Source: Ceratodon purpureus (Eukaryota; Streptophyta; Bryopsida; Pseudoditrichales; Ditrichaceae). Taken from it: 64,000 bases of DNA. Under the pieces are notes generated by a model. The model made no database searches. It saw only the letters and a list, made by a program, of their open reading frames with translations, and was not told where the DNA came from. Position 1 is the stretch's first letter; every line of letters starts with the position of its first letter. This document shows, piece after piece, positions 1-64,000 of this stretch. The translations under genes were made by a program, and so were the position numbers. The stretch spans positions 20,613,321 through 20,677,320 of the forward strand of contig CM026424.1 of the NCBI GenBank assembly GCA_014871385.1, given 5' to 3'.

Positions 1-545
1 GCGCGCGCGCACGAACTGCTCGCGCGCGTGCGAAGTGCTCGCGCCCGTCGCGCCCACAGCTCGCGAACGGATACTGAAATGTGGAACACCCGACGGTGTC
101 TCCGTCGTTTGGCTCGCGCCCGATTCCGCATGCGCCCGCCCGATTTCGCGCGCGCCCGACAGTGCACGCGCGCGCGCACTGCAACCTGGGTGGGGGACTA
201 ATTTCTCTCCCCAAACTCTCTTTTCCATTTGCCCGCGCCCGTACGCGCGCGCGCGTCCTGATCGCGCCCGTCAAACCAACCGCGCGCGCGCGGTCGTGTG
301 ATTCTGAATCTCTTCCTCCCCCACAATGTCCCCCGCATTTCGTTCGCGCCCAATTTCGCGCGCGCCCGATTGCGCGCGCCCGTCAATACTCGCGCGCGCG
401 CACTGCAACCATGTCATGGAAGTAATTTCTCCCCATTCAGTCCCTCGTTCCATTTGCACGCGCCCGGACGCGCTCGCGCCCATCAATGCGGGCGCCCGTT
501 TTGCACGCGCCCAAGCACTCCAACAACATCACTCAAATAAATTTT
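1..545. repeat. GC-rich degenerate CGCGCCCG repeat block 1
   Basis: The sequence is built from variants of CGCGCCCG/GCGCGCGC. Two degenerate units of about 225 bp can be aligned (about 116-343 and 344-545). Each has a C-rich stretch, then GCGCGCACTGCAACC, then a TAATTTCTC pyrimidine stretch. Open frames here are Arg/Ala/Pro-rich in every register and are not genes. Confidence 0.8.
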
Positions 546-2400
546 ATGATTCCACCACTCTCCCATCGTATCCCCTTGTTTTTATTAAATAATCCCACAC
601 TCTCTAAATTTTTAATTGTTTTTTTTCCCCCTCTTTGAACACTACGTTTTTATTTAACTCGTAATCTCATTTTGTCTGTTCATTTTTATAATATACTAAA
701 GGTAGTAAATCTTCATGTCGACCCAGAGTCACATGAAGATCCTCTAAGCGCCTGAGTTCAGCTGATTTATATCCACTATTTTTTTTTTCCCACTGTTTTT
801 TTTTTCCCCCTTCGTTGAACACTACGCTTTTATTTAATTCCTTCTTTCATTTCGTTTGTTCAATTTTATAATTCCACCTCTCCCCCTTCTTCCCGCCTTA
901 TTTTTATTCAATACTTCTACGCTCTGTAATTTGTTTTATATTTTTTTTTCCCCTTCGTTGAACACTACGCTTTCATTTAATACCCTCTCTCATTTTGTTT
1001 GTTTATTTTTATAATTCCACCTCTAGTCTATCCTCCCGCCTTATATTTATTCAATACTCCTACGCTCTTTAATTCCTTTTTTTTTTTCCCCCTTCGTTGA
1101 ACACTACGCTTTTATTTAATTCCTTCTTTCATTTCGTTTGTTCAATTTTATAATTCCACCTCTCCCCCTTCTTCCCGCCTTATTTTTATTCAATACTTCT
1201 ACGCTCTGTAATTTGTTTTATATTTTTTTTTCCCCTTCGTTGAACACTACGCTTTCATTTAATACCTTCTCTCATTTTGTTTGTTTATTTTTATAATTCC
1301 ACCTCTAGTCTATCCTCCCGCCTTATATTTATTCAATACTCCTACGCTCTTTAATTCCTTTTTTTTTTTCCCCCTTCGTTGAACACTACGCTTTTATTTA
1401 ATTCCTTCTTTCATTTCGTTTGTTCAATTTTATAATTCCACCTCTCCCCCTTCTTCCCGCCTTATTTTTATTCAATACTTCTACGCTCTGTAATTTGTTT
1501 TATATTTTTTTTTCCCCTTCGTTGAACACTACGCTTTCATTTAATACCTTCTCTCATTTTGTTTGTTTATTTTTATAATTCCACCTCTAGTCTATCCTCC
1601 CGCCTTATATTTATTCAATACTCCTACGCTCTTTAATTCCTTTTTTTTTTTCCCCCTTCGTTGAACACTACGCTTTTATTTAATTCCTTCTTTCATTTCG
1701 TTTGTTCAATTTTATAATTCCACCTCTCCCCCATCTTCCCGCCTTATTTTTATTCAATACTTCTACGCTCTGTAATTTGTTTTATATTTTTTTTTCCCCT
1801 TCGTTGAACACTACGCTTTCATTTAATACCTTCTCTCATTTTGTTTGTTTATTTTTATAATTCCACCTCTAGTCTATCCTCCCGCCTTATATTTATTCAA
1901 TACTCCTACGCTCTTTAATTCCTTTTTTTTTTTCCCCCTTCGTTGAACACTACGCTTTTATTTAATTCCTTCTTTCATTTCGTTTGTTCAATTTTATAAT
2001 TCCACCTCTCCCCCTTCTTCCCGCCTTATTTTTATTCAATACTTCTACGCTCTGTAATTTGTTTTATATTTTTATTTCCCTTTCGTTGAACACTACGCTT
2101 TCATTTAATACCTTCTCTCATTTTGTTTGTTCATTTTTATAATTCCACCTCTAGTCTATCCTCCCGCCTTATATTTATTCAATACTCCTACGCTCTTTAA
2201 ATCCCTTTTTTTTTTTTTTTTCCCTCTTCGTTGAACACTATCATTCTATTTAATTCCTTCTCTCATTTCGTTTGTTCATTTTTATAATTCCACATCTCCC
2301 CCATCCTCCCGCCTTATTTTTATTCAATACTCCTATGCTATTTAATTTGTTTTTTTATTTTTTTCTTCATTTTATAAATTTGAATGCCTATTCGTTTACT
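546..2400. repeat. 142-bp satellite with dimeric higher-order repeat
   Basis: The marker TTCGTTGAACACTACG recurs about every 141-143 bp (near 811, 954, 1094, 1236, 1376, 1518, 1658, 1800, 1938, 2085 and, diverged, 2227). Two monomer types alternate: one reads ACGCTTTTATTTAATTCC with CTCCCCCTTCTTCCCG, the other ACGCTTTCATTTAATACC with CTCTAGTCTATCC. The true unit is therefore a dimer of about 283 bp. The outer monomers are the most diverged. A short unrelated insert near 705-770 contains the inverted repeat CTTCATGT...ACATGAAG (711-738). I see no gene. Confidence 0.9.
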
Positions 2401-2534
2401 TTTTTTTTTTTTTTTTTTTCTTTTGGGTACTCCAATCTCCCATACTAATGTATGGTATTTCAGTGTAGTCCAGTCTCTCCCTTAAGCTTTATTTTTTTTC
2501 TTTTTTTGAACTTACGACTTTTAAACTTCATTGA

Positions 2535-2790
2535 GCGCGCCCTGTTGGATCGCGCGCGTCCGAACGCGCCCGCAGGCGCCGGCGCGGTGGTGTCCGCAGT
2601 GGACCCACTGAACCTGCCCACGCGCGCGCGCGCACACTCGCGACCGCGCCCGCAAGTACGCGCGCGCGCCTGCTTGTTCGACGCGCGCACGCGTCGTCCC
2701 CGACATGCGCTCGCCCTGCTCGCGCCCACCCGTTCGCGCGCGCCTGCTCGCGCCCCACGCCGCCTGCGCGCGCGCTCGGGGTTTCAACTG
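2535..2790. repeat. GC-rich CGCGCCCG block 2
   Basis: Same degenerate CGCGCCCG composition as block 1, C-rich on the plus strand, between T-rich DNA and an ordinary AT-rich stretch (2791-3100) in which I see nothing coding. Confidence 0.75.
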
Positions 2791-3109
2791 GATTAGTGCA
2801 GTAACTAGTAAAATTTATCCCATATTTTAAGTTAACACTCCCTGAGGTTAGCTTAAAACGACTTACCTTCCACTAGGAGGGCAGAAACATGAGGGGCGAA
2901 ATGACAACCTGCTCTAGTTCTTAGACTTGTGTGAATGGAGTGGTTTGTCCTTTCGCACTGTCATGTTTCTCATTTTTTTTACTAAAATAGGGTTCCTTTT
3001 AATGTAGATGTGCACGTGTATGTAGTTCACACACTTTAATTTATTTAAATTTTATTCATTTTTCCCTCTCGTTGTTACTTCTTCTCATGGAATTGAGGTG
3101 GTCAAATCG

Positions 3110-3445
3110 ATCCCGGCCGTTTGATCGCGCCCGCACCCGACCGCCCGTGCGCGCCCGCGCCTGCATTCGCCCGCCGCTCTCCGCCCGTGCGCGCCCGCGC
3201 CCGCATTCGCCCGCTGCTCTCCGCCCGCGCCCGCCCGCGCCCGCCCGCTTCGCGATCCAGCGCTCGCGCGTGCATGCGCCCGCCCCCGCCCGTCTTCCAC
3301 CGCGCGCGCTATCCGCCACGCGGCCTTCAATCGCGCGCACCCACCTGCGCCCGCCCGTTCGCCTCGGAGTGCGCCCGATCTTCTGGTGCGCGCGCGCCCG
3401 TTCGGTCGCGCCCGTCCGGACAGTACTCGCCCGGTCGAGGGCGGC
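3110..3445. repeat. GC-rich CGCGCCCG block 3, directly upstream of a TATA box
   Basis: Includes a short local duplication of CCGCCCGTGCGCGCCCGCGCC near 3141-3210. It ends just before the TATATAAA at 3448 and may form the upstream promoter of the hAT-type ORF. All long frames across it are compositional shadows. Confidence 0.75.
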
Positions 3446-3447
3446 AG

Positions 3448-3455
3448 TATATAAA
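3448..3455 (+). promoter_or_regulatory. TATA box of the hAT-type transposase gene
   Basis: A TATATAAA lies at the downstream edge of GC-rich block 3, about 245 bp before the ATG at 3699. The leader that follows (3480-3580) shares short blocks with the leader of the kinase gene: GGCTCCTTG, CTTGRAACTG and TTGGGTGGGGGG in the same order. Confidence 0.5.
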
Positions 3456-3698
3456 CTGCCCCCTTGATTTGACATCCACCTTACCTCCTTGCGTGCTTCA
3501 TGTCCTGGGTCTCCTTGAGGGCTCCTTGCTTGAAACTGTTAGCTTGGGGAGACACTTGGTTTGGGTGGGGGGAATGTAAAAATTCTTCTCTCCATAAATC
3601 AATGTGTCAAGCACTTTTCAGACACACTAAGTTATTCAGATAATAATCTTTTGGTACTACTGGTCCTATTAGTCCCGATACTTCCCTAATCGTTCACT

Positions 3699-6600
3699 AT
3701 GGATCCGGATGAAGCGGTTGAACCGGTTGAAGTGGTTGCTCCGGCTAGAGCCATTCCAAGACTCGGTACGAGAGAGTGGGCACCATGGTTTTCGATCAAG
3801 TTCCAGGAAGGGTCACTGTCACATAAGGTAGCCCAATGTGTGTATTGCAGGACCAAGTTTTCGTACGTGAGGCATAGGTGCTTTCAGCATTATGGTTGGG
3901 ACCAGTCCAATCTCTCGAGGGTTTGCCAAAAGGCACCTACCGTAGTGAAGAGGAAGTTTCAGTTTTGCGCTGGAAAGATTCCCGGCCCTTTGACACAGGA
4001 GGAGGTGGATGGTATCAGGCCAACGTTCCCCGCGTCAGTTCAACGTGGAACATCCAGTGCTTCCACACACGGCACTCTGTACGGTGGATCCGAACCCTCG
4101 TATAATGATTCCGAAGAGGACCGAAATGTCTCCAGTGTTGCACCTAGTAGGGCCGGTTCGAATACCACTAGGAGCTTGCGGCAACAGGACATGAGTGAAG
4201 TACTCCAGATCGCCAAGCGCAAGGAGCAGGACATGTTGTGGTCATCCTTCTTTTACGAAGCCAACGTCGCATTCAACGTGGCCAAGCACCCAGCATTTAT
4301 TAAGGCGGTGAGCACAACCGCGGCTGCCGGATTTAACTACAGTCCTCCTTCCTATGACGCGATGCGAACAACGCACATCAAGGAAAAAAAGAAGTTAATC
4401 AAGGCAAAGATTGATGAACGTACGAAAACCTCGACCGAGTTATACGGGGGTACCATATGCTCCGATGGCTGGGATAATGTGAATCGCCGACCGTTGATGA
4501 ATGTCATGCTAGTATGTCCGGCAGGCGATGTATTTCTTGGGTCTGTTGATACGACTGGCGAGAAGAAGTCAATGGGATATATTGCCGGGGAGATGAAGAA
4601 ATATATTCGAGAAATTGGCCCTCAGAATGTTGTCCAGATTTGCACGGACAATGCAGCCAACATGCTTGGCGCCATGGATAATATCCTGGAGGAGTTTCCT
4701 CACATGTACAAGCAGGGCTGTTGTGCCCATATTCTAGATCTTCTTATGGAGGACTGGGGCAAGGAAGTCTTTGTGAAGGATTTGGTCGCCAAGGCTAAAC
4801 ACGTGTGTCATTACATTCGGAGACATCATGTTCCCATGGCCCTTTTCCGCAAATTTGAACCGAAGTTGTCCTTGGTGGTTCCCGCTGAAACCAGATTCGC
4901 TTGTAACTATCTGATGATAGAGCGCCTTATGGAGGTTAAATTTGCTTTGGAGCAAGTGGTCATGGCACAGGAGTGGTACGAGTATGTCGACGGTTTATTC
5001 AACCAAACCGAGGGGGTGCGTAATCATGCACGCGCAAGCGTAGTGCGTCAAACAATTCGTGACGATGGGTTCTGGCATCAGTGTGACAACTTCACGCACC
5101 TAGTGAAACCAGCCCTAGTAGCTCTCAGGACCTTCGATGGAAGCCAGCCGGCAATGGGCAAGGCATGGATTACAATGAGCAACCTAAAGGATCACGTGTA
5201 CAATCTCCGAGGATCCCCTTGCTTTTTCCCACCTGTCATGGCAACAAGGATGGAGCTGCGGTTCGACCGTAGATGGGACATGATGCATACCGATCTTCAT
5301 TATGCCGCGGCGCTCTTGAACCCTTGGGTTAGAACGCATAAGGGCTTACAAGTCATAGGAGAAGCGAAGGCGGCTCTCAATCGGGTGTTTCGTCAGGTGG
5401 GTGGCCAAATGGGAATTCCATTTGGCGATCTTATGAAAGAGATGATCGAGTTCGACGAGGGACGTGGCCCTTACAGCCCCGAAGTGACCATCGATATCAG
5501 AGGTTTGAATCTGGAACCCCATCAATGGTGGCAGAGGATTGGAGGGGGACCATTGGCAGTCATTGCGAAGCGCATTTTATCTCAGGTCTGCTCCGCCTCA
5601 TCGTGTGAACGGAATTGGAGCATGTACTCGTTTGTCCACAACAAGGTACGCAACCGCCTGGGGTTAGAGAAGTCTGAGGCCTTGGTGTACATTTATACGA
5701 ATAGCAGACTCCTCCGCGAACGCCCAAAGCCCAACCCCCTCAGATGGTACGAGAACAATGCATGGTCAGAGGAGTCGGATCCGGAGAGAGATCCAAGCGA
5801 AGAGGAAGGAGATGACGACGATCATTACATACCAGTTGACCATGCAGGCAGTGGGGATGATGATGTCTGGGGACATGATAACGTCGACGTTAACACGAAT
5901 GGGCAAAACGACGGTAATGGCAACGGACGCGGTGACCCTAACCGCAACAATCCGCGTGACCGCAACAACCACGATGATAACGGTGATGAGTACGACTTCA
6001 ACAATGAACCAGAATATAACCAGGGAAACCCGGACATGAACATCTATGGAGACGAATTACCCACGCTCCCGGTATTTGATGAAGCGGCTAATGCAGAAGG
6101 AAGAGGCGCTCGTGACGAAAGAGATGCTATTCCAGTCCAAATCAATCCTGAGAACAATGACGGGGTTGCAGATGATTCATCCAGCGAGGACCATCTAGGC
6201 AACGATATCCATGCTGGCGATGATGATGAGGACAGTGACGAAGGGGGTGATGGAAGTCATGGACGGGCTGTAGATGGACCTCATTGGACCGGCCTCGTTA
6301 GTGGGGAGGGCAACTGGGGAACCGTTCCGGCACAAGGCGACTCAAGCTTGTTTCAAGAGATTCCTCCTGCTCACGAGAGAAGGACTGTGCACGCAATCCC
6401 CGCACAGACTGTGGCTCCATCGCAACCCACTGGTACGGGGGGTATCGAACCAGATACAATCGTGGATGGAAGCCTGGCTCGGAGGCCCACAAGTTCAATG
6501 GGCGCAAAAATAGCTCGACTCCTTAGATCATCAGCAGCGGCGAGGCCTCCACTCAATCGAGCTAGTGGTAGTCGGCGTGGTGCCTCCACCGCCAAGCTAG

Positions 6601-7145
6601 TCCCCGTGGCGCCAGCTATAGACGAAGCCGTACAGAATGTGGCCCAACGTGGTGCGAAGAAGTCCACAGCCAAGGTTGTTAGGAAACCACCATCACAAGA
6701 ACCCCGCGGAGGAACACGAAAGTCAAGCAAAAAAACTGGACCTGATCCCCTTCCATTCTATACAGGGTACACTGAAGGGGGGCCTTCTTCTGGAACTGGG
6801 GTTGTTCGCACACGCATAAACTTTGAGGATGGCATCACAGCCATCGGTAATTCCGGAAAGGAGAGGCCTATGAAGCGCCTAGTAAGTGCCAGAGATGGCA
6901 ATACGGGTGAAGTTTCCGTGCAAGTGCGCAATCTTACATCGGAGGTGGAAGGAGAGGTACAAGCTCCAGTGGTCGGAGCTCCTGAGGATGAAGGTGACAA
7001 CGAGCACTCAGAGGAGGAAGACCCCGATTGCGATGAGGCGCCAGATGACGAAGATGTGATAATCCGGCACGAATTGGGGCCCACTGTAGCTCGGAAAAGA
7101 CAATCTTCACGCAAGAAGAAGCCCCGCAAAGCAAGGAGAGTCTAG
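3699..7145 (+). CDS. hAT-superfamily transposase-like protein with long acidic tail
   Basis: Intact single-exon ORF of 1148 residues. An N-terminal BED-like zinc finger is suggested by Cys47, Cys50, His64 and a later Cys76. Residues about 215-350 look like the DUF659 domain common in plant hAT-type proteins, with the motifs CSDGWDN and CTDNAANM supplying candidate DDE aspartates and a following GCCAHILDLL segment. Residues about 605-665 (HQWW, then AKRILSQVCSASSCERNWS) match the hAT dimerisation domain. The last 460 residues are an Asp/Asn/Glu-rich tail with Lys/Arg clusters near the end (RKRQSSRKKKPRKARRV); hAT transposases normally end soon after dimerisation. The ATG at 3699 is the first one downstream of the TATA box that opens the full domain. 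I did not find hAT ends around it, so it may be an immobile or domesticated copy. Confidence 0.8.
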   Translation: MDPDEAVEPVEVVAPARAIPRLGTREWAPWFSIKFQEGSLSHKVAQCVYCRTKFSYVRHRCFQHYGWDQSNLSRVCQKAPTVVKRKFQFCAGKIPGPLTQEEVDGIRPTFPASVQRGTSSASTHGTLYGGSEPSYNDSEEDRNVSSVAPSRAGSNTTRSLRQQDMSEVLQIAKRKEQDMLWSSFFYEANVAFNVAKHPAFIKAVSTTAAAGFNYSPPSYDAMRTTHIKEKKKLIKAKIDERTKTSTELYGGTICSDGWDNVNRRPLMNVMLVCPAGDVFLGSVDTTGEKKSMGYIAGEMKKYIREIGPQNVVQICTDNAANMLGAMDNILEEFPHMYKQGCCAHILDLLMEDWGKEVFVKDLVAKAKHVCHYIRRHHVPMALFRKFEPKLSLVVPAETRFACNYLMIERLMEVKFALEQVVMAQEWYEYVDGLFNQTEGVRNHARASVVRQTIRDDGFWHQCDNFTHLVKPALVALRTFDGSQPAMGKAWITMSNLKDHVYNLRGSPCFFPPVMATRMELRFDRRWDMMHTDLHYAAALLNPWVRTHKGLQVIGEAKAALNRVFRQVGGQMGIPFGDLMKEMIEFDEGRGPYSPEVTIDIRGLNLEPHQWWQRIGGGPLAVIAKRILSQVCSASSCERNWSMYSFVHNKVRNRLGLEKSEALVYIYTNSRLLRERPKPNPLRWYENNAWSEESDPERDPSEEEGDDDDHYIPVDHAGSGDDDVWGHDNVDVNTNGQNDGNGNGRGDPNRNNPRDRNNHDDNGDEYDFNNEPEYNQGNPDMNIYGDELPTLPVFDEAANAEGRGARDERDAIPVQINPENNDGVADDSSSEDHLGNDIHAGDDDEDSDEGGDGSHGRAVDGPHWTGLVSGEGNWGTVPAQGDSSLFQEIPPAHERRTVHAIPAQTVAPSQPTGTGGIEPDTIVDGSLARRPTSSMGAKIARLLRSSAAARPPLNRASGSRRGASTAKLVPVAPAIDEAVQNVAQRGAKKSTAKVVRKPPSQEPRGGTRKSSKKTGPDPLPFYTGYTEGGPSSGTGVVRTRINFEDGITAIGNSGKERPMKRLVSARDGNTGEVSVQVRNLTSEVEGEVQAPVVGAPEDEGDNEHSEEEDPDCDEAPDDEDVIIRHELGPTVARKRQSSRKKKPRKARRV

Positions 7146-7480
7146 ACTGTGGTCACCTTTTTAGCGCATGAAGTAGCAGTAAATCTAAACATAAAATCTA
7201 CCGGCTAAAAACCAAAAAAAATACTACGTTATTCTTAATGTTTTTTTTTTTTTTTTGGTAGCACCTTCTTATTACGTAGGCTTATACTGTTACTTAGAGT
7301 CAACCTAGTTCATTATCTCACACTCGAAGGAATTGTATGGTTGTGCTCTGTATTAATTTTTGTGCGCTAAATGCGGTTAATATATCTCCATTGAGTAATT
7401 TCGCAGTGAATTTTTTTGGTATTCTGTTCAATATACGAGTATACCGTAACCGAACCTGTACAGTGTATGTAACGCTGCCT
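7146..7480. other. Intergenic, no gene seen
   Basis: AT-rich 3' flank of the hAT-type ORF with a T tract near 7240. Nothing coding or repeated is evident. Confidence 0.6.
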
Positions 7481-7857
7481 ATCCGGGCGCGTGCACTGGG
7501 ACGGGCGCGTACAGGAAGGCGCCCGCAGGGGCACGGTGTGGGGCGCGTGCGCGGGGACAGGCGCGTGCACGGTCACGGGCGCGTACAGCGTGCTCGCGCG
7601 TACAGATAACCGGCGCGCGCAGGGGTACGGGCGCGAGCACGCGGGCACGGGCGCCTGCGGCGTCGGGCGCGCCCGATGTGGGCTGACGGGCGCGCACGTG
7701 GGCACGGGCGCGCAAACGCGGGCACGGGCGCGGGCAGTCCCCCGCGCGAACGCGGTGGACGGGCGCGTGCAGACGGGCGCATGCGGACGGGCGCGTGTGG
7801 AGGCCCTGTGCGCGCGCGTGTACGCGCTTACGGGCGCGAACAGCCGAGGGGAGCATA
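7480..7857. repeat. GC-rich block 4, inverted orientation (CGGGCGCG on plus)
   Basis: Same motif family as blocks 1-3 but G-rich on the plus strand (GGGCGCGTGCAC, ACGGGCGCG), so the block is inverted. It lies directly upstream of the TATA-like ATAAAA at 7855 and the kinase gene. Confidence 0.75.
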
Positions 7858-7860
7858 AAA
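7855..7860 (+). promoter_or_regulatory. TATA-like element and leader of the kinase gene
   Basis: CATAAAAGG sits at the edge of GC-rich block 4, about 180 bp before the ATG at 8038. The leader 7880-7992 contains GGCTCCTTG, CTTGGAACTG and TTGGGTGGGGGG in the same order as the leader of the hAT-type gene. Confidence 0.4.
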
Positions 7861-8037
7861 GGCGCCCCTTAACCCTTATTTTCTACTTTTCAAAGTCTCC
7901 TCTTCCAGGTGGCTCCTTGTCCTAGCCCGTGACTCCACGTGCTCTGCTTGGAACTGCAGGAAGTGGGAGCAACCAGATTGGGTGGGGGGGATCTTTTGGT
8001 TTTTTTTTTATTGTGTGTCCAGTTCATTATTCCAACT

Positions 8038-9461
8038 ATGTCGGTCTCTCGCGGATCCGGGAAACGCCCTGCCTACGTAGATCTTGATGCTCCTGTAGAG
8101 GATGTGATGGCAACCTCCACAGCACCGACCGTTACAGGCTCAAACCCGTCATCAAGCTCATCGGGAAAGAAGAACCGGAAGTCGGCGAGTGAGAGGGACC
8201 CGGACTACCCACCTCCTCGGTACCAGGAATTCGTTAGAGAGCTAGCATTGGAGTGGTACGGATGTCGGAAACGGGAGATGATTACCCGTACGTACGTTGA
8301 GAAGGGGGAGACCGGAATTAAGGACTTAAAGACCCATTTGGAAGAGTATTTGTGGAAGAAGCTGGACCTTTCCGAGAGATATAATGATTGTATTCATTAC
8401 TTTCATTTCCCTAAGTGGATGGAGCAACAAATAACAACAAACACTACGAACATTGTGCATGTCTTTGAGTGTGTCAACAAGAAGCCAAAGGAGGGCTACT
8501 CGCGGGCGCAGAAGGAAGAGATAGAGAAGCTCAAATATGTCCAGGATTCGTGCGCGAGATTCTCGAATAATAAGACGAGGGCGAGGCCATGGCTTGAAGC
8601 TGGACTGAAAAGCGCAATGGAGAAGTACTTGTGGGGAGCAGTGGTTGGAGTTCCGAGAGGGGTCAAGTTGGTTCCGCTGTCAGGCACAAAGGAAGGCGGT
8701 TATGGTAAAGTCCGAAAATTACGTATTGTTGGCATGCAAACCATACCTGAGACTTGTGTCTTTGCGGGGAAGACGTCCAAGGCTCCTGACGAGACCCAGA
8801 AGCGGCACGAGACATCAATAGAAGCCATGGTTTGCAGAATTGACCATCCCGGCGTTATTAAGTTTTTTGCGGTCAATGACTGGACGATGGAAGCCTACAC
8901 GCTTTGGTGGAATGGGGATTGCCTGCAGAATTTTCTGCACAAGTTCAATTCAAATATCGGTGAGGGTACTCAGAACCGTAACATCCACAAGCAGATCGAT
9001 ATGCCCATGGAAACACGTGACCGTGTTAAGGCCTTCCGCACCCATAGGGCCAAGCTAGCTTGGGCACTCATCTGTATTATGGACCGGGTGCATAAGGGGT
9101 ATTTGCAGCATAATGACATCTCCCCGGGAAATGTCTTGCTTCACTTCCCAGAGGATAAAGTGAGCGAGGTTTACATTGGAGTATGCGACTGGGGCCTTGC
9201 AAGTCGAGTGTGTGAGACAACTCCTTCAAGGTACGGTTACCCAAGTGATGAGGCGCGTACGGAAGCCTTCAAGGAACGTGGTAGTTTTGTGGCTCCGGAG
9301 TTGTGGTACACTTATGGTAAGCGAAATTCGGAGACCTCTTATGAAACTGTAAGGAGGAGACATCTATATACGCAGGCTGCCGATGCGTACTCGGTTGGAG
9401 TGGTAGCAAATAAGATTTGGGATAACGAGGACGACTTCGACCTTTTCAAGGATACAGCGGG
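8038..9461 (+). pseudogene. Divergent protein kinase gene, 5' part (split by transposon)
   Basis: From the ATG at 8038 the frame encodes about 475 residues and then runs into a transposon end. Kinase landmarks are visible: a glycine-loop-like EGGYGKV (about 218-224), FAGKT with the putative ATP-binding Lys (about 244), a catalytic loop HNDISPGNVLL (about 357-367) where HRD is HND, DWG in place of DFG (about 383), APELW (about 418) and the helix F segment ADAYSVGVV. The H-x-DIS-x-GN loop recalls FunK1-like and other atypical kinases. The remaining 48 residues lie at 28194-28338 after the 18.7-kb insertion. The two pieces plus a single 9-bp target copy total 1,569 nt, exactly 523 codons including stop. 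The gene was therefore recently intact. An earlier GTG-like start at 7939 would fall in the leader and is not used. Confidence 0.75.
9453..9461. other. Left target-site duplication of the MULE (TACAGCGGG)
   Basis: The 9-mer TACAGCGGG occurs here inside the kinase codons and again at 28185-28193, directly outside both transposon ends. Nine base pairs is the usual Mutator-superfamily duplication length. Confidence 0.85.
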
Positions 9462-9680
9462 GGAGGGAAGCTTGTACGTGAGCGGAGAGCGCAGAGCGGA
9501 GAGCGGTGAGCGCAGATTTGGAGAGCGGAGAGCACAGAATGGGGGACAGAACCTAAAAATAGCAACTTTTTTACTAAAAATAAATTATAAAATTAGAAGA
9601 TCCGAATATTCTTAGTGTATTTTTGGAAAAATACTAATTTTAGTAATTTTATTGACCCTATAACCGTGGAATAATTACAG
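9462..9680 (+). repeat. Left terminal inverted repeat of element A
   Basis: Hexamer-rich part at 9479-9534 (GAGCGGAGAGCGCAGAGCGG pattern), then CACAGAAT, an AT-rich stretch and CCCTATAACCGTGGAATAAT near 9656-9676. Its reverse complement is found at 28060-28184 with few differences over the first 75 or so bases and again at the CCCTATAACCGTGGAA motif. Confidence 0.85.
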
Positions 9681-9955
9681 TGTTTTCATTGAATTTGTAG
9701 TTCGTTTTCTCTTTTTTTTGATGATTGATTTTTTAACGTGCACCAATTACTATGCTCCAGCTCCTTCTAACTAGTTTAGGCATACATTAATTCCCTTTAT
9801 CTCCTCAAATTTATATGCAAAATACCGCATAAAATGTATTGGTATTAAAGCTCTTAAGAGGGATAAAGTAACATTTAATATCGTAACAATTTCTTAACAT
9901 TGTTAGAAATCATCCGCCATGGTCTACATGGTTTATTTCTTTTATTCTTCATATT

Positions 9956-10470
9956 AACTTCCATTACTCTATCTATCTTTCCTTTCCTTTAATTCTCTTT
10001 CATTTTCTTTTCTCTTTCATTTTATTCTCTCTTTCATTTTATTTTTCCTTTCATTTTATTTTCTAGTTCCTTTTATTTTCTCTTTCATTTTATTCTCTCT
10101 TTCATTTTTTTTTTTCTTTCATTTTATTTTCCTTTTCATTTTATTCTCTCTTTCATTTTCTTGTCTCCTTCATGATAATTTCTCTTTCATTTTATTTTCC
10201 TCTTCATTTTATTTTCTCTTTCATTTTATTTTGTCTTTCATTTTATTCTCTCTTTCATTTTATTTTGTCTTTCATTTTATTCTCTCTTTCATTTTATTGT
10301 CTCATTCATTTTATTTTCTCATTCATTTTATTTTCTCATTCATATTATTTTCTCATTCATTTTATTTTGTCTTTCATTTTATTTTCTCTTTCATTTTATT
10401 TTCTCTTTCATTGTATTTTGTCTTTCATTTTATTTTCTCTTTCATTTTCTTAGTCGCCTTCATATTATTT
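9956..10470. repeat. T-rich minisatellite (CTTTCATTTTATT)n
   Basis: Tandem variants of TCTCTTTCATTTTATT with a period of about 17-18 bp, followed by T and A tracts to about 10558. The long Phe/Leu/Ser frames here are compositional artefacts. Confidence 0.85.
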
Positions 10471-10752
10471 TCAACCTTAATATTTATTTTTGCTTTTTTT
10501 CCTTTTAGCTTTTATAATTTTTTTAAAATTTTTTTTTTTTTTTTTTAATTTTAAAAGCTAAATGACTTCTGCTCAACCCTCATCCTTTTCCATTCAGTTG
10601 AGGAAGATGCAACTTTCAAATGAATGAATATCCGATTTTCAAGGGCGCCAAGCATCTCCTTCACGGATATTTAAGTTAGGATTATGGAATGTCTCTTCCT
10701 CTTTTGTGTTGGTGTTTTGTGAAGCTCTTTTCCGTAGTGCGGGACAACAGGT

Positions 10753-11205
10753 ATGGAAGACGTCAGAGATATTGTTGTTTCACTTGCTGACGATGTTTGT
10801 CCATTTCAACCATATGTTGAGGTGGACGACGAAGAAGAGGTGATGGGCAACAGCCAAGGGCGTCCTTCGACAAGGGATGTTGACGTACAACCGGATGTAA
10901 GAGCTGACCCTCCACGTTCAGAAAATTCGGATGATATCAGAATGCTGGAGAAGGACGCAGATGTGCCTTTGCAACCACATGCATACTCGAAGGTTGGAAA
11001 GATCCCAAGGGGAACCTATTCCAGGGAATCAGTGAATCGGAGGCGGGGAGGTGGGGCATTGCTGAAACGTTCATACCAAGGACACTTGCCAAGTGTGGGA
11101 CCGAAAGTGAACGCGAATGTAGTTTGTCCTGTAGTACAGTCAGTGGGTGGCAGTCCTGCTGATAGTGTAGTGGGCAACCCTAAACGTGTTAGGTTCGAAG
11201 ATTAG
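10753..11205 (+). CDS. Small acidic protein of unknown function (MULE cargo)
   Basis: ORF of 150 residues beginning MEDVRDIVVSLADDV. It is acidic in the first third (VEVDDEEEV) and basic around residues 90-110 (NRRRGGGALLKRS), and ends NPKRVRFED. The KRVRF sequence resembles a short docking motif such as RVxF, but this is only a pattern match. It lies between the left end of element A and the 3' end of the transposase, and is convergent with it. An AG just before the ATG (CAACAG, 10745-10750) could be a splice acceptor, so an upstream exon is possible. No known domain is visible. Confidence 0.45.
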   Translation: MEDVRDIVVSLADDVCPFQPYVEVDDEEEVMGNSQGRPSTRDVDVQPDVRADPPRSENSDDIRMLEKDADVPLQPHAYSKVGKIPRGTYSRESVNRRRGGGALLKRSYQGHLPSVGPKVNANVVCPVVQSVGGSPADSVVGNPKRVRFED

Positions 11206-11459
11206 GACATCTAATAACAAGTATATATTTGCCGTAACAAATGGTACATGTCAGGGGATACGAGGTATATAATACACTTCTTCAAGATAGAATGTATTGA
11301 AATAGAGTGCAATCAATGCGAACGACAAAGCCTTTAATATAATGAAAAAGTCAATACAGCTTCTGAATAGCTGACTTAGTACATGGTATATTACTAAAAT
11401 CATTCACTACGTGACAAATGGCCAATGTGGAAATGGCAGTTCTAAAGTAGGAGGGCTAC

Positions 11460-14400
11460 CTACTTCTTCGCCAAGGGGTGACGCAAGATTCCACTCTCTA
11501 AGAGTAGCTTGACCTCGTTGAAGCTGAAGGTAGGCGCATGGATGAAAAGCTCGGCCTCGGGATCACGGTTGCAGACCTTCAAGAGTATGTAGTATAGGTG
11601 CTTACAATACGTGAATTGAGTCTTGCCACGGAACGTAGTCATCGTCTTCTTGAATGCTGGGCAAGTGCAACCAGGGTAAGAACTGATGGTAATCTGGTAC
11701 CGCGTGATGTGTGGAGTGACGCCCGAATCCAGCCCAATGATGCAACCGTGGCCCGGCTCAGGTATCATGGTGACGGAACGGAGGCGCGCTTTTAGAGACT
11801 CGGAGGAGCCCATGGAGAGTCGCTGCGCTTGATTGGGACGAGTGGCAGTGCGCTTCACCATCTTGCCGTCTCTCTTGCCTGGGTAGTGGTCAGCGTCTGC
11901 AGGGACTGGCACCGTGCTGAGATTTTCAGGGGGCGGGGCAGACGAGAACAGGCGTCTTGGGGAGACCGGTTTCTTCGGCGGAAGTTGAAAGCCCGCTGCT
12001 TCGAGGGCAAGAATCTCAGTAAGTTTTAGGTTAGTACCTAGTTTCACTGGCCACACCTCTGGAATGGAGGGGAATTCCTGGTCCTTTGAGTAGTGTGCTA
12101 CCCACTTGCGCTTAGAGCCTTTCACGCAACGCTCGATATCGTCGGAGCAGAAGAAGAACTCAGTCTTCTCCACTAGGTTCCTGCGATAGTTAGTCCAGAG
12201 CCCAGTGTAGGTCGGTGCAGCTGTGCAATGGGGCCCCCTGACGATTCTCTCAGTGCACTTCTTCTTCGTTTCAGCTCTTTGGGCCCAGCAGCACTTCGCA
12301 GAAAGTTTGTGAAGTCTCGAAATGTGCCACTCCTTCACGTCCACCTTGGTTTCTTCAACCGCGTTGACATGGCGAATGCCGCCCTTGTTCATAGGTGAAG
12401 GTAAAGGGGAATCAACTTCCTGGGGAGGAGGTTGGGTACATTGTACCTCGGTGTCGTGTTCGGAGTCGTCTTCCACAATGACGGGCATCTGCATAGGGCG
12501 AGCCCTGACGGCACGTCTTGGGCCTCTTGGGCGTGAGAAGTTGGTCTTATCCGGGCGATGAGACTCTTCGTCAGCTCCGATAAGGACGTCGGCTTTTCGC
12601 TTCTGTGAACCGAAGACTTCCGCTCCTGGCATGATAGGCTGACGGGTGCAGAACTCATCCGCGCCTGGCATATCGAGCATGGGCTTGTCGAGTAGTGTAG
12701 GATTTCCCCATTTCTTCGCGTTGCGTTCCGCCATCCGAAGCCTGAGTTCCTTCTTGGATGGTCCTGTTCCGCCGACGTCACCTTTGAGGAACTGGTAGTA
12801 GTTGACAACCTGTAGAAATGCCCGAACGAAATCGTCCACGGTAGCAACGTAGAGGTCGTTCCCATTGTTTCCTGAAGCTTGGAGCCACTTGTTGTGAACT
12901 GTTTCGGCGAGGTTACAGGTGGGCATCTCTGTGAGTTCTTCTTTCGTGAATTTCTGCAGATTTGACAGTAGATGACGTTAGATTCAAGGATTAGAGTTCT
13001 GTAGGTTAGGGCTAGGAAACCAGTATCAAAAACATCAAAACAGAATGCAGAGATCATACCTCGGTCATGAATCCCCCCCACTGGCGGAAGCGGTGGTGCC
13101 AGAATGACAGCCACTGATCGAGTTTGATGAGCCCGCTCTCGCCAACGACCCCGGTGGATGCCCACCATGCTCGCAACGCGTGGTATAGAGTTTCCGCCTC
13201 TGCCATGCTGGTCGCATTCTTGTACTGAGTGCACATCTTCTTGTGCTGTTCCCAGAGTTCTTCGGGGAAGTGCTTCTGCGTATACGCCACCATATTCTGA
13301 GTCCAGTGGAACAAGCACGACCTCTCCCGGTCCTCCATTGGGTCTTCCTTGTTGCCATTGCCGTAAAGGATTCGCACTGCATTCCAATTCGCCTGTGCGT
13401 TATCCGCCATGAACCCCTTGAAGTTCGGCGCTGCAACGCCATTGATCTCCATGACCAGGTTCAGGTTTTTCCAGAAGACGAGCTGGGCCTCCGTGTCTTC
13501 GGACTGCATGTCGCAAGTGGCGATTGTCATCACGCGGCAGTAGGTGGCGTCGTACACATGGCACGCCATGGTCGACCAATCTTTGACACGTTTTACATGG
13601 TCGAACATGATCCATGCGTTCTCCAAATCGCCACCAGCTTGCATACGGCTGACCAAGTCGACACCACTTCCCGGCCCGACCTCCGACATCTTGAAGACAA
13701 AGACTTTGTCACGCATCGATCCCTGACCAGGAAACCTATTCTCCTGGACATACGCCCAGAGACTGTTACCACGGAGCTTGGTGATACCGTCCATGATTCC
13801 GTATCTTACGAATTTTTTGAAGGTGGCGACTTTGTTGCGGATGTTGGGCGACGCCATGTCTTTGCATCGATCCAGAACAGGAACCAGCTCCTCCATCGTC
13901 AGTTTCCTCGGTGGTGCATCCTCGGGCTGTAGAAGGTAGCTCCCGATGAGGAGTTTGCTCGCCTCCAGGACAACGGCGCTCTTTGTTGCTTTGTTGTTCA
14001 TCTCTACCTGCTCTTCTATTAAGCTACTAATCTCTGCTTTAGAGTCTCTGTAGTCTCCAACTTTCACTGGATGATCATGTGTTCCTATGTGAATACAAGC
14101 TCTAGTCTGATTCGGTTTGCCCACAACATAATAAATCTTAGCCTCGCATGTAGCTACACATGATGGAGGTTCTTTACATACCTTGCACACTAGCGTGGAG
14201 TCAGACGGAGGAGGCTGGTCCATGACAAAAGCTTGCAGGGTACAGCCTTCGAACTCAGTCTCGTTTACCTCGAAGATCTTGGGAACACGCTTGAGGAAGT
14301 CACACTCCTTGTTGCTGCAGCGGAGCCATCCGACGCAGGTGGAACTTCGAAAAGAGAGTCCGAAGTCGTTTTTGATGTTTGTTGTGATGGTCTTGGTCCA

Positions 14401-15225
14401 CAAGTGTCCGTCGTATCGTTTGTCCATTCCCTGCATAGACTTGGCGGCGAGCTTAGAGGATCCTGCAGCAGCTGGGGGCAACTCAAAAAGAACCGGACCA
14501 TCAAACTTCGCAGGCAAGTACTCAACTCTCTCGTGTCTAATAGTGGAATAGTCTAACTTTTTCAAAATGTTTTTTGACCCACGTGTCTTAGCAAGCTGTT
14601 GAAGGAGGGGGACAATGCTAACTGTGAGCTGGGACAATGGAGGAGAGACATTGGAAGGAGGAGCATCAGCGTCGACCTTAGGCACGAACTTGACGGGACT
14701 GACTTCGTCATCAGAAGAGACAGATATGACGGTGGGAGGAGGTTTCTCTACATCTGAAGTCTCGGTACCAGGCTCGACTTTGACTTTGACATCGCGAGGT
14801 AAGGGAGTCTGAATTGTGCAAGTAGAAGAGCGACGGGGGGTGAGGATCTCAGTGGATGCAGCCATCAGAGAATCAGTAAGACCATAGACTCTATAGGATC
14901 CAGGGAGGAGTCTCCACTGCAACATATTGTTCTCATCTCTCGTGGAAAGTTGCCCGAGGGTGTGGGTAACCTCTGCAGTAACGTCATCAAAGATTTCCTC
15001 TTCTATACTGATGGTATCCTCACGGAAATGAAATCTGAGACTCAGGCGAAGAGAGGAAACTGTAGCTAGACCATCGTCATCCACGCGAAACCTAAGAGGG
15101 ATACCCATGCCTTGGGCGTACAGACAGACCATCTCCATGATCGAAGGTAACTGAGGCAAGAAGGGAGAAGTGTGACTGTACCGGCGAAGCAATATTTCGA
15201 GAGCAAAGTGAGAGGAATAATGCAT
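11460..15225 (-). CDS. MULE-type transposase with SWIM zinc finger (two exons)
   Basis: Read on the minus strand as exon 1 15225-13060 and exon 2 12953-11460, joined in phase 0 (GGFMTE then KFTKEELTEM). The donor is GAG|GTATGA and the acceptor CTGCAG|AAA. The protein has about 1219 residues. The N-terminal third is acidic and low-complexity. A middle Cys/His segment (WLRCSNKECDFLKR ... CKVC ... THDHPV) resembles the FLYWCH/WRKY-GCM1-type fingers of Mutator transposases. The catalytic core shows VYDATY (first Asp), FMADNAQANWNAVR (second Asp) and a C-x2-H (CLFHWTQN). The C-terminus carries a SWIM finger, CTCPAF ... YCKHLYYIL. The 9-bp duplication around the element agrees with Mutator activity. 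It is transcribed divergently from the methyltransferase-like gene. I see no internal stop, so it may be functional. Confidence 0.85.
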
Positions 15226-15766
15226 CGCTGTTGATCATTATATTGAGGTCGGAATGTCCATGTGAACTGGTGGAGAATGATTCATTCTGTTACGTAACGA
15301 ATGTACGATTTAAGAGGGACGGCTCTAACTATTGTGATTGTGACTTTTTGCTGGCCGAAGTATAGGAGGTACGATATTAATAACTCTGCTTTAATAATTT
15401 CAATCGTGGCGCAGATTCTATTTGTTATAAAGTTTGGTAAGATTGGATTGCGCCGTCTTTAAAATTCTACATTTAAATCAGTGAATATAAAAGGGAGCAT
15501 GCTTTCAAGTGCTTGATTCTAATCTCTTAATTTATAGTGTGCTTGGATTTCGACTATATATTTAAAGGTTAATATTTTAAACTACACTTCAGAATAGAAC
15601 TATTATGAATTTTCTTAAAATGAAGAGTGTATAAAATGTTTATAGTGTTAAGATGCTATATGAACTTAGGGTTGTATCCAAATAGTTGTTCCTTATAGGT
15701 ATTTAAGCGGGCAGGAAATTCTTTAGAGAGTCTTTTTGTGAGAGAGTCCGTCCTTTGGTTAGACAC
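15226..15766. promoter_or_regulatory. Divergent promoter between transposase and methyltransferase-like gene
   Basis: A 541-bp spacer separates the ATG of the transposase (complement 15225) from the ATG of the plus-strand gene (15767). A TATAAAA lies at 15486-15492, with further TATA-like sequences near 15555, 15630 and 15700. Shared control of both genes is an inference from the layout. Confidence 0.45.
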
Positions 15767-16213
15767 ATGAAGCAGAGTGAAGGGCCATCTCCCTCCACTT
15801 ATGTCACTCCTAAACCTAGACGAAAACGAGGTGTTACAGATTTTACAGATAGAAGAGCGAGGAAGAGGAGAGAGTCACGTAAGAAGGTAGAATTTCAACC
15901 AGACCATGTGAGTGCTCCTGTGAAAACGAGAGGATCAGGTTTGCCTGTAGCTTTAAAGTTCTGTAGCATTCGCAAACTCATTCTAGACTCTATAGTGGAG
16001 GAGGAGGAAGAGTCTTTAGAGAACACCGTTTCCAAAAATCTCGAGGAGGAAGAGGAGGTACTCTTATGTGGAGTTGATTGTCAAGCCATGACGGAAGAAT
16101 TAGTTTTTAACTGTAGTCAAAGAGCAGAGTCCCCGCAGCCGTCTATCGAATTCAATGACTCTTTGACGGGGGAGACGGATTCTCAATCAGATCTAAATTT
16201 TAACACTGATAAG
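15767..16213 (+). CDS. First exon candidate of the methyltransferase-like gene
   Basis: ORF from ATG 15767 (MKQSEGPSPSTYVTPKPRRK) to the strong donor AAG|GTAAGT at 16214, phase 0. It is basic at first (RRARKRRESRKKVEF, a likely nuclear localisation signal) and acidic later (VEEEEESLEN, LEEEEEVLL). The phase matches the small exon at 21787. It could instead be a separate small gene; a transcript would decide. Confidence 0.5.
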
Positions 16214-19200
16214 GTAAGTATTTGAAAACCATCTTTATTACTGTGGATCATTTAAATTTATTCAGTATTGTGAAGAGAAGAAGCAATACCATATACCGAA
16301 TTGAAATAGTTTTAGGAAAATATCCGAAGGATCAAATTCAAGTCACAAAATTGCCTCAGTCGAAAATTGTTTTTCATATGAATATAGAGTAACCAAAGGA
16401 TAAGGTTAGTCGAGGAGTCAAGTGAGCATCTCATTCTCGTGGCAAGAAGGGCGAGGGAAGGAATTCTCAAGGCTGGTGAAGGGGGCGTAGCGATGGCGGC
16501 ACGGGAGGCGGGTGAGCTCGGGCGAGGCGTGGAGGAGGGAGATATGCCTGTGGGAGGAGGCGCGGCCGGTATGGGCGAGGAGGCGCTTCAGCTTGCAGAG
16601 CTTGGGGGAGATGGAGGGCTCGGGATCGGAGCTGGAGATGAGAGCGAACCAGCAGAGGAGGCCGAAGCTACAGAGGAGGACCCAGTTGAGGAGGACGAGG
16701 ACGATGACCAGGTTTCTCCCTCAACCCGCAGCTAGTGTGTAAAGTACTTGATGTGACATTGGATTCGAATTCATATTTTGGGTTTATTCGGTCGTACGGG
16801 AATAAGTGGTGTAATGATGTCGTACGGCAATGATAACGGATTTCGAACTTGGGTTCATGATTCAAGATTTGCTGCAGTTGGGTTGAGAGAATGTGGTTTA
16901 GAATGTGAGTTCGGTTTGAGGATTGGAGATTGCGGTATTGCGGATTGGAGCTTTGGGGAGTGGGGATTGCTTCTGTTCTGTGTGTTGGGGATTCATTCTC
17001 TGCTGTTGCTGCCTCCGGTTGCTCTGCCTGCCTGCTCGCTTGCTCACGGATTCGAAAAAATGGATTTCAACGTAGTTTGGGTATTTATTATTGTTGTTTT
17101 TGGTGGTTGCTGCTTCTTTGGACTGCTCTTAAAGCCTGCTTGTTATCTATTCGGATTGCTATGATTTAGAGGTTTAGGGTCTCTCTACCATGCCTGCTCC
17201 TGTAGTGCTTGTTTCCACCTTTGTGCTCGTCGGAGTCTTCTAGATCTGAATGGGGTTTTGTGACTGCTCCGCCTGGAGTTGTTTTTGATGATTCTGGTCG
17301 TGGTTAATCAACTCAGCTGCTGCTTGTAATGAAGTTCGCGTTGCTTGCGTTTCGTTATGGCTGCAGCCCAACTCTCATAGTTGAGTTTGGGATTTCTAAA
17401 GTGCTTCGGGTTCGCTTGGGGTGTAGAAGATTCGGAAACTAGAATTAACATTGAAACCATGCCTGGGGAAGAATGAATGCATCGACAGTAGGTCAGGGTC
17501 AGAGGCGGGGATTTTCATTTTGTTTTTTAATTTTTTTTTTCGGGTTCCAATTTGTATAATGGTATTGCATAATTGATCCCATCATGTAAATTAAATTGTG
17601 AAGATGATGGGGATTTTATCGTGATTTTTTGGTTTAATTTATTTTTTTCGAAAACTCAAGAACCCGCAAGCCTACTGTCGTTGACGACAGTAGGTCTTGG
17701 GCTGGGAGTTTAATTTCGGGATTTTCATTTTGTTTTTTTATTTTTTATTTTTTCGGGTTCGAATTTGTATAATGGTATTGCATAATTGATCCCATCATGT
17801 AAATTAAATTGTGAAGATGATGGGGATTTTATCGTGATTTTTTGGTTTAATTTATTTTTTTCGAAAACTCAAGAACCCGCAAGCCTACTGTCGTTGACGA
17901 CAGTAGGTCTTGGGCTGGGAGTTTAATTTCAGGATTTTCATTTTGTTTTTTAATTTTTTTTTTCGGGTTCCAATTTGTATAATGGTATTGCATAATTGAT
18001 CCCATCATGTAAATTAAATTGTGAAGATGATGGGGATTTTATCGTGATTTTTTGGTTTAATTTATTTTTTTCGAAAACTCAAGAACCCGCTAGCCTACTG
18101 TCGTTGACGACAGTAGGTCTTGGGCTGGGAGTTAAATTTCGGGATTTTCATTTTGTTTTTTTATTTTTTATTTTTTCGGGTTCGAATTTGTATAATGGTA
18201 TTGCATAATTGATCCCATCATGTAAATTAAATTGTGAAGATGATGGGGATTTTATCGTGATTTTTTGGTTTAATTTATTTTTTTCGAAAACTCAAGAACC
18301 CGCAAGCCTACTGTCGTTGACGACAGTAGGTCTTGGGCTGGGAGTTTAATTTCGGGATTTTCATTTTGTTTTTTTATTTTTTATTTTTTCGGGTTCGAAT
18401 TTGTATAATGGTATTGCATAATTGATCCCATCATGTAAATTAAATTGTGAAGATGATGGGGATTTTATCGTGATTTTTTGGTTTAATTTATTTTTTTCGA
18501 AAACTCAAGAACCCGCAAGCCTACTGTCGTTGACGACAGTAGGTCTTGGGCTGGGAGTTTAATTTCGGGATTTTCATTTTGTTTTTTTATTTTTTATTTT
18601 TTCGGGTTCGAATTTGTATAATGGTATTGCATAATTGATCCCATCATGTAAATTAAATTGTGAAGATGATGGGGATTTTATCGTGATTTTTTGGTTTAAT
18701 TTATTTTTTTCGAAAACTCAAGAACCCGCAAGCCTACTGTCGTTGACGACAGTAGGTCTTGGGGTGGGAGTTAAATTTCGGGATTTTCATTTTGTTTTTT
18801 TTTTTTTTTTTTTTCTTGTTCGAATTTGTATAATGGTATTGCATAATTGATCCCATCATGTAAATTAAATTGTGAAGATGATGGGGATTTTATCGTGATT
18901 TTTTGGTTTAATTTATTTTTTTCGAAAACTCAAGAACCCGCAAGCCTACTGTCGTTGACGACAGTAGGTCTTGGGCTGGGAGTTAAATTTCGGGATTTTC
19001 ATTTTGTTTTTTTATTTTTTATTTTTTCGGGTTCGAATTTGTATAATGGTATTGCATAATTGATCCCATCATGTAAATTAAATTGTGAAGATGATGGGGA
19101 TTTTATCGTGATTTTTTGGTTTAATTTTTTTTTTTCGAAAACTCAAGAACCCGCAAGCCTACTGTCGTTGACGACAGTAGGTCTTGGGCTGGGAGTTTAA

Positions 19201-22200
19201 TTTCGGGATTTTCATTTTGTTTTTTTTTTTTTTATTTTTTCGGGTTCCAATTTGTATAATGGTATTGCATAATTGATCCCATCATGTAAATTAAATTGTG
19301 AAGATGATGGGGATTTTATCGTGATTTTTTGGTTTAATTTATTTTTTTCGAAAACTCAAGAACCCGCAAGCCTACTGTCGTTGACGACAGTAGGTCTTGG
19401 GCTGGGAGTTAAATTTCGGGATTTTCATTTTGTTTTTTTATTTTTTATTTTTTCGGGTTCGAATTTGTATAATGGTATTGCATAATTGATCCCATCATGT
19501 AAATTAAATTGTGAAGATGATGGGGATTTTATCGTGATTTTTTGGTTTAATTTATTTTTTTCGAAAACTCAAGAACCCGCAAGCCTACTGTCGTTGACGA
19601 TAGTAGGTCTTGGGCTGGGAGTTTAATTTCGGGATTTTCATTTTGTTTTTTTTTTTTTTTTTTTCGGGTTCCAATTTGTATAATGGTATTGCATAATTGA
19701 TCCCATCATGTAAATTAAATTGTGAAGATGATGGGGATTTTATCGTGATTTTTTGGTTTAATTTATTTTTTTCGAAAACTCAAGAACCCGCAAGCCTACT
19801 GTCGTTGACGACAGTAGGTCTTGGGCTGCGAGTTTAATTTCGGGATTTTCATTTTGTTTTTTTTTTTTTTTTTTTCTGGTTCGAATTTGTGTAATATCAA
19901 TGCATAATTGATCGGATTATGGGATTCCAATGGGATTTTCGCGGTTTTTTTTTTAATTTATCTTGTTTTTGACTTTTTGTGTCACAAACTCTGATTTCTT
20001 TATAAATTGTCAACGTATTTTAATGGTTTAGGGTCATTTTTTGAAATAATTAAAAAAATCCAAACCTACTGTCGTCAACGACAGTAGGCTGGGTGCATGA
20101 GGGTCGGTTTGGGGATTTTTAAGGTTTTTTTTTATTTTCTGTTATTTCTGAATCTTTGTGTTATGTGAATGGGACTAGGCACACAAAGACTCAATGAGAA
20201 TCTGATTATTGTGAAATTGTATACGTGTTGTAATGGTTTTAATTCATTTATTGAAAAAATAAAAAAACTCCAAACCTACTGTCGTCAACGACAGTAGGCT
20301 GAGTGCATGGGGTTAGGTTTGGGGATTTATGGGGATTTTTTTAATTTTTTGTTATTTCTGATTTTTTGTGTTATGTGATTGGGACTAGGCTCACAAAGTG
20401 TCAATGAAAATCAGATTTCTTTTTAAATTGTATACGTATTTTAATGGTTTAATTTCATTTTCTGAAAAAAATAGAAAAATCCAAACCTACTGTCGTCAAC
20501 GACAGTAGGCTGGGTGTATGGGGTTCTGTTTGGGGATTTTTGTGGATTTTTTTCATTTTTTGTTATTTCTGAATTTGTTAAAATGTGAAGCTTTAGGATT
20601 TTTATACGTATTTTAATGGTATATATTTTATTATTTTTAATTTGAAAGACCTCCATAACCTACTGTCGTCAACGACAGTAGGCCGGAGGCGTCTGGATCA
20701 TTTTGGGGATTTCTGAAGTGTTTATTTATTTTTATATTATTGGTGTTAATTGATAAAAGAAAATTAGTCATATTTTGATGCTTTTGGATTTCAGTACACT
20801 CGTTAATGATATTTATTGTTTTTTTATTTTTTTAAAAAAACCTCCAAACCTACTGTCGTCAACGACAGTAGGCCGAAGGCGTCTGAATCATTTTGGGGAT
20901 TTCTGTACTGTTTATTTATTTTTATATTTTTGGTGTTAATTGATAAAAGAAAATTAGTTATATTATGATGCTTTTGGATTTCAGTACAGTCATTAATGAT
21001 ATTTATTGTTTTTTTATTCTTTGAAAAACACCTCCAAACCTACTGTCGTCAACGACAGTAGGCCGGAGGCGTCTGGATCATTTTGGGGATTTCTGTAGTG
21101 TTTATTTATTTTTATATTTTTGGTGTTAATTGATAAAAGAAAATTAGTTATATTATGATGCTTTTGGATTTCAGTACAGTCATTAATGATATTTATTGTT
21201 TTTTTATTCTTTGAAAAACACCTCCAAACCTACTGTCGTCAACGACAGTAGGCCGGAGGCGTCTGGATCATTTTGGGGATTCTTGCGAATTTGTGCTATG
21301 GTATGCAATTATGCTCTCAAAGTTTTTAAGATTTTAAAAGGTTTTTTTGAGAATGGTTATGGTTTGATGGGCATGATGGGCAAGGGGGTTGCTTTGTTGA
21401 TTTTTGGGAATTGTTTTAATTTTTATTTTCTTTGAATGTTTGTGAGAATGGGATTTCTCTCACAAAGACTTGATGAAGTTCTGGATTTTTTTTGGGATAG
21501 TGGAATTGTTTACGTGCTTTCTTTTGATATTTAAAAAAATAAAAGAAGACCGCAAACCTACTGTCGACGATGACAGTAGGCCGGGGGCATTGGGGTTGGT
21601 TTGGGGATTATTGAAAATCGTTTTCTTAGCATTTTTATGTTTATTGAATGGGATTTTGCTCAGAAAGTCTTGATGAAAATCTTAGAAGTTCTTATGAGTT
21701 TTTAAGGTTCATTAGGGAGCCTTCTGGAGGTTGTGGTTTGATTCTTCATAGTTGCAATTTTTTCTAATAATTATCAATTTGCTTAGGACCATGATGGAGA
21801 TCATCTGGGGAGTGAACGTCAAGACCCGACGCCAGCGGAAACTGAGGTATTTCATTTAATTTTCAATTTATATTTTTCCTTCTGTTTATGAATTTGAGTT
21901 CAATTCGGCTTATACCCATCGCTGTTTCCTACTGTTTTAAATATGGGAGTTAATCCTCAGTTCATTTCTTCTACTCTAGGTATCATCCGATGCTCCTGAG
22001 ATGTCTGCTACTTCCCCCATTTCTGTCATCAATGTTTCCGATCTTTCGGATTCATTTGATCAGTACTACTGTACCTGTGATGTAGCCAACCCTGTAGGTG
22101 TGGAAAGTGGACCTCTCGAGGTCCACTCTCCACAGTACATGCCTACCTCTCCAGTGTACATGCCTACCTCTCCAGTGTACATGCCTACATCCCCGGTGTA

Positions 22201-25200
22201 TGAGCCAACCTCCCCGGGCTATATGCCCACGTCTCCTCCTCAGGGCTCCCCGCCGATGTCTCCACCCTCTCCTTCCTCGCCGATTAGAGTCAGGAGGCCA
22301 GCCCATGTCGTCTTTGCTCTGCCGGCTATTCTGCCCTGCCCTGTCCAACAGACCAGGCGATTTTGGAGGAGGCGCCGTCACTGGAACTGTAGACAGTCTA
22401 AGGAGTACTATAGTCGATCCTCACGTAGATAGTTTTATCAATCACAGATGATGATTGAGTTGTTAAAAGAGAGATGACAGTATGAAGATATATTGTTACT
22501 TTCTTTTACATACTTGTCAACTTTGCATGACTTTCTTCGATTGTGCTTGTTCTCCTAATTTGCGCACCTTCTGGCAGGTTACGCAAACACAAGATGTGTT
22601 GGTGAAACCATCTTGTCCGTTAAACTTGAAGACTGCCACAGAAGGGGAATTGGAACATCAAACCAAATTCAAGGTGAACACCAACGCCGTCATCAACAAG
22701 CTTAGGATCAAGCCATCGCAGAAGTCCCGAATGTCGGTGCCCCTGTGCAGGATGATCCCAATGGCAAAGGTCAGACCAGTGGGCGAAGTGGGTGTGCAGC
22801 ATTTGGAGCGAGAGTTCGTCAAGGGGTATAGAGATGGCGACCGCGTCATGTACGTCTCCATGTACAACAACGAAGAGCAGACACGAGATGTTACGGACGA
22901 GGTCATGGCTAAATGGAGCCCATTGTGGAGGGACGCGAATGATGCATTTGAATCTGAGCTTCTAAATGACGAGGACTGGTCGCAATTCTCGGGGAAGATG
23001 TTTTTTGTCTGGGAAGGTAACCATCGCCTCTCAGCATGGCTTCGTCATATCAACAAGCATCATGCAGACGACCCGTCATGGCACATATCTGTGAACTGCA
23101 TAGTACTCGATCCCCGTGGCCATGTTGGCAATCTTCTTCACGCAATGCATGACATCAACTGGTAAGTACTTGTTTCTTTTCTCCTGTTTTTCATTTCTTA
23201 CTTTATCTCATCACTTTTATTCATCATACGTATTTTGGTTTCTTTTCAGGTCGACTGAGAATGACCACGTCAAGAGTAATCTCCCTGCAAAACTATTTCG
23301 AATCCGCTCTTTTGGAATGATGAAGCTTGAGGAATTCAAAGACCTTCTAAGTCCTGAAGAGTATGACGCATGTTTGAAGAACAAGCCACCTAATCCCTCC
23401 TGGTTTCCGTTGACAACTAAAGTTTTCATCGCATTTCTGTACCGAGTAAGTCCTACCTCCTCTCTCTATTTGCTTCTTATTCTTCAATACTCATGGAATT
23501 TCCTAAGCCTGAATTATCCATCTACAGCGGGAACTTGCAGCGGCCTCCGATGAAGCAGCAAATGCCTACCGCATGAAGACACCCGAGGATGAGCAGTCTG
23601 CAAGTGCAATTTGGGATGTCATGAATGAGGCATCAGAGAGAATGGTCGAAGCCATCAAGAAGAAGGACTTTACCAAGTACTTGGCCATTGCAAATCCCAA
23701 GAATGGTGACGACTTCCTCAATGAGGTGACTCACTGATCATTGTTCAATTCACAATTTCGTATGACTTCATTAATTTCTGTATTTATCTTTTTTAAACTT
23801 CCGTGCTTCTTGCAGATTAATCGCCATTTCAGTCTCAACAATAAGCCTGAGATGTCAGTCGATAAGCTTCAGAAGGTTGTTCCAGCGGCCGTTGAGGCCA
23901 AATACAAGGCTCGTTGGTTGAAGTGGTGGAACTCATCCCCGAGTGCTCGAACGTCTTACATATTTCTGCCATCTGAATTCAAAGACACCGAATTCGACCC
24001 ATGGTTGAACAAAGCTTCATTCTGGGCAGGGGTAATTTTCATTAAAAATTTCTTTCGATTTCCTTGTTCCTTTATTTTTTTCTGTATTTCTTCTTCGCTG
24101 CTTCTTATATGATTTTTTTATTACAGTTGGAGGAAGCCGTCATCCACGAAGTCGAGGACGTATTCAAGTCTGAGAACCTCGATATCAATTGGATAGCATT
24201 TCCTGATGTCCAACAGCCGGGCGATTTTGTCGAGAGTTCACGTATTCTATTATGGGACAAGGCCTTCCCTACGTTCATTGGAAAAAAAGCTGAGAAGCAC
24301 TTCGACAAGAAGTCCAACTTCGCTAAATTCCCTGGAACCGCTCAAGTTGTCAAGCGGGTTACTTACCGGTACATTACCAAACTTAATCGCATTTCCATTT
24401 CATAGTTTTCATTGTAATTGTTTCTTATACTTACCTCCTTTGTGTCTTCCCATAGGTACTTCAAGCGAGAGCTTCTATTGAAGGGGGCCATCAGCGTTCA
24501 GCAACTCCCCATGTACTTCAAGCTTTGGACGCAGACAACCTCGGACCTGTGTATCTATTCTCCCCAGCAGATAAAAAGGTACAAAGCTGCTCACCTGGAC
24601 GCTGGATGCTGGTATCTTGATTGTATTGGTGGTTTCACTATTGACTCCGAGGCGGAAGTCAAGATGCTGCACGATGGAGGTGCGGTTGTCGTGGAGGACT
24701 CCATGGATGATGCAGAACGTCCTGAAGGAGAGCAGGATCAGTCTTCTGCTCCTCCACCGAAGAGAGGGAGAGGAAGGCGACTGAAATCTCTGGGTTCTCA
24801 GTCAGGGGCATCACAGCAAACTGGTGCGGAGTCTTCCGCGCCAGCTGACAAGGCACCAGATCCGTCTCCGGGTATTGTCGTTACGAACCCTTCTCCAGCT
24901 TCTTCACCGGCTCCTTCCTCGATCAGTGCTTCGGAGATCACCAGAGGTCTCCTTCAGCAGAGGAAGGCCAAACTATATCCTCAAACAACTTCTTCCGCTG
25001 GAGCTTCGATTTCCACACATGTCTCCGTCTTCAACTCATCTGTGGATTCCATGTTACGGCGAAATAGGAGACAGGAGAGAAAAGGTGGCGACCCGGATTG
25101 GATCAAGACTCAAGACTTCATTCGCAAGGTTTGTTCCTATATTTTGACATTTACTGGATTCTGCCACCTCTACTCGCTATGTAGTTACTAACTCTGCTTT

Positions 25201-26529
25201 CTTGTTTCCTCAAGTTCGGAGCAGGCCGCGAAAACATAGTTGGGGACCGGTGCAAACAAGAGGACCATCTGGGAGTCGACTTGATCATTGCCGACATCCC
25301 TGAGAATCTTCCCGTCCCATCCGTTTCCGTTCCCCCCACGAGTATTCCGCCTTGGAACTCTCGCTACAAGGATTATTTGTACGACATCTTCCGTTTTGCA
25401 GATGATTTCCTGCAGAAAGATGGTGCCATCTGCCTCATCTACAACACTGATCAGAAGCTGGCTAAGGATATCGACGAAGAAGCTGCTGCTGGTTACTACG
25501 TGCTCTTCAAGGACTGGTGGGGTGTCAATGTACTCGGCCTGACTTCTCCTACGAACCCCGAGAACTTGGTACTTTTCCTAAACATGCCCTTCTCTTCGCT
25601 TACTGATAACCCTTCCGCTTAATTTTACTCACTAGTTCTGCTTGACTGCAGACTATGCGGTTCTGGATTCGCGTCTACGTTCGTAGTGGCAGTACTTTCT
25701 CCTTCCAGACGAAGAAGGAAGACCTGATACATGGGCTCCTCAACATTACCGAGAGTGATGCCATTTTCAACTTCACCGATGCCGAATCTCAGCTCATGAA
25801 TGGGGAGGTGCCGTGGAGAGGCCCAAGGGAGAAATCACCTGAGATGATGCAGAACATCATTGAGGAGCTGTCCAAGCCCGGCGACATAGTCCTTGACTGG
25901 AATGCTGGGACAGGTATCTCTCTTACATATCTCTGCTTCATTTTTCCTCTCGTTCTTTCCAAAGTTTCTCATTTCTTTGTTTCTCTTCGAGTTTCAGGGG
26001 CCTCCATCAAGGCCGCCCAGGCTGTTGGTCGTCACATTCTCGCTTTTGAGGAGGACGAAGCCATATTCAACGCCCTTCTCAAACCATCCGCCATGGGCCC
26101 TCCTAAACATCCAAGGCCGGCAGCAACAGGCGAAGCGCCTCCAAAGAGAGCAAGACCTGACAAGTGGTGTACGTCTTCTATTCTACGTTCAATTATCCAA
26201 GCATTACTTCTCTTTGCAGCTCTACGTACTCTATCTAACCACAATCGGTTCTCTATTGCAGAGTAGTTTCTGCATCACCGCCACGTGTGCCAAGAGCAGT
26301 GTCCACTCCATCGTGGCGTCTTCATTCCAGCCCGATTCAGCCTTTCATACTTCCGGACTACGCAGAGGGCTTAGCACAGGCGTTTCAATCTGGAGCCCTT
26401 ACATATGTTCCTAGTCGGCCAACTTCTTTTGATCCCAGGGCCCTTCAATTCGTCGATGACGAGGCGGTAGAAGGAGATACGGAGTCATCTAGTTCTGAGA
26501 GTGAAAGTAGTGACTGTAGCATGTTGTGA
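15767..26529 (+). CDS. CTD-heptad / ParB-like / beta-class DNA aminomethyltransferase-like protein (multi-exon)
   Basis: Exons read from splice sites and frame: 15767-16213, 21787-21846, 21980-about 22288 (donor uncertain), 22578-23161, 23250-23445, 23528-23725, 23816-24031, 24127-24368, 24456-25128, 25215-25568, 25652-25913, 25998-26168 and about 26264-26529; roughly 1,300 residues. Order: basic-acidic N-terminus; five CTD-like heptads; a ParB/Srx-like segment around FFVWEGNHRLSAWLRHI with following beta strand HISVNCIVLD; a conserved unknown middle; DLIIADIPENLP at the place of motif IV (normally DPPY); then PWRGPREKSPEMMQNIIEEL and LDWNAGTG-ASIKAA as motif I. IV before I is the beta-class order. 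The DIPE tetrad lacks the usual PP-aromatic, so activity is doubtful. Splicing in phase throughout argues for a living gene. Joining exon 1 to the rest across the 5.6-kb satellite intron is inferred from matching phase. Confidence 0.65.
16410..16711 (+). CDS. Possible low-complexity exon
   Basis: An open frame with Gly/Ala/Glu-rich sequence ends EEDEDDDQ|GTTTCT (donor at 16712, phase 0) and opens near the acceptor-like GGTTAG at 16404-16409. Its GC content is far above its neighbours. The start phase does not match exon 1, so membership in the gene is uncertain. Confidence 0.25.
16743..17480. other. Intronic region without clear features
   Basis: G/T-rich unique-looking DNA between the possible exon and the satellite. 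The open frames (16778-17164 and overlapping) have no coding signature I trust. Confidence 0.4.
17483..19885. repeat. 213-bp satellite with embedded 24-bp palindrome (array 1, 11 copies)
   Basis: Eleven units of about 213 bp. Each carries the hairpin CCTACTGTCGT, spacer TG, ACGACAGTAGG at 17671, 17884, 18094, 18307, 18520, 18733, 18945, 19158, 19371, 19584 (one arm mismatch) and 19795. A half-site (CGACAGTAGG) at 17483 marks the left border. Copies are nearly identical except for T/A tract length, so the array is young. The small repeated frames inside it are satellite translations, not genes. Confidence 0.95.
20040..21260. repeat. Diverged palindrome array 2 (7 copies, spacer CA)
   Basis: Units of 173-211 bp with far more diverged flanks keep an invariant 24-mer: CCTACTGTCGT, spacer CA, ACGACAGTAGG at 20065, 20275, 20486, 20659, 20849, 21039 and 21229. 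Because the arms are self-complementary, the CA spacer means the 24-mer is exactly the reverse complement of that in array 1. Flanks vary but the 24-mer does not. Confidence 0.9.
21557..21580. repeat. Isolated 19th palindrome, altered centre
   Basis: CCTACTGTC, centre GACGAT, GACAGTAGG. The arms are shortened to 9 bp but outer bases and total length (24) are kept. It lies 328 bp beyond array 2 and about 206 bp before the small exon at 21787. Confidence 0.8.
22100..22133. repeat. 34-nt inverted repeat just before the CTD-like heptads
   Basis: Arms of 15 bp (GTGGAAAGTGGACCT and AGGTCCACTCTCCAC) with one mismatch around a 4-nt loop CTCG, inside the coding exon. In RNA this would be a strong hairpin immediately 5' of the heptad codons. 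Confidence 0.75.
22136..22240 (+). other. Five RNA polymerase II CTD-like heptads
   Basis: Five consecutive 21-nt units encode YMPTSPV, YMPTSPV, YMPTSPV, YEPTSPG and YMPTSPP, followed by QGSPPMSPPSPSSP. Consensus RPB1 repeats are YSPTSPS, so Tyr1, Pro3, Thr4, Ser5 and Pro6 are all kept and only positions 2 and 7 vary. The frame is the one entering in phase 0 from the exon at 21787. Confidence 0.85.
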
Positions 26530-27041
26530 GGTTGAAGGAGGCTTCGGTCTATTGTTGTTTTGATTTGATTTGATTTGATTTAATTGGAGTTCACTGCGTA
26601 ATCCTTCGTCTACTCTACTTCCCTGAACCTAAATTGTTATAATTCTCATGTCCAATTTGTCTCCGTGTTTGTAAAGGATGAAATGTCACAACTCTAATGC
26701 TCAAAATATAATATGAAGAATGAAATGTTAAAAAAGAAAGGCTCAAATGTAATATTGTGCTGTTATTTATATTTTACTCATTCAAAATCCCACATTTGCA
26801 TAGCCATGTTACCTATTCTTCACTTGGTGTACATCTTGGTTTCGGCTACTCCATTATTGTACACGAACTCTGAAATATTCCACGGACTTTTCAGACTATT
26901 TCTTATAGTTGGTTTTTCTTTTCTTATTTCTAGAATCATCTATATTATCTAAAACCATCATGCTGGAATACTCGTATCTAGATCCAATGAATGACCAAAT
27001 CTTAAGAATTGTATTCGAACACCCCACTAGACTTCACTGTA
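26530..27041. other. 3' flank of the methyltransferase-like gene
   Basis: AT-rich; begins with a short (GATTT)n run at 26563-26580. Nothing coding seen. Confidence 0.6.
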
Positions 27042-27518
27042 CTAATCCTTCGAAGGATATACAGTCCAACTCTTGTCCATATCAAACCAGCAAGTTTCGC
27101 CATCCGATATGATCACTTCGGGCAGCTGAACAACTGGATTCTCATCGACGTTCGATAGCAAGGGATACGGGATTAGGGATAACTCCATAATACGGAGAAG
27201 CTCATTGGTACAAAGCACTGTCCAACGCCATTCACCTTCACCAACATGGAGGCTTCCGATGTGCCTAAACGGTGGCAGGTCCATGCCTCGATCCCTGGCG
27301 CGCTCCACCTCCAGCAGCCACGGCCGCAGCTCCTCATAACTCGCCGGTGCCTTTGGGGGCAAACCTACAGCCGCTCTCGTCCTCCTGGATCTCGCATTAC
27401 ACACCTTCGGCATCGCGCAACACACTAAATTCTTGTAGTCTTCAAACGTTACAGGCAAGCTTGCAGATTGACATCCCCGAACTCCTACGCTACCTTTGCA
27501 TACAGCACAGAATGCCAA
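27042..27518 (-). CDS. Small Cys-containing protein, unknown (MULE cargo)
   Basis: A 158-residue ORF, MAFCAVCKGS at the start with further cysteines (CCAMPKVC) and no obvious domain. A later part (RWTVLCTNELLRIMELSLIPYPLL) looks like a folded segment. It lies convergently about 500 bp after the methyltransferase-like gene and inside element A. I do not recognise it; it may be the terminal exon of a longer minus-strand gene or a chance frame. Confidence 0.3.
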   Translation of the reverse strand: MAFCAVCKGSVGVRGCQSASLPVTFEDYKNLVCCAMPKVCNARSRRTRAAVGLPPKAPASYEELRPWLLEVERARDRGMDLPPFRHIGSLHVGEGEWRWTVLCTNELLRIMELSLIPYPLLSNVDENPVVQLPEVIISDGETCWFDMDKSWTVYPSKD

Positions 27519-28059
27519 GGACTGTATGACTATCCTAATACGCCACCTAGAGACAAGCTACCGAAACCAAGAGTGACCTCCTTCTCTGGAACCCAGCTTA
27601 CCAAGTGTTGTTTGATGATGAAAATCTCCTACTTGTATCACTCAAATGAAGATGCTTTGCTGCCTACGAAGAGAGAGTACTCTTCGATGAAGACAAGGAC
27701 TCTAACAAGGTATATCTTGGTTTCAGCAGTTAAGATATTATACACGAATTTTGAAATATTCCAGGAAGTTTTCAAACCTTGCCTCCTTTACGTTCTTTCA
27801 AATTTGTTTTTTTCCTTGTGCATTTACATAATCCTATGAAAGAATTATTTGTTTGATCTAAAACTGAACGCCTGATCATTGTATCTTGCCTAAACCCATG
27901 ACAAATCTAAAGGAATGTATGCATGACGTCATCATGACATCAGCCCTAATTTGTATCTTAGAGAACAAACGTAATAAATTCTTACCAGAGATAATCTCTA
28001 ATTTCCACGGTAATATACTCTTTTTCTAATTAAAGTGTCAAAATTTAGCCTTAATTTAG
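27519..28059. other. AT-rich right subterminal region of element A
   Basis: No gene seen. A TTTCCACGGTAATAT copy near 28000 is a variant of the subterminal motif TTCCACGGTTATAGGGTC that occurs at 28067. Confidence 0.5.
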
Positions 28060-28184
28060 TAATTTTCCACGGTTATAGGGTCTACTTTGCTTCTGAAAAT
28101 TTTCCTAATTCTCAATTCTGTGCTCTCCATTCTGCGCTCACCGCTCTCCGCTCTACGCTCTCCGCTCACATACGAACTTTCCCC
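28060..28184 (-). repeat. Right terminal inverted repeat of element A
   Basis: Reverse complement of the left end: TTCCACGGTTATAGGG (about 28067-28082), the hexamer run CCGCTC/CGCTCT at about 28113-28169 and the outer ACGAACTTTCCCC ending at 28184. Confidence 0.85.
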
Positions 28185-28193
28185 TACAGCGGG
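28185..28193. other. Right target-site duplication of the MULE (TACAGCGGG)
   Basis: Second copy of the 9-mer at 9453-9461; the kinase frame continues immediately after it. Confidence 0.85.
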
Positions 28194-28338
28194 GAAGGCT
28201 AGATTTGCGGTGGCGTTGAAGGAGCTCACAAATCCCGATCCCAAGAGCCGCTCCACCTTGCGTTTGGTCCACGCTACTCTAACAGCCCCTCCCTACAATT
28301 TCCAAATCCCAGAGTGTTGTTATCGCAAACATATTTAG
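28194..28338 (+). pseudogene. Divergent protein kinase gene, 3' part
   Basis: Resumes the kinase frame after element A: ...DTAG then KARFAVALKELTNPDPKSR and on to a TAG at 28336-28338. It supplies the C-terminal helices of the C-lobe; the NPDPKSRSTL segment resembles the 'DP..R' Arg-containing subdomain XI of kinases. With 8038-9461 it gives a 522-residue protein. Confidence 0.75.
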
Positions 28339-28534
28339 AAGTAGGCAAGTAGTGACAACAATGTGATATTCTCAGTTCTCCATAAGAGGGGACATTTTTT
28401 GTAAGTGGTTTACTGCCACAATTTTGCAAAACTTTTCAATAAACATTGCACTTCCCAATTGCCCTCTTCTGAAATACATGCCCTCTCTTGTCATTTATGA
28501 TTTTGCCCGATGTCGCTCTTTCCCTACTAACCTG

Positions 28535-28840
28535 CAGCGCTCGCGCCCGACCGCCGGCGCCCGATGCAGCGCACTCGCCCAAATGCACGCGCCCGATCCA
28601 GGCTCGCGCCCACATGACCGCGCCCGATAAGTGTGCTCGCGACCGTCAACTGGATCGCGCCCGTTCGCAGGCGCACGCGCGCGACCGGAACGACGCACGC
28701 GCCCTCGCTCTCGCGCACTCCAGCGCGCGCCCGTGACATCGCGTTCGCGCGGACGCTCGCGCCCGTCGTCCTGCTCGCGCCCACCCGCTCGCGCCCGTAA
28801 TCGCGCTCGCGCCCGCACTAATTCAGCGCTAGGTAAATTC
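28535..28840. repeat. GC-rich CGCGCCCG block 5
   Basis: Same motif family and C-rich plus-strand orientation as blocks 1-3. No TATA follows. It lies downstream of two convergent genes. The interval 28339-28534 before it holds nothing I can identify. Confidence 0.75.
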
Positions 28841-28859
28841 GTTTTACCCTTACAGTGAG

Positions 28860-29849
28860 TCAACTGGTCAACGCCCTTATGTGACGGACACGGGGGTCTG
28901 TCTTGTCACCATGACGGACTAACGGACTAACGGACGGTCGGTCCATTATGACAACCATGCTGTCATTTGCTTTCCAAGCGCAATCAATACACAACATGGG
29001 CTGATCGAGGTCATCAGGTGGTATCCATAGGTACACGTCATTGCGGGATTGCCTTGTTGCTATTAGAATGAAGTTGCATATCCATTTTGTAATAAAATGT
29101 GGATGTGTAGCTCGTCTTAAGATAACTCCTGTGGTACGTTCATTCTCAGATTCTCTCTGGAGACGGGATGGCAGTGTTCTGATTGTCGTAGCACCATTTA
29201 CTGGCCCGTAAACCAGCATCAATTCGTGGTCGAGGTCATTTAGTATTGAAACAAGGTAGTCGCCAAGTCTATCAATCAATTCCCAGGTGTATGGATTTTT
29301 CCCAAACTGGCCCTTCTTCACAAAGTGCTTACAACCTCGAGGAGGACTGAACTGAGAGACGTATACTCCGTCGGCCTGAATTCTCCAACGACATTGAGGT
29401 TCCTCAGAATGCAGCCATTCATCACAGATTGGACAATCATCGTCCGAGTATCCTGCCAACTTGTTCCGCTTGCTCAGCACTTTTGGATTTTCATAAACGC
29501 AGACAGGCTCAAGAATAAAGGATTCCACGCAATTCCAACTCCTGGTTTCGTACGTAAATTTGCAGAACAGATTGTTTCTAAACATTTCCAAATTCATACG
29601 TTGTTGAAGCGGAGAACCAAGAAGAGTTACCGAATTCGGACTAAGATTTTTAGAGAAACTGTATGTCATTCTCACTAGTCCATTGGCGGCTTTCTTTTCG
29701 GCACAATTCACTATAACCGGATGAGGAGATGCGTTTTGAATCTGAAGGGGACTATGTGTATCTGGTCGCCAAGCATGTAGGCAATGAAAATCTAAGAACA
29801 GTAAAAAAATCAGAGAACGAAGTTGATTCTTAGAGACCTGGTTTTGCAT
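28860..29849 (-). CDS. Predicted secreted or membrane-inserted Cys-rich protein, unknown
   Basis: Complete 329-residue ORF on the minus strand. The N-terminus MQNQVSKNQLRSLIFLLFLD reads as a signal peptide: basic residues, a hydrophobic core, then FHCLHA as a possible cleavage region. The mature part has more than a dozen cysteines spaced as possible disulfide pairs (NCAEKK, FCKF, NCVES, VCVYE, CPICDEW, QCRWR, GCKHF). The opening LQIQNASPHPVIVNC is faintly like plant self-incompatibility S1-family proteins, but I would not assign it. No introns are needed. If the right transposon end at 30494 is real, this gene is inside that outer element. Confidence 0.5.
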   Translation of the reverse strand: MQNQVSKNQLRSLIFLLFLDFHCLHAWRPDTHSPLQIQNASPHPVIVNCAEKKAANGLVRMTYSFSKNLSPNSVTLLGSPLQQRMNLEMFRNNLFCKFTYETRSWNCVESFILEPVCVYENPKVLSKRNKLAGYSDDDCPICDEWLHSEEPQCRWRIQADGVYVSQFSPPRGCKHFVKKGQFGKNPYTWELIDRLGDYLVSILNDLDHELMLVYGPVNGATTIRTLPSRLQRESENERTTGVILRRATHPHFITKWICNFILIATRQSRNDVYLWIPPDDLDQPMLCIDCAWKANDSMVVIMDRPSVSPLVRHGDKTDPRVRHIRALTS

Positions 29850-30264
29850 ATTTACGAATGGGCGAGAACTATCACCATGTGCAAGAATGTTATTTTTTGA
29901 TTCTGCCTGGAATTTGTAATTGAGGAATTACTGGAAGACAAATATTGTGTTCAAAAAGGATCACGATGTATTCAACTGAAATTGAAGCAGTCATTCACAC
30001 GGTTGAGTCTAAGCAAGAACTGATCAATAAATGAAGTTCGATGTTTTGAATCGTCAAAGGCATTCGAGGAGGTGACCGGTTGAAAGGTTCTTGACATACG
30101 AAAGGTCACTTTAGCATGTTTAGAAAGACACAAATTCCCAACTGTCATAAAAGAATGATAGATTTTGTACTTCGGACCACTGTTTGCAAAATAGCACCGA
30201 CCGAACTGTTCTTATGACAGCATTCCACGGATGTTGGCCCGTACTGTCCACTGATCCCAACACC

Positions 30265-30494
30265 AAGATTTCCACGGTCATAGATCTACGTCCTTCAGTC
30301 ATTTCACTGAAATTGTCCACGGCCATAGGTCACATTCCGAACTATATTTAGAATTTTCAAAAAGCAAAACAATGTTACTCCATAAAATACCGTAATGTTA
30401 CCGCTCTAATTCACATTTTCATCAAAATTTCTGCAAAGTTACCGCTCTCCGCTCTCCGCTCACCGCTCACCGCTCGCACTATAGCGTCGTCCCC
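30265..30494 (-). mobile_element. Right end of a second MULE-like element (element B)
   Basis: Two copies of the subterminal motif (TTTCCACGGTCATAGATC near 30275, GTCCACGGCCATAGGTC near 30317), then TGCAAAGTTACCGCTC, a CCGCTC-type hexamer run at 30442-30476 and an outer end reaching GTCGTCCCC near 30494. This copies the layout of the right end of element A. No matching left end is in the window, so the element probably starts left of position 1 and would contain the hAT and kinase genes. Confidence 0.5.
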
Positions 30495-31020
30495 CTGTGA
30501 AGCAGCCTCGGAGCCCTTGGCATAATGCCTCGGTGCCGAGGACTAATGCTTGGGGCACCAACTCTGGTCAGTGCATGTCGTTTATCTTCTCAGTACTAGA
30601 GCCCTTTGAAGCAACCTCGCAGCCCTTGGCTTAATGCCTCGGTGCCGAGGACCAATGCTGGGGGCTCCAACTGTGGTCACTAGATGTCAATATTTTCTCA
30701 GTTCTAGAGCCCTGTGAAGCAGCCTCGCAGCCCTTGGCATAATGCCTCGGTGCCGAGGACTAATGCTTGGGGCACCAACTCTGGTCAGTGCATGTCGTTT
30801 ATCTTCTCAGTACTAGAGCCCTTTGAAGCAACCTCGCAGCCCTTGGCTTAATGCCTCGGTGCCGAGGACCAATGCTGGGGGCTCCAACTGTGGTCACTGC
30901 ATGTCGATATTTTTCTCAGTTCTAGAGCCCTGTGAAGCAACGTCGCAGCCCTTGGCATAATGCCTCGGTGCCGAGGACTAATGCTTGGGGCACCAACTCT
31001 GATTGATGCATTTCTTTTTT
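30495..31020 (+). repeat. 109-bp palindromic repeat array, first block (5 units)
   Basis: Units carry CCTCGG-TG-CCGAGG at 30528, 30637, 30745, 30854 and 30963, in the frame GAGCCC..GAAGCAACCTCGCAGCCCTTGG..ATAATG. A second small palindrome GGCATAATGCC precedes each. The array fills an intron of the second methyltransferase-like copy, cut on its left by element B. Confidence 0.9.
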
Positions 31021-31984
31021 TTGTGAGTATTGTCGCATCTCCACTTCTAGCAATGATTTGTTCTATCATAATTTGACAAGTTTCTCACTTGGTGCAGCAT
31101 GAGATCAGCAGAGCAGCAGATGAGGGGCTACGTGCTTACCTCGAGAATGCTGAGGGTGACGTCGCCGAGAAAGATAAAGCAGCTGCAATGAAGTTGGCGG
31201 CTGCAAAGAAGACCGAGAACTTGATAAAGAAAATGAACAAGTTAACAGCGGTCGCTAACCCGGACCTGACACCAGGTTTTTTGAAAGAGGTATCGTCTCC
31301 ATTGCTCCGGACTACCATGGATTATGCTCCACTGTTCTTCCGAATAAGAACACCATTGATTATGCCATACTGATCTTGCTACGGGGTCTGCCAATTCAGA
31401 TTGAGCGGCACTACTCGTTGAACGGATCCACGGGCGCCGAGTTGAATCTTGAAAAGCTGCAACTGATAGCAACGGCGAAGGCTTCTTCAGCCGCCAAGAT
31501 CAGATGGCTCGAGTTATTCAACTCCTCTATAGCCACAAGAGAGGCCCGGTGCCTACCACCTAAACCATGCAACGAGCAGAGGCTCACCCATTGGCTGGGA
31601 AGGGCATGCTTTTAGGCAGCAGTGAGTCATACCTCTCCACTCTAATGTAATGCTATGCTGTATTTCTGTTTCGATCCTATTGATAACTACTGCCTACTTC
31701 ATTAAATTACGTATGCCTGGTCGATCTTTCAGTTGAGTGAGGAAGCATCCACTTCTCTGGACGACATTCTCCGCTCGGACCGACCTCCAATCAACATGAA
31801 CGTCCCAACAGAGCCCATGGGTTTGGAGACCTACGTAGAGGATTGCAGAATGAAGCTATTTGACCATGCCTTCTTGTCGTACTTCAAAGGTACTGACGCC
31901 TTCACCAAGTCCAACGACTTCAAAGATTTCAAGGGGTCGGACTTAGTGGTTCGAAGAGTCCTTTACAGGTAATTCTCTTACCTT

Positions 31985-32300
31985 TACTTACTTTACTGTG
32001 AGCATCCTCTTGAAGCAACCTCGCAGCCCTTGTCATAATGCCTCGGTGCCGAGGACTCCTGCTGAGGGCTCCAACTGTGATGACTAAATAATGTTTTTCT
32101 TGTTACTCTGGAGCCCATTGAAGCAACCTCGCAGCCCTTGGCATAATGCCTCGGTGCCGAGGACCCATGCTGAGGGCTCCAGCTCTGGTCAGTGCATGTA
32201 GTTCTTCTTGTTTGTTCTAGAGCGCTTTGAAGCAACCTCGCAGCCCTAGGTACAATGCCTCGGTGCCGAGGACTACTGCTGGGGACTGTAACTTTGATTA
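31985..32300 (+). repeat. Palindromic repeat array, second block (3 units)
   Basis: CCTCGG-TG-CCGAGG at 32041, 32149 and 32258 inside the intron between exons 31733-31968 and 32375-33062. Confidence 0.9.
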
Positions 32301-33609
32301 ATGCATGATGATTTGCATGTTCGTTCTATGGCGTATGCGGTGATTGATATATATGTTGGTCGTGCTTAATGCAGATACTTCAAGTACGAGCTACTGGCGA
32401 AAGGGGCCATCTCAAAGGATGATCTTCCGATTTTTCTTCAGGCTTGGGTTGATCGCTCCAGTCCCAGTTGCATGTTTTCTGCTGCTCAGCAACGAACCTG
32501 GACCACATCGCATCTTAGCGCTGGTGCATGGTACCTAGATTGCCTCTCCAGCTTCACCCCATCGTTTGAAGTTGACTCTCAGGAAGTCGAGAGACTCCGT
32601 AGGTGAATCTGGGGCTGAGATGCAAGATCTTCTCGGGATCGAAGACGAGGCCGAGAGAGCAAAGGCCTTAAAGCGCCGCGTTGAGGAGGATCGCAGGAAG
32701 GCACAGAAGATCAAGGAGGCCGAGGAGAAGGCGCTTCAGAGGGAGGAGGAGAAGCAGCAGAAGGCCGCGGAGAAGAGTTTGAAGAAAGGCAAGAGGAAAG
32801 TGAAGTCTCCTGGCGAGGATGTTGGGAAAAGTCCTATAAGCAATTCGGGATCACAGGCACCTCCGAACTCGAGGGGCACAAAACACACTGCGGACTCTAC
32901 TTACGAAGAAGCTCTCACTCAGGTCCCTAACATTAACGTAGGTGACGAGGAGGGGAGCAACAACCGCGAGCTCATCATCAATTCCTCACTGAAGGATGTC
33001 CTCGCGGGGTCCTCTAATAACTTCACCCAAGCCTACCTCGACATCAAGAGCTTCTTGCTCAAGGTACTTTCTAATGTGCAATTGATTTCTTCCAGGACAC
33101 TGTAACCGTGCGCATGAAAATGTGGCCACGGGGTGCTATTTCGATGTAGTCGTAAGTTAGAGTGGTTTCGGCTTTGACTCCTTATTGACGAGTACTTTGC
33201 TTGATATTGTGCAGCAGTCGGAAGGGAGATCCCTGCGCTTCAGGGGCGAGCCGAGGGTGCATCCGTTTGTTGACCTCATCATTGCGGACATTCCTGAGGG
33301 ACTGCCGGTCCCTGGAGTTTCCGATCCTCCCACATCCATCCCCTCATGGAATATTGACACCGATAACTGCTTGCAGCCCATTTTCGATTTCGCCGACAAC
33401 CATTTACAAGATGATGGGGCCGTCATTTTATTCCACCCCTTTCGTGCCTCAACAAAGGGTGAGATCTTCGGGTACTGCGACGCCTTTGACTTTGAAGTTC
33501 GGAAAGAGTGGTGGGGGACGAATAAGCTTCACCTCACATCTCCCATCAATCCTAGAGTGACGGTAAGCTCACTTCTAGGTCATCCCCTAGTACACTTTGT
33601 CATTGGTAT

Positions 33610-34725
33610 TTCTCCAACCCTTTGAAGCAACCTCGCAGCCTTGGCATAATGCCTCGGTGCCGAGGACTCATGGTGGGGGCTCCAACTGTGATGATTGCAT
33701 GATGTTTTTCTTGTTACTCTAGAGCCCATTGAAGCAACCTCGCAGCCCTTGGCATAATGCCTCGGTGCCGAGGACCCATGCTGAGGGCTCCAGCTCTGGT
33801 CAGTGCATGTAGTTCTTCTTGTTTGTTCTAGAGCCCTCTGAAGGAACCTCGCAGCCCTTGGCATAATGCCTTAGTGCCGGGGACACATGCTGGGGGCTCC
33901 AACTGTGATGATTGCATGATGTTTTTCTTGTTACTCTGGAGCCCATTGAAGCAACCTCGCAGCCCTTCGCATAATGCCTTAGTGCCGGGGACACATGCTG
34001 GGGGCTCCAACTCCGGTCTGTACATGTCGTTTTTTCTGTAAGTTCTCGAGCCCTTAAAAGCAACCTCGCAGCCCCTGGCATAATGCCTCGGTGCCGAGGA
34101 CCCATGCTGACGGCTCCAGCTCTACTCAGTGCACGTAGTTCTTCTTGTTTGTTCTAGAGCCCTCTGAAGGAACCTCGCAGCCCTTGGCATAATGCCTTAG
34201 TGCCGGGGACACATGCTGGGGGTTCCAACTGTGATGATTGCATGATGTTTTTCTTGTTATTCTGGAGCCCATTGAAGCAACCTCGCAGCCCTTGGCAAAA
34301 TGCCTCGGTGCCGAGGACCCCTGCTGAAGGCTCCACCTCTGGTCAGTGCATGTAGTTCTTCTTGTTTGTTCTAGAGCCCTCTGAAGCAACCTCGCAGCCC
34401 TTGGCATAATGCCTTAGTGCCGGGGACACATGCTGGGGGCTCCAACTGTGATGATTGCATGATGTTTTTCTTCTTACTCTGGAGCCCATTGAAGCAACCT
34501 CGCAGCCCTTGGCGTAATGCCTCGGTGCCGAGGACTCATACTGGGGGCTCTAACTGTGATGATTGCATGATGTTGTTCTTGTTACTCTGGAGCCCATTGA
34601 ATCAACCTCGCACCCTATGGCATAATGCCTTACTGCGGGGGACACTTGCTGGGAGCTCCAACTCTGGTCTGTACATGTCGTTTTTTCTGTTAGTTCTCGA
34701 GCCCTTTGAGGCATCCTCGCTTCAT
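33610..34725 (+). repeat. Palindromic repeat array, third block (10 units)
   Basis: Exact CCTCGG-TG-CCGAGG at 33652, 33770, 34086, 34303 and 34520. Alternating with them are units where it reads CCTTAGTGCCGGGG (near 33869, 33976, 34194, 34411; CCTTACTGCGGGGG near 34628). The alternation implies a dimeric unit of about 217 bp. It fills the intron 33563-34770 of the decayed copy. Confidence 0.9.
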
Positions 34726-35763
34726 TTGTGGTCCACAATGGTTATGTTCTGAGGTGGATATATTGTACAGACAATGAAGTTCGGGATTCTACTGGCTGTG
34801 AGGAGCTTCAAGTCTGGCGGCCGGAAATCCCGGTTCTCATATCGCGAGGTGCCTGCACTGGAGCGCCTTGGATACGATGTTGGTCGGGATGATGTCCTGC
34901 AGAATCACGTTTCCCGTGGCACCCAGCTCATGAATGCCTCAAGGCCCTGGCGCGGCCCTCGGGAGAAGTCCGTTCATCTTCTGCAGATGCTGATCGAGGC
35001 CACGACCGACCCTGGAAATGTAGTTCTTGACTGCACGACCTCGACTGGTAAGCTAGAGTCCTCTTCGTTGTAGTTTTCAGTTACCATTTTCCAGTTATCC
35101 TCAGTAACGACCTTGCTCTCCCTCTCAGGTTCCTCAATTCATGCATGCCGACATGCTGATCGGCATATTGTTGGTTTGGAGGCCGACCACGAGATCTTCG
35201 CAGGTGTATTGAAACCTCTCATTCGAACTACTGCTGCCCCGAACGTTACTACCGCAAGACTGATCACTAGTGAGGATCCCGATGGAGAAGTCACTGTGAC
35301 AAAGGTTGCGAAGAGGTCCCGGTTCACTACGTGAGTTTAGAAACTTGTTTTCTAATGTTACATACTCTTTATAATATGATTTGCTCTGGACTGGATTTAT
35401 GAACATTGTGCCATTTATATTTGCAGATGCGGCATTCTGAGCACTTCAATGAATCTTCCTTTTTTTTGTCATCCACATTTTTACCCAAGCCCCCCAAAGT
35501 CATGGCATCTTCCCAGTTACGCGAACGATGCAGCTATTCAACTAGCTCGTGGCAACCATCGTACCTTTCAGTCCAAAAACCCCCCTAGTAGGACTCTGGA
35601 ATTTATCGATAGCGAAGCTCTTGAGTCCGATGGTGAGGCTGTTTCTGATGGTGGAGCTTCCTTCAGTAGTTCCTCGAGTATCACCTCCTCCTCATCCGAG
35701 CATACAGACTCGAGCATCACTTTGTTCAGTACAGATCCTAGCGACTCCAATCATCTAATGTAG

Positions 35764-36476
35764 GACCCCCAGTCGCGTGATTAGCCTTCTCTTGAGTTAG
35801 TCTACACGGTATTTGTATTTGCTTTCCGAGTAATGAAAATTCACGAATATATATTTATACAATACGGGACGGCTCATAAGCAACTATGCTGCAAAGGGCC
35901 CTAGCACAGGGCAAAGCAGATGATAAAATCACCACATGATAAAATTAGCACTTTCTAAAATGACTGGGACGGAGTGCTTCACGGTCGCTTCAATTCGCTC
36001 CATTACGAACGAGAAACATACATCCGTTGACCAGAGTGTGAGCCCCTGAAAGGTGAGTTCCGCACCGAGGCATTGCCATGTGAGCCACGGTTGCTTCATT
36101 GGGCTCCAGTAACAACTGTAACAAATCATGAATTGACCAGAGTCACGGACCCCATGAAGTCTGCTCGGGGCCGAGGCATTGTGCCAAGGGCTGCGAGGTT
36201 GATCCAGAGGGCCCTAGCGAAGGGATAAAATTAAAAACAATGACCATAATGAGAAGGCATAAGGGTTTCTGATTTCAGTGGAGGAGATGGCATAAGGGGT
36301 TACATATGGATGTTAAGTTCAGGTTACACGATGCGAATATTACCGATAAATTATCACCTTTTATTGACTTCCTTGGTAATACTTCAGAAACGTACACATA
36401 TCCTTCAGGATGAACATTACCATATTCGACTCCAAACAGTGCAACCACTCAATATTCCTAGCTCAAGTGAGCCTAA
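35764..36476. other. 3' flank of the decayed copy with degenerate inverted repeat units
   Basis: At 36010-36215 two decayed units of the palindromic repeat run in the opposite direction (GGGCCGAGGCATTGTGCCAAGGGCTGCGAGGTTG). The remainder is unique-looking and non-coding. Confidence 0.5.
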
Positions 36477-37130
36477 CTAGCCTAGATTTACGAGGGTCAA
36501 CCCTGTGTATTGCGATAAAGCCCCTGTGATTGAGTTAGTGGATACCCAAGACAGACCCGCTCTGCTCCAATTCGTCACTGTTCTACTCATGTTGTTAGGT
36601 CCAATGAGGGAGTCTACAACTGAGAAAACCATAAGGTTTGCGTAGTCATCGTGGAGGTACTTTTCTTTCCAGAAATCTGCACGCAAAAATGTTGGACCAT
36701 GAGGCATACTCGGCTGTGTAAATGCCAGGACAATAGTATTCTGGTCAGGGACGGTTCCTTCGCGTCCTAAACCGAGCACTTGCGCCGCTCCGGGGTCTTG
36801 TGCCTCCGGAATAAGTATTCCTCCTGTCATCGCCTCCTTGAATCCAAGCCCGTACTCCCAAACCATAAGCATCATGCATTTCATGTTCGGAGGGAGATTA
36901 CTACTTTTATCACTATCTAAAGCATAAAGAACCGACGACGGGAAGATCTTCAGCAGCCATGTCTTATGATACTGGTACCACTGTTCCGGAGACTTGTATG
37001 GATAGTACCGGATGTTGGAATCCGCCCGCCTTCTACGTATAACTATATCTCCAATTTGCGGTTCAAGCATTGTTCCAAGGTTGAGCAAGAACTGTGATCC
37101 AGAGTGGAGGCTAAACATGAGAGGAGACAT
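36477..37130 (-). CDS. Hypothetical protein, unknown
   Basis: A 217-residue ORF (MSPLMFSLHSGSQFLLNLGT...) containing YYPYKSPEQWYQYHKTWLLK and a later HDDYANLMVFSVVDSL. It has balanced composition with well-spaced aromatic residues, so it is more credible than a chance frame. No domain is recognised. It lies convergently 0.7 kb after the decayed methyltransferase-like copy, as the 158-residue ORF does after copy 1, but I see no sequence similarity between the two. Confidence 0.4.
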   Translation of the reverse strand: MSPLMFSLHSGSQFLLNLGTMLEPQIGDIVIRRRRADSNIRYYPYKSPEQWYQYHKTWLLKIFPSSVLYALDSDKSSNLPPNMKCMMLMVWEYGLGFKEAMTGGILIPEAQDPGAAQVLGLGREGTVPDQNTIVLAFTQPSMPHGPTFLRADFWKEKYLHDDYANLMVFSVVDSLIGPNNMSRTVTNWSRAGLSWVSTNSITGALSQYTGLTLVNLG

Positions 37131-37935
37131 AGTTAGGAGGCAGAAAATGATGATATACTATCCGCCTTAGAATGAAATGAGCATTCAGGTCTTTTGAGTC
37201 AAGCATGTTCTTCTCGCACCTGATATATAAAGCACTCTGCCGTCAACGTCACGCCTCGGCGTCGCCGGCATTTCCTTGATATTCACGTTTCTCTATCCAG
37301 GTTTCTGACCGTAATTCCTCATTTCTTAATGATACACAGCCTCCAAGTCTAGTCTCCGGCGGGCAGATTGTGGCTGGTCCGGTGCATTATTCGATACACA
37401 TGATATGGCGCCGGCGCCAGCACGGCAGAATTAAGTTTCACACGAAAATGTCAGTTCTTGATACTCCAGCACGAAACAGTACAGTTCAGATGGCCTTTGA
37501 CAGGGGCAAGTCCGGAATTATCTTTGTTTTGATTTTGCCCATCTATGGTTAGGATTGTAAGCGAATAGTTAATGAAAGACCTATGAGCTCAAATAGCACA
37601 GTCTACGCTGATTCGTTAACATTAAAAAAATGGAATTCACAGAGACTCAGAAAATCATGATTACAATTGCCAATGAACTGTATTTAGACAATCTTCTAAT
37701 TCAAATCCCTTTTAATAATGATACACGTATCTATGATCTCATAGTGATCTTCAATTAATCCTCTCCCTTTTTTAGAGGGTTAAACTTTATATTGTTAATA
37801 GACATTTCACTAGATACATACAATGACTAGATGTTCACGGCATACACTGACATGATGCACATCACACACACTCACATGATACACAGCACATACACCCATA
37901 GGATGCCTATCGTCTAGGCACATCACATACATATC
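37131..37935. other. Intergenic, no gene seen
   Basis: AT-rich DNA. From 37850 there is an (ACATCACATACAC)-like tract leading into the inverted repeat unit. Confidence 0.5.
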
Positions 37936-37939
37936 ACAT

Positions 37940-38065
37940 AATGCACCGAGGCATTATGCCAAGGGCAGCGAGGTTGCTTCAAAGGGCTCTGGTTCGAATC
38001 CCATTAAAAACATACACTGAGCAGTATGGTACCCCCCAGCAGGGGTCCTCGGCACCGAGGCACTA
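37940..38065 (-). repeat. Inverted unit of the palindromic repeat
   Basis: CCTCGG-CA-CCGAGG at 38047-38060, the reverse complement of the arrays at 30-34 kb. The unit contains GGTTCGAATCCC near 37990, identical to a pol III B-box/T-loop consensus. Confidence 0.8.
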
Positions 38066-38213
38066 TTCCAATACCAAAAAAAACCTGCAGTTGCTTCGCA
38101 GTCTTTTTCTCTCTCTTTTCGCGTAGAGTGGTCCATATTACCTATCTTCTACTATGTTACATTCTAACTTAAGGTACATAATCATTTCGATTATTATATT
38201 AAGAGTACCCTAA

Positions 38214-38945
38214 ACCGTATCACGCATCTTCTGCTATGTTACATTTTAACTGAAGTCACATAATCATTTAATTTATTATATTCTTTTCTTTCTTTCATGC
38301 TTATTCTTTTTCCCCTTCTTCGTAAATGTTATTAAACTTATTCCATTTCTTTCTGAAATTGTTTTTCTCTTCATGCTTATTTGATTTTTATTTTAATTCC
38401 CTTTCTTTTTTATTTTAAATGGTATACGACTTATTTGTTTTTTTTTTGGGGGGGGAGACGAAACCCACTAAGCCATATCCTAAGTTCGAATCACAAAATC
38501 TCCATTCTCACAGGCTTGCTCTATAATTTAAGTTCGTTCTTTAAGATGAAGTTGCTTAATTATATCCAAGCAGTCTTGACACCGTATTACGCATCTTGTG
38601 CTATGTTACATTTTAACTGAAGTCACATAATCATTTAATTTATTATATTCTTTTCTTTCTTTCATGCTTATTCTTTTTCCCCTTCTTCGTACATGTTATT
38701 AAACTTATTCCATTTCTTTCTGAAATTGTTTTTCTCTTCATGCTTATTTGATTTTTATTTTAATTCCCTTTCTTTTTTATTTTAAATGGTATACGACTTA
38801 TTTGTTTCTTTTTTTTCTGGGAGACGAAACCCACTAAGCCATATCCTAAGTTCGAATCACAAAATCTCCATTCTCACATGCCTGCTCTATAATTTAAGTT
38901 TGTTCTTTAAGATGAAGTTGCTTAATTACATCCAAGCAGTCTTGA
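38214..38945. repeat. Tandem duplication, about 367-bp unit
   Basis: Unit 1 38214-38580 and unit 2 38581-38945 share long identical stretches (ACGCATCTT.TGCTATG through AGACGAAACCCACTAAGCC). A third copy is at 40641-41010, followed by the same downstream AACCCATGCAGTCACACTAA tract, so a larger segment (about 37.94-39.25 kb) is duplicated at 40.35-41.30 kb. Confidence 0.85.
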
Positions 38946-39289
38946 CATCAAGTAATCTTATTTGCAATCTCAGTAATTATTTTTATTTTTAACCCATGCA
39001 GTCACACTAACTAATGCAATCACAGTAATTTTATTTTCATTTTGAACCCATGCAGTCACCCTTATTAATGCAGTCACACTAATTTCTGCTTCAAGTAGTC
39101 AGCACTTACCCTGGTGTCGAGACCGCAGCACTTCATACTGTGGAGACCAAATTATTAACGACATTATTAACTCGCAAACCGCATTATTAACTCGCGAACC
39201 ACATTATTAACTCGCAACCCAAACCACATTATCCCATAAGCATTGGCCTAACCGGATTTTACTTCGATATAACCAATGCAACGTAAAAC

Positions 39290-39620
39290 ATATTATAAAA
39301 AGACCAGAGTTCGAGCCCCCAGCGGGAGTCCTCGGCACCGAGGCCTTATGCCAAGGGCTGCGAGGTTGCTAGAGGGGCACAGAATGCAACTTACAAATCA
39401 ACATAAAAAGACCAGAGTTGGAGCCCCCAGCGGGAGTCCTCGGCACCGAGGCATGATGCCAAGGGCTGCGAGGCTGCTAGAGGGGCACACAATGCAACTT
39501 ACAAATCAATGCAGCGAGGTTGCTTCAAAGGGCTCTGGTTCGAATCCCATTAACAACATACACTGAGCAGTTTGATACCCCCCAGCAGGTGTCCTCGGCA
39601 CCGAGGCACTGATCCAATAC
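39290..39620 (-). repeat. Three inverted units of the palindromic repeat
   Basis: CCTCGG-CA-CCGAGG at 39330, 39438 and 39593. The first two share GAGCCCCCAGCGGGAGTCCTC and the tail GCTAGAGGGGCACA. The third carries GGTTCGAATCCC near 39538. Confidence 0.85.
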
Positions 39621-40024
39621 CCAAAAAAACGTGCAGTTGCTTCGCAGTCTTTTTCTCTCTCTTTTCGCCTAGACCCTAGAAATGTTGTTTTACCTCCTGA
39701 ATCTATGTATCCAGTGGTCCATATTACCTATTTTCTACTATGTTACGTTCTAACTCAAGTCACCTACTGATTTACTTTATTATATTAAGAATACCTTTAA
39801 GCAACCATTTTGTTGCTAAAATGGAAGATTAGAGCGAGATTGTTCATAGAAACTGTGGTTCTTACAGGAGCCCCTTTCTAGAGACTTATCACTTATCAAT
39901 TTGTAAATTACAAAAGCCCCTTTGTAGAGACTTATCAGTTATCAATTCGTAAATGTCAGAAGTGTCTAATTAAAATCTAATTTATCCTGTATTCCTCTTA
40001 TTTGGCCGTCACATGCACTTCACA

Positions 40025-40180
40025 TACCCATCACATACACTTCACATTTGCCACATCATATGCACATCACATGCACATCACATACACATCCCATACACAT
40101 CCCATACACATCACATACACATGACATACATATCACATACACATCACACATCCATCACGTACACATCACATACAAGTTGA
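40025..40180. repeat. (ACATCACATAC)n microsatellite
   Basis: Imperfect tandem CACATCACATACACATCCCATA units of about 11 bp. Confidence 0.85.
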
Positions 40181-40189
40181 ACATCATGC

Positions 40190-40470
40190 ATTCATCAGAG
40201 TTGGAGCCCCCTGCGGTAGTCCTCGGCGCGGAGGCATTATGCGAAGGGCTTATGCCAAGGGCATTATGCGAAATTGCTTCACACGGCTCTTGAACTGAGA
40301 AGAATAACGACATGCACTGACCAGAGTTGGAGCCCCCAGCATTGGTCCCCGGCACCGAGGCATTATGTGAAGGGCAGCGAGGTTGCTTCAAAGGGCTCTG
40401 GTTCGAATTCCATTAACAACACACACTGAGCAGTTTGATACCCCCCACCAGGGGTCCCTACCAAAAAAAA
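40190..40470 (-). repeat. Two diverged inverted units of the palindromic repeat
   Basis: CCTCGGCGCGGAGG near 40219 and CCCCGGCACCGAGG near 40347, with GGTTCGAATTCC near 40401. Confidence 0.75.
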
Positions 40471-40640
40471 CCTGCAGTTGCTTCGCAGTCTTTTTCTCTC
40501 TCTTTTCGCGTAGACCCTACAAATGTTGTTTTACTTCCTGAATCTATGTATCGAGCGGTCCATATTACCTATCTTCTACTATGTTACATTCTAACTTAAG
40601 GTACATAATCATTTCGATTATTATATTAAGAGTACCCTAA

Positions 40641-41010
40641 ACCGTATCACGCATCTTCTGCTATGTTACATTTTAACTGAAGTCACATAATCATTTAATT
40701 TATTATATTCTTTTCGTTCTTTCATGCTTATTCTTTTTCCCCTTCTTCGTAAATGTTATTAAACTTATTCCATTTCTTTCTGAAATTGTTTTTCTCTTCA
40801 TGCTTATTTGATTTTTATTTTAATTCCCTTTCTTTTTTATTTTAAATGGTATACGACTTATTTGTTTCTTTTTTTTCTGGGAGACGAAACCCACTAAGCC
40901 ATATCCTAAGTTCGAATCACAAAATCTCCATTCTCACAGGCCTGCTCTATAATTTAAGTTTGTTCTTTAAGATGAAGTTGCTTAATTATATCCAAGCAGT
41001 CTTGACATCA
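40641..41010. repeat. Third copy of the 367-bp unit
   Basis: See the tandem pair at 38214-38945. Differences are confined to a few bases and the T/G tract. Confidence 0.85.
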
Positions 41011-41539
41011 AGTAATCTTATTTGCAATCACAGGATTTTATTTTTATTTTTAACCCATGCAGTCACACTAACTAGTAATGCAATCACAGTAATTATTTTT
41101 ATTTTTAACCCATGCAGTCACACTAATTAATGCAATCACACTAATTTCTGCTTCAAGTAGTCAGCACTTACCCTGGTGTCGAGACCGCAGCACTTCAAAC
41201 TGTTTTGACGAAATTATTAACCACATTATTAACTCCCAAACCACATTATTAACTCGCAAAGCAAAGCACATTATCCCATAAGCATTAAAATCACTGGATT
41301 TCACTTCGATATAACCGAACCTGCAACATTATAATTTCGTCACTTGGGCAGTGGCTTCGGTGTGTTATACTTCTCGAGAGAAAACAATGGACGTCGTACC
41401 TCGCAAAGGATAATCGCCGGGGCCATTCCCAAACTGACATAAACAAATTCAAATCGGATAAAACAAAAAATCTGAAAAAAGAAAATCTGCAGTTGCTGAG
41501 CAGTCTTTTTATCTCTCTTTCTACCTAGACCTTATAATA

Positions 41540-42000
41540 ATAATAGACTCAGCGACTAAATTAAAATCCATTCTATTAATGGAGACAATTCCAAGTAGTC
41601 TAATAGTGATCAAGAATTTATCCTTTGTCTCTCTTACTTGGCTATACTTTATATTGATATTAAACTTACTTTATATTGATAATAGACTTAGATACTAGAC
41701 TCAGCAACTAAATTAAAATCCATTCTATTAATGGAAAAAATTCCAAGTAGTCTAATAGTGATGAACAATTTATCCTTTGTCTCTCTTACATGGCTATACT
41801 TTATATTGATATTAAACTTACTTTATATTGATAATAGACTTAGATACTAGACTCAGCAACTAAATTAAAATCCATTCTATTAATGGAAAAAATTCCAAGT
41901 AGTCTAATAGTGATGAACAATTTATCCTTTGTCTCTCTTACATGGCTATACTTTATACTGATATTAGACTAACTTTATATTGATAATAGACTTAGATACT
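41540..42000. repeat. About 151-bp tandem repeat, three units
   Basis: GACTCAGC.ACTAAATTAAAA recurs near 41547, 41699 and 41850, each followed by TTTATCCTTTGTCTCTCTTA and TATACTTTATA.TGATATTA. Confidence 0.85.
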
Positions 42001-42089
42001 AAGCAAAGGATAAGACTGTATTCATAAAAAATTCCTGAATAATCTGATAGTCTTCATTACCTAAATCTGTATCCATGCATGCCCGGGAA

Positions 42090-42270
42090 TAGGCACGCAC
42101 GGTGATAGGTGTTTTTAAGGTCATACTTTTTGAAAATAAAAATAAAAATAAAACCAACATGCTGCAGTTATAGAGTGTGAGAAACTTCACCAAAAACATC
42201 AAAATATCCGCAAAGTTACCGCTCACCGCTCTCCGCTCACCGCTCAAGGCTTGCAGAATAGCATTTCCCC
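42090..42270 (-). mobile_element. Right end of a third MULE-like element (element C)
   Basis: CATCAAAATATCCGCAAAG then TTACCGCTC and a CCGCTC hexamer run at 42219-42246, then GCATTTCCCC ending at 42270. The stretch CATCAAAAT.TC.GCAAAGTTACCGCTC is shared with element B, and all three right ends finish in TCCCC. It interrupts a DDE_1 transposase frame. Its left end would lie beyond position 1, putting the decayed methyltransferase copy inside it. Confidence 0.5.
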
Positions 42271-43453
42271 AAAACTGGGCTCCAAATCTGTACATAACAT
42301 TGAGCCAGATCAGAGGGAACACCTATCAGTTCTATCATGCATCAATGCAACAGGGGGGAAAATTCCTAACTTTTACATATTGAAGGGTACATATTTTATG
42401 GGAGACTTTGTAGAAAGATGTGAGCATAAAGCATTGATGGCTATGCAGCCCAATGCCTGGATGACGAAGTGGCTATTCCAGTCCTGGATTTCACACTTCC
42501 TCAAGAATTTGAAGGAAACAGTGGGGATTAGTACAGAAAACAGACATTTACTCATACTGGATGGGCATAATTCGCATGTAACTCTAGAAGTGGTGGCAGT
42601 GGCCATGAATTCAGGGTTAGACATCATCTCACTACCCTCCCATACTTCCCATGCCCTTCAACCTCTGGATGTCTCTTGCTTCAAGCCTTTTAAGACTGCT
42701 TTCAAACAAATTAGAGACAATTGGACACTACATAACAAAGGGAAAAAGGTTGAAAAACAGGATTTATGTGAATGGACAGCCAACGCACTACAAAAGGCAC
42801 TCACACCCAAGAACATCAAGTCTGGTTTCAGGAAAACAGGGATTTGGCCATATAACGAAAATGCAGTGCTTGCAAGCATGCAGCCAAGTAGAGGATTTGA
42901 AGAAGGTCAGGAAAACTATGTTCCTAATGAAAATGCTGAGCAGTCAGATGGGGAGGACTCTGCAGGGGCTTCGGAGGAGGCGATGAGCCCGCCACGGGAG
43001 GATGGGGCCGCGGGGTGTAGCAACGAGAGAATGCGGTGGGCGGCAGTGGGGGGCCCGGGGCGATCTGCAATTCGCAGTGGGACTGTCAGTTACGAAAATC
43101 ATGACGACGACCAACACCATGCAGACGACGACGACTTCGACCAGGGACACTTCGACCAGGGAGAACAACATGGACAACGAGACGGACAGCAAGACCAACC
43201 ACCAAGACGACGAAGGCAAGAAGAACAACACGGACACCGAGACGGACAACAAGACCAACCACCAAGACGACGAAGGCAGGAAGAACAACACAGACACCGA
43301 GACGAACAGCAAGACCAACCACCAAGACGACGAAGGCGAGGCAACAATGACGACCAGCAAGAACACCAAGACCATGATGAACACCACGATGACCAAGACA
43401 TACAACAGGAGCAGTCATTAGGAGAAATTTGGGGTCATGAAAAGGTCGTGTAA
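42271..43453 (+). pseudogene. pogo/DDE_1-type transposase, N-terminus removed by element C
   Basis: The open frame encodes about 390 residues of a DDE_1 (CENP-B/Tigger-like) transposase: INATGGKIPNFYILKG, then LLILDGHNSHVT (second catalytic Asp with the DGHxSH motif), ISLPSHTSHALQPLDVSCFKPFK (the typical LPPHTSHxLQPLDVxxF) and a candidate third acid after it, then the helical GFRKTGIWPYN. The HTH region and first Asp are missing because the left side is the end of element C. The ATG at 42251 belongs to the transposon end. The C-terminus is a low-complexity His/Gln/Asp/Arg tail with a 60-bp repeat. Confidence 0.8.
43153..43345 (+). repeat. 60-bp coding minisatellite, three units
   Basis: Three in-frame units encode variants of EEQHGHRDGQQDQPPRRRRQ in the transposase tail. 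A similar GACGACGA/GAACAGCAAGA-rich stretch recurs at 56500-56600. Confidence 0.85.
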
Positions 43454-44550
43454 GCCTGCCCTTTCCAGGTGAACTCCCTGCCCAAATGCGGCACTGTCGC
43501 TGGCAGCGGGTGCCAGGATCGCTGCCCGCAGAGTTAATAGGGCGACTTAATGGTCTCGGGAAGGGGTTGCGGGGCGGGGTCGGTGTGCCTAGTGGCGCCG
43601 AGGTGGCTGCGTTGTTTGGTGAACCACGCCTTCTCGCATTTATTGAAGTTAAAGCCCGATTCGAAGGAGAGATGATGGGAGATTGGTGTCAACCGTTTCA
43701 AGATTCGAAGTTTGCTGCCACAACGGGAAGAAGCCATGGAGCTCGGTCGACAGTAGGTTGGTCTCGCCACCTGGGAATGGGGTGAATCGAAGTTGGGTGC
43801 GTAGAATTTTGGTGTTGCAGGACCAACGACCCAATTCGCAGGTGAAATTCGAGAGAGTCAAGGGAAATTGTGACAACTAAACCAGTGAGCATGATTGTGC
43901 AGATACGCGTTGGCAGCAGTTACAAATTCGAGCAGCAAGCATTCGAAGGGTGTTCTTGCAACACCTCCTGCCGTGGACTGAAGAGGTTGTGTAAGTGTCA
44001 ATTTCTCTATGACAAGTTTGGGTCGTGCATTTGTACATTGCATGCTATTCATTTGATCCTGCAATTTCCTTGAGTGGCTATGGTATAGGGTTTGGTTGTT
44101 GAGAACTCTGCGGTTTTGGGTATATGGCAATCTTAAAAACGATTGTCTGCATACTTCCAGGTTGATCCGGGGCCTTGAGAGCTTGAATCACTACTTCGAA
44201 ATTCTGGACTCTCGATGGCAGCACGAGGGGTGGAGCCTTCAAGCTACCGTGTTAATGCTGAGCTTGATGCACGCTATGCACCACTTATTAGGAGAGGTTC
44301 ATTGAGATCCGAGCAACCCTGCCCATCAACATTTCCAGGACGGAGGGTAGCCGGGGATATAAACATTGACTTGTAGGTCGATGGCAGCATTTACCCGGTT
44401 GATTCAGGAACAGGGAGGCCTCCTCCATTCAGAACTCTTCGACATTGCCTGGAATTCATATGTCATGGAGAGCAAGGTCTGTATGGATATGCACGCAGAT
44501 TGGGTCTCATTGATGGAGGAGGACCTACACGGCGTGAGATGGAAATGTAG
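43454..44550. other. Decayed coding-like region upstream of the transposase-like pseudogene
   Basis: Short frames in different registers (43486-43785, 43870-44073, 44096-44305, 44366-44563) look like pieces of one gene. The last two read ESLNHYFEILDSRWQHEGW and FTRLIQEQGGLLHSELFD. GT-AG links are not clear. Likely 5' exons or decayed parts of the gene that follows. Confidence 0.35.
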
Positions 44551-47523
44551 TGCCGACATTTAGAAGAAGAACTCGGCAAGGTGAGAGACGACCTTGCTGG
44601 CAGCAGAGAGAGGCTCGACCATAACAGGGACATTGAGGATACATGCATGCAATTGCGGGTTGAATTGGAGACTATTCGAACCGAGATGAGCAGCATGGAG
44701 AGAAATCATAGGGTGATGATACAGGGCTTGGAGACCGAGGTGCGTCGCTGGCAGCAAGCAAGTGAGCGCCTATCGGACGGGCCTAGCCCTTTGAAGGACA
44801 CGCCTATGGGGATGCGACGTAGGGCTCGACCGCTCAGGGGGATTCATGAGTTGAATCATGGTTCAGGGTGGGCAAAACGCAGATTGAAGCTCGTTAGGAC
44901 GCATTTGCAACCTCATCTCGTGGATGCTGTCAACGATAACAACCGGGTCAACCATGAGAAGCAGCGACTTCATGGCACTAGTAGAAATATGGTCCTTAAG
45001 GAATCGTCTGTAATGACTTAAATGGTCCAAAATGACTCATTTTCACTCAATTTGAGTCATTTTGGACCATTTAAGTCAATACAACGAGTCCTTAAGGACC
45101 ATATTTCTACTAGTGTGGGGATAAAGCCTCCCAAACAGTAAATGCTGTAGCGTTAGCAAAGATACTGTCTAGGCATGAAGGTCTCACCCTCGCAACTCAA
45201 CCATCTATGGAGCATGTTAAGAGAAAGATTGCTAGTAACGTCCTCAAAGCAATTGGAAAAAGGATAGGGCCGAGTAATATTCTTGCTGCCTACGACCAAG
45301 CAGGGGTGTCCTTGAAAGGTTATGGTGCAATTTACCAAGCCGTGAAGGCTCCAGTTCAGGATTTGAGCAAGGATGCCAAATCCAACATACTACCTAGTCC
45401 CTACCACGTCAAAAGGCTTCGGCAGGAGCTAAATGCGAACTTGCCACAATTCATTGGCCAGTACTACCACGCTGAGGGAAGGATGGAGCTGCCAGCAGTG
45501 TCAAAGAAAACCAAGAAATCCGAGGAGCAGCGAAAGGAGGTGGTCTTAGATGAAAAAAAATCGCTATTCACGGACCTTGAGGTGGTCCAGCAGAGCATGG
45601 TGATCTTTTATGGCATCACGGAGTCAGGTATGCATCCTCTTCTTCTCTTGTTGACAGCAATGGTGAATGTCCGTTTGGTGCCAGCAACTGCATTGTGTGT
45701 CTTTGACAAAGGAAGCTAATTCGATTGCATTACAGAAACATTCTCACCTGAGGATATTCTTGCAGAGTTGGAAGGGGCTCCGTTGATATTTGTCCTCAAG
45801 CTGGATGAGGCAGAGATTATTAACGGGAAGAAATTTGAACGTGTTAGCATCACGTTGATGAATCGGGCTCTGGACACTAACATTCAGGTGGACCACGAGA
45901 GGTACTTCTCAGTACAATCAGAGCAGGAGATTTGGCCAGTTGCCACGTTTCAGGTCGAGAAGGAGTCCTACGATGTTCTCTCGTGGATATTTGGAAAGTC
46001 GAACATCCCGGCTGTGATAGCAGCACAGTCAAGTGGCGAGAAACTCACGGTCCCTGAAGTTGGAGAATTCCAGGTGGAGTGGCATCTTGCTGCGGACATG
46101 AAGACGATCAAGTGTATGTACGGGCTCCAGTCAGGGCCGTCGTGTGCAATGAACTGCATATATTGCGACTAGAAGAGGATAAAGCCCACTGTTGGGACAG
46201 CAAGCCAGGCAAACGCTGCCATCAAGAGCCGTGGTAAAGCAAACTGGGTGGGGGGGCTATTTTCCAGCAGCGTACCTGAGGAACCTTGTGACATGACAAC
46301 ATCTACTAGGTGGAGGCCTATCCTGCCGATTCCTTTGTCCAGAGTACACATTTGTACATTGCATGCCTTGGTTTGATTGACGGAGAAGATAGTGCACATG
46401 CATATCATGTATGTTTGGAACATACAGAATCAGAGACTGAGGGCTACTGCAATTGAACAGATGGAGAAGTCGTTGTCTGCGATTGGGGCTCATGGTGGAA
46501 ACGTGGAGATTAAGAGGGACCCCAAGCTCAGTGGCAACACCGGAAACGTGCCGCAAAAACCCTCTTTGAGTGGTACCGTTGCCAGCAGGCTTTTTAGGCC
46601 AAGCGTTTGGTCTAGCAATGATAAGGCCTGGAAGGATATATGTCAAGCTGAGAATAATAATGCCGGAAGTGGGGCTGACCGCATTGCAAAGTACCAGATG
46701 TGGCAAGCCTTTGAAGATGTCGTACCATATTTGACAGGATTGGTGTTGACAGTAGAGCAACGGATGCAATTCAAGCAGAAGATACACAAGTGGGGAAAGG
46801 CATACTTAAAGGCCTTCGGAGAGGAGCATGTTACCCATTATATGGTATGCTCACGGCTCTGTCTGTTGTTGCTTCTGGTGTTTCTTCAGTGAACCGTCTA
46901 CTTGACCTAAGTATCCGGCTTTTAACTTCCTTCTTCTTGTTGACAGCACGTAATTGTACGGCACTCCACTTGGTTTGTAGAACACTATGGGAGCCTTGGA
47001 GTCTGGAGCTGCCAAGGCATGGAGAAATCACACCACCAAGCGAAGGCAGCACATCAAGCACATACAGCCCATGGTGGTGGGAAAGCCCGTACTAGTGCGA
47101 TTCTCCAGCAGATCCAGCATTGGTACCGAAACATACAACATCGATATAGGAAAAAAATGGACATCCAGGGAGCTGTACCTGACCCGGATGACGGAGCACG
47201 GGCCATTGAGCCTTGAGGGGTCCAGGAGACGCGAGCGGTAGCAACAATCAAACGCTGCCATCGCCTGCGAGGAGTGGAGGTCAAGGAGGAGGCGTGTTGG
47301 ACGAGCATATGTTCCTGAAGAAGTCGTGGAGGACGAAGGAGATTGGATGATGGAAGAGGAGGAGGAATGGAATGCCAACGGGGACATGGTTGGCAGTGGG
47401 GGCGAGGAAGATGAACAGAGGGACGCTGCTAACAACGATGAGGACATTGCGGATGCTGGCAACAGAGGTGCCGGGGAGGATATTGCCCCCGATGTCGACA
47501 TTGCACATGCTGACAGCGACTAG
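44551..47523 (+). pseudogene. RNase-H-fold (RAG1-reminiscent) transposase-like gene, decayed
   Basis: Segments: coiled coil (ELGKVRDDLAGSRERLDHN, about 44563-44970); after a MITE, a helical segment SNVLKAIGKRIGPSNILAAY (45195-45627, donor at 45628); core exon 45736-46844 with VLKLDEAEI, PVATFQVEKESYDVLSWIF, AADMKTIKCMYGLQSG followed by C-x3-C-x2-CD, TLHALV-LTEKIVHMHI; last exon from 46947 with HYGSLGVWSCQGMEKSHHQA and an acidic tail to 47523. The layout Asp ... Asp-x-K ... GL-x6-C-x3-C-x2-C is reminiscent of RAG1-like and related DDE transposases, but the family is not assigned. In-frame stops TAG 46170-46172, TGA 46374-46376 and TGA near 47214, plus a frame change near 47240 and one near 44550, mark decay. 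Confidence 0.55.
44976..45115. mobile_element. 140-bp CACTA-type MITE in a coding exon
   Basis: Ends CACTAGTAGAAATATGGTCC ... complement, nearly perfect inverted repeats almost to the centre (TCCAAAATGACTCATT / AATGAGTCATTTTGGA type arms) and the 3-bp duplication TGG at 44973-44975 and 45116-45118. CACTA ends with a 3-bp duplication define the CMC/EnSpm class. Removing the MITE and one TGG rejoins the frame as ...RLHG-DKASQTVNA. Confidence 0.9.
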
Positions 47524-49860
47524 GGGGCTCAGAGTCATGGAGTTTTTTTGATATACAATGTTTGGTAGAAGGGTAATGTTATAGAGAAGTAATGCCTTTC
47601 AAAGATACTGTATTCTATAGATAGGATAGTGAAGCGAGTAGTTACATGAACGCTTAAATTGTCTTCAAATGTACACTTTCATTAAAACAAATATTAAAAA
47701 ATTAAAAAATTCAGGCAATTCACTTTCAAAATTTAGTAGATGTGCGAATACATAGTCAAGTAAACATCGCCCATACTCAGACAAATTAGACTCGAATTTT
47801 TTAAACTACATGATCTCACATTCTCGATATCATATTTAAATTTTAGAAAATATGGATGTTGTGTGTAGAAATAAATATTACAAAAGCCAATTTTTTCCCC
47901 TTTGAATCATGTTCTCATGTAAAGTAATCTTGCTTTCAAATTTAGTTCTCTTAATTTTTGATCATATATCTTAGTTAATAAGTTTTTACATTTAATATTT
48001 CTTAGAGATTTTTACGAGACCCTGGGTGCCATTAAGTTGCATCACTTCTTAATTGAATTTTCTTATTTTTAATTTTTAATTCTATCTTTATCTCCTGTTC
48101 TAAATATAAAAAATTGAAGATCACTTATTTTTATTTCAAAGACACACGAAAAATGAAAGAGAAAGTCTATTATTTTCTGGACTCTTCCCAATTTTCTAGA
48201 TTTTTTTTTTTTTTTCATATTTTTAAATTTACCCAAATTATAAAATATTAGTTAAAATATTTAAAAATAGAATAAATTACTTACTAGGAAAAGTATGAAA
48301 TATCCAAAATAAATTTAAAAATGAAATAGTAGAATCAAATACACTTTCTGGGGGAGTTACAGTAGAATAGATTATAAGAATTTCATAAACTTATACAAGT
48401 CATATTCTTCAATTTATCGAATATGAATAATAATTTATACACGTTCTTATTTTTCAATTTTCATTTTTTTCTCATTTGATGTTATCGAGAGTCCCCTTCT
48501 GAACTACTAAGTGATAGTTTTTGTTCTATTTCCTAACAATTGTTATTTTTGGGTAACCTTTGATATGGTCCTAATCAATTTCTTTTCATTTTTTGTCCCT
48601 TTTCTTTACCCCATTTTTCCTAGATACAGAAACTGTACAATGAACTGTACTCGTACATTAGATAAGACATGATTAATAGTTGTTGGGTTTTTAAGATAAT
48701 CAAAAGTTAATAATTGTTAAGATTATATTATTTCCTTTCTCCCAATTTTATTTAATTTTCCCACCAATCATTGTTTTAGACCTTCATTATTTAAGGTTTT
48801 CTTCTGTTTAGATTTTTTTTCCCACATATTATTATTTTAAACCTTTTCTTTTTTTGGTTACTAACTTACTAATTTACGTTTTTATGTTTATTTATTTTCC
48901 TTTTCATTTTTAGATTTAATTAGTTTCCCGACTTCTCTTATTTTTTTCCAATAGTCAAGTATTTTGAAAATTGCCGAGTAAGGTTTTATTTTCATTTTGG
49001 TTTTTATTTTCGTTTCGTGTTTATTTTCATTTGGTTTTTATTTTGATCTTGTTTTCCTTCCAACTTCAGAGAATTCTCTTATCTCTCATCATTTGTTTTT
49101 TGGGTTTTTACTCATTTTTTATTTTTTTTATTTTTTTTAAAATTTTTAATTTAATTTAATTTTTTATTTTTTTTCCCCCGACGACTTTTAATGTGATGGG
49201 ATGCTGTAGAGGGAAAGCCCCATGGTGGTGGGAAAGCCCGTATTTTTTTTTTAAAAAAAATTAATTAATTTCAAAGCAAAAATAAGGTTTTATTTTCATT
49301 TGGTTTTTATTTTGTCTTTATTTGTTTTTTTTCCATCTAATTTCAGATAATTCTCTTCCCGTTCATTATTTTTATTCTATTTTTCCCATATTTCTTCGTC
49401 TAATTTTTTTTTTTTTTTCCAATTCTATTTTCAATAATTATTATTTTCTACAATTTTTAGACCTAATTTTTTAATTATTTCAGGCCTTTTTTTGTTTTGG
49501 TTCCTAATTCGTTTTTTTATGTTTATTTATTTCCCTTTTCATTTTTAGATTTAGTTAGTTTCCCAACTCCTCTTATTTTTTTTCTAATAGTCAAGTATTT
49601 TTAAAATCGCCAAGTAAGGTTTCATTTTCATTTTGATTTTTATTTTCATTTGGTGTTTATTTTCATTTGGTTTTTATTTTGATTTTGTTTTCCTTCCAAC
49701 TTCAGAGAATTCTCTTATCTCTCATCATTTGTTTTTCGGGTTTTTATCTTCTCTCCTTTTTTTTTTTAAAAAATTTTTATTATTTTTTTTTCCATCTTGT
49801 TTTTTTTTTAAATTTTTTTTTTTTTTTTTCTTTTTTTTCCGAAGATTTTTAATGTGATGG
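47524..49860. other. AT-rich intergenic DNA with direct duplications, no gene
   Basis: T- and A-rich throughout. A segment ending TTTTAATGTGATGGGATG.TGTAGAGGG is present twice (about 48850-49215 and 49490-49878). At 49219-49242 there is a 24-bp exact match to the transposase-like exon at 47068-47091. Confidence 0.6.
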
Positions 49861-49885
49861 GATGTTGTAGAGGGGCTGCATTATA

Positions 49886-49923
49886 ATGGGCGCCGGTCAT
49901 CCCCCTATGACCGTGGCGCCCAT
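49886..49923. repeat. GC-rich inverted repeat
   Basis: ATGGGCGCCGGTCAT, loop CCCCCT, ATGACCGTGGCGCCCAT: arms of about 15 bp with one bulge, at the boundary between AT-rich DNA and the GC-rich leader of the following gene. It could be a transposon or regulatory boundary. Confidence 0.6.
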
Positions 49924-50054
49924 TTCCGCGCGGGGTAGAGAGAGGGAGGAGCGGCCTTTCTTCCCCCCTCTTGTCCTCGCTGCTGCCAGCAACGTCCCCG
50001 CAACGCTGCTGCTTGAGGCGAGCTTGGGTGCAAGCGTTTGGGGAGCTGGAAGGG

Positions 50055-51078
50055 CACTACTAGAAAAGACCCCCCGAAGCAACGTCTTGTAGCAACGTTT
50101 TCAAGTGAAAACAACGTCCCAGAGTCAGAACGTTGCTTCGGGGGGCAAAGTTTCATTTTGTTGAAAAAAAGCAACGGCGGTTTCAGGAAAGCAACGTTCT
50201 TCTCTGGGTACTTTGTTCGCATCGAGAGATCCCTCATGTTTCCTCCTTTGCATGTCGTTCCCATGTGCACATTCTGCTCCAAATTGGAAACTCTTAACAG
50301 GTGAGTTGAGTCCTAGGACAAAGCTTTCCTTTTTGTTCCATAGGCAGGTTGAAGACGAGGGTTTGCTCTATGTATGTTCTCACCGTTGCACACACATGTG
50401 GATCTGTGAGGGCTCTCACTCGCGTTGAGCTAGCTCCGCTGTTGGGGAAGAAGGTGGTGATTGCCAAGGCTCCCGAATCGACACCATGGCCGGAGGAGTT
50501 CACGACTGCGTTCACCACGTCAGATGAAGGCACGGCGTCCGAGGAGTTGATTTACAACTGGGGAAACAAGCAGCAGGTGATTCTTGTTTTTATATAGGTC
50601 TTGTTTTCTTTTCGTATAGGTCTTGTTTTCATTTAGGCAAGCTAAATGTGCAGATATCGAGAGCTTTGTGCACGCTATTACTTAATACACAACTGCACTG
50701 CGATGACCAAGCCCACTCAAAGCTCCGCAATCATTTCTCTGTGCTCTCACCAGATCCAAAGCTCGGTCATCTTACCACCGGAGTCTGTATTGCGTGGAGA
50801 CGGTACGCCGTCGAGGCCATAAGGTGGGCCACCAAGTATAAGGTGGGCCACAGATAAGGACACCGTTCCGCAAAAGACGGGGCCCAAAGATCCTAGCGTT
50901 CCTATCGTTCGAGTCGCACCTGTTCCCCGAGCCTCTAAAAGCGTAACCCCCGGTGTTGCTTCAAGGTACATACACCCCTGATGTTGCTTTAGCAACGTTT
51001 GACTCTCCTTGATGGTCGCAGTTCTAGTTCAGAAAGCACTATGACAGACGTTGCTTCGGGGGGTCTTTTCTAGTAGTG
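50055..51078. mobile_element. 1,024-bp CACTA-ended non-autonomous element
   Basis: Left end CACTACTAGAAAAGACCCCC continuing GAAGCAACGTC, right end its reverse complement (GACGTTGCTTCGGGGGGTC, ending CTAGTAGTG) at about 51048-51078. The flanking trinucleotides are GGG and TGG, a near match to a 3-bp duplication. Subterminal GCAACGT/GTTGCTT motifs repeat at both ends, as in CACTA elements. Interior frames (such as 50349-50597, TLVAHTCGSVRALTRVELAP-like) may be captured gene fragments. No transposase. Confidence 0.8.
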
Positions 51079-51737
51079 TGGGTGTTGCGGAGCGGGAAAG
51101 AGAGGCGGGAGTAGTACAGAGGTGCGGGGGATACAGGAGGCCGAGGAGGTGCGGGGGGACAACGGCGAGGAGAAGGGCAGAGACGCCGTTGCGGAAGGGA
51201 GGTGCGCAACAAGGAGAAGCGAGAGGAAAGGTGCGGAGAGGGGGGCAGCAAGGGAGGGAGGCGCGGAGGGTGCTGCCGGGGAGGAGAACTGCGCAGTCCT
51301 CCTTGACGCCGGGAGGAAAGGTGCTGCGGAGGTGCAAGGTAGAAGGGATTCGGCAGAGCGACATCAATTGTGGAGCGATAGCGCCGACAGACAAACTCCG
51401 GTAAGCGACAGTTGGGTTTCTTTGGATTTGTGCATTCAGCTCAACTGCCTAACTGAGCTGAGTCTACTTTGCAAGGTTTGAATTTCAGTTTGTTTCTACT
51501 TGCAAATGGTTGTGTCAAGATGGTTGTTGTCTTGGTTGTGTAAATGAATGCGTGCTGAAGCCTGAAATATATGCAAGAAGCTTTCCTTCACGTGTTGCAG
51601 CTGTGCTTGTTGCGAAGTTTAGAATCTAAACATTGAATTTACTCTCTTTCCTACTTCACTATTTACATAGGACTTAGAGTGCGTCGTTTTTAGCTCAGGT
51701 GCTGGGGACTCTAACAACTGTATGTTGTGTTGCAGCC

Positions 51738-53647
51738 ATGGTTGCTGGCAGCAAGGACGACGGTGTTCTCACGCAGTGAGACCTCCCTTTCGACCTGAAG
51801 GCTCTACCGCAGGATGTGGCGGAGAAGGCCGTGGTGATTGCGCCCTTTCTTCTTGGTAGGAAGAGCGCAAACTACGGCGTCGATTTCTTCAACCGTGCAC
51901 TTGGGCTCTGCAAGAAAGGGATATCCTTCACCGAGCTCATCAGTGACAAGGTATGCAAGAAATCCTTGTTCATTAAGAGTTGGCCGGAACGACATGGAGG
52001 GCGCCACCACATTGCTGACTGCACTGACAAGCAGGCTATCGAGGCTTACACACTCCAGCATGCGAAGGTGTATGGAGGTGAAGGCCTGACAACGGGACAT
52101 TTGGTACCTCCTTCCTTTGAGGCTGTCATCTGACCTTCGAGCTGGGCGAAGACGTCAACTGGGTAGAGAAAGCCGCGACCTTGCAGAAGGCACGTGATAA
52201 GAAAGATGCCCGCAACCCTCTCAAGCTCACACCCCCAGCCTTCAGAGAGCAGATCGAGGCCCTCATCGACGTGCTCGCTGGCCACATCGACGACAGACCC
52301 TCTGCTGGCAACACGGTCATGGCCATTGAGGGAGTCGGCATTGGACCTAGCCACGGGGTCCTTGTTACGGGGAGCAGCAGCAAGGGAGCGCCTGCAACAG
52401 AGGGAGCTCGGGGTCGCACTCGAAGCCAGCTCAAGTCGAAGGCGCCCTTGATCACTGAGGAGGAGAGCTTGCCCAAGTCTTCACTTGCTGGCAGCAAGGA
52501 TGAAGACCGACCCAGCACGGATCCAAAGGCGAAGCTGGACCAAGCTAGGGCCAAGAAGGCGAGATTTCAGGCCGACCTCAGGAAGAAGGAGGCTCAGAGG
52601 GAGTTGTTTCTTGGAGATATCAAGAACCAGAAGACCTTTATGCAGGAGAAGGAGGATGAGGAGGGCCAGTTCTATGAGGAGATTGCTGCCCACCGTGCTG
52701 CCAGCAAGATAGCCGCGGCCGCTGGCAACACGGCAGAGAAGAAGCAATTGGATGCTCTGGCCAGTCTATGTGGTGATCAGATGGCCAATGCGAGCAAGGC
52801 TGCCGAAGAAGCCCAGCTTCGCATTGACAACAAGGAGAAGCAGATGGATGCATTGATGGGGGACATAGAGAGGTGCAAGGCCGAGATTGGTGCTCTTAGC
52901 GTAGAGATCATGACCCTGGAGCTGGCAGCGGCATTCATTCGCCCGAAGAGTGTGCTCCCACACCTGCCATCCGAGTTTCGAGCCCTCCCCATTCAGGTTT
53001 CCGACCCTTGCCACTTCTGTGCGCGGTACTTTGTTGACGCCGCTTGTGTACCCTTGAGCTGCGGCTGCTTGGCACACCCACATTGCATATTTGAGGTTGT
53101 CTTCTCCCTTGACGCCAAGTGTAGCCGTTGCTGCCGCTCCTTGAGTGGGGGGTGGCTTGGGCAATGGGGATTTCCACTACATGAGTCGGCTCAAGCGGAG
53201 CTCCAGCACCTCCAGGAGGTTCTCAAGTCCGAGGTGGGAGCACCAGACCTCCAGAGCCCCGTTGCTGGCAGCAAGAGGGCCGCTGAGCGCTCTTCTCCTC
53301 CTTTGGGGGAGGAAAACCAAGTCAAGAAGAAGACTCGCTTTCTGGAGGAGTCCGAGGCTTCGGGTCCATATGTCATCGCCAAGATCTCCACTCAGCCCCT
53401 GGTATCCGCGGCCGTGCTGCCAGCAGATGGAGGGGATGGCGATGGTGTTGCGAGCACCCAGAAGTCAGATGACCTCAGCTTCCAGCGGGGGACACAAGCC
53501 CCTCCACGCCAGGAGGCCGAGGACACAGCCACTCATGGTGGTGGACTCAGCTCCAGTACCACCGAGTCCGGGGGGACATCTCAAGACCCGGCTGGGGCTG
53601 CCCTGGAGAAGCTGGTTGATGCCATCGCGACCTCAGTAGAGGCTTAG
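51738..53647 (+). pseudogene. Coiled-coil / RING-like zinc-finger protein gene, decayed
   Basis: ATG 51738 follows an acceptor (TTGCAG). The frame hits TGA at 51777-51779, continues as DLPFDLKALPQDVAEKAVVI to a TGA at 52131-52133, then must shift to the frame LTFELGEDVNWVEKAATLQKARDKK that is open to 53647 (488 residues from 52181). That part contains a long Ala/Glu/Lys/Gln coiled coil (about 52520-52960), then a RING-like cysteine cluster at 53000-53130 (CHFCARYF, LSCGCLAHPHCI, CSRCC), then a Ser/Pro/Glu-rich tail. RING-type spacing suggests ubiquitin-ligase or scaffold ancestry, but neither the spacing nor the family is confirmed. The TGA at 51777 could be a C-to-T change of CGA. An intact 3' part starting at 52181 remains possible. 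Confidence 0.5.
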
Positions 53648-54390
53648 AGTCTGTGGTTTTTTTTTGGTTCATAGTACCATAGCGGATTAGTATTAGTGGC
53701 TATTAGTTTGTGCCACGTTGCATTTGCATTTGCTGCCCTGATTTTCGACTCTATTTTCACAGCTGCGGTGCCAGCAAGTAGTTGCTGGCAGCAGTGTATA
53801 AGTAGTTCCGATTGGGGGGGTGGGGGATTTGGGGGGTTGGGGTCAGACTTTAAGAAAACCGAACCTCATATTTTTTCGATACTTATGATGAATGTTATCC
53901 TCTTTTATTTCTATCTTGTACATGTGGCTGCCACATTGGTCGTGATGGTATGGAAGTCGCCTTGCTACTGAACCCTAATGTGTGCTGACAGCAACATGTT
54001 CTAGAAGAAGACTTTCATTCATCAAGGGGGAAGGTTACATGATTGACCATATATGTCCCATACATGATGTGTCAAGCACAATGCATAGTCCCTTACAAGT
54101 GTATTTATAATCATTCTGGCATTGGTCTAGTGAAACATGGAGTCATCTCAAATACTGTAGGCAGACTTGTGAAGACACTAATAGATCACCTTAATGCCGT
54201 GGTGAAAACGTTGTTGTCCTACACCTCCACTATCTTGATGGTTTTGGGAACCGCCACCTCACCAAGAAGTACACGCCTCTCATTACGTATGTTGATCTAC
54301 ATCAATGCTTCCAACAAAATGCGTTAGTACAATTATGCTGATACCAAGCAGCAGCACCTTCCATATCTAAAACCAATGGGGTGATGCTGC
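53648..54390. other. Intergenic, no gene seen
   Basis: Contains a TGCTGGCAGCA site at 53783 and a G-rich tract at 53813-53840. No gene supported. Confidence 0.5.
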
Positions 54391-55539
54391 TTACATGTAC
54401 CTTTTTTCACGTGAACCGTCTGCTTCCACCAGAACCATGTTGTACTCTTTGGGATCATTGTCTCCGAGCGTCATTGCAATTTCATGGCGCAAGTGGGATA
54501 CAGGCCAGTCCTTGCCCACTTCAAATGCTGGCATTGGTCTCCCTCTAAATGTACAGCAGACTTCTACCATCTCCACCTCTGGTAGATGGTCAATCGCATC
54601 CCATCTGTTGTTGGCAGCACCCCGAAACCTTGTATACTGGAACCTGGTGTATAGTGTTTGCCTGCCCACATGGTACCTGAAGACAACGCTGGACCTATTC
54701 ACAACGCACTTGATAACATCCTAGCCAATGTGAAACTTCTCAGCCCATCCAGGATTCATCAGACTACTTAGGAGTGCCTCCGACGGAGAGTGTAGAACGA
54801 AGAGTGTAGGAGTCCGCCGAATGCTGTCACATGCAATCGCAAACAAGTCCACCATAATGTGGACAGGCATAAACCATTGCTCATGGGCGAAACTACTGCC
54901 AGTGGACGCTTTCATCGCATTCAAAAAATCTGCTGTCAGCTTCGTCCTGAAGGCTTCGGAGGTGTGCATGTCTGGCAAAGGCCACTCCACGTTGTTGAAA
55001 CCAGGGAGCGGGATAGGCTCTATCCTCCCGTACAACGTAGGCTCTACCGGGGGAAAATATACGCCACCAAGGAAGAATGTACCCGTGTCCAACAAGTCTG
55101 TATGGCTTCGACCATTCCGCGTCGCCTCCCCAATCTCTGCATGGAGCACAAGAATGGGACTGATGATAGACGTGGGGTGCACCCAATCATCAAAGTGCGA
55201 GGAGTATAGGTAGTTTGCCGTGCATTGCCTACTTGCTGCCGCAGCGGGATCCAAGCTTAATTGGCGAGGCTGATACGCATGCCGCACAAGCACCTTATCC
55301 AGGTTGCTTGCTCCACGCACACCAGGTGTCCATGAGAAATCCACGATCTGAGCCTTGAAGGCCCCTCGAAAATTATCTCCACCATGCCGCCTTGCCTCTC
55401 TACCCCAAGGCCCTTCCGACTTTGGTTGCAGCTGTACCCACGAATCCCGGTCCAGCCTCATTGGGATCCAATTGCCATGGACATCTTGACCGTTGTGCAA
55501 AATTACGCTCTGAACTATCGATTTTGGCCGTCTTACCAT
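54391..55539 (-). pseudogene. Unknown protein gene interrupted by one in-frame TAG
   Basis: On the minus strand one frame runs from ATG 55539 to 54391 with a single TAG at 54723-54721 (GWAEKFHIG-stop-DVIKCVVNRSSVVFRY), giving about 382 residues. A C-to-T change of CAG would explain it. The N-terminal part has VQSVILHNGQDVHGNWIPMRL and a Pro-rich FFLGGVYFPPVEPTLYGRIEPIPLPG. The end (VCCTFRGRPMPAFEVGKDWP, then LVEADGSREKRYM) is faintly ubiquitin-like. No domain is assigned. It could be one gene with readthrough, or a recently disabled one. Confidence 0.5.
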
Positions 55540-56490
55540 GCTTCCCTAAACCCCAAGGTATTGGGAGACACAAAAATGAACTATAACACCTCCCTTGCGT
55601 ACCAACCAAGGTCATGGAACATGCTGCCAGCACAGCGAAAATCAAATTTGCATAGTTTAAGCACTTGAGGAGAGCAAAATCCTGAGTTCGTAATCAGAGA
55701 TGAAGTTTGAGGAATTCATGCCTAGTCACAACGTTGCCCCGAGGAGGCAGAAAAGCTTGGATCATGTCAAGACAGGGAATTGATCATATTGAAAAAAAAA
55801 TTACCTAGTTTTGTAGCTCGTTGGCAGCAAACGGCACATTGAGTTGACAGCGAAGAAAGCCGCACTTCCACCTTGATTCAGCAAGTAACTACTCAAGCAC
55901 AATTTGCTATATGAACATCACCCACAACCCCAAATCACTTGGTCAACTCCCAGCAAGTGCTAACTCTTGCTGCCGGCACCGAATTTCCACAATCACGTGT
56001 CTCTCCCTTCGCACTAACCCACACCCACTCTCCCAAATCAGCTGGAATCCTCTCAGCCCCAACTCCCGCTGGCTGCAACAAATTTCCCAAGTGCGTCGCT
56101 TCTCCCGTAGCGCCGAACACCTGCTGGCTGCACTCACTCTCCCTACAAAGTTCAAAAACTTCGGCACTCACTCATTGTCAGTGGGGGAGGTAGGTAGGCG
56201 GACTCATAATTTCCTCGTTCAAAGTGCTGGCAGAAAGTTTGCTAACAAGAGCAGTCCGCTCGGGATCCGGTCCTTGCTCCGCTAGTCCGCTGTCAGCCCG
56301 GCACTGTAGATGTGCCCTCCACACGCCTCGCTCGGAGGTCATTGGTTTGAGCCCCCGTGGCGGTTGCTGGCACCACGGTGGCACAGCCGGTGCCATGTCA
56401 AAAAGTACGCGGGCAGCGCGTGTTTTTTTCTCTCACGTGCCGCTTACACGGCCTTTTTGTGACCCGATTTTTCTCCTAATGACCGTTCTG
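55540..56490. other. No gene seen
   Basis: Overlapping frames on both strands (55911-56396) show no coding signature. Several TGCTGGCAGCA-like variants occur (for example 55969, 56065, 56228, 56363). Confidence 0.5.
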
Positions 56491-57500
56491 AATCAGGAAG
56501 ACGACGACGGCAAGGCAGCAGCGACGAACAGCAAGAAGACTAAGACGACGACTTCGACCAGGAAGACCAAGACAGACAGCAAGGGCAGCAGAATTCACGA
56601 CTAGCAACACGACGACGGAACTGCAACAACAACGAGCATCAGGAACACCAAGACGTTACTGAGCATGGGCAGCACAATGACGAGCACGACAACGACGAGC
56701 AGGAAGATGACGAGCACGACAACGACGAGCAGGAAGATGACGAGCAGGAAGATGACGAGCAGGAAGATGACGAGCAAGGGACTTACCGCAACATCAGGGG
56801 AAGTAGAGACAGCGGCGCTGCCGGCGGTAGCAACGGGCGCCCTTAACAGGGGGAAGTAGATCTACAGAGCAGGAAAACACAGCAGTGAGTGTAAGGCAAC
56901 ATTTCTATGTAGACGTCCCACATCCTGAAGAGAGCAACTATGACAAAAATGAGCAACACACTACCATTGACCCAACATTTCTAGCACAGGTGCAGGCATC
57001 CAACGACAATAACATAAGCCAGTTCCTCTCACTCCCTGAGTTGATCCCAGCGAAAAAACGGAGGAGACAACAACCATTGCTAGACTACACACAAAGCATC
57101 AATCTAACATCAGAAGAATACAACAAGGCACAGGAGAAGATCTTGGCTGCAAAGGAGGCAGCAGCGGCTGCTGCACAGAAGAAGAAGGAGGAGAAAGAGG
57201 CCACAAAAGAGCAGTGCAAAGCACAGAAGGAGCTGCTGTAGAAACAAAAAGAGGATCGAGCAAAAGCAAGAGCTGAAAAAAAAAAAGAGAGAAAGAGTTG
57301 GAAGCTCAGGCTCGGAGGGGCGCACCTGCTACCCGTGGGAGGAGGGGCCGAGGGAGTGCAGCCGGGTCGCGGCAAGGAGAGCCCTTGCAGGAGGAGGGGA
57401 GCGGCTCAGCAGATCTTGGCAGGGGCTGCGGTGCGGAGCAGCAGACAGAGCCTTCTCTGTTAGAGGTCGCGGGGGGCGAAGAGCAAGCTCAGCATGGGCA
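56490..57500 (+). pseudogene. C-terminal fragment of a pogo/DDE_1-type transposase
   Basis: The stretch 56500-56790 is a low-complexity Asp/Lys/Gln/Thr tail in shifting frames, similar to the tail of the transposase at 43.1-43.4 kb. The frame 56885-57241 then encodes PKKRRR-like AKKRRRQQPLLDYTQSINLT followed by SEEYNKAQEKILAAKEAAAA and a Lys/Glu coil. The pattern 'T(S/D)EE(Y/F)...E...KK.E.' is the usual end of DDE_1 transposases. A TAG at 57239 breaks it, after which KQKEDRAKARAEKKKER continues in frame. Confidence 0.45.
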
Positions 57501-58400
57501 GAGAGTAGTGCAATACCCCGAGGTCGCAGGGGGCGGGGGGTTCCAGGATTGGAGAGGTCCACTGCTGCCAGATCCTAGGCTTGCTGCTTGGAATGGATTC
57601 AATGGCAGCTGGACTATGGGCACTCCTCCGCGGCCTGCAGCACACACACCCACGCTCCCCCACCTTCGAACGACGCCCCACCTCTTGCCACATGCCCATA
57701 CACCCGCCAATTCTCCGAGCCTCTCAAGCATGCCTCCATCCTCCTTGAATCCGTGGATGATGCAGCACCTCCAGACAAGAGTCTACAATCCACAGTCTAC
57801 ACACTCAATCAATCCTCCACTCAATCCTCCTGGACCTGATGGAGAGGACTTCGCAAAGCTTCAGGGGCGGAGTGGGAGTGGTGGGGAGCTGCGGAGGCGA
57901 TGAAAGTGAGCAGCAGGGGTCGGAGCTCTGGCAACAGGGGCAAACTCCGACGGGAGAGAGTCGCACCGCAGTCTGCGAGAGACAGCTCCCTCTGCAGGGA
58001 GCGGGGACAGTGAAGGGAGGGGGATGTTGCACCTGTGCAGGGAGCGGGGAGACTGAAGGGAGGGGGATGCTGCACTGCTGCGACCGAGGGAGAGATCTGC
58101 GCACCGAGAGAGAGCTCCTGCGGAGGGGAGCGGGGAGATAGAGTGGGGGGAAGTGGGCGGGGAGATTGGGTCGGAGGTGACGGGGGAGAGCGGACGGGGT
58201 TGCGTTTGCGAGGGGATGGGGGGGAGAGACCAGGGAGTCGTTGGGGGACCGTTGGTGGGGTGGGCGGGAATTAGTCCCACCCAAAACGGATTTGGCTCTA
58301 TTTTGGGTGCTTATGAGGCCACGACGTGGCTACCTTGGGGGGAGAGTGGGTGGGGCAAGGGACTCATGTGGACGGAATAGAACATCCTTCCAGCCCATAA
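57501..58400. other. Purine-rich GC-rich stretch with a short tandem repeat
   Basis: At about 57985-58080 the unit CAGGGAGCGGGGA.A.TGAAGG is duplicated, and G/A-rich runs continue to 58270. Competing frames on both strands are compositional. Confidence 0.5.
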
Positions 58401-59345
58401 CAAGGCTGTCATAGGAGGAATTTAGTATCCCAAGAGTTTTTTTTTTGGGACAATGACATGCGCCCATCTGACTCCTTGGGAATTGTTTTAGCCCACCTAC
58501 AATGTTTATTTTTGAGGCTTGCATGCTTAGATTTTAAGTCTCTTTTGCTTATTTTCAGGGATCCCATCTCTCTATACAGCACCCACTCTATGTGCGCCGG
58601 ATGGTCACTCTACTGCCATTCCTTTCTAAATTCATAAGTAATTACAGACTTATTGAAAATTAAAATTTCTTTGGGGGATTGCATTCTACTAACTTTGCAA
58701 AGCCATGAAAATTTATAAAAATTATGTCCCACCATTCCAGCTATCCAAATCTGAAATTCAGTTGGAAATACGTGCCTCTACCTTAGCTCGTCCAGCAAGC
58801 AGTGCAAGGTACTCAATTCATCGGGAACATTATTTGGTTCTTTAAGATTTCTCTACTTATTTTCTTTGTTCGTGTAATTTCCCCTTTTTGTGGATGTTGT
58901 TTACTAGGATAATTTAAACAATTGAGTGTTATAGAAAATTAAATTGTATTGATGGCAGGGAATATTAGTCCATTTATTGCAGTACCATGTCTTCATATGG
59001 AGTCACAATTTTCCTGTCTAACATTTCCCTCCAATAGTTTATCTCCCTTCCTCTATATGAAACATGTCATCTCAAAAGAGAAGTTAACCTAAGAATACCT
59101 GTAAGGAATCTAAAAACTGCTCCTTGCTCCTAAAAACTAAGTCACTTTGAATATCAAAGAATGAGTACCTTTACGGAGTTGCGCTAACAGTTGTGGCTTA
59201 TCAATCACTATCTGTACGTGTTTCCCATGAGCAGAAACTTTGATGCTGAAACTCATCGTATAAGAGCTCACAAACGTGTACGGGGACTGTGTTGTATTCT
59301 TGGAGCCTCTGAGCCATCGATCAATTGTGAGTAGCTATCATTCGG
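58401..59345. other. Intergenic, no gene seen
   Basis: Ordinary AT-rich DNA, no repeats or frames worth noting. Confidence 0.6.
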
Positions 59346-59530
59346 AAGCCCACTCGGACTTGATTCTATTCGCAAGTCAGTCAGCCCTTTGAAGCCCACT
59401 CGGACTTGATTCTATTCGCAAGTCAGTCAGCCCTTTGAAGCCCACTCGGACTTGATTCTATTCGCAAGTCAGTGAGCCCTTTGAAGCCCACTCGGACTTG
59501 ATTCTATTCGCAAGTCAGTGAGCCCTTTGA
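59346..59530. repeat. 46-bp tandem repeat, four units
   Basis: AAGCCCACTCGGACTTGATT followed by CTATTCGCAAGTCAGTSAGC and CCTTTG, repeated at about 59346, 59392, 59438 and 59484. Copies differ only at TCAGTC/TCAGTG. Confidence 0.95.
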
Positions 59531-60430
59531 AGCACGTCTACATGTTTGACAGTTTCTAAATATCCTACCTCCGAATGAATTATGGATGATAGTTAGATGA
59601 AAAATGTCAATTGGATGAGAATTGTTATCAATGTGTATGGATGGAAAAATATTGGACCCATTATTTTGCAAGTGCCCATCGTTTGAAATTTAGTCTTCTC
59701 ATTTTTTGCCTTTGTGAATGACGAGCAACTTGGGCAGACAATAAGAGATTGTGATTGATTATTGGTTGCCCAGATTAAGAGTAGATTCTTCTAAAATTCA
59801 TAACTTTTGCATCGTAACTCTAAATGCTTCAAAATTTGTGCCATTGGAAAGTTACCGTTTAGAACTACATAAAATTAAGATTTTAGAAAATAATTAAATT
59901 TTGAAACCTTAGAGTAGCAGGTCCAGAAGTGTTGAGACCATAATATGGTCTTGGGCATTAAGCTTACTACAAGTGAAGTGATTCTTGCAATTGACAACGT
60001 CGTCTTAATTTTACAAATGTTGATATCGCACTGAATTGTAGCCACCCGTTTAGTATTCCATACATCCAAAGATCAAGGTAAGCAAGGCAAGCAAAGTGGA
60101 GGTTGATGTTGAAGACAAATGATAGTACTTGCGGATGAAAGGAAAGGAGCGCAGTGGGAAAAAAACAAAAACAAAAGAACTAAGGAGCATGGAGCCCTTC
60201 CTTCACAATGCCAATGCTCCTATGTTCTTCTTGGGCATCTGTATTCAAAACAAAGGCGAGCTCTACCATCATTGATGACATTCTACGGGCACTAATTTGA
60301 ATTCGTCAAAACTATCATTCATCCAATCTCATCATTCATCATATTTTACATCCATCCCAATAATGCCGATTAAAATTGATTCCACAAATCATTTATTCAA
60401 CAATAGCATTCTCATCCCAAATGAAACCTC
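59531..60430. other. Intergenic, no gene seen
   Basis: AT-rich, no supported feature. 60290-60430 contains CATTCATC-type simple repeats. Confidence 0.6.
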
Positions 60431-61056
60431 CATCCATCCATGCATTATCATCCTCCTCATGTCAAGACGTCCATAATAATATTTTTATCAAGTTACACTA
60501 GTTTCATCCGCCACTCTGCTGCCGTAAGTATCCATCTCCAGTGTTCAAACTTTCATCGCACAGTTGGTTCAAGCTTCGGATCATCTATCACTCTTCTGTC
60601 CATCCACCGAAAGAGACTCGACTCGAGTCATCCATCCAAAGAGTGAAGGCAGGCTGCATTCACACCAGCGCTCGCAAGGGGGAGAGAATTAGGGTTTGGT
60701 GTGGCTCTGTTGTTGTGAGTATGGCGTGACCGTGCTTGTTTGTTTGTTTGGTGGGATTGCATTCAATCGCATGTCTCTTGGATCATGGCAACAGCATTGT
60801 AATTGTAGCTTGGATACCTGCGTAGCCATCAGGGCACGGCATGACATGGACGAGGGGCTGTGTCGGAGCAGGAACAAGGATTCAACTGTATGAGGTGCTC
60901 CTCCTGTGAATCGGTAGTGTGTCACTGGGTTTAATTTGGAGGGTTTAGGGTGGTGCTTGAGTGGGTGTGGAGCCGTCTTTTTTTGTTTCACTTCTGCGAT
61001 GCGAGTTTGGCGTGGGGAGGAGGTGACTTAGGGCTGGGGTGAGGGGTTTGGACGCG
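60431..61056 (+). promoter_or_regulatory. 5' region of the CIR1 homologue
   Basis: Upstream of the ATG at 61057 lies a stretch with CCATCCA repeats and a T/G-rich leader. No clear TATA. A GT-AG 5' UTR intron is possible but cannot be placed. Confidence 0.3.
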
Positions 61057-64000
61057 ATGAAGAAGACTGGCAACGAGGAGGTGGAGTACAAGCAGAAGTC
61101 GGGCACGGCGTGGAGCCATTCGTATCTAAATCAGAAGCCATGGCATCCACTCTCCTATCCCAACCAACGGCGCAAATGGATTGCGGAGCAGCAAAATGCT
61201 CAGAAGGCTCGCAAGGCCGAGGAGGTGGCTCACGAGGTAAGTCACATCCGGAATGCACAATACTCTTTTCAATCATTTGTCTTTTGAGCTCTTGTTGTTA
61301 TTGATGTTGATGATGCCGAGAGATCACTCCTGAATTGTTTCACGCGCCGGAGGTGATCGTTTTACAGTTGTGAGCTTCTAGTATCAGCTTGCTGTGGTCG
61401 GGAGGTGAGGTCTAATGTGTGTATGCGTCTGGTGGTTGTTCAGTTCTCACAGCAGCAGGAATTCTTTCGTCAAACAGCAGAAATGAACAGAAGAGAAAAA
61501 GAGAAGGTTAGTTTTATCTACTTGATTCTCCTGCTTTACAAGCTTTTTAATCTTGATAAATTCAACAGGAGATCTGGCTCCAAAGATCATATGATCATCC
61601 CTTGTTTTTCAATCCATCCTGGATTATGCATCAATACCAGAGGGTTTTTCTTCTAGATGATATTTCCGTTGTCGATATTGGAATATAATGGGTGGATTTT
61701 TCCTAAATAACTGGAGATAAATTCCTGCGTAGGACCTGTTGTATGTGTATATCTTCAGCTTTTGGGCATATTGATGCTTCGTATGGAGCGAGCACTAAAC
61801 TAGTTCGAAGTTAGAAACTAGAAATGTATTTTGGCTTCACAAGTCTTATTATTTAGGTGTAGGTTTTCATCAGGGCCTAATCGGTGATACTGGTATGCAG
61901 GTCGAAGCTTTACAGGCAGTTAGCTTTATGTACATGCGACCACCTGGCTATAATGCTGAGAGCGCTAGAGCTGCTGAAATTGCCGATGAGAGGAAGTTGC
62001 TTGGTATCGATGCTCCTCCTAGCTCCTCTCAAGATGCGTCGCTTGCTGTTACTTCCCACGGGTATTTTAGTCAACCCTGATATCTCTTTGCTATAGAGTT
62101 TATTAGAGATATTTCTCATTCTTTGTTGGTTTTACAAATTGGTTAGTAATCGCGGAGATGTGTCGTTTTTGTATGAGTAGTGCTTTTGGCAGTGAGGTTC
62201 CAGTGCGTCAAGGGAGCTGGGTTAGCAGAGGCAGTTAAATTTCAGTGACTAAATTTGAGACATTTACCTTACAAGCTTGCCTTTGTCTGCTATTCTTAGC
62301 TGGACCTGAAAATGAGGTTTGACATTACTTGCGGAATTCTGCTTCGTAATGTCTGCTGGCAAGACAAGATATGTGGTAACAAACGCAAAACATCTGCAGG
62401 GAAGCAGGTGGAGTTGAGCTAGAGGTGAAGAAAAAACCTAGAGTCAAAGATGTTTTTGGACGGAACGTCGCCACTGAAGAGGAATTTGCGGTTTTGAAAG
62501 ATGCTCCTAAGTGAGTACTTATTAACATGTTTTCATTCTTGCTTATTCATTAAGCGTCCTCTTATTAGGATTTATATTGCCTTGAGTGCTTTCCCTGTGC
62601 CATTTATATCCTTGTGGAGTATTTTTCGTACAACCAGGAATGTTTTTTACATTGGAATCATGTTGAACTGGTCCGTAAAGCACCGATTTTCTGACTGGGC
62701 TTAATACTATTTCATTGATACTCCTAGAATTCTTTGGTATCTTAGGTTTGCAAAACTAGTCTTGTCATCACTGCTGTTGTCATTTCTGCAGGATGGACAC
62801 AGGAGTTGTTGGAAGAGTGAAGCCCTTCGCAATTGAGATTCGAAATGTAAAGTGTGCTAAATGTGGAGGTTTTGGTCATCAGTCGGGAGATCGTGAATGC
62901 CCTTTGAAAGATGTTATTACGCCGAATGAGATGGAGCGGTTGAAGCGAAACGATCCTCTTAACGCGATCATTGCTCAGGCCACTGGTGACGAGGTGTGAA
63001 TGGTTTTTAGCCCTTGACGTGCGTCTTCATATTTGTGTTATATTTTAGACTTCAAAATGTCTTGTCTACTTTTTTCTGCTGTAAGCAGGCCTTTTCTATC
63101 TGTTTAAATGTAGGAGGCAATTCTGGCTGATACCATTCACGCAATTAACTTATGAGAGTACTCCTCACATGTCACATGTACAGCCGTTCAAGTGGGAGCT
63201 TAAGAATCAGCCTGGTGCTATGAGTCCGGCACGTGGGGGCTTCAGACCAGATGATCCAAATCAGCAAATTCTTGCTGATGAGGACATTTATGATGAATAT
63301 GGAGGTAATTTCCTTTACCTTTCGTTTTCATTAAACGTAATGATCACGACCTTACTTCAGGAGGCTATGTTTGCTATAAAATTCCAGTTTGTGTACTAAA
63401 TTGTCAATGATCACCTCTTAGCATTCTGTTTGATTAGGTGTATAGTGCAATTATGTCGTGTTTCTCTATTTGGTTGCAGACAGAAATGTGGCCAGCTAAT
63501 TAAGCCAAAACTTACGTTCTGGGATAATGCATGTTCTTTACTTTGATCCGGCTCATTTGAAGTGTTTTACTTAAGTCTGAAGTATTTTCTGTACCAATCT
63601 ACAGGATTCTTGGCTGGAGGTGGCATTGGTGACGAAAGTGATGGTGAGGGGAAGCTGCCCATACCAGACATTCTGGCCTCCCTTACCAAGGAGCAGCGTA
63701 AAGAACTCGCGGCTTTGAGAGTAGATGAGAAGAAATGGAAGAGAGAGGACCGCAGAAAGAAGAGAAAGAAGAAGAGGAAGTCTCGGAGAGATGGGAGTTC
63801 TGATGAGAGTTCGGATGAGGACTATGACAGAAAGGGAAAGCAACACCGCCACAAAAACCGCAGCCATAAACATAGGAAGAGATCCCAGAGCGATACACAT
63901 AGGTCAGATAGAGGTCATCATAGAAAACACCACCACTCTGACAGCACTTCATCTTGTACATCCTCCGAGTTGGACCATGCTGCCACTGCTTCAGAGTCCA
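61057..64000 (+). CDS. CIR1-like (CBF1-interacting corepressor) protein, 3' end beyond the window
   Basis: Exons: 61057-61236, 61444-61506, 61901-62061, 62400-62510, 62792-62993, 63114-63304, 63605 onward, all GT-AG. The N-terminal Cir_N domain contains QKPWHPLSYPNQRRKWIAEQ and a coiled coil. The middle exon has KPFAIEIRNVKCAKCGGFGH then QSGDRECPL, a zinc-knuckle-like Cys-x2-Cys...His...Cys matching the metazoan CIR1 segment. Later come WELKNQPGAMSPARGGFRPD, DDPNQQILA and, in the last exon, DILASLTKEQRKELAALR and a Lys/Arg/Ser/His-rich tail typical of splicing-associated proteins. CIR family proteins are nuclear and linked to transcriptional repression and pre-mRNA splicing. ATG 61057 is chosen because Cir_N starts close behind it. 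In exon 63114 the frame ends at a TGA (63147-63149) while the following segment is in another frame, so an indel, an unseen short splice or a sequence error lies near 63150. Confidence 0.8.

What the first reader, a model, noticed from the sequence alone, without database searches (positions are those of the whole stretch)
9462..28184. A Mutator-like element that carries a ParB/DNA-methyltransferase-like gene beside its transposase
Seen: inverted ends, a 9-bp duplication, a MULE/SWIM transposase and, divergent from it, a multi-exon gene with a ParB-like GNHRLSAW motif and a beta-class aminomethyltransferase core. Known: autonomous MULEs usually carry only transposase, sometimes a ULP1-type protease; ParB-methyltransferase fusions are typical of phages and bacteria. 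Inference: a transposon recruited a prokaryote-derived DNA modification module, perhaps to mark or hide its own DNA.
Basis: partly seen in the sequence, partly recalled or inferred. Interest (0 to 1): 0.95.

Follow-up and report, generated by a model that had tools for sequence, protein, structure and literature searches.

The report
Transposon carrying a methyltransferase-like self-recognition gene
This is one copy of a large jumping-gene family that carries, besides its transposase, a conserved DNA-methyltransferase-like gene whose large intron is packed with near-identical palindromes, which suggests a jumping gene that recognises its own DNA.

Summary
The 18.7-kb element is real: inverted ends, a 9-bp target duplication, an intact transposase gene and a divergent multi-exon gene. 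The second gene is no chance passenger: 10 of 10 copies fetched whole carry it between matching ends, with all splice sites kept, under purifying selection (mean dN/dS 0.28). One of its exons (D) occurs in 300 separate places in two capped searches. Its C-terminal domain is a beta-class amino-methyltransferase by HMM (PF01555, 1.8e-10), but motif IV (DPPY) reads DIPE in 11 of 11 copies, so catalysis is doubtful. The ParB label is weak. New here: the gene's large intron is an array of a palindrome, CCTACTGTC-N6-GACAGTAGG: 19 sites in the window, 3328 genome-wide (control 0), arms exact in 203 of 216 sites examined while flanks diverge. Copies with a different exon D version carry other palindromes or none. 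Best reading: an element-encoded protein that recognises the element's own arrays, as VANC proteins do in Arabidopsis VANDAL elements, probably to escape silencing. Binding and function are inferred.

The parts
9453..9461 (.). Left copy of the target-site duplication, TACAGCGGG
28185..28193 (.). Right copy of the target-site duplication
9462..28184 (.). Whole element, 18,723 bp
   Evidence: TIRs, TSD and matching ends in 10 of 10 fetched copies
9462..9526 (+). Left terminal inverted repeat, with repeated GAGCGGAGAGC motif
28122..28184 (-). Right terminal inverted repeat
13060..15225 (-). Transposase exon 1 (722 codons)
   Evidence: pN/pS 0.00-0.19 against 10 copies; 141 homologues
11460..12953 (-). 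Transposase exon 2, with SWIM-like CxC...CxH near the C-terminus
   Evidence: SWIM PF04434 E=0.1 only
15767..16213 (+). Exon A, 5' part of the divergent gene (no domain found)
   Evidence: no frameshift or stop in the aligned part of 10 copies
16214..21786 (+). Intronic stretch between exon A and exon B; it holds the palindrome array and near its start a possible extra coding stretch (to about 16711)
   Evidence: longest forward ORF 135 aa
17671..21580 (.). Array of 19 palindromes CCTACTGTC-N6-GACAGTAGG (18 with both arms exact), in units of about 213, 210 and 190 bp
21787..21846 (+). Exon B
21980..22432 (+). Exon C: Pol II CTD-like heptads (YMPTSPV); ends in an in-frame stop that the divergent copy also has
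   Evidence: PF05001 E=0.0027, under its cut-off
22578..23161 (+). Exon D: ParB-like domain with GNHRLSAW
23250..25128 (+). Exons 23250-23445, 23528-23725, 23816-24031, 24127-24368, 24456-25128: middle region, no domain found
25215..26168 (+). Exons 25215-25568, 25652-25913, 25998-26168: beta-class amino-methyltransferase-like domain, DIPENLP at motif IV, NAGTGAS at motif I
26264..26529 (+). Last coding exon

Best explanation
The element belongs to an apparently autonomous Mutator-like DNA transposon family whose second gene is a fixed, selected part of it. SHOWN: both genes and the ends travel together; the second gene is intact in most copies read and under purifying selection; the intron array keeps one palindrome while its surroundings change; the two exon D versions sampled sit beside different palindromes. 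INFERRED: the protein binds the palindromes as a dimer through its N-terminal half; the methyltransferase-like half still binds AdoMet and/or DNA but probably does not methylate in the ordinary way; bound to tens of sites (spaced 190-213 bp in the main subfamily, roughly one per nucleosome; 108-171 bp in others) it keeps the element's own regulatory region open, and through the CTD-like exon of the same locus may draw in the transcription machinery. That would be a sequence-specific, self-targeted anti-silencing system working like VANDAL VANC proteins.
For: Multi-copy unit: transposase exon 1 in 62 scored places at 95-100% (62 of 3005 candidates scored); both genes in 10 of 10 whole copies; 44 of 62 transposases have one of the two exon D versions divergently 3-25 kb upstream (37 first, 7 second version; lists capped), 2 of 62 for the control placements; direct repeats of 10-11 bp at the ends in 8 of 10 fetched copies. 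Gene: 11 of 11 copies keep 1054 codons and every splice site, 9 of 11 without internal stop; mean dN/dS 0.28 over 45 pairs; exon D open in 137 of 150 first-version places. Array: in the window 38 matches on both strands, none in 100 shuffles; between unit types palindrome 88-100% identical, flanks 44-52%; 216 sites in 13 of 15 copies scanned, 203 with both arms exact, in 21 flank clusters; 3328 sites genome-wide, reversed-pattern control 0. Covariation: of 14 copies with exon D read, 12 with a first-version exon D (95% or more identical to the window's) all carry this palindrome; 2 with the second version (72%) carry GGCATTCG-N4-CGAATGCC or a one-mismatch form of it instead. Of 14 clusters of the second palindrome and its half-broken form listed lie 0.8-3.8 kb upstream of a second-version exon D and none beside a first-version one. 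The VANC parallel is close: its motifs also sit in tandem repeats in introns of VANC21 and VANB21 (PMC5735166, passages).
Against: No binding, expression, methylation or silencing data. The array lies directly upstream of exon D, so array type and exon version can co-segregate by linkage alone. Copies sharing a version are related, so counts are not independent. Of five further copies with exon D 86-93% identical to its search query, none had an exact first or second palindrome in about 1 kb; three had another palindrome, two had none. In the second subfamily the arrays are GC-rich with unit lengths divisible by 3 and mostly long open frames, so part of that conservation could be protein coding. 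The coupled arm change in the second palindrome is not strict: of 596 sites, 161 break the pair, and 8 of the 14 clusters above are listed for such broken sites. The ParB relation has no Pfam or PDB support.
Confidence: 0.47

Rival explanations
1. The protein is an active N6A or N4C methyltransferase that writes a mark on the element; the ParB-like half directs it to the palindromes.
For: PF01555, CcrM and phage methylase matches; the AdoMet-site motif NAGTGAS is kept in 11 of 11 copies and the gene is under purifying selection; bdelloid N4CMT shows that a bacterial amino-methyltransferase can work in a eukaryote (PMC8885841, passages).
Against: Motif IV, normally DPPY, SPPY or similar, reads DIPE in 11 of 11 copies read. 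The aromatic residue that stacks on the flipped base is replaced by glutamate (role recalled).
Confidence: 0.15
2. The protein is a transposition accessory (like MURB of MuDR, recalled), and the palindrome array is an assembly or enhancer site for the transposase complex, or a partition or replication site.
For: The gene is fixed in the element beside the transposase; palindromic multi-site arrays recall iterons and parS (recalled); both genes are under selection.
Against: The array is internal, not subterminal, and differs between the two versions although transposase exon 1 of the two second-version copies is 97% like the window's.
Confidence: 0.2
3. The palindromes work as RNA hairpins in the intron, or are a self-expanding satellite with no dedicated protein.
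For: An 11-bp arm with a short spacer could fold as RNA (inference, not folded here); one array exceeds 13 kb with 200-bp units; spacers occur as GTCAAC and as its reverse complement GTTGAC.
Against: Sequence and not just pairing is kept: 203 of 216 sites have both 9-bp arms exact, so almost no compensatory changes inside this type; the same palindrome sits in units whose flanks are otherwise unlike.
Confidence: 0.13
4. The methyltransferase-like gene is host or foreign DNA captured once, a passenger.
For: MULEs tend to acquire host gene fragments (PMC6446971, start of abstract).
Against: 10 of 10 whole copies carry it; 300 separate exon D places; purifying selection; 108 homologues of exon D in other data.
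Confidence: 0.02

Closest known systems
VANDAL21 / Hiun MULEs of Arabidopsis with the VANC anti-silencing protein (PMC5735166, passages; PMC10398659, start of abstract only)
   Same: MULE with an extra gene; short motif piled up in tandem repeats in non-coding parts and introns; motif changes between related families together with the protein.
   Different: No Pfam family in common was found; the VANC21 motif YAGTATTAY is 9 bp and arrayed in one orientation, here a 20-24-bp palindrome. Anti-silencing is shown for VANC, only inferred here.
TET/JBP-carrying DNA transposons of fungi (PMC12730594, passages)
   Same: DNA transposons that carry a DNA-modification enzyme gene.
   Different: Different enzyme (dioxygenase); no palindrome array is mentioned in the passages I saw.
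SET-domain MULEs and HarbingerS of Phytophthora (PMC6446971, PMC12730594, passages)
   Same: Transposons with an epigenetic enzyme gene.
   Different: Histone and not DNA methyltransferase domain.
Bdelloid N4CMT (PMC8885841, passages)
   Same: Prokaryote-type amino-methyltransferase in a eukaryote, linked to transposons.
   Different: Host gene that helps to silence transposons, motif SPPY intact; here encoded by the transposon, motif altered.
VirB of Shigella, a ParB-type antisilencer (PMC10770331, PMC10653881; start of abstract in the search listing only)
   Same: A ParB-type DNA-binding protein that lifts silencing at specific sites.
   Different: Bacterial; membership of our protein in the ParB family is not established.

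Membership tests
Mutator-like elements (MULE) | Target-site duplication of about 9 bp (8-11 bp in the groups with a stated length in PMC6446971, passages) | tested here: met
   TACAGCGGG in the window; direct repeats in 8 of 10 copies, none found in one, one not judged because the script took a nested end
Mutator-like elements (MULE) | Terminal inverted repeats (common, not universal) | tested here: met
   52 nt, 90%; matching ends in 10 of 10 copies
Mutator-like elements (MULE) | MULE-type DDE transposase recognised by HMM | tested here: inconclusive
   No MULE Pfam match; one of 27 members touches Transposase_mut at 0.034; invariant D559, D608, C637xxH640 in alignment A3 fit the MULE pattern as recalled; AlphaFold model poor
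Mutator-like elements (MULE) | SWIM zinc finger (common, not universal) | tested here: inconclusive
   PF04434 E=0.1, 12.6 bits against a cut-off of 19.6
Beta-class DNA amino-methyltransferases (N6_N4_Mtase) | Sequence homology of the AdoMet-binding half (motifs X, I) | tested here: met
   PF01555 41.6 bits, cut-off 26.7
Beta-class DNA amino-methyltransferases (N6_N4_Mtase) | Catalytic motif IV, (D/N/S)PP(Y/F/W) | tested here: not met
   DIPE in 11 of 11 copies; HMMER aligns it with DPPY of DpnA, at a chance-level score of 0.8 bits
Beta-class DNA amino-methyltransferases (N6_N4_Mtase) | Methyl transfer to DNA | not testable with these tools
   needs enzyme or base-modification data
ParB / ParB-N domain | HMM match to a ParB family | tested here: inconclusive
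   No ParB family among Pfam matches of 53 sequences; phrog_1033 in 7 of 53, best E 0.0027
ParB / ParB-N domain | GxxR-type nucleotide-binding motif in the right fold | tested here: inconclusive
   GNHR nearly invariant in 53 aligned sequences; fold not predicted with confidence, pLDDT 34.5
VANC-like anti-silencing systems | Element with an extra gene plus a motif arrayed in non-coding parts of the same element | tested here: met
   palindrome arrays in the intron of the gene itself; that the protein binds them was not tested
VANC-like anti-silencing systems | Sequence homology to VANC (DUF1985 family, recalled) | tested here: not met
   no such Pfam match in the gene products
VANC-like anti-silencing systems | Loss of DNA methylation and derepression of target copies | not testable with these tools
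   needs methylome data
Lanisha transposons | 2-5 bp TSD (given for the CMCT clade in PMC12730594, passages) | tested here: not met
   9-bp TSD

The most novel reading that the evidence does not exclude
A eukaryotic DNA transposon has turned a prokaryote-type ParB-methyltransferase protein into a catalytically altered, site-specific DNA clamp that reads a subfamily-specific palindrome, and has grown matching arrays of tens of palindromes in its own intron. Protein and palindrome evolve together, so each subfamily recognises its own DNA: a self/non-self code run by the transposon, used to keep its copies unsilenced.
Probability: 0.33. Interest if true: 0.93.

Novelty: new variant of a known kind. 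Interest (0 to 1): 0.82.

Why it matters
Few transposons are known to carry their own epigenetic tools (VANC, TET/JBP, SET; PMC12730594, passages). This family adds a DNA-methyltransferase-like protein and a dense, palindromic array in the same locus, in a large family of mostly intact copies with many relatives in public data. The pairing of protein version and palindrome version makes a concrete, cheap test of how a transposon recognises itself. If confirmed, it would be a second case of VANC-type self-recognition, built from other parts. My ten literature searches listed no paper whose title or abstract start describes such an element; one search found no paper at all. The library lacks most subscription journals and all bioRxiv preprints.

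Tried and rejected
Passenger gene: rejected by copies and selection. Cargo kinase: the kinase-like frame (7933-9462) is the target of the insertion, not cargo. Lanisha element: rejected by TSD length. A homologue search with the whole spliced protein found nothing, presumably because the database holds single-exon frames; exon D as a two-row alignment found 108. Viral contigs: none by protein, none by palindrome. Phage and plasmid searches with the ParB-like part: no match or chance matches; the fetched phage and plasmid regions list no ParB gene that I could use. AlphaFold on exon D and on the transposase core: pLDDT 34.5 and 42.8, not used; no fold search was made. In one search the transposase exon 2 was read in a wrong frame; those figures are discarded. 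Small ORFs 10753-11205 (pN/pS 0.65-1.53) and 27042-27557 (stops in 6 of 10 copies) are not taken as genes. How exon A, the coding stretch after it, B, C and D are joined is unresolved: exon C ends in a stop in the window and in the divergent copy, and B to D is possible in phase. The host was identified only by recall and fit: 362 Mb and a 110.5-Mb contig resemble the moss Ceratodon purpureus (360 Mb, sex chromosomes above 100 Mb; PMC8000587, passages).
Full report
WHAT IS THERE. The element spans 9462-28184. Its arms (9465-9516, 28131-28182) are 90% complementary over 52 nt and it is flanked by TACAGCGGG on both sides. It sits inside an open frame with a protein-kinase-like domain (PF00069, E=2.8e-7, 30.6 bits, just under its cut-off of 31.7). 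A transposase gene runs on the minus strand (15225-13060, intron, 12953-11460). A divergent gene on the plus strand has ten exons from 22578 to 26529 that join in phase into 1053 codons plus stop, preceded by exons A, B and C.

COPIES. The window lies in a 362-Mb genome, contig C4. Transposase exon 1 has 62 scored places, all at 95-100% identity (62 of 3005 candidates scored, so a lower bound). I fetched ten copies whole: 10 of 10 carry the transposase and the methyltransferase-like gene between matching ends. A direct repeat at both ends was found in 8 of these 10; of the other two, one showed none and in one my script took a nested end. All ten, and the window, keep the 10-exon structure with 1054 codons and every GT/AG; 9 of 11 have no internal stop. 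Among the window and nine close copies mean dN is 0.015 and mean dS 0.054, ratio 0.28 (45 pairs). Transposase exon 1 gives pN/pS 0.00-0.19. Exon D alone is found in 150 places at 84-100% (13 with stops; 150 of 1908 candidates scored). A second version, 72% identical, gives another 150 places (150 of 1896 scored); the two lists share no place. Of the 62 transposases, 37 have a first-version and 7 a second-version exon D 3-25 kb upstream in divergent orientation, 44 in all, against 2 of 62 for the control placements (the same count with the first list alone was 37 and 1). Exon D has 108 relatives and the transposase 141 in public data at E of 0.001 or less; one of each is listed with the same longest-contig length (674,632), which suggests but does not prove linkage elsewhere.

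THE PROTEIN. The C-terminal part matches N6_N4_Mtase above the curated cut-off (41.6 against 26.7 bits), and weakly CcrM (NCBIfam 9.5e-6, far under that model's cut-off; PDB 6pbd 3.9e-4) and phage methylases over up to 91% of the domain (E 9e-2 to 5e-5 in the ten listed). The AdoMet-side motif reads NAGTGAS and motif IV reads DIPENLP in 11 of 11 copies, so this is a fixed trait and not decay of one copy. Exon D holds GNHRL, and GNHR is nearly invariant among 53 aligned sequences. ParB similarity is suggestive only: phrog_1033 in 7 of 53 members, best 0.0027, nothing in Pfam or PDB. Compared with the divergent copy, the first 300 codons are saturated at silent sites (dS above 1.2 or not computable) while the last 450 differ little (dS 0.06-0.14), so the gene is a mosaic. 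Exon C carries YMPTSPV heptads like the Pol II CTD (PF05001 E=0.0027, 18.3 bits under a cut-off of 20.3), with pN/pS 0.08-0.20 in 8 of 10 comparisons (0.50 and 0.26 in the others; one copy has a frameshift and a stop).

THE ARRAY. Inside the large intron lie 19 palindromes at 17671-21580 (none in 100 shuffles). Between unit types the palindrome is 88-100% identical and the flanks 44-52%. I scanned 15 copies, window included; 13 hold 216 sites with at most 3 mismatches in the 18 arm positions (203 with none, 12 with one, 1 with two). They fall into 21 flank clusters, and the twelve largest are at most 64% alike. Spacers are GTCAAC 86, its reverse complement GTTGAC 52, GTCACA 63, GTCGAC 9 and a few others. 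All 9 close whole copies have the array, with 6-14 exact 24-mers. One copy on C6 has more than 13 kb of a 200-bp unit with the same arms (its exon D was not reached). Genome-wide there are 3328 sites, control 0 (only the first hundred rows are listed, all from one cluster). That cluster, at C1:2.47 Mb, also lies beside a transposase of this family (96%); its exon D was not seen.

PROTEIN AND PALINDROME VERSIONS. The divergent copy at C3:2.16 Mb has a different array in the same place: about 17 units of 117 bp with GGCATTCGGCACCGAAAGCC, one mismatch from a palindrome; the copy at C4:22.6 Mb has 23 sites GGCATTCG-N4-CGAATGCC, 21 with spacer GTGA and 2 with its reverse complement TCAC. Their exon D sequences are 97% alike and 72% like the window's. 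Two copies whose middle region is only 75-79% like the window, but whose exon D is 99% like it, carry the window's palindrome. So of 14 copies with exon D read, 12 of 12 first-version and 2 of 2 second-version copies match in type. Of 14 clusters listed lie 0.8-3.8 kb upstream of a second-version exon D and none beside a first-version one (the exception is C6:12543403). Within that version, the two clusters whose exon D is 98% like the query have G..C at the eighth arm position and the four at 90-91% have T..A. Against this, 161 of 596 sites genome-wide break that pair, 8 of the 14 clusters are listed for such broken sites, and these arrays are GC-rich with mostly long open frames, so coding constraint is possible. 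Five further copies (exon D 86-93% like its query) had neither exact palindrome in about 1 kb: three had others (CATTCTGTACAGAATG; GGCATTCT-GTGA-AGAATGCC; GCCATTGTCG-GCAG-CGACAATGGC, the last once only), two none. The pairing therefore holds for the two main versions and is open for the rest.

MECHANISM. I infer a dimeric, element-encoded DNA-binding protein, specificity in the ParB-like half, reading palindromes spaced in the main subfamily roughly like nucleosomes, to keep the element expressed. The nearest tested parallel is VANC: its motif lies in tandem repeats in introns and upstream regions and changes with the protein (PMC5735166, passages). A ParB-type antisilencer exists in bacteria (VirB; PMC10770331, start of abstract in the listing). 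Linkage between array and exon D remains the main confounder. The altered motif IV argues against, but does not exclude, methylation.

NOVELTY. Transposons with epigenetic genes are known (VANDAL, TET/JBP, SET). This combination and the palindrome arrays were not in the titles or abstract starts listed by my ten searches. I rate it a new variant of a known kind.

Noticed in passing
21980-22432: Exon C encodes Pol II CTD-like heptads (YMPTSPV repeats), fewer in the divergent copy, with few amino-acid changes between close copies.
   Followed up: partly
17671-21580 and the other copies: Palindrome spacers occur in both orientations (GTCAAC/GTTGAC, GTGA/TCAC) within otherwise co-oriented arrays, as if the spacer flips.
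   Followed up: partly
L032 + L033 (C6:108922500-108937000): One copy holds more than 13 kb (66 units) of a 200-bp satellite built round the same palindrome.
   Followed up: partly
7933-9462 and 28194 onward: The element interrupts a protein-kinase-like open frame (PF00069 just under cut-off).
   Followed up: no
3690-7145: Long open frame with hAT transposase domains (DUF659, Dimer_Tnp_hAT).
   Followed up: no
42152-43453: Open frame with a DDE_1 endonuclease domain (pogo/Tigger type, recalled).
   Followed up: no
796-2511 and 30407-34806: Further tandem arrays (units of 139/143 and about 108 bp); sequences related to the second array (inverted, near 40180-40400) contain CCTCGGCACCGAGG-like dyads.
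   Followed up: no
second-version arrays (L030, L039-L042; C3 copy in L027+L028): Array units of 108, 117 and 171 bp, all multiples of 9, mostly with long open frames: possibly coding repeats derived from the stretch at about 16400-16711.
   Followed up: partly
genome G000: 362 Mb with one contig of 110.5 Mb (C6): size and shape fit the moss Ceratodon purpureus, inferred only.
   Followed up: partly
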